Assembly (NCBI GenBank): GCA_032358255.1
Contig: JAULBX010026607.1
Coordinates: 124,001-188,000, forward strand
Direction: 5' to 3'
DNA from: Heterotrichella gracilis
Lineage: Eukaryota > Sar > Xanthophyceae > Tribonematales > Xanthonemataceae
Length of the DNA stretch: 64,000 nucleotides
Part shown: positions 1 through 64,000 of the stretch, piece by piece
Position numbering within the stretch: position 1 is the stretch's first letter
How the letters are laid out: each line of letters begins with the position of its first letter
The notes under the pieces: model-generated
Databases searched by the model: none
The model's input: only the letters and a program-made list of their open reading frames with translations
What the model was told of the DNA's origin: nothing
Made by a program: the position numbers and the translations under genes

Positions 1-310
1 TCTATAACGACATATGTTGGAAGTTACGGACAAGTACGGTAAATTCTAAATATCTAGACGAACTTACTGTACCGGTCCCTAGGTTGTACAGGCGCCACCT
101 GGCACCTCACATGGGCCCAAGATCAAGTTCAGAAGGAAAGCTTTAGGGTGGTGCGTGAACGCCTCGAGGCAGATACTTCACACGTTGATACGTTGCCGCC
201 TTCTTAACACTGCATACGATAGTCATCGTCCCTTTGGCATGCCTTTTCTGTTTTGACCAGCGTCGCCCCACAGTGGTCCGCTCGTCCAAGCTTTGGTGGG
301 CGTGCTAGCA
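1..310. other. Upstream region of metacaspase gene
   Basis: No gene recognised. This is the likely promoter and 5' leader of the metacaspase that starts at 311. An upstream ATG at 239 opens only a four-codon reading frame (M-P-F-L-F then stop), which supports 311 as the start. No clear TATA box or repeat was seen. Confidence 0.4.
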
Positions 311-3300
311 ATGCCTTCCGCAGACGACCCACGGAAACTGTTCGAAGGATGGACCGTCAGCCAGTTGCAGGTATGTGTGCTGTAGGATGACGAAGACCAT
401 ACAGCTCTGCCATATGCATGCATGTGCATGTCCCCAGCACTTGCAGTGCCGTGGGTGGGTTGTCCTTGTAACGCTCCTCCTTGGACAAACAAACCCTTCT
501 TTAGAAAAGAGCACGCTTTGCTGCTGAGCACGTTTGCTGGCATGTTCCTGCGGCATTAAACTAATGTTAACAGCCAGTTCGGGACTAGTGGCTCGTTAGC
601 ATGGTTGCCTAGTGGTTCAGACCTAGCTTCTGCCTCATTCACATATCCTGTGGGATTGTACCCCAGGCGTACGTGCGCGACAACCGCGGCAACAGCTCCC
701 TGTCTGATAAGCAGCAGCTGATCAGCGAGGCGGTCAAGCTCAGCCAGGCGGCACAGGCAGAGGTGCGGGGGGGGGCAGTGCACTGCCTTAAGTGGACGGT
801 GTGCAACAGCCGAGTGCATGCCTCACATGCTTCTGCCATGTGATGTCACTGGTACCCATGGCGGTGCTGCGCTGGTGCATATGGCTGTGGCTGTGCTTGT
901 GCTTGTGGCATGTAGGCAGCGCTGGTGCGCCACAGTGTGCGCTTTCCTACCAAATGCATGCTTGTACTTGCATCTTCGCCGAGGAACTCAATTCGCTGCT
1001 GGATTGCACCCCACTGCTGGCTTGCACCCCACCACCCTACCACCCCGCTGCGTGAGAGGTGTGCTTTTGCTCCCCTGCAGCACAACGCCAGCAGGCCAGG
1101 TGGCGCCCCACCCACCACCAGCTACCCACCAGCAAGGGCACGAGGGCCGGACCCCTATGCCTCGCCATACCCTCCCATGAACTCTGGCGCCTACCCTCCA
1201 CCCGGTGGCGCACCCCCGTATCCACCAGCCGCGCAGGGGGGGTACCCACCACTCGGGGGCTACCCACCTCAGCAGGGGGGGTATCCGCCAGCGGGGGGAT
1301 ACCCACCACCAGCCCAAGGGGGGTATCCACCACCCGCGCAAGGGGGTTATCCCCCGCCAGCCCAGGGGGGATACCCACCACCCGCACAAGGGGCGTACCC
1401 ACCACCCGCACAAGGGGGGTACCCATCAACCCCTGCGCCTGGTGTCGGGGCCCTAGAGCAGGGTTTGCAGGGGCTGTCACTTGGTGGTCAGCCTCCTAAG
1501 CAGGTGCGGCGTGGGCCATGCAGTAGGGTTTGGGGCCACATACCCTGCCCCTCTGATTTCTTTTAAGTTTAAACTGAATCGGGTTTAGCACGTGTGGGTT
1601 CCTTGTATTGCTGATCAAGGAGGAAAGGGTTTGTTGCCAGCACCTTTTGCTGTACAAGGGTTGTGGTGTGATCTTGCCAATCCGCCGAAAGGCAGCGCAT
1701 CCACAAAGATCAGCGTCATTCTCAGCACCCCTGGTTTGTGATCTTGGTGCAGGAGGCATACCCCAGCAGCACCAGCTCAGCGCCCTACCCACCCACTACT
1801 TCCCCATATGGCTCGGGAGCACCTGCGTACCCACCGCCAGGAGGCAGCACACCTGCATACCCACCGCCGGGGAGCAGCACACCCGCGTACCCACCGCCTG
1901 GGGGCAGCACACCGTATCCGCCGCTGGCTAGCGGCAGCGCTCCTGCATACCCGCCGCCAGGTGGCGCCGCACCCTACCCGCCGCCAGGTGGTGCTGCCCC
2001 CTACGCCCCGCCAGGTGGCGCTGCACCCTACCCCCCGCCTGGTGGTGCTGCCTCCTATCCCCCGGCTGGTGGCGCCGCACCCTACCGGCCACCGGGTGGC
2101 GCTGCGCCTTACCCACCCGCTGGTAGCGCCGCACCCTACCCCCCGCCAGGCGGTGCTGCCCCTTACCCTCCACCAGGTGGCGGCGCCCCCTACCGCCCAC
2201 CAGGTAACCCTGAACCCTACATTCTAAACCTCCACTGCCGGTACGCCACAGATATGACATGCACAGCAGACAACCCGCCAGCTGGCATCCAACCTCATGA
2301 ACATCAGATCTGACAGCCCCTGGTTGCAGCGTTCACTCTCCAAACCCTACTGTGCACTGCTGCAGGGGGCGCCGCACCATACCCCGCACCACAAGCCACA
2401 CCCCAAGGTAAGGGCTTAAGATTTAGTCCCTAGTGCAGGACATGGTATGTGAGCACCTGGACCCCATGATGTTGTGCTTGTCAAGCAGGGGTGAGATGAT
2501 TGAGAATTTGGTGAAATGAATCTTGTGTGCCATGCTGATGAGCCATTGCATTGCCCAGGCAGGATCAACATGCCACATGTGTGCCATGCACATGATTGCC
2601 AGCTGGACACCAACCTGGTTACAGGTGCATGGATGGTCATGCAGGGGAGGCTTTTAATTTCGCATTCATTGCTGCCATTTAATTGGCAAACACCCCCCAC
2701 GCCCAACCCGGCTGGATGCCTCATGGGGCCCTTGCAACCTACACCAGAAGCTCTAAACGTTCATACGCGACCACCACCTTGCCATCATCAGCCATGATCG
2801 TTACCCAAAACCCTAAGCAATCAGCCCCCAGCAATGACCGTCACCCAAAACCCTAAGCAATCAGCCCCCAGCAATGACCCCAACCCCCTCTCCCTCAGGC
2901 GCCCCCAAGTTCCGCAAGCGCGCCGTGGTGATCGGCTGCAACTACCCCGGCCAGCGCGCAGCCCTCAAGGGGTGCATCAACGACGCCAAGTGCATGGAGT
3001 ATCTGCTCAAGTCCAAGTTTGGGTTCACCGACATCCGCATGCTGAAGGATGACGTTAACAGCCCCGCCACCATGCCCACCCGGGCCAACATCATCTCGCA
3101 CTGCAGGTGGCTGGTGGCGGATGTGCGGCCTGGAGACTCGCTGGTGTTCCACTTTTCAGGTGAGGTGCCCGGTGAAGGGGGCGTGTACAGAGTTTTATGT
3201 TTGCAGGGTAATAAAAAACGTATTACCCACCAAGCACAATAGCTGGTGCTGCCCAGCGCGAGGAATAATAATTTTTTTCTTACAATATGATTTACAAGAT

Positions 3301-4510
3301 TTATTTGACAGTCACATTCAGGGAGCCAACCCGGGCTCGCGAGACTGTTGGGGGTGCTTGAGAAAGTCACCCCGCTTACTAAATAAACTGTGAATTAATG
3401 GAGCCACATTGGCCCCACGATGATATATACGCAACTCTACGCAACGCATTTAATATTTATAAATTAATTTTTATTGTAAATAAATACATTTTGTTTCGAG
3501 AACGTGATAAATATTTACGAGTAATTGCCGACCATTTAATAACTTACTGTAACCCAATATGTACAGAATGCCTTGCAACTGTTATTTGTGCAGGCCACGG
3601 CGCCCAGGAGCGCGACTACACAGGGGAGGAAGCAGACGGAATGAACGAAACCATCTGCCCCACGGATTTCCAGCAGGCAGGGCAGATCGTGGACAACGAC
3701 CTCAACGCCCTGCTGGTTAATCCCCTACCAGAGGGTGTGAAGCTGCACGTGATCATTGATGCCTGCCACTCGGGGTCTGTGCTTGACCTGGCATACCAGG
3801 CGCGCATCATCAACAACAGGCCGCAGTGGGTGGCGGAGTACGGCCACGCCAAGCCAAGGATATGGAAGGTGCGGGAGGGCGGGGGAGGGGGGGTGCATGT
3901 ACGCATGCATTGCTGTTCTTTGTAGGCGATGCACCACCAGCGTATGACAGCAAGTCATTATACCATGTGAGAATGGCAGCAATTCTCCGCCTGTTTGCCC
4001 CTCGGGGTTTGCGAATCCTATGCTTGAGGGCCAAGGATTTCTTAGTGACACACAGCAAATTGCGCTGGCAAATGGACAACCATCTGTCACATGCACACAC
4101 CATGACCAGGAATCCATGCCCTCGTCACACCCCAACACGCCCTCACCCCCCTCACCCCTCCCCTCCCGCAGGGCACGCGCGGGGGCTTTGCCGTCCAGAT
4201 CGGCGCCTCGCGCGATGACCAGGTTGCCGCCGACACCTCCCAGCTATCCGGCTACACCTCCACAGGCGCTGCCACCTTCTGCTTCATTGACGCAATTGAG
4301 AAGGCAGGGGTGAACATCACCTATGAGCAGCTCATCATGAACATGCACTATGCGCTGGACAGGCTGGGGGGCGTGGGGGGCGGAGGGGGGGGGACCAGCG
4401 GGATGATGGCTATGCTGCTTGGGGGTATGGCGCCTGCGGGGGGCGGGGGCCAGCAGCCGGTGCTGTCTTCGGACCGGGCCTTTGACCTGCGCACCAAGCT
4501 GTGTTTGTGA
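311..4510 (+). CDS. Type I metacaspase with long proline-rich prodomain
   Basis: Predicted calcium-dependent cysteine protease that cuts after Arg/Lys, of the type linked to stress responses, protein quality control and cell death in plants, algae and fungi. Exons: 311-370, 667-762, 1081-1503, 1753-2203, 2366-2407, 2899-3159, 3594-3868, 4172-4510 (648 aa). Residues 1-52 are a short N-terminal segment; about 53-357 form a Pro/Gly/Tyr-rich prodomain built from GGYPPPAQ-like and GGAAPYPPP-like repeats; the p20/p10 caspase-like domain follows (begins KRAVVIGCNYPGQ). The catalytic His is in SGHGAQ (about His446, codon split by an intron) and the Cys in DACHSGS (about Cys502). The C-terminal block GASRDDQVAADT and GAATFCFIDAIE matches the family. 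No LSD1-type zinc finger is visible in the prodomain, unlike some plant type I enzymes. A Gly-rich loop follows the p10 core. TGTAA, an algal polyadenylation signal, lies at 4873. Confidence 0.93.
2800..2879 (+). repeat. 40-bp tandem duplication in metacaspase intron 5
   Basis: Two adjacent 40-bp copies (2800-2839 and 2840-2879) differ at one position near their start. Each contains CCCTAAG, and the pair ends about 20 bp before the splice acceptor at 2897-2898. The copies therefore duplicate a plausible branch-point region (CTAAG). Confidence 0.9.
3271..3332 (+). repeat. Short interspersed repeat, copy A (metacaspase intron 6)
   Basis: AT-rich tract followed by GACAGTCA and GGGAGCCAACCC. It aligns, with small gaps, to 21102-21158 in an intron of the glycerol-3-phosphate dehydrogenase gene. 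It sits in a 434-bp intron much more AT-rich than its neighbours. No coding capacity or terminal inverted repeats were found. Confidence 0.55.
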
Positions 4511-5601
4511 AGAGGGGTTTGGTGGGAACATGAGGCGTGGTCATTGGGTTCCACATCAATAGCCCACAAGATGAATGCTTGTACCTACAAACTGCCTGTG
4601 TTGGGTTGATTCTTTCTGGGGCATGTATGGAAAATTGGAGTTGTCCTTACTGAGCGGGGTGTGGTCCTTTGGGTGGGCGTTGGCTTATTTCTAGTTAACT
4701 CAATTGAAACACAAGTGTGGCGTGAGTAATGCCCCATGACTTTCCCGTTACGTGCCAGGGTGTGTCTCATACTCTGTGAGCCCGTTTGGCCTGGCCCAAG
4801 CCAAAGCTTGGTTCATTCTTTGCACGTTTGAATGTTCTTTTGTCATTCATATTCCGTTTTCCTCCTTTATTCTGTAACGTACATTAAAGAAGATAGCCGC
4901 AAACAGGAGGGAACCACTAGTCCTGGCCCACCGCCGCAATTGCCCCAAGAAAACTCCTTATTCTCTTCTGTTGCTGCCCTGTTGTGTTCTGTGTTGATAT
5001 GCCAACCCAGCTCTCCACCTGACCCTGCCATCAAGTAGGCAAGGCATGAAACGTGTGAGTGCGAAGCTTGAGGTATGCATGCATGCAATGACATGGGCAC
5101 AGCGCATTCGCGAATCCCACTACCAATACACACGTGCTATGTAACCCCTGGATGTAGTGTGCCCTCTTGGCGATGTTGTTGCACTTTGGCAGATGATGAG
5201 TGTACTTCGCTTCGCAGTGACCACGTTTCCTGAGACCTAGCCCAATTGGTCCCAAATGCTGACATGTCACCCAACTCGCCATCAAAATATAAGGCGTGTG
5301 TCCCCTTGTTCTGTGAAAAACTGTCCCCGGTTAGTAGCAACCCATTCGCATCGCGTGCTTCACGAGCCTATTGGTGTTACCCCGGGTTACAACGTATACC
5401 GTACTACCACACCTGCCGTACTATCCTACCACCACCAAGCTCTTCCGTGGCTTGTATCCCTAGCGAGGGTGCTTTGAACTAGCAACCTCTGCGTCAGCAC
5501 CCATCGCTGCAACTTGCTCGCAAACCATGCGTAACAATACTTCATCTTAGACCCCACCCATTTCCCCGCCTGACCAGGGCACCGGTCTAGCTGGGGTGGA
5601 G
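4511..5601. other. Intergenic region between metacaspase and SulP transporter genes
   Basis: Holds the metacaspase 3' untranslated region (TGTAA at 4873-4877) and the 5' region of the transporter gene. No open frame here resembles a protein family. Short CATG/TGCA palindromes occur near 5083. A non-coding first exon of the transporter is possible near 5530-5580 but cannot be shown. Confidence 0.4.
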
Positions 5602-8600
5602 ATGGCACCGCACCAGCGAGAGGTGCACGCCGATGGCGACGAGAGCGCGTCGGACAGCGTGCACAGGCCGCTGCGCCCCACGGCGTCTGGCCACGACGTG
5701 AAGTATTCCAAGTTTGAACAGGAGGGCACGGGCCCCATCGTGGACATCGTCAAAGGCTGGTTCACCAAGCGCAAAGCAGGGTGAGGCTGTGGGTGGTGGG
5801 ACTGCTAGCCTGGTGTGAAAGAGCACAACCCGCCCCTTCTCTAGGACCATTTGGAAAAGGTCATGTGCCGGTCAACCATTGTGTGCTGGGCTGGTGGTAC
5901 ATGGTGCATAGCGCTGATTGCCACACCAGCGCTTGACCATTACCCCCACCCACCCCACCCCAGCCCCTTGTCCTCGACCCTAAACCCTAACCCCCCTGCC
6001 TGCAGCGCGCGCGAGGCCTACTCCAGCTTCACCTGGCTTGACTGGGTGGGCTACTTTGTGCCCTGCGTGACCTGGCTCAGGACATACAAGCTCAAGGAGT
6101 TCCTGCTGGTGCGCACACACACAGGGACCCACCAGGGGCACGGCAGCTGCACACCCTTGAATAAGGGTTTCTACAACCATTGTGTGCACCAGTTTGTGCC
6201 GGTGACAGCCCTGGCAGCACATATTGATGCCAGGACACACCCACCCATCTGCCCGGCTCACATGTGCACACCGCCCACACCCATCTTTGCACCCACCCTG
6301 GCTGCATGTGCGTGCCTTGCGGCAGCCATAACATGCCTTCATCCTTTCCCACCGCCAGCCCCTTTCCTGACCCCACTGCCCCCTCCCATCCCTCCAGTGG
6401 GACCTTGTGGCGGGCGTGTCTGTGGCCGCCATGGTGGTGCCCCAAGGCATGTCCTACGCACGCCAGCTGGCGGGGCTGCCCTCTGTGTATGGGCTGTACG
6501 GCGCCTTTGTGCCTGTGCTGGTGTATGCGGTGTTTGGGTCATCCAGGCAGCTGGTGAGTGGCGGGAGGGAAAACGATGTGGGGAGGGTGTGTGCAGTGCG
6601 TCGCTTTAGAGCGGCGCTTGCATGCCGGGCATGAGCTGCTAATTTTGCATGCGGTCCTCCTGGGAAGGGTGTTGGTCTGGGCAAATCACTTGGATGTTTT
6701 TCTGCATTCAATGCCTGCGGGTGCGGCCGTCCAAATGCACTATTTAGGTAGTACCTCTGCAGTCAGACGGGATGACACCCTCGCCTGCACTAGTACAGTT
6801 GAGGGTTTGAGGGTTGCCCCCCACGCAGGCTGTTGGCCCAGTGGCGATCACTTCCCTGCTGCTGCACAGCGGCCTGTCAGCCATGCCCCTGCCCAGCGGG
6901 GTGGCCACCTACCCCATCAAGCCTGCAAACTGCCCCCCAGACCTGGACTACACCTTCAACTCGGTGTCGGGCCACAATGTTTCCTCCTTCCTCACCTGGG
7001 AGGCAAACACCAATGCCGACAAGCCATGCTCTGCCAAGCTGCAGCAGCAGTACAACGAGAATGCCATCCAGGTGGGGCCCACGGCGTGCTTGGCAAGGAT
7101 TAACCCTGCAGAAGGGTTTGGTTCTGCTGCGGGCGGTGCAAGGGCAGCCAGTGGTGGTGTTGACAGGTGCTGGCCTGCATATTTGACTTTTTTTGTATAT
7201 ACATAGGATTTATTAAATACGTATTCGTATTTATTAAATACGTATCGCCAGTCCCTTCAGACACCTGCAGCATTGGGACACAGGTGGCTAGTGCCACCTG
7301 GAGTGCTTGTTATAAAAAGCAGCCACCCATCGCCATGGCTAGGCACCTGGATCGCTTCTCACATCAGGGTCATAGAGATGGCAACAAATACGAATAGTGA
7401 CTGGGACACTTGGAGGTCCTATGTACAAGTTTGCTGCCATGCCAACCCCTCGCCCCCTGGCTGCCCCCAGGTGGCCATCCTGGCTGGTTTCATGTACACC
7501 GGAGTGGGGTTGCTGCAGCTTGGCTTCCTCACCAACTTCCTATCCCACGCTGTCATCGCTGGCTTCACCACGGGCGCCGCGGTCATCATTGGGGTGAACC
7601 AGGTAACAACTGGAACTACTGAGCAAAAGCTTTGAAACATGATTTACAATACTTTAAAACAGTCTGTATTTCCTTGTGACATACAAAACAATCTTCCCTT
7701 CAATTCATCACATATCCTTTACAGCTGTGACTGCCTTTGGGTATTGTTGCTGTGGGGCATGCCCCATCAAGCTGGCTCGACCAAAGCAGCCTCAGGAGGG
7801 TATAAAAGAGGGAATTAGAGTCGCCTGGCTGCTGTGTGCGTGGCACCATCCCTAGGAAAAATAGTTAAAAACAAGAAAAACCTCCCACCACTTCCCTGAG
7901 CTGCATCTTCAACGGGTTTGCACTGCTCCGGTACCTTTGGCAAGGAGGCTCTTGTTGGAGTTCAGTACATTCCCATAATTGGTTCCAGCTGGCAAGGACC
8001 AAAGCTGGGTGCAACCAAAGTTGTATGTGATTATGAGGTTCCCGTTCAAGTAAAGCTTTCCTTGTTGGGGCGTCCTGGCAGGACCCATGTGTAGCATGCT
8101 TGCATCTACCCCCGGGTCACGACTAAGATCATCAGACAATGTGCTACACTTTCAAGCTCGATTCTCCTCGAACAATCAAGGCTTTGATTGCCATTTTGTG
8201 GCTCCTGCAGATCCGCTACTTCCTGGGCGTGTCCAAGCAGGTTGCTCAGTCAAACACTGTAATCGAGGCAATACAGAACCTGATCACAGGGTTTGACAAC
8301 GGGGCCACCGTCAACTGGCGCGACTGCCTCATGTTCACAGCGTGGATGATCATCCTCATCACATTCAAGGTGGGTAATCAGCACCATCAGCGGATGATCA
8401 TTTCTCATCACAAAGCAAAACATGCACGGTGGGTAATCGGCATCATTAGCCGGCGATCATCCTCGTGACATTTATCACATTCAGGGTGGGTCACTGGCGA
8501 CTGCAGTGGTCCTTCACCCCTTCTGTTGCCTATGTGTTTGTCCGCTGGTGGGTCATAGTGGTCAATGTCGCAACGAGTGGGTTTAATCAGCAGCAACATT

Positions 8601-11536
8601 ATCATATATCTGGGATGCGGCTGGTGGCCACTGTGTTGTTAGGCTTACATCAGAAGTGTATATATTAGAGTATTGTGGACGATGTTAGTCGGCCTTATGT
8701 TGCTGTTCATGATTTACAGCCCAACCTCACAGCTGTGGGCCAGGTCAAAAGCAGAACCTTGTGTAATGGGAACTGCTTTGCCTTGACAACAAGCCTATCA
8801 GCTGGCCCCAGGAGCTTGACATAACCCTAACAGCTGTCCACAAACCCTAACACCTGTCCAAACTCCTTGCCCCAGGAGCTTGGCAAGCGCGTGAAGAAGC
8901 TGTGGTTCCTGCGCGCATGCGGGCCCCTGCTGGTCACAGTGCTGTCCATAGCCATCACGGCGGGCGCCGGCCTCGAAAACCCTCCCAACAACCCTAAGGT
9001 TGGCGTCATCGGCAAGATCCCTTCGGGGCTGCCGGACTTCACGGCCGGCTGGTGGTTCCCGCTGTACAATGTCGGGGAACAGGTACGAACTGAAACCCTT
9101 TGGAATCTTGTAATGCATGCTCCCATGTATGTACATGACCAGGTTGCCACGAGTGCATTGTTTGCTCCGTTGTAGAAAGAAGGTATGTGCAACGCGGAGT
9201 TGGGGGGCACAAGTGCAAGCCGAATGGCTCACAACAAAACACCTCCGTACATACATGTGTTTGCCTTTGCTTTACAATCTGCTGTAGTTTGTAACCTAGC
9301 AACATGCTGATGTGCCCCTTGCAGATCAAGCTGGCAATACTCATCTGTGCGGTTGACATCATGGAATCGTATTCGATCGCCAAGGCCCTTGCCCTGAAGA
9401 ACAAGTACGATCTGCTGCCCAACAGGGAGCTGAGAGGTAAGCACAGCAGACTGGGTTTTCTGGGTACTGTTTAGGGTTTAGGGTTTTGCACAGCAGACTG
9501 GGTCAAGCACAGCTGGCCACATGTAGCCCGGCAGTACAGGTGCTGCAGTGCGGATACTGTAGTTTGGCAGTACAGGTCCGGCAGTACACACGTAGTGCAG
9601 TTGCACCATCCCTTGCTGGGTTGGGACCTGGGGCAAGCTTGGTGTCAGGAGGCATGGGGTGACCAGGGCACCCAGCCCGGTGCATAGCCCCGTCATCTGA
9701 CAATGCACCTGCAACTATACATCCTTACCGCCAGCCCCTCTCCCTCCCAGGCCTGGGCTTTGCCAACATCCTGGGCGCCATGTTCAACTCATACACCACC
9801 ACGGGCTCCTTCTCCCGATCAGCAGTCAACAACGACGTGGGGGCCAAGACTGGCCTGGCAGGAGCGGTGACCGGCATAGTGGTTATGTTTGTGCTCCTGT
9901 TCCTCACACCCGTATTCACTAACATGCCCAAGAACGCGCAAGGAGCAATCATTCTGTCGGCGGTGATTGGCTTATTCAACTATGGGGAGTTCCTCTTTCT
10001 GTGGAAGGTAGGCTTTTTTATGTATATTTGAAGGGTCTAAATGTAGAGTGAACAAGGCAGCATTTTGTGGTAACATGCACAAGAGGTAAGCTTCCACAGC
10101 GTTGAACACTCTCATTTCCATACTAACAGCTGGGCAGTCAGCACATTCATCAGCACCGCCTGCTTCCAAATGCACCCTGATCGCATCTCACAAACCCTCC
10201 CCCACCGCTGCTGCAGGTCAACAAGCTTGACTGGCTTGTGTTCACGGTGGCTGCCCTGGTCACCATGCTGGCGGGTGTGGAGATCGGCATTGTGACGGCG
10301 CTGGCCCTGGCGCTGCTCATCGTGCTGTTCAAGACCGCCTTCCCGCACACAGCGGTGCTGGGCAGGCTGCCAAAGACCCAAGTCTTCAGGTGCGGCGGCG
10401 TGGCATGGGACCATCCATCCCAAATATTTTCACATTTTTTATTTTTGTATTACTAGTTGAAATTATTTGTTGATAATGATAAAAGCAATGATGTACACAA
10501 TAAGTACGGATCTCATCTCAACTACATTTTTGGGGGCAAAGTACTTGGTGAGTAGTGGGCAGGGGTGTATGCACCGGTGGAACCCATAAACGATTAATAA
10601 AATTCCAATGTAGAGATTGGTTGCACCTGGTGTCATATGTGGCGTGGCGTGCGGACTAGGGATTAAGGATTGGGGCAAGGAAGATCTGTGGTGATTTGCA
10701 GGTCAATGCCTTTTGGAGTACTGCACTGCAAGCGCAGCCTGTGTGACACTGCTCTGCGTGCACCGCCTGCAAGGGGCCGCCAGGCTGCAAGAATGGAGGA
10801 TAGGTGCACCCATGCGCAACACATGCCCCCCGCATCCTCCTCCGCCTCACCCCCCTCATACCCCCCCTTTGCCCAGGAGCGTGAAGCAGTACCCAGACGC
10901 TGAGCAGGAGCCAGGCATGCTGCTGCTGCGGGTGGATGCGCCCATCTACTTTGCCAACGTGTCGCCCATACGCGACGCCATCCGCAAGTACAGCCTGGCC
11001 GCTGAAAAGAACCGCGGGGCGGTGCGCTACATCATCATTGACCTGTCGCCGGTGTCTGACGTGGACGCCACAGGGGTGCACTTCTTCAAGGTGGGTGATG
11101 GGCAGGGTGGGTAGGGTACCAGGGCCTGGCGGGGTCAAGCAGGGCATGCATGGGTGCCACGGGGATCAGGCAGGCGTGTGGGTGCCTTGAGCGTGAAGGC
11201 TGCCCTGCTCTTGCCTGGTACACAGCTTTGCAGCATGTTGAAGGACAGTTGGCTTGGGTCGTATTGCGTTCAAAGCCGTATACTTGAAGAGAAAGTAAGT
11301 AAACTTATTAACGGGCGCTGCTGATCGCCCCCTGCCCCCTCCTGCAGGACCTCATCGAGGATCTGGTGGTGGCCCGCATGCAGCTGGTGCTGGTCAACCC
11401 CTCCAAGGCTGTGGGTGCCAGCATGCAGCGCGCAAACCTGCTGCAGATTCTGGGCAGGGAGTGGGTGTTTGTCAACATGAACGACGCGGTGGAGCACTGC
11501 AAGGGGCTGGATGGAGTGGCCACTGGGGTGGTGTAG
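5602..11536 (+). CDS. SulP/SLC26 family anion transporter with STAS domain
   Basis: Multi-pass membrane anion transporter; sulfate is the usual substrate in plant and fungal relatives, but bicarbonate or other anions cannot be excluded. Twelve exons: 5602-5780, 6006-6108, 6398-6553, 6829-7071, 7471-7602, 8211-8369, 8876-9082, 9325-9436, 9751-10007, 10217-10389, 10877-11090, 11348-11536 (707 aa). After a polar N-terminus the SulP signature region reads [13 protein letters not shown] then [25 protein letters not shown] follows. The membrane core includes [18 protein letters not shown], and the [15 protein letters not shown] block conserved in the family. The C-terminal STAS domain (about residues 575-695) contains [17 protein letters not shown] loop of about 60 residues (about 155-215) between two early membrane segments is long for the family. 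ATG 5602 was chosen because the frame upstream has no earlier ATG. TGTAA lies at 11784. Confidence 0.92.
7209..7245 (+). repeat. 16-bp AT-rich direct repeat in SulP intron 4
   Basis: A 16-bp AT-rich unit ending in AAATACGTAT occurs twice (7209-7224 and 7230-7245). The same ACGTAT flavour dominates the inverted-repeat element at 61026-61542, so this may be a fragment of a related element, but the match is too short to prove it. Confidence 0.5.
8347..8496 (+). repeat. Decayed tandem duplication of the exon 6 splice-donor region (SulP gene)
   Basis: The exon 6 end plus donor (from GATCATCCTC through CATTCAAG|GTGGGTAATC) is echoed downstream. GGTGGGTAATC followed by a similar 20-bp stretch recurs at 8428-8460, and GATCATCCTC...CACATTCAGGGTGGGT recurs at 8454-8490. 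Only the first donor (8370) joins in frame to exon 7; the later ones look like cryptic donors left by local duplication. Confidence 0.6.
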
Positions 11537-12187
11537 CTGGGCAGTGGGTTTTGATGTATTGTAGAGGCCATCTTGAGTGACTTGCGTAGGTTGCGTGAGC
11601 TGTTTTGGGCTGGTTTTGGCGCACAGCAATCTGCCGGCAACATCTCGTGACAGCAGAAAGTGGTTTCTGCAAGAGCTGCTTGTGCATGTAGACGAGTGCT
11701 AGGTGAGAGTAGACCAAGTGGCATACAATTTGATTTAAGCTATGCTCTTTTTTTCAGAGTGCAAGATCTTCGTCGACTCGGTGTGTAAATCGTGATAGAT
11801 TTCACAATGTCATTGTGTCGGATACATGCATAGAAGGAACACACCAGGTCCTAACATTTTCTCATGCAATTCATCCCCTTTCTAAATTAGGCTTACAATA
11901 CTTTCAAGCACCGTACACAGCTACGATAATCAAGATATATTATAGGCAGCCAGAATGGACCTAAGGCCTGGAAATTGGACATCTGATGTCCGACAATGAT
12001 TTGATCTGATTTGGCACGGTGGTCAGCAACCATTGCTAAAAAATGTTCATGAAGTTCTCGGGCAACAAGTAGCAATGCCGCGCATTTGGCACAAGGGGTG
12101 GACTTCATTGCATCATGCGAGGATGGAACGTCATTGATCGCCATGTAACAATGTCAATTAATAATCAACAGCTTGTAATTATGTGGG
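11537..12187. other. Convergent intergenic region (3' ends of two genes)
   Basis: Lies between the stop codons of the SulP transporter (+) and the beta-helix protein (-). TGTAA at 11784-11788 is a likely polyadenylation signal for the transporter. No other gene or repeat was recognised. Confidence 0.4.
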
Positions 12188-15100
12188 CTAAACCACGTTG
12201 TCTTCAAGATTCCTCTCTGTGTGGCCAAGTGGTGTACCACAGAGCATGACGTCCCCTGACCACGTGTGCTCCAAGCGCGGCGTGCTACCCCTGCGGTGCA
12301 AGAGGCTGGCTGCGCCACCCTTGATCTGACATGATATCACCCCACAGTCCTCGTGCACCTGCGCTGTGTGTGCTGAGTATCTGTGCTGGCTGACCACATG
12401 TGCCTCCTGCACACTGCCTTCCACCTGCTCATCATGTGGAGGCTCAGCGCCAGTGACCTTGGATTCTGCTGATGCGGCATGTTCACAATCTGCCAGCTGA
12501 CCACCAGCATGTGCGTCAAGAGGCTGCTCAGGAAGAAAAAAGTACTGATCGATCTGCAAAGCACACAACTTGGGCATGAAATATACATGAAGATGCATCG
12601 CGCATGCCATATGATATACACACTCATTGCCAATGTCTATTGCCACATTATATCACATGGAGTAGTATACACACTCATTGCTCGGAGCAGTGTGATGGGC
12701 TGCAGCATTTGCTGGGTAAGCGTGTAATTAGTGAGTAAATTCGCTTAGTTGCTGAATATTTAATTGGTTGCTTATGACTCGCCACGGCACTCATACTGAC
12801 CCAGTACTGAATTTGCAAACAGGTGCATATAGATTTTCAAGTTTCACATGCTGCTTTGTTGAACAAAATTATTGTAATTTTCTTAAGAATTGGTTTAGCT
12901 AACATTGACCTGGGCCCTCCCCACCACCTGGTTCCAACTCTGATGCTTACCAGCACTGGCTGGAAGAATCGCCTGTGTTGTACAGCTACAAACGCCAGGC
13001 CCCCTAGAATGGCCATCATCATCAGCATCCCGGCAAAAATCCCAAACGAAGTCCCATTGAAGTGTGGACCAAATGGGTAGGGTGCAGTCGAAACACGTGC
13101 GGGTGTCCCATTTTGAGCAATAATGGCTGCCAGGGATGTGTAGTTGGGTGGCTGAATGGTGGAAAACGCGTTGGTGGCGACAGAGGTGCTGAAACGGCGA
13201 GGGGGGCGGGATGCGCCTGCAGGAATGCATATATGGGGCATTCAAGGGGTGATTAATTGGCATGGGTGACTCAACCACCTAGGTTGCAGAAATTTCTTCC
13301 TGTATGTTTCACCAGCTATGTTTAATGATGTTCACAACAGCTACATATCTCGTAAATCCTTTTGCAGCAGCACAGTTTTCGTTCAATACTACACAGGGCC
13401 AGTATTTGATTATTGCATTGGGTACCTTGCAAGGTCATAGCCCAAACATAGCCTCCACCAGACATACATGTTGAATCCAATGTGCATCAGCTTACTTGAG
13501 TTCAGCGGCACAGCTGGGTTCTGCATCTTGGAGCCAAGTAGGAACACCGGGACAGATATTGCCCCTGGCGCCACATCAATACTGTCAGTGAAGGTGCCAG
13601 GAGATGGCGTGACATAGGGCGAGACTGCGCTGTTATCAGGATATACATCAGCTGCTGGTGGGAAGGGGAGGAAGTGGACCATACTAGAGCCTGCGTCGTT
13701 AACAAAGATGTCCTGCCCCTGCCTACTGCTGGCAGTATTCCCATGGAAGTTGCTGTTGATGATGTATACAGTTGCACTGCCGTCAACACCGACTGCTCCC
13801 CCATACATCGCCTGCACCATGTCAAGTCAGTTGGATAATATGAGGCCACTTGCCATTGTGATGCGGATGGCATGCATGATTGTACTTTATTTTGCAGCTG
13901 TAGTTTTTTTTCCTTTTGAAGCACACAACAACATCCATTGCTTGTAGTCCGTCACATATGATGTGATGCCTGCACATGGTACAGACTTCACAATAAATTA
14001 ATATGCCAAGCCTGTTCAAGTACACTGTTTCAAGCTAGCTTAATTGTGCTGCACACCTGGTTGTCGTGGAATTCTGTAAGGTTCAGCGTCACAGTGGCGC
14101 TGTCCACTTGCAGCGCCCCTCCAGATGAGGTGGATGCTGCGTTGTTGCCAAATGTACAGCCAATGAAGGTTGCCATGGTGCCTGCCCCTTGCACATGCAC
14201 TGCACCTCCATAGTATGCATCATTGCCTGTGAAGTACGTGTCCTGAAATGAAGCTCGGGCACCACCTGGAAAGGACACAAGTCCAATCATCTTCAGATTG
14301 ATCAAGCTGACCACTGCGCATTTGCAGTGATCACATATGTGCTCCATGATGGGCTTGACATCTCAAGAGCAAATAGCGCCCTGGTCTACAAGGCATTCAA
14401 TGCTTGCATAAGTATAATTTGATTGGGTGGGGAAGAAATGTTTTTTTTTTCAAATTGGAAGAATGCACATGAAGACCAACTCAGAGAATCCGATGTTAAT
14501 CCTGACATACCATCAATGCGCAGCACACTGCCTCCAGCACTGCTTGCCACAAAGCCCTGCAAGCGCAGGCTGCTCAAGAATAGCTGTCCACCTGTGCCGC
14601 TAAAGTACAAGAAGTTGTCGGTTACCCCGCCTGAGGCAATTGTGCAGATGGTGCCTGCGCCAGTGCAGTCGCCAACCAAGCTGAGGCGCCGGTTAACCTG
14701 CAGGAGAAAACACACATCAGCGCTTGATACAGAAGATGAACAGAAAAAGTGCCCCAGACAATATGAATGCAGACAACTTCATGCAAAAAGCATACATGGT
14801 AAGCAAAACCCAGAGATTATGCCAACAACCAGTTCTCACCTGTGGTAATGAATAGTACGCCCAATTGGATCCATTTGTCAGTGTGATCTGAGAGCCTATT
14901 ACCACAACGGCAGAGGTGCCTGACAGCGCATCCCACAGCTGTTGGTCAGAGTGCACCTTGAGGCGGGGGATGACCACGGCTGGTGGCGGGGGCATGCGGG
15001 GTGGCTGTTGGGGAGTGCTGCCCATGATGGGGGTTGATGACAGATAGGCATCGGGGATGGGGGCCCGTTGGTAAGGGGGCAGAGGAGGTAAGGAGGGAGG

Positions 15101-17906
15101 AAAAGCAGGAGAGGGAGGGGAGGACACAAACGGGAGTGCACAGTTGGTAGGGTAGATGCTGATGTTTGGTGGTGGGAACGGGTCAAAGAAAAGCTGTATA
15201 CTGTTCCCCGTGCGTCCAAAAACGTCACTGCCGTCAAGCTGTGCAGAGCTGCCTGTGAAGGTGCAACGAATGAAGAAGGCAACATTAGTGCCAACATCCA
15301 CTGCCACTGCCCCGCCATTGGTGGCACTATTTTGGCTGAAATTGCTGAACATGAACCAGGTTTGCATCGTTGTCATTACAGCACCCCCCAATCCATAGCC
15401 AGCAACATTCTGATTGAACTCAGAGTCAAAGATCTGCAGCCGACCACTCCCAATTGCTGCAATCGCGCCTCCATCTGTCCCAGTGTTGTAGGCAAACTCA
15501 CAGTTGACAATGTCCAGCAGCACATTGCCAACCACATATACTGCTGCACCGACACTGGTGGTGGAGCCAAACTGGAATCGAAGATTTTCTATCCTGACCC
15601 TGGTCGGGTGGATCAGATCAGTGTTGATGATGTGCAGGATGCGGCCCCGTTTCTTGGCATCCAGCGTGCATTTGCCTCCCCAGTCACTGCAGGTGCCCCG
15701 CAGTGTCACTGACGTGCTGATGGTTGGGACAAGAGAAGGCACCCTGGAGCTGTTGCCAGTAAGGACCATGTGGGCTGCAATGGCAATCACGCTGGCCTGC
15801 TGCGCCCATACAGCATTGAGCAAGGAGACTTCGTCTGTGACAGTGACGTCTGGCGGGGCTGCGGGGGGTGGGGGGGCTGGCGCTGGCGGTAGATTGAACT
15901 GGAACATGGTGCTGGGTGGGGGGAAAGAGCGGTAGGAGGATGTTTTGATATCTACTGGAGCTGCTGGCCAGTCTGGTTCAGATGGATGGCTGGTCATTCT
16001 TGTAGTGGAGTTGTTTGGGTACACATCCACCAAGCTGGGAAATGGGAAAATGTAGAAATGCGCCGCGGTTGCATTGACCAGATAGGCATCCTGGCCATAC
16101 ACGATGGCGACATTGGAAGAGAATATAGAGTGGGTGACATACACTGAGGCTGCCGGCTCAATGCCTATGGCTCCTCCATTGCGCCCACGGTTGGAAGTGA
16201 AAAGGGAGTCATCGGCAATCACCAAGCTTGGTGAGCCTCCGGCACTTATGGCGCCACCGTACAATGCAGCAGTGTTGCTCTGGAAAGTACAATTTTGTAG
16301 CCTTGCGTACGCCATCTGTTGCAGGGATATTGCTCCGCCTTTAATCGCTTTGTTTGAGGTGAAAGAGCAGCCTTGAACTTGGACCATTGCTCCATTGCTT
16401 GCAAAAATTGCGCCTCCTTCTGATAGGCTAGCATTGCCGTTGGTGAAGCGTATGTTCTCAATTGCCACTGCTGCTGCTTGACCGGCGATGCGCAGTATGC
16501 GGCCGCGGAACTTTGCATCCAGCGTGCAAAGACTCCCTAGAGTGGTACATGACCCCTGGGCCAGTGACCCTCCAAGTGTCAGGATAAGAATAGAGAATGC
16601 TCAAGTCGAAAAAGAAAATAGGATGAGCATATAAAAAAGCTGTCCCATGCCATGGCATCATGCTTGCCGGTTTACTGCGGCAGCACTCACAACGCTGCTA
16701 AGATGTGGCCCACATTCAAACAAGGTGATTTTGTGTCAATTTTGGCACTGCTAGGATGAGGTAGCACATGCAGCAAAATTAATATGCTAACAATCTACGT
16801 ACCCACAGATAGAGGAATCGCGAGACAGGGGGTAACAGTGTGCCCTCCACATCAGTAACACCTGCATGCCATGGCGATTGGTTAGGCATTGGGACAAGGA
16901 TAGATATTTACATGCACTTGCATTGCATCTGACAAAGATGATTAATTGCGGCAGGTGTGCCAACTTCATGTAATTGTAAAAAGCTTGCTTGGCGCCGCAT
17001 GAGCAAGGCTGACAGCTAATCTGAGTAATATATGAATAAATCTCCAAAGTTCATGAATTAAGTCCCATATGTCTCAATGCTATAAGCCGTCTCCACCACC
17101 GCTAAAGACGATTAGCTAATAAGATTATTACTCTTCAACAATCCCAGTATCTGTATTTTTTTCCGGGTGAAGCTTTGCTGATTCATAGTTTTTGTTTGGA
17201 AGCAACACCATGCTACAATATACACTGTTGATGATGCGGCATGGATGATGCATGATGTGTCATACGGCAGGAATGCAGAAACGCAAACACCAGCTTACCA
17301 TTCGGCCTGCATGGTCAAGGCATACCCTTAGAACCACAAATGCGGTGCTAAACTCATGTGTTGACCGATGCCCAATGATGGTCTACGGAAACCTGAGTGT
17401 CTACCGACTTGTTTAACCCACCTGTCAGCACAATGTGCGAACGCAGCTCTATGATAGGTTGTCCTTGCTGGATTGCGGCCACCAGTTGTGCCTCACTGTA
17501 TACTGGGAGCCCTGACCTCCTACGCAGAGTGGCAAGACTCGACCCAGGAGTGCGCCCAGGGCCCCACACAAGCGCTGGGGCAGAAGGAGGTGGCTGCATT
17601 GGAGCAGGAACAGGAGCACCTATGTGGGGAACACGGAGGAGGCAGCATTTTTGGCAGTGGTCTCTCTGCGCGTGTGGTGGCCCCGGGCGTGAAGCTAGCA
17701 ATGTGTGGTGGAATGGCAAACTGTCAAAGCAAAAGTATGCAACTTTTCATGAAGCTATGAACATATAGAAACCAGGTTCTCGTGCTTAGCATCAGTTTAC
17801 CTGTGGAGGGGCTGCACCAAGCCAACCAGCTTGGGTCTGCTAGGGTCACCAGGGTCACCAGGGTCAACACTTGCCAAGGACAAGGGCCAAACCCTTGACG
17901 AGCCAT
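12188..17906 (-). CDS. Large surface protein with three right-handed beta-helix (PMP-repeat) modules and a C-terminal membrane helix
   Basis: Predicted type I membrane or cell-surface protein of 1165 aa. Exons, 5' to 3' on the minus strand: 17906-17801, 17694-17422, 16861-16803, 16555-14840, 14697-14511, 14265-14057, 13811-13496, 13216-12951, 12553-12188. Residues 1-30 contain a hydrophobic stretch (VLTLVTLVTLA) fitting a signal peptide. Three modules each open with a segment like EAQLVAAIQQGQPIIEL followed by S-H-I-V-L-T-G, then a C-T-L-D-A-K block, then FxxN...GGAI repeats such as FTSNKAIKGGAI, FQSNTAALYGGAI and FTSNRGRNGGAI. These are the repeats of chlamydial polymorphic membrane proteins and fold as parallel beta-helices. 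Pro-rich linkers separate modules. A single membrane segment (FAGMLMMMAILGGLAFVAV) near residue 1020 precedes a polar tail of about 140 aa. The first exon and its acceptor are inferred from phase and the in-frame signal peptide; the rest is firm. Function unknown; cell-wall or adhesion roles are guesses. Confidence 0.8.
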
Positions 17907-19612
17907 TTCGGTCAGAGCAAAGGCTGAGTACTCCTGAAAATATGAAAGCTGATGGAGGTATAGAAGGAAAGGAGTTACAGCAACCACAGCTAGTTGTGTT
18001 CCACTGGCATGCCTGTTTCTTGGTTGTCAAGTTGATCCTTGGGCAGCTACCTCAAAGTTTCAGCCACATCGAGTAGCAACACAACGGTTGCTTAACAATT
18101 ATGACCGTCGTGTTGCCTACCAATTATGACCGCACTGTGTTTCGTGACACAGCATTGGTGCTAACTCCCACTTGGCATGGCAACATTCGGTTGCATCGCA
18201 TGCACCAACCACTGCTAACAAACAAGCGAGCCCCAATTTCCTTCCGTGCAGGATATCTTAGCAAGCAAATGGAAGTAAGTCGTTCTGCTCCTGTAGTCGG
18301 GGGAATGGCTGAGGGTTATATTAGTCTATTATCTTGAAATTGTTTATATTAGCATGCATATTTTTATGCATGCATCGTTCTTCGTTGCGTGCTGGTTTGG
18401 CAGCCTAGATTAGCCTCTTCAAAGCAGAAACTGAACGTCGAAACAAAGAAACCAGTTGTCGTACTGTCTGGCATGTCACCTTTGTCGGACTGGACCTGCG
18501 TTGTTGCTTCCGAGAGAGAGCCCATAATAACCCTGCCGCAACCGGCCTTTCGGTGACATCGTTTAAACGCGTTGCGCCTGATACCGTCCTTTTGATCGCA
18601 CCGCTGCTAGCCTCCGCTTTGTGTCCCTTTTGGTGACTCTCAGGACCAGCATACCTCACCGTCAACTCATCTCATCACGCCATCTGTGCTGACCCCGACT
18701 TGGACTGGCCACTGGTGGACACCAACACGCTGGTAAACCCGACAAGATTCCTGTTTTGCAGCTAACTTACGATCAACATCTGGTACGCACTTTTGTTCTC
18801 CCTCATGCTCACCACACTAGGCATCTACTGGTGCACAGGCATGCATGGGATACACATGGCTTGGTATGCCTCAGCACACATCTCACAGGCATACGTTACA
18901 CTAAGGGCACAGATAAGTATAGCATGGGAACACGTGCATGGGCACACATGGCACTGCATGGCCACAACTATTCAACCAGCGTTGGGCCACATTCGCCCAC
19001 ATGGGCATATGCACGGTCAGGGTATCTAGCTCAACCTTGATCGAGTTAAAGCGGGCTCGCTCGACTTTTAAGTGTTATTTTCAGCTTGGCAACGTTGTGG
19101 ATGTGATGGCTTAAGTAAAAGGACTGAGTGTGCCTCACTGCCTTGCCTAGTGTGGAGCTGTTTGGGGGGAGTGTCTGCTGCGTGTGTACCCCCAGGGCAG
19201 CACTGAGCTATGTGCCTGCCGTGTCGCAAGCGCACGTACAGACTTCTAGTTTCGGCTACTGTGTAAAGGCGATAACGCACCGCTGCCAAGCAACCCATCG
19301 GTGCTTAGCTTGTAGCCAGAGAGCAATAGCAGCACCCCCCCTAAACACTAGCACCCACACTAGGCAAAGCTGTGAAGTAAACCATCACGGCACTCTGTGA
19401 CGTCAAACTCAATTCTGATCCGCAACTAGTCGCACCTACTTCTTGCTTGCACCACCCATCATTCAGCGCATACCACTAACTAGCTTCCAAGCCCAACACC
19501 GTGCTCAAGCTTCCTTTCCAGTGTGGAACTCGCCCTTTACTGTGCAGACCCTCTATCCCAAGTACTCAACACCTGCCCGCCACTCCAGCCTAACCATCCA
19601 GCCCTCCCCACC
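17907..19612. other. Divergent intergenic region, about 1.7 kb
   Basis: Separates the 5' ends of the beta-helix protein (-) and the NAD-glycerol-3-phosphate dehydrogenase (+), so it should hold both promoters. CAATTATGACCG occurs twice near 18096 and 18120. Open frames here are short and resemble nothing known. Confidence 0.4.
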
Positions 19613-22116
19613 ATGGCGACCAACTTCAGCCAAGAGCATGCCAAGGTGGGCGTACTGGGCGGCGGCGCATGGGGAACGGCGCTGGCCATCCATGCCGCGC
19701 GTATGGGCCACCAGGTCAAGCTGTGGGCGCTGGAGCAGGAGGTGGTGGAGGGAGTGAATGGGCCCGACCACGAGAACAAGCTGTACCTGAAGGTGAGACC
19801 TGGTCATAAACCTGGCTCGGAGTAAGGGTTGTATTGCACCACCTGTCCAATTTGCACATATTACGTAGTGTTTTTTGACCACTCCAGTGTATTCCAGTAA
19901 AAACAACTTCCTACAAGAAAAGTGCGCACTTCAGTAGGCCGTACTAACACTGTGTGGCTGTTCATGAGCATCAGCGTGCGTGTGTTGCAGGGCTACAGGT
20001 GCCCAGACAACTTGACCGCCAGCACCGACATTGTGGAGGTTGCAAAGTTTGGCGAGGTGCTGCTGATGGTCATCCCCACCCCCTTTGTGGCCCGCACCAT
20101 GGAGCGCCTGGCCGACGTGGTCACCCCGCAGCAGATCCTGGTGTCCTGCACCAAGGGCATCATGAACGATACCCTGGAGACGCCGCATGACATACTCAAG
20201 GTGGGCACGGGCACAGGCATGGGCGGTGGGGAGCATGGCTTACATGGTAGCGTGTGACAGGCATGGTCTGCAGATCGTGCGGCTATCTGAGGTGCTCGAT
20301 CCTTGCAATAGCAATGACCATGGTTCTTTGAGAATAGATATAACTAAACAATTTGCTGCTGTTGCCACATAGACTGTTCCACATTTGCAGCATGCCCCAC
20401 ACCCCATCCAACCCTTCCCTCCCCTCTCCTCCAGCGCGTCCTCCCGCCAGCCATGCACCCCCGCCTGGCCTACCTCAGCGGGCCCTCCTTTGCAGCCGAG
20501 GTGGCGCAGGAGCAGCCCACCGCAGTCACCGTGGCGGCAGAGGATGAGCTGGTGGCCGCACGGGCCCAGGACCTGCTGTCAACCAACCGATTTAGGTGCT
20601 ACAGGTCAACGGATGTGATTGGTAAGTGGCGGGGCAGTGACGAGAAGGAGGTGTGGATGGCAGTTAAGTGGTGGAAGCTGGGAGGTGAATGTTGGGCGCA
20701 CGCACCCCAGTGTAATGCTATGGCCTCATACTTGATTATTTGTAGTGCTGGGCGGAACGTGGCGGAGGTAGCATGTGCATTTCCAGCAGTTTGCCCACAC
20801 CGTGCATGGCACTTGCCGGATCATATTGCCTGACAGATCCCGCCTCCTGTTCGCCCCCAGGTGTGGAGTTGGGCGGTGCACTGAAGAACGTGCTGGCCAT
20901 CGCTTGCGGAATCTCCGACGGCCTCAACTTTGGCAACAACGGCCGCGCCGCCCTCATCACTCGGGGCCTGTCTGAGATCACCAAGATGGCGGTGGCCAAG
21001 GGGGCGCACCCACTCACCATGGGAGGGCTGGCGGGCATGGGAGACCTGGTGCTCACATGCACAGGTGGGGAGGGGCAATACATGAATTAAAAACGTACTT
21101 CTATTTTTCACTAACAGAATTTACAGGAATTTTTAGACAGTCAAGAGGGAGCCAACCCCAAATTGTTGTTTTCAGCAAATTGTTGTTTTTAACAAATTAA
21201 ATATAATAGATATCTGTGGAGCATGTCGAAGGAATAGACATTGCCTCGTACAGTTGGGGAGGGCCCAGGGCACGTAACTGGTTGATATGCACCCCTGTGT
21301 GTGGCCACCTGCTTGGTTCGATCTGCCCGGCCACCACATGATGGGCCTGATGTATGGCTTGTGTGCAGGTGACCTGTCGCGCAACCGCACTGTGGGGCTG
21401 CGCATTGGGCGCGGCGAGAAGCTTGATGACATCATCGCATCCATGCATGGGGCGGTGGCAGAGGGTGTGCTGACAGCCAGGTGGGTGCCTTGAGCCATGT
21501 TGGCACAGGTGCTTGTTAATGTAGTATAAGGGTGATTGCTGAATGGGAGGTAGTAATGTGTCATCAGCGGATATGCCTTGCTTGTTGGTGTAGCTTGATC
21601 ACAGTCAAGCACACTTGATTATCTGCCAACGTGGTGTGCCCATCGCCTGCCACTGACCGCGCAGTATGCGCAGCCCTATGATCACCTCCTGTGTGCCTGG
21701 CCTGCAGGTCCGCTCACGAGCTGGCCAAGAAGCTGGGGGTGGACTGCCCGGTCATCGAGGGGATATACAGAGTCCTCCACAAGAACGAGGATGCCAAAAA
21801 GGTGGGTTGCTGCAGCGCCATGGCATCCACTCTCGGGTTGGCTTGTATAAGAACTCATGTGGCATATGGCATGGTAATGCTTACCCTTGTCCACATGCAT
21901 TGGGCCCCGTGGAAGTGGTGTGCACACATGTCCACATGCTGGTCTAGGCAATGCATGTTTTGGCCAGCAGGGGGTGTATTGTTCTGTCCCCACTTGCAAG
22001 TTGCCCTGCCCCCGCCACCCCCTCCTGCTACTGTGCAGGTTGTTGCCGAGACTATGAGCCGCGCGCTGAAGCCTGAGGTGGATGTGGCAGTCATGGCGGC
22101 AGCGGGGCAGCACTGA
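19613..22116 (+). CDS. NAD-dependent glycerol-3-phosphate dehydrogenase
   Basis: Reversibly converts dihydroxyacetone phosphate and NADH to sn-glycerol 3-phosphate, feeding glycerolipid and glycerol synthesis and the glycerophosphate shuttle. Exons: 19613-19792, 19991-20200, 20435-20621, 20861-21064, 21369-21480, 21708-21801, 22039-22116 (354 aa, the size of bacterial GpsA and its eukaryotic homologues). The Rossmann motif [13 protein letters not shown] lies at residues 13-25. Also visible are [17 protein letters not shown], the catalytic-Lys block [18 protein letters not shown], and [19 protein letters not shown], all diagnostic of the GpsA fold. The model starts without a clear transit peptide, so it may be cytosolic. 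The frame stays open upstream of ATG 19613 but without another ATG. No N-terminal phosphatase domain is present, unlike the bifunctional chlorophyte enzymes. Confidence 0.94.
21102..21158 (+). repeat. Short interspersed repeat, copy B (glycerol-3-phosphate dehydrogenase intron 4)
   Basis: Aligns to copy A at 3271-3332: an ATTTTT tract, a TTTACAxGA core, GACAGTCA, and the end GGGAGCCAACCC. An AAAAACGTA string also precedes both copies. Both lie in introns on the same strand as the gene. Confidence 0.55.
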
Positions 22117-23252
22117 AGGGGGGAGTTGAGCGCCCATGGCTTGGGGCTTTTGGGGCAGAGTGATGCGCAGTATTGGGTAGCGGGTATGCAGTGTAGCGTG
22201 CAGGCAGTTAGGCCGACCACGGTTTAGCGGGGGGCTGATGGGGGGGGCTGACCTGGAAATTGCGGCTTGGTAGGTACTACCGTAGTTGGCGGTTGTTTTC
22301 CTTTTCTCTACTTTTGGCAATGCATGCATGCGTGCATGCCAAGCCTGAAGGTCACACCCACATTTGTGGACACAAGGCTTGACTGCCAGACTCCCTGGCA
22401 CTATGTTGTGTTTAGGTAGGTTATAAACCAAAAGGATGATTACAACTGTTGCGCACTGCTACCAGCGGCTAGTAAGTTTCTGCTGGAGAGTTGAACTTTA
22501 GAGAGAATGTATTTAGACAGATTCAACACGCAAGAATGGGTGCGCATTCTGGAAAACTGTGCGTGCATCACCAAACTGGTGTCATCCTAGAAACAGAAAA
22601 CATTAAACGTTTTCCACACGTCACGTAGTGCACTAGTAGTGCACTAGTAGCGCACTAACGTGGGCACAACTAATGATATCATGCGTTTGATAATCGAGTA
22701 CACTGGAATTGATACCCCGCAACAATTGGAGTGGATTGCCATATGTGTGCATAAGTACAGTTGAAAAATGCCAAAAACCCACATGGTGTGCCACGCCGAT
22801 TCGGAGGAGAGTGTCACGAATAATTGCAAACTTTGAATGGAGCAACTATTACCGCAACCTATGTGTCAGGTGTGCAATCAACGGTGATGTGTCTACTGCA
22901 CTAACCAAGCCTGGCTTAACGGTTTCATACGTGCTCAACAGCGTGAAAGCTTTGCAGGTAGAGTGCGGGAGCCCAACAGTGGAACGTTGCGCAGTAGCTG
23001 TAAATTGCTTAAATCTGCACCTGTAAATTATTGCTGTACACAATGATGACTTGTCTTCATGGTTCAACCTGGTGTGGCACTACTAACGCTGCTGCATGCA
23101 GGTGGCTCTTTTACCAATGTACTGCAATGGCTGCACCATGTACTCAGCTCGGCAAGACTCAGTGTTACCAGTTACTCAGTGTTACGTCCATGCCAGGCCC
23201 TAGCAGCGCAAAATAGCATTTCCAGCATTAATCCATTGCCCACGGCAGCCGC
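22117..23252. other. Convergent intergenic region
   Basis: Between the stop codons of NAD-glycerol-3-phosphate dehydrogenase (+) and pyrroline-5-carboxylate reductase (-). It contains an alternating CATG palindrome cluster near 22320-22340 and a short repeat of TAGTGCACTAG at about 22626-22656, which could form a hairpin. No gene recognised. Confidence 0.4.
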
Positions 23253-26045
23253 TCACGCCAGCTCCTCCGACCGCTTGGCTGCCGCTGCGACCGCAGAAAT
23301 GAACGCCCCCCTCACTCCAGCCTTCTCCAACTCCATGAGGCCAGCAATGGTGGTGCCCGCGGGGGAGGTCACCCGGTCCTTCAGGCCAGCAGGGTGGATG
23401 GACATCTCCTGGACCTGGTGGGAAAAGGATGCGGTGAGGGCTAAGACTGACAGCAAGGGAGTAGCAGCACAGGTTGCATCATGCTGAGGTAGTGCCAGGT
23501 GTGCAGGTATGGTGTGCTATGGCAGACAAAAATGTACTTCTCGCGTCACCAACGTGCATGCGGCGTCTCTGACGCAGCGCATGAGCAACCCTTGATCAAA
23601 CCCTGCCCCACTGTGCCCATTAACTCCTGCTATGCATACTACCCCGGCAACCACATGCCCCACCGCTGTTGGCTTGTACAAATCATTAACACATGGTTCA
23701 GGGGCTAAAAAACCCATTGATCCATATATATTTTGAACCCTACCATGCGTGCCGATCCTGCCACCGTCTGCGCTGCCAGCGCCAGCGCCGTCTCCCGGGG
23801 CAGGCCCGCCGCCACTCCACCATCAGCCAGCGCCTCAATCATGAGGAACACGTAGGCGGGGCCACTGCCGCTCAGCCCCGTCACCGCATCCATCATGCGC
23901 TCCTCCACAGACATGGCAATGCCTGGGGGGATGGGGAAATTGGGCTTACGAGGCAGTCCTTGTGATGTTCACGCGAGCCTTTTGTCTGGTAACATGCTAC
24001 ATGTGGCTTAGGTATTTTGCTGCAGTGTTTGAAGATGGGTGTGGAACGCTAGGCTCCCTTGCTACAGTGGCGGATATATGCTGCTGCACTGTCTAAAGAT
24101 GGGTGTGAAGGCGCTGGGTGACCTGGCATTTCCAATTCAATGCCAGTACTGCCTAGCCAAAGCCTGGACAATCGTGACTGGAATCGGCACCAGGATCACT
24201 CTCATGTGCCCCACCGCCAGCCCCCAGCAAGGACTAGAAACTTATGTTTTGGTATTACATACGAAATTTCACCCAGTTGGGCAGGTGGTGTGGCACGCTC
24301 ACCTACAGATGACAGCAGCGTGTGCGTGCGCTCCGCATCCTGCGGCGTGGCGTGAGTCCCCAGGCTGTAGGCGGAGGCAGCCATGCCCACCAGGCAAGGG
24401 GTGTTGGGCATGACCCGCACCTGCAGGGGAGGGAGGCCTGTTTGCCACATATCCATATGCGCAGGAATGGGACTGGCGGAGGGGCACAAGGTGAGAGAGA
24501 TGGGGCAATGTCAGAAGAAATCACCTGTCTCACCATCACAATCTTTTGCAATAAAATCAAACGACACTGGCAATGTGTGTATTAGCGTACTGCTGTGCTT
24601 AGCACTCTTAAAGAATTCTGGTGATCAATTCTGGCAACGTGTGGTGTGGCGTGGGTATTGCTGTGCTTCGCACACTCAACATCATGCACTTCTTATATTA
24701 TTATATAAGTTATATATAACATGGGCATGCAACTCGGTATGCGGTCACTAGCTGCACTAAGTTGCATGGCACAAGTTCTTGTGCGCACCACTCGACACCC
24801 CATGGGAAGCTCGCTCTCCAGCCGAGCGATCTTGATGCCTGCTGCAATTGAAACCACTAGGTGGTTATCCATGTACGGGGACAGGCCCTCCAGTATTGAC
24901 CCCATGTATTGGGGCTTCACCCCGAGCACGATGATGTCGGAATTTTGGGCCACATCTTTTGCACCCCCTTCCAGGGCGTCCCCAAAGATGGTCAGACCCA
25001 GTGACGACATGATTTGATGCCTGTCCGCCTGCCCGCTCTGCACGCTTGCACACATCTTGTCTGCTGTGGATACGCCAGCCGAAAGGAAGCCGCGGATAAG
25101 CGCCTCGCCCATCTGCACCAGTATAAACTGCGTTTGCACGCGGGCGCTGCTCGATAAAGGGGCATGGAGGTCCTAGACATGAGCAACACAAGCTTCACTA
25201 CTTTACAGTCACTGTAAACGTTGCACCCTGTCATATTCAGGGTGTGTGCATCGCCAATACCCTAGCAAACCCTTGCTGCCTACCTGCCCTGCCCCGATGA
25301 ACCCTATCCGATCCGGCAGCGCCTGTGGTGCACAGGAGGTGCTGGCCTCGTCTGAATCGCCGTCCGCCACCACAGCCTGCAAAGGGGTACAGGGTGAGGG
25401 TCCCAGGGCGCAGGTTAGCAACTAGGACCAGGCAAGGTTCAGCATGCGGACCAAAGGTCCAGTGCTGGGTATAGGTACAGGCATGTAGTGAGCAGTGCTC
25501 TGCAGTACTGTGGGTGGTGTCCGATACAGTGACGTTGGGCACACCTGAGAGGCAAACCCTCGTGTAGGGCTGTGCACCCGCTCGCCACAGGTGTGAATGC
25601 CTGCACAACACCGTAAGATGGGGGTGATTTTGGGCGAAAGGCAGGTAGAACACCGGATATACCATTTCCTAGTATTATGTCAGCAGGCGTTGTGCACAAA
25701 GGATACAAGTACCAGAGTCAGACGGAGGGCCAGCACACACACAGGTTGAGTCACGGCATGGTCACACCGTGACGGTAGTTAGCTGGGGCACTCGCAGCAG
25801 TCTAGCTCACATTAAACCGCAGCTTTTAACAAGTCCTACTAAGTTGCTGCCACAAGGCCTCGATAGCAAGTGGGTTTTGGCGCTATCCCCATCGATATGC
25901 CCACTGGCGTATATGCATGCCATACCTGCGCGGCTGGTGGAGCAGCTGCTCGCCAGTACAGGTGCGTGGCTATATATTGCACATGGCTCTTGAATGGATG
26001 CACTTGAAGCCCCTGCCGGGAGCCTGGACAGTGCTGGCCGAGCAT
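23253..26045 (-). CDS. Pyrroline-5-carboxylate reductase
   Basis: Catalyses the last step of proline synthesis, NAD(P)H-dependent reduction of pyrroline-5-carboxylate. Exons on the minus strand: 26045-25926, 25376-25284, 25112-24789, 24420-24303, 23922-23744, 23414-23253 (331 aa). The Rossmann motif [16 protein letters not shown] spans the second intron; [32 protein letters not shown] and the signature [20 protein letters not shown] follow in order. All introns from exon 2 onward are fixed by the conserved protein. Exon 1 (40 aa) is the best in-phase choice with a strong GTATGG donor and an ATG, but a different 5' exon is possible because there is no homology there. The N-terminal extension before the Rossmann fold is about 60 residues and could be a targeting sequence. 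Confidence 0.93.
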
Positions 26046-26525
26046 GACGCAAGATATTGCCTAGGCCCCGCATGTCGTCCTGATGGGTGTCGTCTGCACT
26101 TGTGGGCGACAATATCAGATACTGTTGTGACTGCGCTTTGCAAAGAGTGCGTCTTCACAAAGATTACTCTTCACGCGATAGCCATCAAAGCTTGAACGTT
26201 TACAATAAACACACTTTTGCCGAGAATTATCTTATAAGGTTTGGCGGCCTAGTGGCCTACGGGGAGGGAATGCACTCCCCTTGCAGTGAACCCTAGTAGG
26301 GTCTTTGTCAACACAATTCATCTTCAAAAGCTCTGATCAGCATAAGCAACTGATAAAATCTCATGCTGCTGGTTTGCTGTATGGAGTGATATGAATGCTG
26401 TTCCAACACGCCCCCTCCCCCCCCTCGTCCCACATGGCCAGGGACCACTCATGCCACACCCCAGCAGCTATCAGGCTCCCCGTCCTTGCACCCAGCTGCG
26501 CACGGAGCCATCGCCCACAAACCAT
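26046..26525. other. Intergenic region between pyrroline-5-carboxylate reductase and the NELF-A-like gene
   Basis: Promoter region of the reductase and 3' flank of the NELF-A-like gene, both on the minus strand. Nothing else was recognised. Confidence 0.35.
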
Positions 26526-28728
26526 CTATCCCATCCTGTATCGCTTTTCATCATGCCCGTCATGGTCCATGGCCACCTCCCCAGGCTCGCCAATCTCCCC
26601 CGCCTCCAACTCCCCCTCCTCATAGTCAGAAGCCGCCTCCCCCTCCTCCCTGAACACAGTGCCACATACCTTGCACACAATACCACACCCTACAGTGAAG
26701 CCTGTGCTTTGACCAACGGAGTGATCGTGTTGCAACCTCACTTGTTTGACATAAGCCACATGGTGGCAACCAGTTGGTGTTAACACATGGCAGCAAAAGC
26801 CAGGGTTGTCATGACTTACCAACCTATTCATTGTCGGGGTGCGATGGAATGTAGGATGTGATAAAACAGGCGCCACTCGAACATACCTATCGACCTGAGG
26901 AGGGGTAACAGCCTCTTCCTGATGCTGCCGCTGCTGCGGTTGAGGCGGTGGTAGTTGCGGCGCCGGCTGTATTTGTGGGAATGGTCTTGCCTGTGGCGGA
27001 TGCGCATCTGTTTGCTTTCCCTTTGTTGCTGCCCCCTTGTGCAGCTGCCTTGCCTCGTTGAAGTCAAGCAGCAGGGGCTTGCTGGACTTTGCAGCTGCCC
27101 GAGACCCAGCGTTGCCTGCCGCTAAGCCCTGCATGAGGCATGTGCCACTTCCGTCATGAGCAGTCTGGACATGCAAGTGCATGCAGCACAGGGATGATGT
27201 CTACGTCACAGCATGCAAATGGTGTTGTGGGCGACATGGCGGTACCCTGTCATCAAGTGCAACACCGTGATGATGAAGAGAGTAAAAATACCCCGTCCCC
27301 ATAAAATTACGCCAGCAGCCCAGCAAGGATCAAGTAGTGCAATGTTCACGCATGCAATGTGCACCGTGTATGAGTGCCCTACCGCAATTGGCCTGCTGAC
27401 AGGCTTGCTTGATCGGAACATGTCCACATCCCCCACACGGCTGCGCATGCCTTGGGACCCCCCTGCAGCATGCCCGCATGCTGTGTCATCACATGCACAC
27501 TGCACATGTGGCTGTGGCATCCATTGGGGTACACATGTGTAGCATGCGCTGCGGCGATGCGAGCCCAGAATGGATCCACAAAGAGATCGCCATTGGCACG
27601 AGATGTGATCCTTCCACAGATACAATTCCAACACACCCTGAACAAGCTCAGAGAGCAATCGCCAGGTACCAGTGGTCGCGAGTGAGCATGCAGAGGGGTG
27701 CATGTGGTGAGGATAGCAAATGCGTGCAGACCTGGTGCGGGACGGCCACTGAACCCCGCTCCAGTGGTTTGCCGGTCCGGAACCACGGAGGGCGGCGCGG
27801 TGGCGCGGTGCGCTATAAGCGCCTGCGCCACAGCTGCTGGGTTGCTGACGTGGAAGTGCTGCTGGGGTTGGGCAGCCTGGGGCACCTGCTGGTGCTGCAA
27901 CACCCTAGGGTTGAGGTACATCTCCTGCAGGTGCAACACGGCCTGCTCAGCTGTCTAGACCTGGTGCATGTCAATTGTATCCACCACTCCCTGCTCTTGC
28001 TGAACTACATGCTTACTTATTTCGAAATGCAAGGTCACATGGGGATTGCGCTTGCTGGGATGCTAGTGGCTTACCTCCAGTGGCCTGAACCCCGCTGTGT
28101 TGGCCGATGGCAACTGCTCCCATATGGTTTTCAAGGTGCTCCTCACCTGTAAGGAAAGAGTGGTTGTTGCTCACTACAACTGCGACATACAGACAAGCGT
28201 GACAACGAACAGCAACAACTCTACATAAAGCATGTCAGACAATGTTGGTATATTCAAGGTGCAGTTGTAGAGGGTTTAAAGCGCACTCGAGGAATGCAAC
28301 ACCGTACCAAGACTGGTTATGGGAAATGGTCAACTGTATGACACCAACACAGGTGCTGCGGTGGCACTCTTGTGCACTTGACGCTACATGCATGCATATG
28401 GTTGTCCACCCACCACAGAAGACTCTGCAAGAACGTTGTCGAGGTCCAAGAACCCGTCATAATTTTCCACAGCGTACGCTATGACTCTGACCCACTCGTC
28501 ATCGGCAGCTCGTGCAGCATCTGCAAGCTGACGCAGCGCAGGGCGCAGCTCTTCCACAGCATGCGGTTTCAAAAACAGCGGGGCAAGCAGCAATCGGACC
28601 CGCACTAGCGGGTCAAGCTTATCAAACCTCGCAATGAGCTGCTCTAACGTGTCTTGGTTGAGTTGCGCGGCGAAGTTGGCTGCACTCCACTCCCCAGCAA
28701 GGCGAGCTTCGGCCTGGTAATGTGCCAT
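26526..28728 (-). CDS. NELF-A-like protein (negative elongation factor A homologue)
   Basis: In animals NELF-A binds RNA polymerase II within the NELF complex and helps hold it in promoter-proximal pause. Firm exons on the minus strand: 28728-28414, 28146-28075, 27942-about 27732, 27128-26887, 26649-26526; at least one further exon probably lies near 27630-27540 and its borders are unresolved. Residues 1-105 form a helical domain (LVRVRLLLAPLFLKPHAVEE, then a D-E-W-V-R-V-I-A-Y segment) that lines up with the human NELF-A N-terminus (VKLKLLLGTLHLPRRTVDE, then D-P-W-V-L-M-V-A-D). The next two exons give FRPLE and EMYLNPRVL, matching LPLECQYLNKNAL. A later LLLDFNEARQLHKG segment recalls LLDISELDMVGAG. 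The remainder is Gln/Pro-rich, and the C-terminus is acidic (DYEEGELEAGEIGEPGE). Family assignment rests on remembered human sequence, not a search. ATG 28728 is the first ATG in frame. Confidence 0.55.
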
Positions 28729-29030
28729 GTCCGCAAGCTTCGCGATCGTTGACAATAATGACGGTGCACTCAGAGGAGGAATAGGTAGTCAACATCCGTC
28801 GCTCGTTCTTTAGGTCTGTTGTATGCGTGGTTCCGTTATCACTGATTGGGCACTGTTTCGGGCTCACTCCGCGTCCTGCAGCGGCCTCTTACTGGCACCA
28901 CTATGTATTCGATAGGTAACACTTGTGGCTGCCTTAAGTAGTAGGTGTTTGAAAGAATACTGTTCTTTCCGCTGGGGTTGTGACATGGCGACGGGTTGAA
29001 AAGTGTTTTTCTGCCGCACTGTTGAACAGC
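28729..29030. promoter_or_regulatory. Short divergent promoter region (302 bp)
   Basis: Separates the start codons of the NELF-A-like gene (-) and the YqaJ-like nuclease gene (+), so both promoters must lie here or in the first exons. It contains an ATTGG (inverted CCAAT) near 28843. A four-codon upstream frame (ATG at 28985, then stop) precedes the nuclease start. Confidence 0.5.
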
Positions 29031-31549
29031 ATGGATATGGCTTCAGGCAACTTGCCGAACCTGTACTGGCGGGCACTGGGTGTGGAGGACATACGCCGAC
29101 ACCCGGACTATGTGGCTCTCCCGCCAGTGGAGGAGACTGCAATTGGGGATGCCTGGTCGTTCAGGTGTGTGTGGCGGGTGCATCATGCTGCAGTACTGGT
29201 GTGCATGCATAAGCGCATGCATGCATAAAGAGACCGCACCAGCTGCCTTGCCATGCTCCAGCTGGCTCCTGTATTTCCACTAGCATGGGTGTTAATCCTG
29301 CTTTGAAGGGTCGACAGGCCTGCTATTCACTTCATCTAAGCACATGTTTCCAGGTGGATACCTAATGCATCCATAGGCGTGCACAGTGCACACTCTTTGT
29401 GGACAGTGCACAATCTTTGTGGAGCACCTCCCACTCTGCTTTCCATTACCAACAATTTAAGTGCCTGAAATCCCCCTCCCGCTTCAGATTTGTCCGCCAG
29501 GACAGCGAGCTTTGGAGCGTGCTGCACCAGGGGCGCCTCACCACCGGCAAGCTCAACGCCGCACTGGGGTTCTTCGAGCCAAAGGCAGCCAAGCGCCTGG
29601 GCATGGCATCAGAGTTCGTCAACCACGGCGCGTTGATGAACGCATACCAGCACCTGCAGGACGCGCCCTATGTCCCCGACGATGTTGTGCCAGCGGGTCA
29701 GGCAGCGGAGCACAACCTCCAGCTGCTCAAGGCATACAACGACAAGCACAGGGCAGAATCTGACAAGGCTGCACCTGCCGCAAGCGTTCCAGCGCCTCCG
29801 GCAAGCAGCGCCGTGGCTGCTGGACCAACTCCTAGCGCGCCTCCCAGCAAGCCACCGAGTGGGCCCGCACTCACCTGGCAGCAGTTGGAGGTGCTTGGCG
29901 GTGGCAGCAGCACGGGGAAGAAACCCAAGCCAAGGCGGCCCAATGCAGCACCTGGCCCTGCACCCATCACAGGGGGTTGGCGGCCAAAGCACGGCACGGC
30001 AGAGGACCAGAAACGGCGCCACGCGGCCACGTGTCGCACCCGCGGCATGGACCACGTGCGCTGCAGCTGGGGGTCCATACAGGAGCCAGGCACCATGTAC
30101 AGCCTGCTGAAAGAGTACCCGCAGTCCAGTCTGCAGGAGGTGGGGCTGTGCATGGTGGATGTGGGGTACCTGAAGCAGGCGTTTGGGATCGATCCGACCA
30201 CGCTGCCGCCCCTGGGGGCGTCGCCAGATGGGTTCCTGAGCCATGCAAGGGGTGCCGTGGGGGCTGGGGAGGGCCCCGCACATGTGCCTGTGTGGCGACG
30301 GCCGAAGGCTCAGCAAGATGGCGATGCCGCAGCAGCAGGTGGAGATGGGTCGGATGACATGGATGTGCTCCTGCGCCAGCTTGAATTCTCGAGCATCAAT
30401 AGCAGCGCCCACACTGGTGCCGCTGGCTTGTCAGCATCGCCTGCATCACCCCCTATGGCTCCACCAGCAGCACCGGCCACCCCGCCGCCTATCGCAGCCC
30501 ATGCAGTGCTGTCCACCCTGCATGAGGCGCTGCAGGGGCTCTCACCGGTAGCAGCTGCCAGCAGCCAGGACCAAAGCGGCGGGGATGATGCAGCGGGAAA
30601 GGGGTCCCGGGAAGACATCTTTGTGGATGAGGTCGTGGAGATCAAGAACACATGCCCATTCGGCCATCTGGCACCTGCGCCTGGCAAGAAGCTGCGCTGC
30701 CATTTCTGTGTATCAGACCGGGGCCCCCGGCAGCAGGTGGGATCATGAGGCATGGCGGGGTGCTTTTTGCCACATGGACATCAAACCTGATCAAGTAGCA
30801 ATGCTGGTAGCTGACTGAACATGAACGGGACATGGCATCTGGCTTTGCATGAATGCTCAGGTGTTCAGTGAATGCATGAGAAAGTGCAGAACGCCAGGCT
30901 GCCGCATAAGACTCAACGCCACCAGCATGGCATGCACGGTAGCGCTGCTTCAACCACCACCACCCTCCCGTTTCCATTGCAGGTTCCTCCCTACTGGGTC
31001 CCTCAGCTGCAGATGGAGATGCTGGCCACAGGCGCACAGTCGGTGCTGCTCATCAGCCGGTCAGCAACCAAGGTGGGCAGGTCATGTCACATACCGCAGT
31101 TAACACTTCTCATGACATGTGTGCCCCGTTCGTGCTGTGCATCATGTGCCTTCACATGGCCCTTGGCAGGTCTAACTAGGTATAGCCCCTTGGATAGCCG
31201 CATGACTTTATGTCCCCGTCTAATGCCAACTTGCCCAATCCCTCTCCAGCCTCACCGGCACTTAAGCCCCTCACCTCTGTGCACCCCATCCCACCCGCAG
31301 GGCATCACCATCTACCGCATGCGCCGCGACCACCAGTACCTGCGCACCATGCTGGCCGTAATCGCCCGTTTCTACACCGTGCATGTGCTCCCGCGCCGCC
31401 CGCCGCCCCATGACATGTTCTCCGACTGGCACGAGTACCACCGCCTGCTGGCCCTCACTTGCAGCCTGGCGCGGCAGGCGGAGGTGGTGCGCCAGGTGGC
31501 GCAGCCACATCATGCGCCGGGGAGTGACAACCGCCTGTTCCTGGACTAG
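29031..31549 (+). CDS. YqaJ/lambda-exonuclease-like PD-(D/E)XK nuclease
   Basis: Predicted DNA exonuclease or recombination nuclease. Exons: 29031-29164, 29488-30736, 30983-31072, 31301-31549 (573 aa). The N-terminus carries SELWSVLHQGRLTTGKLNA, like the start of YqaJ domains. The core motifs occur in order: an acidic helix (SWGSIQEPGTMYSLL), LGASPDGFL (catalytic Asp), VDEVVEIKNTCPF (E-x-K), and PPYWVPQLQMEMLATG (the conserved Gln helix). Two Ala/Pro-rich insertions break the domain: about residues 130-200 before the acidic helix and about 300-405 between the Asp and ExK motifs. The large second exon (1249 bp) contains nearly the whole core. A C-terminal helical tail follows. No organelle signal is obvious; location unknown. 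TGTAA is at 31736. Assignment to the fold is good; the biological role is not known. Confidence 0.8.
29383..29422 (+). repeat. 20-bp tandem duplication in intron 1 of the nuclease gene
   Basis: Two adjacent 20-bp units (29383-29402 and 29403-29422) beginning ACAGTGCACA and ending CTTTGTGG differ at one base. They sit about 65 bp before the exon 2 acceptor. Confidence 0.85.
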
Positions 31550-32242
31550 CAAACTGATGCCAAATGGCGGTTGCTGAGTTTAGTAAGCCGCCAGTGACCC
31601 AAAATCAATTGTTTTGTCTTTCCACTCCAGCAAACCAATGGTATCACTTGTTGTTTTGATGCACACTGTCGACTCACTGCTGCTTTTCATGTTGTCCCAC
31701 TGGTCTTGCCAGCATGGCTGTATGGACACAGGGGTTGTAACAAAGAAAGAAGAACTGTGACAAAACGCCCCCACACACAGCGGCGCACCAGTACAGGTTG
31801 TGGGCACTGCCTACCCTACCTGTTTAGCAGGTACTTGGCAAATTGAATGCTTCATCACCCGCTGGGAATGGTAGAGGTGCCAGGGGGTTCCCTTGCCCCC
31901 TCAAGGAGCATTGCTGGGGACACCGTCGCAAAAACGTAAACGCTGTAGATTGCGACCCAATCCCGGCGGAGGAAGGAGGTGATTACTTCTGATCCAAGTT
32001 CCATCTACTCTAATCGAAAGCTTATCGTTATCCTGGCCGGTGCGCTTTATCTGCCAGCAGGACTTGGCGGCAGAAACGAAACTTACGCAGGGCAATTGCA
32101 ATGTACGTATAGCATTACAGTGGCAAAGCTTGTCAAAGATTAAGAGGCTTAACGTTGCAAGTCGTTGACACCGCGGAACCCACTGCTTGCTTCCCATTCT
32201 GCCGGCCTGGCAGCACCCACCAAGATGCAAACTACACTGAAC
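31550..32242. other. Intergenic region between nuclease and porphobilinogen deaminase genes
   Basis: Contains the nuclease 3' untranslated region (TGTAA at 31736) and the promoter of the deaminase gene. No other gene or repeat recognised. Confidence 0.4.
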
Positions 32243-34626
<2,384 letters not shown>

Positions 34627-35675
34627 ACTGGTAGCAGATCAGCTGTGGGCCATGCGGCAAATGCGTTGCCACATTGGTGGTGCTGAGCAAGCTGCAGCGC
34701 TTGTTGACGGGATGGAGCGCTACAATGCGCAAATGGATGGGGATAGGGATGGGGGGAAGTATCCACAAAGCTGAGGCCATGCCTCGATAAACGGCGCCAG
34801 CGGATGCCTTAAATGCACTCACTATTTGAGGTTGGTCAAGGCACAGGTGGTGGGTTCAGTAGCTCTAGCACCACGTGCGTGTCCGATGCGACCAGGCAGT
34901 GGTGCAATGCAGGCCATTGGCAGCAAATGCGCTTCGTTGGGCATGTTCAGCCCTGATGATGTTAGCTTGCGTTACAAAAACGTTGTTTTTCGTATTTACC
35001 TGCTTTCGGAAGTGCCCTTTGCAGTCTTAGGTTGCAATCATCCGCAACCACAGCAGCTCTTGACAGTGGCGGGGTGCAGATACACCAGCATGTATTGCAT
35101 CCTGAACGTGCCTCATTATTTCATGATACCCGTTGCAGTTTTTTCACTCGTGGAGTACACAGCACAAGATGCTGCTTGCAAGTGTGTGCTTCACACTTTT
35201 AAGCCGTCTGCACACACAACGCCGGGGACTGGGGGGTGTGGCTGGTTGTTGAAAAAATATTCTTTTCTCTTCAGTGAAGAAAACTCGCAACGCAAACCAT
35301 CAACAGGGTCATCTTTCTTCAACAAAATGTGTCATCCACTACCAGCGCCGCATTGTCAAGCGTATGCAGTCAACACAACCCCCTCCCACGACAAGGCTGA
35401 AACACGGTTATCATGCTGACTAGCATGTTGAAGGCGCCTCGGTTCACCTGTCAAGACGTGCCTAGGGGATGGCCAGTGGGTGAGTCAGGCAGCCGAGGCT
35501 GCACTCCCAAGCCTGCCATTCGGCTGCAGAGTCTGCTTTCAAAAGCGAGACGCGCACCTTTATAGACTTCTGGGCAAACAATGCCACGCTACCACAGCTC
35601 TCCTTTTAGTAAAACGACTGGCTAAAGGTTGATTTTCTGCCACTAGCACTGTTACACGCGTGCGCATGCCCTACC
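34627..35675. other. Intergenic region between porphobilinogen deaminase and fibrillin genes
   Basis: About 1 kb. A 197-codon open frame (34826-35419, no ATG at its start) crosses it but has no recognisable composition or motif and is probably chance. The right part should contain the fibrillin promoter. Confidence 0.4.
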
Positions 35676-37696
35676 ATGCAGAGCTGCACCATGCTGGCCC
35701 CTCAGGGCTGCTCACGGCCACACGTCGGTAGCAGGCAGCAGCTGCAGTGCACAAGCATCCAGCACGCAGGTTCAAGGCTCCACAGCAGGAACAGACTCCA
35801 TGCTCGTGGTTGTCAAAGGGTGGTCCGTGGGGCAGCAGCTTTGGAGGCTGGAGCTGCTAGGGGCGATGCACCCAGCACGTCACGCAGTGCAGGTACATTT
35901 TTGTGCCTGACATGTTTGCACCTTCAGTTGATGGGCAAAAACAAGAGCAAAACAACTTATTTTCTTCACCTACGAGCGCATGTTTCAACGTGGAACAACA
36001 GCAGGCATGTGCCGATGGAGTGCATATGCATGCATATGCGCCCTACCCTTCCAAGGCGACCCACCCCTGATCCTGGCACACCTTACAGATCGCGAGGAGA
36101 CGAAGCGAATTTTGCGATTCACCATTGCGGAGACCAAACGGGGAGGTGTGGCCACCAGAGCACAGCGGGGTGCTGTGGAGGAGGTACAGGTAAGGCGCAG
36201 TGCTTCCCAGGCATTCGATTAGGAACTGTGGCAAGGACTTGGAGCTGTGTTGATGGATCGTGCGATGGATTTCATTTGACTTTTTTCTAACACAAACGCG
36301 TCAGGGTGGCACCGCACAAGTATCTGGGGTGGGATGTCGCCTGCTGAGTGCCTGCTTGGGGACCAAGCCAGACGTGCACCTTGCCAGTACTTTACGCCAT
36401 GGCCAGCATTAAAATCTTATCCCCTTGATGCCATTACCCTGCATCCGACTCACGCACCTTGTCTGCACTACCCCAGGTTGCCCTTGAGGGTTTCAGCGGT
36501 GCTGAGCTGGACTACTCGCTGCTGCCTGGACTGTGGAAGCTGCTCTACACCACCGCACCGGACGTGGTAGGGCTCATGCACATACAAGCGCACCCTGGGG
36601 GCCACACACATGGCAGCACTTGCACAGGGGTTTTCTCTGGCATGTCTACTTGTAACGAGAATGGGTCTTATATCTGGTGCCCATGCCCCCCAGGGCAGTG
36701 CTGCTCAGCATGCGTGTTCTCACGTCACAGCTGCTAAATTGGCTTGTGTTGGTACAATATATGTATCTGGCCAGTACATATATTCCAGGCATGTGTTGTG
36801 CCCTGACACCGGTTTGCATGGCGCACTTGCCGCGGAAGGTCCATTGCCATTGTACGCTGATCCCCACATTCCCATTGTTCCAGCAACCGCTTGTGGCAGC
36901 CTCCGCCGACGGCCTGGCCCCCCTGAAAGTTGGCAACATCTACCAGCGGTTTGGCACCGTGGAGGAGGGCACTGTGGAGAACATCATCAAGTTCAGCGTG
37001 CCCTTCCTGCTTGCAGACAGCGAGGGGGCCACCCTGACGGTGAAGGCGGGGTACGAGGTGCGCAGCGCGCGGCGCATCAGGCTTGCCTTCCGGGAGGCGC
37101 AGCTGGGTGGGGTGAGGATCAGCGCGGGGCTGGAGGCGTTGCTGGCACCCGCCATCCTGCCGCGCGGGTGGTGGAACCAGCAGCTGCTGATGGCGCTGCG
37201 GGAGGTACGTAGGTGGCGCACAAATGCATGCCATTGGTCGGAACATATGTGCACGTTGTGGGCTTGACTAGCAGCTGGTGCTGGTACTGGCCATGATGTG
37301 GTCAAACCATACTCTTTGGTGCACAGGGGCAATGTGCAAAACCATTTGCATGAGTATTTGGGGGCTCACTGTTGCTTCAGCAAGGTATCAACCTGCCTTG
37401 ACTTTACATGCCACCACATCTATCCAGCATTGCGCACGCACATTAGCAATTTCATCCAGCAGACACTCCACAGCCATGCACTTCCGCCTTTGCGTTACCA
37501 CACACTAATTCCTATATGCATGCTGCAGCTGGAGCTGCGTGTGCCCCTGGCCACCCCCTCCTCCCTGGCAGCGGCAGGCCAGCAGCGCAGCGGTCAGGGG
37601 GGCGCAGACTACCTGCTGACCTACCTGGACGGGGACACCCTCATAGGGCGGCCACAGGCGTCGGGAGGGACTTTCATCTTCATCAGGGACCAATAG
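35676..37696 (+). CDS. Plastid lipid-associated protein / fibrillin
   Basis: Fibrillins coat plastoglobules or associate with thylakoids and act in plastid lipid and quinone metabolism and stress tolerance. Exons: 35676-35892, 36089-36189, 36477-36566, 36884-37204, 37529-37696 (298 aa). Residues 1-72 are rich in Ser, Arg, Gln and Ala, a transit peptide. The PAP domain follows: an N-terminal helix (RFTIAETKRGGVATRA), the family hallmark LPGLWKLLYTTAPDV, then VGNIYQRFGTVEEGTVENII and a run of beta-strands ending YLLTYLDGDTLIGRPQ and GGTFIFIRD. All intron phases agree. Which fibrillin subfamily it belongs to cannot be told by eye. Confidence 0.92.
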
Positions 37697-38664
37697 TGAG
37701 AAGCGTTGGGCAGGCAATGGGGAGGGTGTGCTGAACGTTAATGTGGTCATGGATGCCAGGGAGTGTTGACCCGGTGCACACACAAGAGACACCATAATGA
37801 TGCACCATCAGTTTGAGACACCGTGTATGGCATATTGCTGCGTATCATTTTCAGGTGGATAATCAGACGTGGTTACAATGTATATCAGAGAAATTGTATG
37901 GTATTGCATCATTGTCGCATGGCGATGCAATTGCAGCCTGACAGGAGACTGTGACTGTCACATCAGTGTTGCATCAACAGCATTGCACAAACAGTTGCTG
38001 GGTGGAGCTGTTGACAAGCACAGCAGAATGGGGACCAACTTGGCATTTGAGTATTGTTCATCATCACCAACGAACACAACGCATAATATGCCTGCATGCC
38101 CCGGGGCTTGGGTAAAACTACAGGGCTTCATAATTAGGAAACAATTATTGTCCAATTGAATCGGCTGCTTGAACACTCAAAATCTTCTCCAATCAACGCT
38201 AGTAAAATTGAAACTGGTGGGAACATGGCTACCATTGCAGTACAGGCACTAGTTGCAGGTAAGGTGGCATAAATACTGTGGGGCAGCACGACAGGCTGGT
38301 TGTCTTCAACCACTTTGCATGTGGTCGCGGGCATCTGCGTAATGCTAAAATAATACTGTTCATGCAGTATAGCTCGGTCAAAGGCATCAAGTCTGAATCC
38401 AGCGCAAAATATAGCTGTAAATTGTCCATAATATACATACATGTCCATATCATACAAGCGAGCCAATATACAGAGCCAACTACGCTTTACGGTACCAAAC
38501 AGCAGCAGTAATACACCCACCAAAATTATGAAGTCCGCCAGCATGTTGCAATGCCTACCGCAGGGAGGGCACTCCATGCTACTCCGGCAGGTACCAATGG
38601 GGTCAGCACCTGCGTCACTCTTGCGCCAACCTGGGCCGCACACTGTGCCTCTTCACTGGTTGAC
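37697..38664. other. Convergent intergenic region
   Basis: Between the stop codons of fibrillin (+) and CtpA (-); contains both 3' untranslated regions. It is more AT-rich than the flanking genes. No gene or repeat was recognised. Confidence 0.4.
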
Positions 38665-41600
38665 TCAGGTTGCCAGCGATGTCAGCCTGTCGCGCGCCAG
38701 CTGAATGCACGGGTCATCTGCCAGGCCGCTGTTGCCGCTCACGTTTCCTGCCGTCCACACCTGCTGCTCCACCACCTCGGCCACACATGACACGTTGGGG
38801 GGCACCCCAACCTGCAGCAGGGGGGAAGAGGGGCATGAAACCTTGGGACGCAACATGGCGCAGTGGTGCAACCAGAACTGTGGCAAGGGATTTCAAACAA
38901 TCCAAACCCTAATTTTGTCACGCATCTCACTGATGAAAAATGCAGTGTGTGTGCAGCTCATCAATCATCGTATCGTATTCCCCGCTTGCGTCTGCACCAT
39001 CTCCACGTGGAGCCCCAAGGCATCCTTTGGCATACAATGAATACCATTGTGGCACCCCACACACACTACGTTATCACATGCCCAGCCTCCCCGCCCCACT
39101 CCCCAGGCCCAGCACCCCTCCACACCTTGTCCACCACCTCATGCTCAGGGGTCATGTACAGCGTGTTTGACACCAGCAGCATGCTCCCGTCGCTGAGCCC
39201 CACCACCCTCTGTGTGCGCCCTTTGCCAAAGGTGGGCGTACCCACAAGCACCGCACCGCGGTCAGACTGCAGCGCCGCCGCCAGGAGCTCGCTTGCACTC
39301 GCGGTGCCGCCGTTCACCAGAACCACCTGGAAGGGCAGCGGGTGATGAGCGGTTGGGTGGAGGGAGGGCAAGTCAGCATCGTCATCGGGTCATACCCACA
39401 AATGTGCTGCTGCCTATGCTGCTACACCTGCACCCCGCACCCATGCACAATGTGGCAAGAGATGGTGTGGCTGCGGCAATGCCCTGAGCCGCCAGTCCCT
39501 CCCTCACCCCAACCCCCACACATGCGCACCATTGGCACCCCCTCCAGCTGCGTCTCCGCCCCCTCCAGCAGCACCCGCTCCTCCTCCCCGTTCCTGTCAG
39601 TCACGTAGCACAGCACGTCACCCTCACGCAGCAGCTGCTGGGCCACCTGGTAGGCGGCTGACACCACGCCACCTGGCACAGGGAGCACCACAAGGGCATC
39701 AGCAACTCACAGCATGGCTCAGTCTTGCCATGCGGGCGATGCATGCACGCTCAATCGCTGCCAACCAGCCCCTTGCAGCTGCCCATGGTTGAATGTCAAT
39801 TGCCGTAAAACATGCATGTGGACGCGCCTGAAAACATTATTCAGGCAGTGGATGTCCAGGCACTGTGCGCACCTGGGTTGTCCCTGAGGTCCAGGATGAC
39901 CCCCCCCACGTGTTTGCCCCCAAACTCCTGCAGCGCCTCTTGCACCTCCTCTGGGGCGTTCTCACTGAACATGGTGATGCGCACGTAGCCAATCGGGGAG
40001 GGGGACGCCCTGCGCGAGATGGAACACTGCGCTTGACCCCTTGACATGCGGGTGCGTACAGCAAGGCACACAGCCTTGCAAGGTTGTCCAGCACATTGCC
40101 AATGCACCCTGTGCAATGCCATCCGAATTTGCCAATACAGATGCAGGACTCCCTATAAGGCCCCAGCATGCTCTCTCAAGTTCAATTGGCAGCAATTACC
40201 GCGCACACCCCAGTGTGGCAAGGCTGTGAAAGCAGCCTCGGCATTGCCATGTGTGGGTGCTGGGGTGCCTTACCTGCCCATCACTGAGTACTGCACCGGC
40301 TTCACCTCGATGGCCTCAGGGGTGAGGTGCACGGTGAAGTCCATCCCTGCAGACGCAACTGATGTGCCCCCCTGGGCCACTGTCTGTGCCTCGCGGTGCA
40401 GGGACAGGTCAGCCTCCTCCTTCAGTTCCTTCAGGGCCCTGCACGGAGGCAATATGCTAAGAGGACGATGCAGCAATATACATTAACATGACTGGCAGCC
40501 TCCCAGTCGCAGGCGGTCAGTATACAGTAGAGCCATTGCTGTTACCCTACTAAACCTTGCCAGGGTGCTCAGCCAAACAATACCCTAGCTAGACCCTAGC
40601 CAACTCCTGTACAGACACCGCAGTACCACCCATGGCGTGACCCGCCCTCCCATTTACCAAGTAAAACTCATCACATAGACACAGCACTGCAATAGCATCG
40701 CCCAAAGTACCCCCCTTCCCCCCATGCCCTAGCCTCCCCTCCCTAGCCTGCACCCACTTCCAGTTTTTCTTGGTGACCGCCCGCCCATCCACCTGCACCA
40801 CCACGTCGCCGCACAGTATGCCCGCGCGCTGCGCCGGGCTCCCGTCCACCACGTAGTCCACCTTGACCACACCCAGGCCTGCATCCTCAGCCAGCACCAG
40901 CCCCAGAGCGTGCACAGTGCCTGCGGTGGTGTCCTGGAACGCGCTGGCCTGGCTGGGGGGGAGCACCCGCGTGAAGGGGTCGCCTACACAGGGGGGGCAG
41001 CAGGGCACTGAGTTGCAGATGGGGGAGGGCAGGGGGGGAGAGGGCTGGGGGGCCACAGGAAAGGCAAACTGCACTAGAGTAGGCAGCCAGGCCGGACAAG
41101 ACTGACAAGCAAGTCAAAGTGGTTGCTGCAAGTACCCAAACGTCCACAACTACCTCCAGCACTTTGCCTGGGTTGGTCATACGGTGGTGGTTGAACAGTG
41201 TTGCCATAGAGGAGAGGAGAGCGTACCTAGCTGTGCCACCATGTCAATATTGACTTGACGGGCCTCTTCCGCAGTCTTAGACTTGAAAGTCTTGGCGAGC
41301 GAGTCCTGCGCACCCACACAAAGAAGGTTGGCACGCACGTGCACAGGTACATAAGTTGGGTGGACCTTTGGCGTGTGTTAGGGACAGCTCACCTGCAGTA
41401 CGTTGGCCCACTGGTGGTGGTTGTAGGAGGGGTCGATAAAGTGGATGCTCACGTTTCCTGCACAAGCAACACAGCTGTCAGTGTCGTCATAGGTACACGG
41501 GCACTGGAAAGCAGGGGCTATTGTGTTCCTCAGAATTCTATAGCTTTGATAGTTGAAAACGCCCAAGCCGGCAAGCCTTGCCCACAAATACTGAGCAACA

Positions 41601-42094
41601 CGACTCAAAAAGGGTGCCACTCGCAAATGCAGTCAACGAACAATAATAAGCGAAAGAAACCAACCGGCTCTGTGCTAAAGGGCCGCTCAAGTGCGCCACT
41701 CACCCCAGGTCTCCACAAGGCTCTGTTGCACCACACGAATGGTCGGGTCGGGGCTGGCTGGGAAGGAGATAGTAATTCCGTCCTCTTCAGCAAAGCTGGG
41801 TCCAGGAGTGCACAACAGCAGTGCAGCGGCGGCAGCACTGACACCCGCCTGCTTGCATGCGTTGCCCAGGCTCCATGGTGGTGCGATAGTGCCTGCCGCA
41901 GATGTCGCCTTGCCACAGGGAATGGACGAGCGTGCGGTGTGCTTGAGTGACAAGCGCCGCTCGTGAGCCTTTGGGCTTCGTTTCTCGGTTACAGGAGTGT
42001 GAATTGTGGGTGCAGTTGAGTGGGAGAAGTGCTTTGCTGCCACACTCGTTGGGCGAGGGTATGGCGACGAGGGGGGCAATACATGCAAGGGCAT
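38665..42094 (-). CDS. CTPA: C-terminal processing protease CtpA (thylakoid lumen, D1 processing)
   Basis: Serine protease that removes the C-terminal extension of precursor D1 so the photosystem II manganese cluster can assemble. Exons on the minus strand: 42094-41704, 41457-41393, 41305-41227, 40983-40758, 40438-40274, 40009-39873, 39672-39530, 39326-39126, 38811-38665 (517 aa). The presequence is bipartite: a Ser/Arg-rich transit segment, then a hydrophobic lumen signal (AGVSAAAAALLLCTPGPSFA) ending in an A-x-A-like cleavage site at about residue 93. A PDZ domain follows (AGILCGDVVVQVDG). The S41 core has GGVILDLRDNPGG, NGGTASASELL and GTPTFGKGRTQ. Putative catalytic Ser412 and Lys437 are 25 residues apart, the same spacing as Ser372/Lys397 of the Scenedesmus enzyme. 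Intron 4 was placed by phase so that exon 5 restores KNWKALKEL. Confidence 0.95.
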
Positions 42095-42914
42095 GGTGGT
42101 GACCTGCAGTGGGCGCGCACAGCGATCTGCCGTGTCCCGTGCACTGTCACAACAGCTCTCTAGCGTATGGACTCGCAGTCTATCGGTTTTGTTTGCGTTG
42201 ACGCCACTTAAAAGCAAGCGTTTGCAGGTCTAGGTTTTAGTACTCCGCGGCCTGCTACAGCCGAAACCCTGCTATTCAAACTGCAAAGCTTCGTTCAACA
42301 AATTTCCCAGCAACAGGCGTGCGCTGCCCGAGCCATCACCTTCAACAGCACGCAATGCTTTCGGCTCAGTTCAAATATTGCTGCCAGTGGTCCCAGGCAC
42401 CACTACACCAGTGCATGCAACCCTCAACATACCTGACGATGCTTCATTGGGCTGTCCAGCTACCAGTGTTTGTAATTTGAGCTCAACTAGTTGCGGTACA
42501 ATAGCTGACCATGAGACAATTGGCGCCGATGAATACGACCACTTGGCGTATTGACACTGTATGGAATGGGGAGTGGCATAGGGACTGTCATACTCTTTAC
42601 ACCGCACGAGTGGAATTGAGAATGGGATTTGAACACACAAGATTTCGCTGCAAGTGCTACACTCCTATGCGCAGTTAGGTCCCACTAGCCACTTGCACAA
42701 GCACAGAGTGCACACACTGTGAAAGTCACACGCCATCCTGCCACAGCAGATTCAATTCCACCTGTACCCTAGGTAAGGGTTCTGCTATCCAGTGTCTGCC
42801 AACAAGCACCCCACGAACCCCTCTGAGAGAGCACAGCTGCTGTCCCCTCCAAGCTCAACACCAGCGTCTGACCTACAGCCACAGCCAACAGCACTGCCCA
42901 CCCCAAGCTTCCCG
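42095..42914. other. Intergenic region between CtpA and CCT2
   Basis: Promoter of CtpA and 3' flank of CCT2, both on the minus strand. A tRNA-like pair of internal promoter boxes lies on the minus strand at 42679-42692 (A-box-like) and 42624-42636 (B-box-like) but no cloverleaf was convincing; see findings. Confidence 0.4.
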
Positions 42915-44751
42915 TCACTGCTCCCGCTGCCGTGGCGCCGCCCTGATGATGTCATCCACCCGCAGAATCATTTCAGACGCCTCTGTTGCCGACAGAAGCA
43001 CCTGCTGCTTCACCTTGAACGCCTCGTAGATCCCCAGCTTGGACACATCCCCCGCCTGACCACTCACCACATCCACCCCCATCTTGGTGTGTGGGTCTGC
43101 CGCGTGCGCCGCCCGCAGCTGCGACACCAGCTCGGCAGAGTCCAGGCCAGCGTTGTCGCAGATGATGGTGGGGATGGCCCGCAGTGCACGCGCAAAGGCT
43201 GCCATGGCCAGGGAGCGCTTGCCAGGCGTCTTGGCTGCCAGGTCATCAACCACCTGCAGAGGACAGACACGACATTGGTCACCCACAATGTCCATATGAC
43301 AGACACCAGCATGCTGAAGCCATGCGCCCTGGAATGCACTTTGTGCAAAATTGACTGTAGAATATGCAATACCGTACAGAAATAGTACTTTGCACAACCC
43401 AAAAAGCATGTTCTGCAGCAGGGCAACATTGCGGGCGCACAACGGGCAGGTGCACACACTTGAAAGGCAGGACAGCAGCAGTGCTGCTTCATACCTGGGC
43501 CATCTGCATCTCAGGCCAGCCACCCCCCAGCAGCACCCGGGAGTCCTTGAGCGTCTGCGTGAGCACGCACAGCGCGTCGTGCAGCGAGCGCTCCGCCTCG
43601 TCCAGCAGGTGCGAGCTGGCGCCGCGCAGCATGATGGTGCAGGCCTCGTTGAGCTTGCAGCCCGAGAAGTGGATCATCTTGTCCTCGCCAATCATGATCT
43701 CCTCGATGCGCTTGCACTCCCCCAGCTTGATAGAGCCGGGGTTGTCAAAGGTGGATGCAATCTCCCCCCCGGTGACCAGCGCCAGGCGCTCAATGCCGTC
43801 AAAGTCTGCATGCTCGATGGCTGCGATGCCGGCATCTGCAAAGATCTCCTCGGGGAAGTTGTAGATAAGCTGGCGGTTGATGAAGCAGTTGATGCCGTGG
43901 GCGATGATGGCTTCACACTTCTCACGCATCTTGCCCTTCTCTGCTGCCTCGATATCCGCCACCTTCTGCAGGGAGTCTACCCGCACCCTGGCGCCATAGA
44001 TCTTCACCTTGTCGGTGTCCATGGCGGTGTTGGCCACCAGGATTTTGGCGTTCTCGATCACCTTGGGCTGGCCAACGCCGATCTTCTTGTCCAGGATGAA
44101 GCCCTCGTCCAGGAAGGAGTCTGAGATGGTGCCCCCAGGCTTCTTGATTATGTTGATGGCGTCCAGGTTGCCAGAGCCGCGTATCCTCAGCGCTGCCTCC
44201 ACAGCAAGGTTGGCAAAGTGGTCCTTCTCGTTGGTCAGGATCTTGGAGCTAAGGGTGGTCCTGGCGATGTTCAGCAGGTCAGCCTTGAGGGCCTCACTGT
44301 CTGCTGAGTTGTCCACTGAGATGCTCTCCAGGTGCAGCTTGGCTGCGCCACACGCCTCCCTAAAACCAGCGATGATGGTCATGGGGTGGATCTTCTGGCT
44401 GGTCAGCTGCTCAGCCTCCCGTAGCAGCTCCCCAGCCAGCACAACCACTGAGGTGGTGCCATCGCCCACTTCGTCATCTTGGGCCTTCGATATGTCCACC
44501 AGGACCTTTGCTGCTGGGTTGTCTACGTATATGGACTTCAGGATGGTTGCGCCATCGTTGGTGACGTTGATTTGGTGCCCGCTGCCCAGACTTTGCAGGA
44601 TCTTGTCCATTCCCTTGGGCCCAAGGGTAGTTTTCACCAGGTCTGCGATGGCCATGGCACCCACGAAGGACGACATGCGGGCGTTCTCGCCCTTCTCCTC
44701 TGACGCCCCATCTTGGAATATTTGGGTACCAGAAGCTGCAGCCGCCGCCAT
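42915..44751 (-). CDS. CCT2: T-complex protein 1 subunit beta (CCT2 chaperonin)
   Basis: Beta subunit of the cytosolic hetero-oligomeric chaperonin TRiC/CCT, which folds actin, tubulin and other proteins with ATP. Two exons on the minus strand: 44751-43495 and 43253-42915 (531 aa, the family size). The group II chaperonin ATP-site motifs are intact: [44 protein letters not shown]. The beta-type signatures are [20 protein letters not shown] and [20 protein letters not shown], followed by [19 protein letters not shown]. The C-terminal part includes [16 protein letters not shown]. The first exon is 1257 bp, far longer than the 60-400 bp typical of neighbouring genes. Confidence 0.97.
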
Positions 44752-45830
44752 ATTGACGGTTCTGCCTTACAACCGACAGTGGTAGTAATAAAACCAGCTG
44801 CAATCCAAGCTCAATCAAGGCACTGAACAGGCCACCAACATATAGCACGATGAGGTACAAGGGCAGGTCGCTGCAAACGTTACACTGCAACAGAGGACAG
44901 TGGCAATAGGTGTACACCAAACTGGGGCTTTGTTGTGAGAGGAGGTTGACGAAAGCTTATCTGTATAACGTTTTGCATGGAAACAAGTTTGAAACATCCA
45001 CGACGTGGTGGGCAGTCGAGGTGGGCAGGCGGCCCAAAAAATGGAAGTCCAGGCGTCGCTCAAAGAAAGTCGCTGCTGCAAACCGAGCATATATATTCAA
45101 GGGCGTGTAGTATCCATCGCAGACTACCAGGAATATGTGGGTGTTCTGGTTTGCGGTATGCATGCATGCACCCAAAAAAATGTCCCACATGCATGCACCA
45201 AGTGGCCTTTGCACTACTGTGACTATGTGACCTCGATGATCGCCTCGCTGGTTCCACCCCAATAGACCAAGTACGTATTGGCGGATCAACAAACTGGCCA
45301 CGCAGTTTATTACAAAGCAATAATCACGGCACAGTTCTTCGTGCCACTAAGGGTGGGTGACTAATTGGATGACCTTGCTGAGTGCACACACTTCACACAG
45401 GCCAGACAAAACACTCGGTTGCTGGCCCCATACGCGGGCTATGAAACCGACCTGGCTGAAATAATGTTATGCCCCTCTCTAAGTCTGTTTGACACCGCAA
45501 TGGTCATAAGGGGACCACATGTCGCCCAGCGTTGAACTGGCTGCACACCACCACCACTGCTACAAAAGCACCCTATATGCAAAACAAGGAGCTTGGTGCT
45601 AAGACCACAATATGTCCTTCTAGATAGCGCTTGTATCAGATCAGTTTTAAATAATAGAAGTGTTCTACAACGTTGCAACTTGGAGATTGTAACTGGAGCG
45701 CAGCAACTACAGCTGCCAACTGCCTATGCTGGGTTAAATAGCAAATCAAAGTTGCATCTCCAGCACCATAAATAAAGACAATCGTCCGCCCTGTGCGTCA
45801 ACGCAACCGCCTCCTGTCCATCACCGCTGC
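44752..45830. other. Intergenic region between CCT2 and the synaptotagmin-like gene
   Basis: Promoter of CCT2 and 3' flank of the gene at 45831-49093, both on the minus strand. A TTACA (TGTAA on the minus strand) near 45309 is a possible polyadenylation signal for the latter. Nothing else recognised. Confidence 0.4.
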
Positions 45831-48800
45831 CTATTCATATGGGCCCCACTCCAAGCGTAGCGTGATTGTGGAGTCAGGCACCTGGTCTGTGTTGACATCG
45901 GGTGCCACGTTGACCAGTGGGAACTCCTTGACCACAGTCCCACCCTCCGCCAGCGCCACGTCTGTGATGGGGATGCTCAGGGTGCCCAGCAGGTCTGATC
46001 CCACAAAGTCAGAATCGAATACTTTGACCTCCAGACTGGACTGAGGCGACACCTGCATTGGAATGGGGAAGCGCCTTAGACACCAGTATGCGTATAGCAG
46101 CATGGCATGACCAAGAGCACACAGGCAGCATCTGAAGGGCCACTGACGATGCACAGTGTGGGTGCTGCCAAGTGTTTGATGCTGTACTTACCCCAATGAA
46201 GTCGAAGCGGGGGAAGTTCCACGTGGGGTTCAAGTTGTCGGGCACAGTCTTGGATTTGAAAGCCTTGCCTTCGCACTCGATTGTGACAAACGGGGAGCTT
46301 AAGGCGCCATAGTCCGCTGCAGGCAGGTTGCTTGCGCGCTTCAGGTACACGATGAATGCACCCTGCAAAGCACAAGTTCCGGCTTGCTTGCTGATGCGGT
46401 ACATACATATTACCAGCTGGTCAAATCACATCGCATCTGTTGCAGCAAGGACAAATGATAAATCAATTGCACAACAAGCGCACCGTTTGCACTGATGTGG
46501 GGGCTGGATGACTGCCGAAGGGCATGTATGTGAGCTTTAGCCTCAGCCTGCCAGCATTACCACCCTGCAAAATGAAGCACAGGTCAGAGCGCATTCGATT
46601 CCATTTATCCGCCCGCAGGTGCCCGCATGCTGCCCAGCCAGGTACTCAACAGTACTCCTATTGTTCAAGAGACCCAAGTATTACAGGATAAGCTGTCATG
46701 ACAGAGCTGTGCGCCTGCGCATTGAGGGTGGCATTGTGAATGTGGCGCCTGGCGGTACGTACACAGCCATCAGGGTTTGAGAATGGCTGTGTGCCCAGGA
46801 AGAACCACTCGTCAAATTCCTTGCCCGGCTCCTCGCAGTACTGCGCCAGGGGGATGGCGCTGCGGCCCATCATCTCCGTTGCGCCAAACACCTGAGTGGC
46901 GCCCTTGAGCAGGTTGAGAGTGAACAGCTCCTGCGGGGACACACAAGGCACAGGCTGACCATCACCCATGGCATTCCCGGCATAGGTGCAGCAACCTACA
47001 ACACGCTCAAAGCCGCTCATGCGCAGCAGAGCAGGCCATGGCATCCCCTACGCTGCGGTACTGCTGCCCTGTGGTGCATGGTAGTTGCATGCTGCATGTT
47101 GCATGCACCCACCCACCTTGAGGTTGATGAAGTCCACATCGCTGACAGTGGCAAACAGCTTCTGGCTGTTTGGCTCCTGCACCAGTACGTACTGGGTCTC
47201 GTTCCATGTGGGGGTCAGGGTCTTGTTGATCACCTTGGTCTTCACCGGGGCGGATGCAAGGGTGTGGAATTCCACAAATGGGTCAGCCTTGCCATTGTAG
47301 TCTGCGGGATTGAGCCCATCCGCCTCCACTGCCACAATCTTCAGCACACCCACGTGCCTGCACCGCCACCCCACCATGAGCAGGGCACAGCACCATGCAG
47401 CCTGGTGTGCAATGCAAAGGGGTGCGCAGATGCAGCTTGTGGCTGCTGCCATGCGCAAGCGGGGGGAGAGTGACGTACTTGAGATAGAATTCGTCCAGTG
47501 GCCCAGTGATTGACTCGTCTGCAATTGGTATGACCAGGCGGTTGGGCCACACCAGCATGCCCGACAGCACATCCTTGATGAAGGGCTCCAGCCAGCTGAC
47601 CACAGCCTTGGCAGTGAGGGACCCGCCAAGCAACGCAGACCCAAAATCCAGGTGGAAGCGGTACTTTGGAGGAGTTTTGAGGGAGATCGTGGCAGCGCCA
47701 ATGCCTGGAATGTCTCTCAGCATTGGGCCCAAGAAAATCCTGCCATACACACAACAGTGATTAGGCGCGACTAATGCAGCAACAAAATAGCCGGCATAAT
47801 TGCCCTGCCTAGCGCACATGCCTGGGCATTTTGCCAAAGAATGTTACTCACTTCGCTGAGCCATTCACAGACAGATCCTTCACTTTTGGTAGCAAGCGGG
47901 TCGCGGCACCACCCGCAGGCAAGTCGATTGCCAACACGATGTTTGCGTCTCCCCCCCAGCGGTAGTCCACCTGGTGCAGCATTCCGAGTCAGGTTGGCAG
48001 CTTTAGGGGACAATAAGCCACCTTTTTATACAACAACTGGCGTACCTCCATTTCCACATGGTCCTTGGTGTCCTCCACCACCATGAAGCGCTCAACACGG
48101 AACGCAGCCTGGCCCAAACTGAACCTTTGGAAGAAGATGTTTTTTATCAGCCCCGGAGGCTTGTACTCGTTCATGATGGGTTCCACCACTTCCTGCATGG
48201 AGGTGTCGATGCATTTAGGGTTTGCAATAGCAGCTTTTAGTCCTACAGGGCCTTGCAAAAACGCACTGGTCCTGTACCTTGAGCATCGCTGAAATAGCCC
48301 TGTCGTAGTGGGGCCACAGCTCTTGTATGATAGCATTCAGCCACTGCAAACACAGAGCGCGTCAGAACCGCTGCTGCCTGCCTGTTGGTAAAGCGGGAGG
48401 TTGCTACAGCCTACAAAGTACCAGTACTTGCCTCGGCTTTCTGTCTGTCTGAGAAGGTGAGCCACGAGGGGTTGTGGCCCAGCAGCTTGGTCATCCCTTT
48501 CTGGCCAGGGAGCACAGACAGCTGCAAAGAGTGCCAATTATTGGGTACGGTTCAATTAAGGGACACACTGGCATCGCAAATACCGCCACTTGCTACCAAA
48601 ACACACCCACAACCCAAAGTCCACATGCCATGCCAACCACATGACAGCTCCCTTGAAAATTTATTGGCTTTCAAACAAGCGAGTTGGTGTGCAATAGCTC
48701 AACCTGCCACACCTTTGCGTTCTTGATAGTCTTCTTCTTGATGTTGAAGAAGTACAGGAAGCTGAGGCCAAGACCCACCACCAGCCCCACCACACCAAAC

Positions 48801-49093
48801 TTCAAGGTCTCCCTCAGGTTGGGTTTCAGAAGCTTGATGAGGAGCATGGTGAAGGCCAGGGTGCCCACCAAGCAGGCATCGATGATGGTGCGTAGGGGCA
48901 CCACAAACTTGGGTGGGGGGGGCGGGAAGAAGGCAGGCACTGGGCTGGCCTTGGCCCCCGCTACTGGCGTTGCACCCGCCACTGGCTTGGCACCACTGCT
49001 GGAGGGTGTTAAGTGCACGTCCTCCATGTTCTCGTGCGCAGCCTCAAAGGAGCTATCGGCAAAGTGCTCCGCGTCTTTGTTGAGAGCTTCCAT
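45831..49093 (-). CDS. Extended-synaptotagmin/plant SYT-like protein (membrane hairpin, SMP, two C2 domains)
   Basis: Predicted ER-plasma membrane contact-site tether and lipid transfer protein. Exons on the minus strand: 49093-48704, 48521-48432, 48343-48278, 48192-48046, 47970-47852, 47739-47479, 47357-47117, 46930-46763, 46564-46493, 46362-46192, 46052-45831 (648 aa). Two hydrophobic segments at residues 69-88 and 99-117 form a hairpin. The SMP domain (about 135-345) includes WLNAIIQELWPHYD, KPPGLIKNIFFQRFSLG and LWP/FLGPMLRDIPGIG-type blocks. C2A (about 358-470) has DGLNPADYNGKADPFVEF and LTPTWNE. C2B (about 520-640) has NLNPTWNFPRFDF and VFDSDFVGSDLLG, but the usual Asp before P-x-V is replaced (SSPFVTIE), so calcium binding there may be weakened. 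Intron 2 uses a GC donor (GAG|GCAAGT at 48431). The N-terminal 65 residues are Pro/Ala-rich. Confidence 0.9.
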
Positions 49094-50061
49094 GGCTTGG
49101 CAGTGCGTGTGTAGGACTTGGCAAATGTTCCAAATGGTAACCCGTGCACCCACGGCGCCAAACGGCTGTCCTATCAGGCAGTAGTGCGCAAACTCGTTCT
49201 AGTCGGTTGCGGTAGGCTTGTGGGCTTGATATAGCGCGGTTGAGCGAGGTTTCGAGTCACACATGCCATCCAAACCCTAATGCATGCAGATAGCAGCGCG
49301 TTAGTGCCTCAGCTTGCTCATGCTTGCCACCGATGGCGACCTATTAATCCGAAAGCCAAGATCCTGCTGTTACGCCATCAGCAAACGCAGTTAATATTGC
49401 TTGCTGAGTTTGTCGGGGCCAACTTGCTGCTTCAACTTTACAGGCTGGTGGAGGAGAGGGTAGCGTTGTGGACGAGGAGGAAACGCTAACCCAATTCGGT
49501 GCACATTGATGGCTCAATGTTGCTGGTTTGGGCCTAGCCTTGTCTTGTTGTAGGCCAGCCATGTTGCTGCGACTGGGTGTCGGCTGGGTACCTATCTATG
49601 GCAGGGTTTGCCATGCAATTGGTTAACTGATTCTTCTCGCCGAAGCCTTAGGCTAGGCCACGACCTCAAGGCACAGACTCTTCCCGTGAACCCCAGCTTG
49701 TCGTGCCTCAGCTGGGTGCCCACAGAAGCAATTCTGCTCAACAGCAACAGTTCACGGTTGTTGCGTTTACTATTGGTCACTGTTTAGTCGCCCATTAACA
49801 CGGTAGTCAACGTTTTCGTGTTGTGCGACTGCCAGTTGAAAAAGCCCAACTAGGAAGCAGGAAGTCACGCTCGGGCGCCCTTGCGTACAAAGCTGTGTTG
49901 GATAATACTACCTATACTTGACAAAGTTGGCATTGTTCGTGGGCTCCTGCATGCATGCATATGCCAGTCAAAGAGGACTGGTCCTGCTCAAGGCACCCAC
50001 GAACCGAACTCAACTGAGAGACATGCGGGCTGGGGTGTGAGTGCGGTGTAAACGGGACAAC
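49094..50061. other. Divergent intergenic region
   Basis: Separates the 5' ends of the synaptotagmin-like gene (-) and the coiled-coil gene (+), so it should contain both promoters. GCATGCATGCATATGC lies near 49950. No gene recognised. Confidence 0.4.
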
Positions 50062-53000
50062 ATGGAGGTGCGCTGCCTACTTGTGACACCACCCATTAGA
50101 CGAGGTCTTCAACTGGGGTGTGGTGGTACACTAAACTAAGGCTACACTCTGCAGGGCATCGCAGGCCCAGTGTCGTCAGTCTCGCAGCATAAGAGGGAGG
50201 GGAGCATCTGGCAGAAGTTTGACGAAAAATCCAGATCAGAAGAAAGGTTTAGAACTGAGAACCAGGTCTTGTCTGCTCAGAAGAAAGAGTCAATCAAGGT
50301 ACAACTGCCAGCACCTGGGTGTCCCTCCAACTGTGACCTGTGAACAACACCTCACACTTGGCCTACAGTGACAAGCAGAGCACAGCAGCGCTGCAATGCA
50401 ATCCGTGCACCTGTCCCTGTACCTGTGCCTGTACACAAGCCCTGCCGCCGTGTTTGCAGGAAGTGAAGCAGCTGCGGGAGCAGCTGGACGCCTACAAGCA
50501 GCACTGCGCCCTGCTGGTGAACCGCCTGGGGCAGTACGAGGACCTGCTGGGCATACCGCTGGACCAGCGCCTGCACCCAGAGGTGGAGTCGCCAACCAAG
50601 CAGTCTGCCGAGCTCAAGGCCTCCTCCTTCAAGTCCTCCCCCAGGGGTTCTGAAGCCAACTCCCCTAACGAGGTGCGCGAGAAGGCGGAGCTGGCGCACT
50701 CGCTCATGGACCTGGCCACCATTGAGGCGCGGTGCGGGGAGCTGGATAGGCGCTGCCAGGAGCTGCAGGAGGAGAACAGGCGCCTGAACACCAGCGTGCC
50801 GATGCAGCGCACAGCGGCGCAGTCCGGCGAGCAGGCTGCTGTAGCAGGTGAGCTGCTGGTGGCAGGTGAACTGGGAAGCTCCATGCACTCTCCAGCTGTA
50901 CAACAAGGTTAGCAGCCAACCTTCCTTTTTTATTTTTATTTATCAGCGTCGAGCTTGGCACTGTTCATACAATGTGCAATATGTAAGCAGAAGGCTGCTT
51001 GCAAGCCTTTCCCCCTTGCATCCGGATGGGCGGCTAAGATGTAAGCAAGCCCTTAATGTACGCCGCCAATGTCTGCCAGTGCGATTCACCATTGGTGCAG
51101 CTGACAGTAATTTTGCAAAAACCAGCCAAACACACAATGAAATGAAACTTAAAACAGGAAAGTATTGTTTTTTATGTATTTCTTGTATCGATTTATTGCA
51201 AATTTAATGTATTTGCATGCTGCAGGCCTGGTTGAGGAGCTGATGGAGCAGAACGGCGACCTCATGGAGCAGAACATGCAGCTGACGGAGCAGTTGGCCA
51301 TGGTACAGGAGGAGCTGGACGACATGCATGCAGCGGCACTGAAGCTGACAGCAGATCACAATGCTGCGCATGGTGCCACGCGTGCGCGGCTGGCGGAGGT
51401 TGAGCAGCAGCATACCCTGCTGGTGAAGAAGCACAGCGAGATGGAGATGGCGCTGGCGAAGGCTGTGCCACCCACGCCCTCTGTGTCCTTGTAAGTACAT
51501 GCCGGATCGATGGGTGTGGGTGATTGACGGGTGGCATGGATCCAGTGGGGCAGCATGTCTGGGCACTCACATGTGATGTGGTGGCAAGGGGGGTGCAGTT
51601 GGTGCCGGGCACGTTGGGATTATGGGTCAGCATCACGCAGTCTAGCCACGGCTAACCAAATGAGAGTGCGACCATCAAGATGCACTGGTCAATGCCTGCA
51701 TGCATGGGTGCATGGCATCGATTGTGATGTGTCAGGTACTGTATACGGTAGGATGTAGCACTGAGTGCCCGCTGCCTGGCATTCCTGAGGGGGCTCTCCG
51801 TGTGGTTGCTGCAGCGCGGACGACGGTCCCGAGACGCACCACCTGCAGCGCAAGGTCCGCAAGCTTGAGAAGAAGATCGACTACATCATTGTGCAGAAGG
51901 CGTCCCAGATCAACGATGACAACCTGCGCATCATCCAGGAGCTCACCCAGGACAACATGCGGCTGGAGGGGGAGCTGCAGTTGCAGCGCGCGAGGGTGCA
52001 CGCCATTGTCAAGGACAGCAACGCATCGATGGAGGGGTATGACCGTGAGAAGCTGACGCAGATGGTGGATGCGGAGAGCAAGCGATATGTGAACGACAAG
52101 CAGGCGGTGAGTGCCCTGAAGCCTTGTTAAGAACGTGTCGTGCATAATGTAACAAATCTGAATGTAACATTAATAATTTTACATTCACATTCGTGGACAT
52201 GTTTGCCACAGACATTTTTAATATTGGCAATAACAGCATACTAATACAAAATGGGAACCTGTTTCTTATTTATCTATGTTCTCAACATCTGTGTATGGTA
52301 TTTATGCATGTGTGTCGTATCCAATCATGTTGAGATTGATATACATTAGAACATTGGATAAAACCTACACTGGATCTGTAAAGAAAGAAGCTCCCTCCAT
52401 GGCATATGTAAACAGAAAAATCCTTGTGCTGTGCAGATGTTTGACCGCACCCAGATGATGGCGGAGATGAACAGCAGGTTGATGGAGGAGAACGAGCAGC
52501 GCCTGAAGAAGCTGCGCGCCGCCATCCGCGAGAACAACCGCCTGCTGCGCCAGGGCGCAGGGGGTGCGCACATGACGTCGCGGGAGTATGAGCAGCAGCT
52601 CAAGCTGGTGCGGGAGCTGACTGCAGACAACGAGCAACTGGTGGCAGAGAACAAGCGCCTGCATGATAGGTACAGTAGGACTGGAGTGGACGAAATGGGC
52701 AACCTGTTGGTGCCATCAAAATTGATTGCATGCAATTTGAAAATACTGTAGTTCTGCAGGTTACAGATTGTGATTGGTGCTGGTCATTGGAACATGCATG
52801 GGGGCGAGTGCATGGCCGCGGCGGGCTCATGTGCAGCGGTGCCTGTGCAGGGTGATGCAGCTGCTGGGCGACAACTCGGAGGTGATGAATCGCCTGGTGG
52901 ATGTAGCCTTCAGCGACCCCTTTGCAACGGAAGACGACCACGACCTCCTGGCCCAGGCGGGGCGGGGCTCCACCATGCAGCGCCACGCCTATGCTGCGGC

Positions 53001-54579
53001 CACCTTCAGCGACAGCGTGTACAGCGGGCAGCGGCGCGACGAGGCTGCTGGTGCGGAGGACATGCAGCGCCAGATCATGGCGCGGCACGAGGAGATTGAG
53101 CGCCAGATGGCAGTGGAGGATGAGGAGCACCGCGCGGCGCAGGGGAGGCGCACCGCGCTGCAGGCACTCACGGAGCAGCAGGTGGGAGGGGTGGAGGGGG
53201 TGGTTGTATAGGGATGACTGTTGAATGAAACCCAATTTTTCTCTTGTCAAGCAAGATATTTAAGCCCATGAGAAGTTAGGTATCATGTACATATATGCAC
53301 ATAAGTGGGCCCAAAAACTTCCAGCGCTATTAATGGTGTGCCATAGTGGCCCATGTCAGTACATGCTGACACTGTCAGCCTGACAGGTGCTGGATCCCAA
53401 CGAGGACACTGATCCCTGCATATCATCAAGTGTCCATGATGCTGCAAAGCACTAAACCGGTTGCCGCCATATGCAGATCGCTGTGTTTGAGAAGGCCAAG
53501 GCGGTGGCGCTGCAGCAGGAGCTTGAGGGGCAGGCGGCGCAGGACAACTCGCAGCCGGTCAGCAGGGCAAGCAGCGTGGTGGGGACTGACGCAGAAGGTA
53601 GGGACTGCACCGCAGGGGCATGGTTCAGTGCTGCAACCAATATATGTAAATTTTAAAATGTACGTGCCGTTGCCATGCTGACTCCTGCCGAGGGTGCTGA
53701 CTGAGTGGCCAACTTGAGATGGTGCATCTGTCATGTTACAATTCAACAGTGTGACTGTGATCTGCTAGAGATGGTGATGGCAATTACTTGGAATATCTTA
53801 CGCCTGCCCATGCCATATGTCTGGTGCGCAGATATATCGCCGAGTCACCGCCGGAGCAGCTTGCCCCCCTCCCCTGTCAAGGGGATCAACAGGACCAACA
53901 GCAGGGCAGCAGAGGTGGTGGACAGAGCGTACTTCCTGTTTGCAGGTAAGCCTTGCTGGCCGATCATGGGGCCGTGCGTCTGAGAACGGTGCATGAGCAA
54001 ACTTAGTTCGAGGAGTGAATTTACAAATAGTGCCTTCAGTCAAACCTGTCTTCACCTAGAGGATCCTCTGTGGCTGGCCATGTTTGGTGTTGAGGTGACT
54101 GTGCTGCATGCAGGCTGCCATGATGTTCCCAGCTTCATGCGCAAGCTAGGGTTGGAGATGGTGCCTGACGAAGGGGAGTACCCTAGCGAGGAGGCGCGCG
54201 TGGCAGCTGAGCTCTCAACAGCCCTGCAGATGACTGCTCCCGACATGTATGCGCACAGGTCCGCTGCAGACCGCGCACTGGCAGCTGCTGCGCATGCAAA
54301 GCTGGAGGAGTGGGCAAACAGTGTAGCGTAAGTGGTGTGCTATTTTGGGGTGTCCAGGCGTTGAGGTATCGTGATTAAAGCTGCGTGAGTTGGAACCCTT
54401 TGCTCTCCTGTGGCCGAGAGGTGCATTCACGAAATTGTCACAGAATATACATGTGCAGGAGACAAGAGCCAAACAGTGACTCCTTTGCATTGGTTGCCTT
54501 GACCAGCGTTCTCTCAGTAACCGGTTTTGCATCTATGTTTGTGATAAGCTGCCAAGGACAGCAGCACCAGTTGACATAG
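50062..54579 (+). CDS. Long coiled-coil protein, probably tail-anchored; family not recognised
   Basis: Exons: 50062-50067, 50155-50298, 50460-50847, 51226-51490, 51815-52106, 52437-52669, 52851-53181, 53477-53597, 53832-53945, then 54060-54327 plus 54459-54579. All junctions keep phase. The first exon codes only Met-Glu. The protein (about 760 aa) is dominated by heptad-rich, Glu/Gln/Leu-rich segments: EVKQLREQLDAYKQHCALL, LVEELMEQNGDLMEQNMQL, a K-V-R-K-L-E-K-K-I-D-Y segment and MFDRTQMMAEMNSRLMEENE. Ser/Pro-rich spacers break the coils. The last exon encodes a single hydrophobic helix (FALVALTSVLSVTGFASMFV) close to the C-terminus, as in tail-anchored golgin-like tethers. If the last intron is retained, translation stops at 54329-54331 and gives a soluble 721-aa form. 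No enzymatic motif was seen; a tethering or cytoskeletal role is only inferred from shape. Confidence 0.72.
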
Positions 54580-55981
54580 GGCCTTTCGACTGCTCAGACG
54601 GCCATTTGCCATTTCTCTTGCAATGTTTCTATGCATCATTTTCCAGTTTGGGACTGACAGTGTCTGAATGTGATCCTTTTTGAAGCCAAGAATTGACCGC
54701 GGTACCTTACAGTTGTAGCAGTCCAGCAGTCAGACTGTGTCGTGGACATTTAGACTAAACTACCACCCACTTGTAGATTGCACGCAATGCAAACAGTATG
54801 ATACAGGCACGCACTGGTGTGGCCACTGTAGTACACCACACACGCAGCCGCAGTAGAAGAGTTCTTTATTAATCATTGAACAGACATTTGCTAATTTTAT
54901 TGAAAAGTATATACCGGTACTAGTAGTAATTTTGATATGGATCTCACATGCTCCAACTATGTGAGGTAGAAAGATGATCAGCAGCGCAGAAGAAAGGGTG
55001 CCATTTTAAGCCTCCATCCAGTCTGGAGCAGTGGCACTGCCTGACTCAAAAATTCTGAGAAAGACAGGGGACCACCGTCAGCAGGCCTGCCTGCTGCCAT
55101 GCAGTGCCACGCGAGAGAGGACCATCCGTGGAGACAACAATGTCATGTCATACCAGCTGGCACTTAGTGACAAACTTTGCGGCATGTTACATGCCAGGGG
55201 CTGTGCACATTCAATGTTGTCATCATTCATTACGACGTCGTCACCGCAATGTCAGTGACCACTTAGTCTCAGACTGGCACTTGGCATCAGAACTAAAATA
55301 AAACAAATGCATTGTGTACTTACGTAGTATACCATACACAGTGCACTGCCCAACCAGGGCCTGGCAGGCAGCATCCTGCAAGCGCAGGGCGCCCCGCCAA
55401 GCCTTGAAGGGCTGCAGGTTGCCTTACAGGCATCATATGCCAGTTATACTGTTTTTATTGTTATATTCATGGCCCAACCAGTGAAAGACCGTCGTGGCGC
55501 AAATGTTGCATGCTTGGATTTCTGAGCTATATAGCAAGGCGCTTTTTTGGGCCTTGGAACTCAATGGATGCAAGCCTGTTTGTTCTTACCAGACAGTGCC
55601 ACATATTTGCTTGCAATGCAATGCAGACGCCGTCCATTGGATGTCTTATGATGAATTACTAGTAGGCTCAGCCCATTGCGTCTCTATCATAGTGGCAACA
55701 GGCTGAGTGCACTTTATGAGCAGATCTGCAAAAACAACTTTATGCTCAAAACCACCGCAACACCTCACGCTTTACCCAAAACTTGGATTTAGTCCAAAAC
55801 CTGCTCGCTCGGAATTGTAATATGTACAAAATGGAGTCGACCTGAGCACGCACGCAAAAAGGCTTCTAAGATGTAGCACATACCATCATAATCCCCGTCC
55901 TCAAGCTTCACATGCACCAGCCAGCTCAACAACAAGCATCTACAAAATGCCAGCGTGCCGCCACCAAATAATTGTGAGGGA
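54580..55981. other. Convergent intergenic region, about 1.4 kb
   Basis: Between the stop codons of the coiled-coil gene (+) and the GIN-type gene (-). Contains AT-rich stretches (for example 54860-54920). No gene, RNA or repeat was recognised. Confidence 0.4.
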
Positions 55982-58900
55982 CTATGACAAAGGCACCACC
56001 AGCTGACTGGCAGGTACAACGCACTGCACAGTACTGGCGCTTCCACTGCTGGTCTGGCTGGCGAATGCTGCCTGCGTGTTGAGCATGGAGGTGGCGGAGG
56101 AGCTGGCAGAGGCGCTGCCGCTGGTGGGCTGGGTGGTGGAGATGCCGCCGGTCTGTGTGCCACCTGTGGATGCAAGCACATGGGCAGGGGGGTGTCACCT
56201 CACTGAGCAGATGTTGGACACAGCGCCCTAGGGTGAGCTCAGGGCAATGCGGTATTGTGGCCAATATTTTTTCCATTAGAAAAAACTTGGGGATGGCCCA
56301 GTTTTAACACCTTATACCATGATGGAGAAAAAAACTAGCCACCCTGCACACCGTTACTGCAACAATGCAGTTAACAGCATCAACAACCCACTTGACTAAT
56401 GTGTGCGTGCGTGCATGTGCTGCCGCTGCACGCCACAGCATCATGTCCCATGTGCCATGCCATGCGCATGCGGGGCACCTTGCGGGTTAGTGGTTGAGGT
56501 CTGCACCGAGCCCCCCTGAGGTCCTGCTGTTGCAACAGATGTTGCGCTCTGCGGCCCAGTGCCAGCAGCAACAGAGCTTCCTGTGGCCTGGGTGGAACCT
56601 GCAGGATTGGACAGCGTGCATGGATGCGTCATTGAGATTTGCTGGGGATGGCAAATTGCATTGAATGGAAGTTCCATATGACGTCACGCGTGCACAATTC
56701 AGTTGATTTAGTGCTGCATAAGCAGCCAAGGTTGCTTTCTGTCAGCTGGTTCAACCCAGGCATAGGGACTGCCACCTAGCAAGACAACCTTAGGCGTGGC
56801 TGTGCATGTTACAGTAGGACTGCAGAGACATTCCACATTGCAAGCTTAGGCATGGCTGTACATGTACAACTGCAGAGACATTCCACAATACCGATGACAC
56901 ATTGTTGCAATATGCCAGCTTGCAGTGGCTACCTTGGTTGTTGCTGACCGCCCCCTGCTGTACAGTGCCGGGACCTGTCACTGAAAACGACTGCGGCTGT
57001 GTGGTCTGAGGGATTGCGGAGGGGTTCTGGGGACTGGTCTCGCTGGGATTGCCAAAGAGGAAGGTCTGGTTGTCGGCGTTCTGGAAGCCGCCACCACTGC
57101 CAAAGTTGGTGGTGAACGCAACACTCCCACCTGGAAACGGGCAAGGTTGGATGGGGGTGGCAGGATATGAATATGGGCAGGGTGAGTGCCTAACTGTCAA
57201 CTGGCCCCAATAATCATCATTGTAGACTCTGAGGGCACCTCAAGTGCGAGGCACCAGCACCTTAAGGCACCACCCTGCTGAACACAGCACAGCTCAGCAC
57301 TGCACGTGTCACGCCAAGATAGATGGAGTGGAGGCTTTCAGTTGGAGACATGTCACCACTACTGTAGAATTTACCCAACATTTTAATGCTAATTGTGCAC
57401 AAAAAGGTAAGCATGGTCTGAGTGTGCCCGTCATCAAATGCCCGTGGACGCTAGACAGCACGCCATCTGCAGCTGAAGCGCATATCACTGGGCCACTAGC
57501 ACACAACACACAACTCCTCTGGCCATGTACGCACCCAAGCTCTTGCATGTGAAGTTGCCGTTCACCGACAGGCCGCAGGTCCATGTGGGGTTGATGTCTG
57601 GCAGGTTGACCACCGGCGTCAACTGGCAGGGGGACGAGAAGAAGAAAATGCCCTGCACGCAGGTGCAAATTGAGGGTTAGGCTCTGATTAATGACAGCTG
57701 TACGCAAGTAGTGGGCTACTGTTGTGCACGTCTGCAACAGTAGCAACCTGCAGTGCTCTTGCAAAGGGCTTGGAAGAATTTGTACCGTGAGTGGGCTTAT
57801 TTCCAAAATAAGACAAAAGGAAGTTTCAGATCTGTGACCATGCATGTAGATTACTGAGTGTATGGGCATGCTTGCAATGGTACAATGTGCTATGCAGGAT
57901 GCTGGATTGCTGACTCGGATGTATACAGCTGTTGCAAGACCCATCACCCACCTGCACATTGCACGTCCCCTGGTCATAGAACACCTTGTTGATGCCGCTG
58001 GTTATCCCCGTGATGGCCACAGAGGGGGCCGCGCCACCTATGAAGGCGCTGGCAGTGCCCGACATGCCCACTCGCACAGCCCCTGTGGCCCCTGTCACGT
58101 AGGTTGGGGCGGAGCCAGAGTTGGTGATGATGACGTTGTTGAAAGTGCCGTTAGCAATGACTGAGCCAATACTGCGGGGAGGGGCATGTGGACTGGTGAG
58201 GGCAACTACATTACTGGATGCATCCAGCATTTTGCAGCAGTGCAGACCCGTGGTCCTCAAGGGTGTAGATCTCTTGCGCAGATATCTGCATGCAATAGGG
58301 CGCCCCATCACATGGTGCATGGCCAGGCACGGCAATGCCAAAGGACTTCAATTTCGTATTGTGAGTATTCACTCCAAGGTAAAGTATCACAGCACCAACC
58401 CGTTGCCATCATAGACGATGTGGCAAAAACTATTTCATAGCTACAGCCTGGCATGCGCGTTTCTTGATTAAGCGGCCCTAATGCAACCAATTGTCAGCAC
58501 ACGTGCAGGCTATGTGTGCAATTTGGCATGGCCCTTTTGGCACCATCCACCTGCATTGGCACCACCCCCTGCATTGGCATTCTCACCCTGCTGACGTCAC
58601 GTTGAGTGTGCCTGCAGTCACCCCCGTGGCATACAGCTGGCCAGCGCCAAAGGAGCTTGTGAGCGTGAGGGAGGGTGGCTTGAATCCTGCCGCCACATAC
58701 ACATTGGACAGCGGGTAGCTTGCCGTCACTGCCTGCAGCTGGTCCGCTGGCAGGTTGATGGTGACCTTGATTGAGCTGTTGGTGTTGAAGCTGCCGTCGA
58801 GCTCAACTGCCAGCACGCCATTGGTGATGCTGGCGGTGGCGGCGGATTGGACCTCGGGGGCTGCGCAGAAGAGGCGGGAGAGGGCGGGCGGGTGGTGGGG

Positions 58901-59614
58901 AGGAAAAAAGGGAATAAAGCTTGGAGATTTTATGAACATGCACAACGTAATAACAAAGTAATGATGTCCCATGATTATCTTGCAAGTGGGGCATTCGCCC
59001 ACAATAAGGAGATCCGCCATGCGTAGCGCGCAGTGGCAACCCCGCCAGTCTACCCTTGGAGTCTCCAAGTTGGCGTCAAACGAGGAGCGACACATTACAG
59101 TGCATATGCATGTTACCCTGCTACCACTGGTTATTGGCTATTAGGCAAGGCATGCCGCCAAAGTTTGGTCCTAGCAGAGGTATCTAATTCAATGGTGTTC
59201 AGATATGCTTTGCAGCATGGTACGTACAGCTTTTGCAAAGCTGTCACTGACTGAGGCAAGTGCCTTGAGTGCATCATGCTTCAAGCACTGCATGCCTTCA
59301 TACACTTAAATACAGTATCCATGCTGCATACAGCTGTGTGACTAGGCGCAGAGGTGCCAACGCTGAGGCTCAGTATCGCACTCCTGCAGAAGCCTGGCAT
59401 GGCAGAGTTACTTTGTTCAGTGAGGCGTACCTGCTGTTACAGTGGCGCTGTAGGTGTTACCCTGGGAAGGAGCTATCAGCACGTTGAATGGGGCACACAC
59501 CCTGACTGACGAGAAGGGTTGCAGTTGCCTGGTTTGGGGCTGCTGTGCCACTGCCACCCCCACCACTGCAGTGGCCAGCAGCAGCAGTGTGGCAAACCAA
59601 CCTGGAATCTTCAT
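55982..59614 (-). CDS. Secreted protein with DUF2807/GIN-type adhesin-head domain and Ser/Thr/Gln-rich tail
   Basis: Exons on the minus strand: 59614-59431, 58860-58587, 58171-57952, 57652-57535, 57130-56933, 56598-56479, 56163-55982 (431 aa). Residues 1-24 are a clear signal peptide (GWFATLLLLATAVVGVAVAQ). Residues about 30-225 read QLQPFSSVRVCAPFNVLI, then alternating beta-strand blocks (NGVLAVELDG, IKVTINLPADQL, LNVTSAGSIGSVIANG), the pattern of the DUF2807 (putative auto-transporter adhesin head GIN) domain of bacterial secreted proteins. A Cys-containing segment (TPVVNLPDINPTWTCGLSVN) follows, then about 180 residues rich in Thr, Ser, Gln, Gly and Asn, likely O-glycosylated. No membrane anchor was seen at the C-terminus. 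Function is not known; extracellular matrix or surface association is inferred from the signal peptide and composition. The domain name rests on pattern recognition only. Confidence 0.72.
56789..56890 (+). repeat. Imperfect tandem repeat in intron 5 of the GIN-type gene
   Basis: Two copies of a roughly 50-bp unit (CTTAGGCRTGGCTGTRCATGT ... ACTGCAGAGACATTCCACA, written on the plus strand) lie next to each other, about 56788-56840 and 56844-56890, with a few substitutions and a small gap. Confidence 0.75.
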
Positions 59615-61866
59615 GGTCTAAATGGGCACCGCACAAACTCGCCAAACTCAGCTGGAGCCGCTTTGCAAGGCGAGGAGATGCTGTCCAAGCTCGAGCCTTG
59701 ATCAAAATGCGCGTGGTAATGACTGTTCTCAGTCTGCGACAGTCACTCCCGGGGGCAAGTGCCGACCTTCACAGTGTGTCACACAAAAACTATCGAGAGG
59801 TGTGGTACAGCAGATTCATGCACTTTTAAGACAGAGTCTCGTCATGAAAGCCCAGGTATTTTCTCAGTTAACTTTGGTTGCAATGGTCGCCTTGCCTTTA
59901 AACTGGTGTCCACACAATACGTGCGTGTGGCGGATCCCGGAAGCTGGTGTGCGCCGCTGACACAGCACATCAACGCTCAGCTGGCGGTCCCATGCAGGGA
60001 ACCTACATCAGGGTTTAGGGTTTGTAAGCTGCCCAACTGTACTATTTAGGGTACTAGGGTCGGCGCCATTGTTACCAAATTCAAGACCAATTCCAGTCAG
60101 GGTTGGAGTTGATTTGCTACTTGCAATTGCACATAGCCGCTACCTTAAACAGTCACTGTAGAACATGGGGGTCATTTTTTTTTGTTAAACCATCGAAGAA
60201 CGATTTTGTGCGCAAACGCTTGCAATCATAATGTGCTGCCCTGCCCTGTATTTGCCACATGCATGCACAAAATCCTCTTCCGGCTGCATCACACTGTGAC
60301 ACCCTGTGGCAACAGCTGGAACCCAGATGGCCTGCCGTCTGTCCTTGTCGGCATAAACCACGCCTCATAAAGGGTTGCCCCCAGATGCACTGCATGCTTC
60401 GTCCCTGTGCCGCACTATACTTGCGGCTATTAGCAAGATGGGTACTTCAGTACTAGCAAGACGTGCTACAGTAGCACAAATGCATTGCAATGCAGGTTCA
60501 ATCTCGCACAGCTGCAGCAAGCTGAGGAATTTGTAAGACCCCCAAAACTATTCATATTAATTTGGGGGGTCCCTACCATACCTTACAGGCTGATCAATCG
60601 CTGAAGGTTCCAGACTTTACAGACAGGGCGCTTCATGTGCAGCGGCATGGGCATTTAGTCCCCAGGAACGTCCCAAAATCATCATGACAAGTCTCCAAAG
60701 TATCATAATGTCATGCTTCTGATGAAGGAAAGCTGTTGATGACTAATATAAAATGTGCGTGCACATGTGGGTGTCCCCATGGAGGAGGATGGTGAGATGG
60801 ATCGCCAAATCGTGGATGGCCACATTGCACGGGGTGTTTAACCGCCTATAGAGTACTGTATGCAACAGCGATACAACCACGAGGCGATGGCTGTGATCAC
60901 ATACATGGCAGACAGGTTGCTCCCTGCCAAGGGTCAGTTGAAATCCATGTATGTATTGTAGCCTACAATGATTGGAACAGTCAAAGTCATGTTTCCTGAC
61001 TTACCTGTGGTGAACCCTAAACCTAGGGATTCAAAATACCACGTATTGCCGAAAAAATAATACGTAATTCCACGTATTTTTATTTATTTTCGATAATACG
61101 TTTGAAAATACGTTAAAAATACGTGAAATAATAAATTAAATGCATTTAAACCACGTATAATTTTCCAAATACATATTTTAGCACAGGAATCACGACATTA
61201 ATACTTGTTGGGCTTACAAGACTTCATGCAACCATTCTCTGTGCAAACCACGCTCCGTATATAATTATTATTTAATTGTCAAATCCCACTACAATTTCTA
61301 TTATTGGCCCTTAGACAGTAAAATTGTCCTAGTTGGTAGTTGAGGGTTGCGTGTGACCTTGTGAGACATTTTATGCCAAATGGATGGAGATTTGAACATG
61401 AAAGGGCGTCCAAACATGGTCAGTTCAGTGTTATTTGATAACGCATTTTCAACGTATTTTTTCCATGCCAAAAAAAACAAAAACTAATGCCACGTATTGC
61501 GTATTGCGTATCGCGTATTGCGTATCACGCATTTTGAATCCCTACCTAAAACCCTTGCCCTATATACCCTAAATAACGTGCGTTGACATTGAACAGCTGA
61601 AACGAAGCGGCAGTGCCGGAGGAGGCTGATTGAGTAACAAAGCTGGCCTGCTGCCACTGGCATGTTGCAACTGTGACACAGCCAGCCTATTTGGGCCACA
61701 TTGAGTGTCTCTGTTCACCCCATAAGGTGGCATGTGAGTGAAGTCATTTTGGCGGGAACGGCTTGATGAAACCTTTTGCACAAAACTCTGTACAGAGCAG
61801 TCTATTGCTATTGCTCCCACTACAAGGGCAGTTTCAGCTCTTGATGGTGCTGTCCTTGGTACAGCC
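59615..61866. other. Divergent intergenic region, about 2.25 kb, with an inserted element
   Basis: Lies between the start codons of the GIN-type gene (-) and FAD-glycerol-3-phosphate dehydrogenase (+). Most notable content is the inverted-repeat element at 61026-61542. A telomere-like AGGGTTTAGGGTTT string lies at about 60010-60023. No further gene was recognised; a 5' untranslated exon of the dehydrogenase could lie here. Confidence 0.4.
61026..61542. mobile_element. MITE-like element with terminal inverted repeats
   Basis: A 517-bp AT-rich segment begins GGGATTCAAAAT (61026-61037) and ends with its exact inverse complement ATTTTGAATCCC (61531-61542). TA flanks both ends (61024-61025 and 61543-61544), the target-site signature of Tc1/mariner-type insertion. 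The interior is full of ACGTATT/GTATTGC strings, partly as inverted copies (GTATTGCGTAT near the right end), and encodes no protein. It looks like a non-autonomous DNA transposon of the MITE class. Confidence 0.65.
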
Positions 61867-64000
61867 ATGACGGGAGTTACGAGGTTACTGAAGCGCGCAG
61901 CGCTGGTGGGGGGTTTCGGAGCTGCTGCGTATGTGGTGGGGTCTGCCATACTGGAGGAAGATGTCAACGTAGAGCACTTGCAACCGCGGTTTGCCCAGCA
62001 CGTACCCTCCCGTGCTGAACAGCTGAAAGAACTGTCTTCAGGCACACGCCAAGAGCCGTATGACATCCTCATAGTCGGTGGAGGCGCCACAGGCGCAGGC
62101 ATCGCGTTGGACTCCACCACCAGGTGACTACTGCCCAGATATGCATGCATTGCTGTTTTCCCACCTAGACTCACGATCTTGGTGTCAGGCGTCTACTTTC
62201 GCTCTCCAGTAACGTTCCTCTACCGAAACCTTCGTTGTTGCAACCCTCCACTTTCTTCCTGCACCCCAGGGGCCTGAGGACTGCCCTTGTAGAGAAGGAG
62301 GACTTTGGCTCTGGCACCTCCTCTCGGTCCACCAAGCTGGTCCACGGTGGCGTGCGTTACCTTGAGAAGGCTGTGTTCAACCTGGACTACAGGCAGCTCA
62401 ACCTGGTGTACGAGGCACTGCAGGAGAGGAGCACGCTGCTGCAGAACGCACCGCACCTGGCCAAGGCCTTACCCATCATGACGGTGAGCCTCACACGCTG
62501 GTTCAGGTGCAGATGGGTTTACGGACTGACAACATAAGCAGGTAGTAATCCACCAGTGTCCCTGACACATCCCACCTGCCGCAGCCCTGCTACAAGTGGT
62601 GGGAGGTGCCGTATTACTGGGCAGGGCTGAAGGCATACGACGTGGTGGCGTGGGGACACAACCTGCACCTGTCCAGGTATATCTCACCCGGGGAATCCAA
62701 GCGCCAGTTCCCCACCCTGGCGGCTCGCAACAAGGAAAGCGGAGACACGCTGAAGGGGACGGTACGTGTGGGCACCAGCTTGGTGCACTGCTCCCCCAGT
62801 TACGGTGCACGACACCAGCCACGCAGCTACTCATGAGTGTGCTGTGTCTGCAGATATTGTACTACGATGGCCAGTTTGACGACTCCAGGCTGAACGTTGC
62901 CCTGGCTTGCACTGCTTCACTGGCAGGGGCAACCGTGGTCAACCACACCGAGTGCATGCGCCTGCTCAAGGTGAGTCACGCCCCTTCAGGAAGCCATCTG
63001 ATTTCATGCAACAGTGGCAGCACAGTCCTGATCCACAGCGTGTTCCTACCAGGATGGTGAAGGGCAGGTGGTTGGAGCCACGGTGCGAGACACCCTGACT
63101 GGCAAGCAGCATGACGTGTTTGCCAAGCAGGTCATCAACGCAACAGGGCCATTCACTGACAGGATCCGCAACATGTCTGATGCCAACGCCACCCAGATGA
63201 TCACTGCCAGCAGCGGCGTGCACATTGTGCTGCCAGAGTACTACTCGCCAGAGAATGTGGGCATGATCGTGCCCAAGACAAAGGATGGAAGGGTTGTGTT
63301 CATGCTGCCCTGGCTGGACCATACAATTGCAGGCACTACAGGTACTGCCATGGACGCATGAGGTGCCAGCATTGCATCAAACTAGCAGTGCCATTGCCAT
63401 GGATTGGCGGAGCACTTTGTGAGCTGAAATTATTAATTTATGCATTCCTCGTTTCCACCTGCAGGGTGAGCTTTGTTCTTGATTTTAGATAAATTAAACC
63501 ATCAGTCCAAGTAAGCAGATATGGCCACTCATGCATGGCCCACATCCTTGTGTGCAGACGCGCCCACTGTCATCACTGACCGGCCTCAGCCCTCTGAGGA
63601 TGAGATCCAGTTCATCCTTGGCGCGCTGAAGGACTACCTGTCGGTTGAGGTGCGGCGCAGTGACGTCATGTCGGCATGGAGCGGCATCAGGCCACTGGCG
63701 GTGGATCCTAATGCGGGGGAGACGTCGAACATCGTACGGGACCATGTGGTGGTGTTGGAAAAGGACGGACTGCTGAATGTGACAGGTACCATTGCTGTAT
63801 CAAGGCTGACCCCTTTCACTCCCAAACCCAACCCTTACAACATGCCTCCATGACATGGTGGCTATAGGTGTCCACTTGATGAATTATTTGCACAGCTGTT
63901 CCCTGCAGCTCAAGCGGGAGGTGCAATTATGTAATTGTGCATGCTGCGCATGCATGTTGATGTGCATGCATGAGCAGATCTCGTCTCTGGTGCGCTGTAG
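61867..64000 (+). CDS. FAD-dependent glycerol-3-phosphate dehydrogenase, mitochondrial (5' part; runs off the window)
   Basis: Oxidises glycerol 3-phosphate to dihydroxyacetone phosphate at the inner mitochondrial membrane, passing electrons to ubiquinone (plant SDP6, yeast GUT2 type). Exons seen: 61867-62123, 62270-62483, 62585-62761, 62854-62970, 63053-63341, 63558-63785 (427 codons so far); the last ends in phase 1 and the next exon is outside the window. The N-terminus has a basic then hydrophobic stretch (LLKRAALVGGFGAAAYVVG) fitting a mitochondrial presequence. The FAD-binding motif is YDILIVGGGATGAGIALD; then VEKEDFGSGTSSRSTKLVHG, GVRYLE, YYDGQFDDSRLNV and NATGPFTDRIRNM. ATG 61867 is the first ATG in an open frame that extends upstream. 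Pairs functionally with the NAD-dependent enzyme at 19613-22116. Confidence 0.95.

Follow-up and report, generated by a model that had tools for sequence, protein, structure and literature searches.

Within the window, that is, the whole 64,000-nucleotide stretch of DNA analyzed here, a single gene of six exons occupies positions 28728..26526 of the minus strand, to which all of the following exon coordinates refer, and has an open reading frame 1026 nt long, made up of 341 codons and a stop. The exon model of this gene was drawn by inspection of the sequence; all junction phases agree, and the five introns, with lengths of 267, 150, 269, 254, and 237 nt, all have GT..AG ends. Exon 1 (28414..28728) runs from the ATG to residue 105 and encodes an N-terminal helical domain that holds LVRVRLLLAPLFLKPHAVEE, as well as the Trp residues W14 (28687..28689) and W79 (28492..28494), which match W24 and W89 of human NELF-A in the alignment. 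The NELF-C-binding extended region begins in exon 2 (28075..28146; residues 106-129), which is in phase 0 at both ends and finishes with PLE, and continues in exon 3 (27732..27924) with EMYLN (residues 130-134), corresponding to human 141-145 inside the NELF-C horseshoe, followed by a Q/P/A-rich linker. The donor after exon 3 (GTCTGC, at 27731) is weak, and the 3' end of this exon is the least certain boundary of the model. An earlier note on this DNA had placed the exons on the minus strand, where they indeed lie, and had left a gap between 27732 and 27128, which can be filled on paper by one 80-nt, phase-consistent exon, here exon 4 (27383..27462), harboring DMFRSSKPVSRP at 27389..27424. Exon 5 (26887..27128) contains LLLDFNEARQLHKG at 27033..27074 and then a P/Q-rich low-complexity stretch, and exon 6 (26526..26649) encodes an acidic tail (EEGEAASDYEEGELEAGEIGEPGE...) closed by a TAG stop codon.

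Profile searches identified the product as a member of the family of NELF-A, an animal protein that takes part in restraining RNA polymerase near gene starts. The 314-aa model without exon 4 matched the Pfam profile NELF-A_N (PF23553) with 39.4 bits (E 7.2e-10; cut-off 27), with residues 13-138 of the protein aligned to positions 16-142 of the 146-position profile, and exon 1 alone reached 34.1 bits, again above the cut-off of 27; as this exon is contiguous in the DNA, its Pfam score rests on no splice assumption. The only other Pfam family detected at E up to 10 was RasGEF, at 11.8 bits against a cut-off of 23.1, so that the relative of NELF-A proposed for this alga by the earlier note is borne out by a score above the curated cut-off, with the sole other listed family far below its own. 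In NCBIfam, exon 1 matched DesA_ISL3_tail alone, with 13.8 bits and under the cut-off of 30. When 230 residues without exon 4 were compared with the PDB by phmmer, all three distinct sequences found at E up to 10 were NELF-A chains (5l3x_A, 6.7e-9; 6gml_U, 5.8e-8; 8uha_U, 8.7e-8), and with exon 4 included the whole protein found these three chains, the best with an E of 1.4e-8, and no others at E up to 1. Judged by these matches, the gene encodes a genuine NELF-A homologue.

Direct comparison with the human protein localized the likeness. The local alignment of residues 1-157 with human 1-188 scored 127, a value reached by none of 1000 shuffles (mean 29.4), and the likeness held when the region was divided: none of 2000 shuffles scored as high for residues 1-78 against human 1-88, for residues 79-157 against the HDAg-like region, i.e., human 89-248 (PMC9068813, excerpt), or for residues 91-157 against human 101-188, and a single one of 2000 did so for the stretch from exons 2 and 3 (residues 106-157) against human 101-188. 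The 377 stop-to-stop frames of at least 80 aa in the window were compared with human 1-188; the one bearing exon 1 scored 95, and the runner-up scored 48. Taken singly against the whole human protein, exon 1 was clear (0/500 shuffles) and exon 4 marginal (6/500), and exons 2, 3, 5, and 6 were at chance (260, 138, 221, and 253 of 500 shuffles, respectively); the significance of exons 2 and 3 appears only once they are joined and compared with the expected region. The first two of the three ordered blocks named in the earlier note, LVRVRLLLAPLFLKPHAVEE in exon 1 and FRPLE|EMYLNPRVL across exons 2 and 3, thus match NELF-A in the correct order.

The conserved part of the protein coincides with the surface that, in the human complex, faces NELF-C. 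Across human 24-165, 37 of 141 aligned residues are identical, and identity to the human protein over the aligned pair is 24%. The excerpted text of PMC4940160 describes W24 and W89 as inserting into pockets of NELF-C and the NELF-A helices a7-a8 (138-154) as buried in NELF-C; both docking tryptophans are present in the alga, and 7 of the 17 residues of the buried segment are identical (P138, L139, E140, Y143, L144, N145, and L149). NELF-A contributes six residues to basic patches 1 and 4 in the human lobe, and none is kept: R65 and R66 are aligned with P and H, K146 with P, K161 with Q, K168 with a gap, and R175 with Q. It contributes seven to polar patch 5, of which none is identical, K181 being conservatively replaced by R; beyond human 165 the alignment underlying these assignments is unreliable. 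The basic patches are reported to be well conserved in metazoans and partially in Dictyostelium (PMC4940160, excerpt), and because of this partial conservation we do not treat them as family-defining. The NELF-C-facing surface of the algal protein therefore looks conserved and the proposed nucleic-acid-facing surface does not, a pattern from which we infer a NELF-C partner.

The C-terminal portion presented a different picture. Human 189-528 forms a tentacle that binds Pol II and DSIF (PMC9719515, excerpt), and residues 158-341 of the alga aligned with it at a score of 60, reached by 65 of 1000 shuffles, which shared low-complexity composition may explain. The whole-protein PDB search produced a sole alignment in the tail, at -3.6 bits, which contains the exon 4 motif. 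The third block of the earlier note, LLLDFNEARQLHKG, aligns with human KLLDISELDMVGAG and was considered as the counterpart of the KLLDI/KLLDISEL motif of the human tentacle, a likeness that we rejected as evidence, since it is not distinguishable from chance: for residues 158-260 the score was reached in 376 of 1000 shuffles, and for residues 197-260 in 132 of 1000. Searched against the PDB, the stretch of exons 4 and 5 gave 13 weak hits, 12 to clathrin and one to DHX29, all at E 0.2 or worse and none to NELF-A.

The DMFRSSKPVSRP motif of exon 4 resembles human EMFKTANKVTRP (443-454), with a weak extension into the following AGSR. Against human 411-528, a region picked after the alignment had been viewed, 19 of 8600 window peptides scored as high as this motif, and against the whole human protein 453 of 8600 did so. 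The 58-aa block of exons 4 and 5 was equaled by 103 of 1393 against the whole human protein and by one of 1393, possibly the block itself, against human 411-528. Exon 4 is the best of six exons tried against a 528-aa partner, and its likeness to the human C-terminal motif is no more than a suggestive lead. If the motif is real, the human C-terminal piece would precede LLLDF in the alga, whereas KLLDI (255) comes first in the human protein; given this opposite order, at most one of the exon 4 motif and LLLDF can be a collinear match.

Taking these features together, the locus is probably best explained as an algal NELF-A homologue with an algal NELF-C/D as its partner and with a contact to Pol II during early elongation. 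The N-terminal domain and the extended segment that follows it, whose homology is shown by sequence, would constitute the NELF-C/D-binding half of a NELF-AC lobe; the pairing itself is suggested by the conserved interface residues, and an effect on pausing would be a further step from it. The disordered, proline-rich remainder could correspond, in shortened form, to the tentacle by which human NELF-A binds Pol II. The lobe may be located close to the funnel of Pol II and may act with DSIF and core NELF-B/C to slow elongation at its early stage, by extension from the human complex, in which RPB8 and the funnel are touched by NELF-A/D and pausing depends on the NELF-A tentacle (PMC11139899, excerpt). 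Any control by RNA would probably differ in the alga, where the basic patch residues of the human lobe are not kept. A role in pausing is plausible. An algal NELF-C/D partner is likely, because NELF-A and NELF-C are reported together from Chlorella variabilis (PMC4940160, excerpt) and NELF-B and -C/D are described as widespread in eukaryotes and apparently lost in land plants (PMC11482795, excerpt). Within the 64-kb window, a Pfam scan of 60 segments (59 of the 75 listed plus one more, the 16 omitted including three pieces of the NELF-A gene) brought up neither a NELF-B nor a NELF-C/D family within an E of 1e-4. According to the excerpt of PMC11482795, maize shows a focused 5' polymerase peak even though land plants appear to have no NELF-B or -C/D; a 5' polymerase peak alone would for this reason be no proof of slowing by NELF.

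An unlikely alternative is that the NELF-A homologue binds NELF-C/D without pausing Pol II, the core acting instead in early termination, RNA processing, or outside the nucleus, with the pause-stabilizing tentacle of metazoans missing. The tail that cannot be aligned agrees with such a role, as do the statement, in the excerpt of PMC11482795, that the HDAg-like domain occurs only in animals and Capsaspora, and the argument, in that of PMC10591015, that NELFB has pausing-independent functions and that pausing is undocumented in such lineages. It is countered by the match of residues 79-157 to the human HDAg-like region, which none of 2000 shuffles equaled, and, at a suggestive level, by the resemblance of exon 4 to the human C-terminal motif.

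It is very improbable that the gene encodes an unrelated helical protein resembling NELF-A by chance or through shared helical composition. Such a protein would accord with the outcome of fold prediction, in which a Foldseek comparison of the exon 1 model with the PDB gave 18 weak matches at E up to 10, of which not one reached E 0.001 or carried the name NELF-A; the model was built from a single sequence with a pLDDT of 64.7, and because of this low confidence the missing NELF-A match says little. Set against it are the curated Pfam cut-off passed twice (39.4 and 34.1 bits), the retention of the interface residues, and the controls: in addition to the shuffles, the exact reversal of residues 1-157 fell at background (541/2000), and a near-reversed sequence did not match NELF-A_N in Pfam, the sole family listed for it being TetR_C_36 with 16.5 bits, where 33.7 is the cut-off. 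An origin as animal DNA contaminating the assembly, or as a decayed copy, had no observation in its favor and is extremely improbable given the frame intact across six exons, the identity of only 24% to the human protein, and the plastid-type genes of the same window (porphobilinogen deaminase, PAP_fibrillin, and a D1-type protease).

These neighboring genes establish that the window belongs to a plastid-bearing eukaryote; they would fit a green alga, probably as the simplest reading. The closest PDB match of the porphobilinogen deaminase is the chloroplast enzyme 4htg (275 bits, the next at 163.2), the protease matches the photosystem II D1 protease 1fc6 (122.6 bits) about as well as a probable carboxyl-terminal protease (123 bits), a PAP_fibrillin gene was detected by Pfam, and a eukaryotic CCT-beta chaperonin scores 542.7 bits to T-complex protein 1 subunit beta.

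Having identified the gene as a NELF-A homologue, we compared it with known relatives. It shares with human NELF-A (5l3x, 6gml) the N-terminal domain and the NELF-C-binding segment (human 24-165), both tryptophans, and PLE..YLN; it differs in its length (341 aa, against 528 in human), in the basic residues of patches 1 and 4, which are not kept in the alga, and in the tentacle, which apart from one weak motif cannot be aligned. A premise behind the earlier note, that no NELF-A is known in the green lineage, is outdated in view of reports from Chlorella variabilis (PMC4940160, excerpt) and Chlamydomonas (PMC13089224, excerpt). The former, published in eLife in 2016, credits both Dictyostelium and a green alga, Chlorella variabilis, with homologues of NELF-A and -C, and describes divergence in most regions beyond the AC core; the Chlorella protein is similar to ours as an algal NELF-A reported with a NELF-C, the likeness being one of description only. 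The latter (PeerJ 2026) gives NELF-A domains for Cre07.g357500 and Cre10.g454350, associated in a co-expression network with GPD2 and GPD3, respectively; these are likewise algal NELF-A-domain genes, likened to ours by description (domain, expression) only, and there are two of them in Chlamydomonas and one in this window. The NELF-A gene is new in this window, and its kind has already been reported from green algae, so that it is not a first. DNA-pattern scans for relatives gave 15 hits (protein alone) and 35 hits (two-sequence alignment) in viral contigs and 71 hits in contigs of prokaryotic genomes, none of which was confirmed; the collections being viral and prokaryotic, these scans say nothing about algae.

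Printed accounts of the origin of NELF-A disagree, PMC10591015 and PMC11482795 standing against PMC4940160, which names Chlorella. For single-cell organisms including Viridiplantae, PMC10591015 (excerpt) found NELFB and NELFC orthologues and none for NELFA. The gene described here is hard to reconcile with two of these statements if they are read strictly, namely that green algae have no NELFA (PMC10591015) and that the HDAg-like domain is confined to animals and Capsaspora (PMC11482795); the algal match (human 24-165) covers just the first part of the HDAg-like region 89-248. A clear algal NELF-A with both docking tryptophans favors an early origin followed by later loss. More tentatively, and with doubt outweighing confidence, one may propose that a full NELF-A, with the half that binds NELF-C as well as a tail that engages Pol II and includes the DMF....V.RP of exon 4, existed already in the ancestor that animals share with green plants, that green algae keep a working NELF brake on Pol II, and that land plants lost this brake. 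If true, such an ancestral full NELF-A would contradict the published model of a late origin of NELF-A and the HDAg-like region towards animals. The gene also raises a testable question, i.e., whether Pol II undergoes promoter-proximal pausing in an alga that has NELF-A without the human basic patches.

Several other genes of the window deserve mention. A divergent neighbor (29013..30748, plus strand), the first exon of which is guessed, may have its start some 300 bp away from that of NELF-A. Searches with the 402 aa of its long exon found nothing in NCBIfam or the PDB at E up to 1; in Pfam no family reached 1e-4, DUF641 coming closest with an E of 0.099 and a score under its cut-off. The product contains a GASPDGF stretch that may resemble YqaJ-type nucleases. 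On the minus strand, a 627-aa open frame (14717..16600) combines a right-handed beta-helix and Chlamydia-PMP-type repeats with proline-rich linkers between them. A coiled-coil gene, apparently of several exons, lies at 50457..54310 (plus strand), and the three of its segments that were scanned gave only sub-cut-off Pfam matches, e.g., Rootletin. Pfam matches, with places assigned by eye, further indicated on the plus strand an NAD-dependent glycerol-3-phosphate dehydrogenase gene (19601..21051) and an FAD-dependent oxidoreductase gene (62292..63775) that looks like the FAD-type glycerol-3-phosphate dehydrogenase. The presence of these two genes in the window with NELF-A recalls the co-expression networks of the glycerol-3-phosphate dehydrogenases GPD2 and GPD3 in Chlamydomonas (PMC13089224, excerpt), a coincidence that may mean nothing. 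A caspase-domain (metacaspase-like) gene (2898..4501) and a sulphate permease with a STAS domain (6401..11512), both on the plus strand, were likewise recognized by Pfam and placed by eye.
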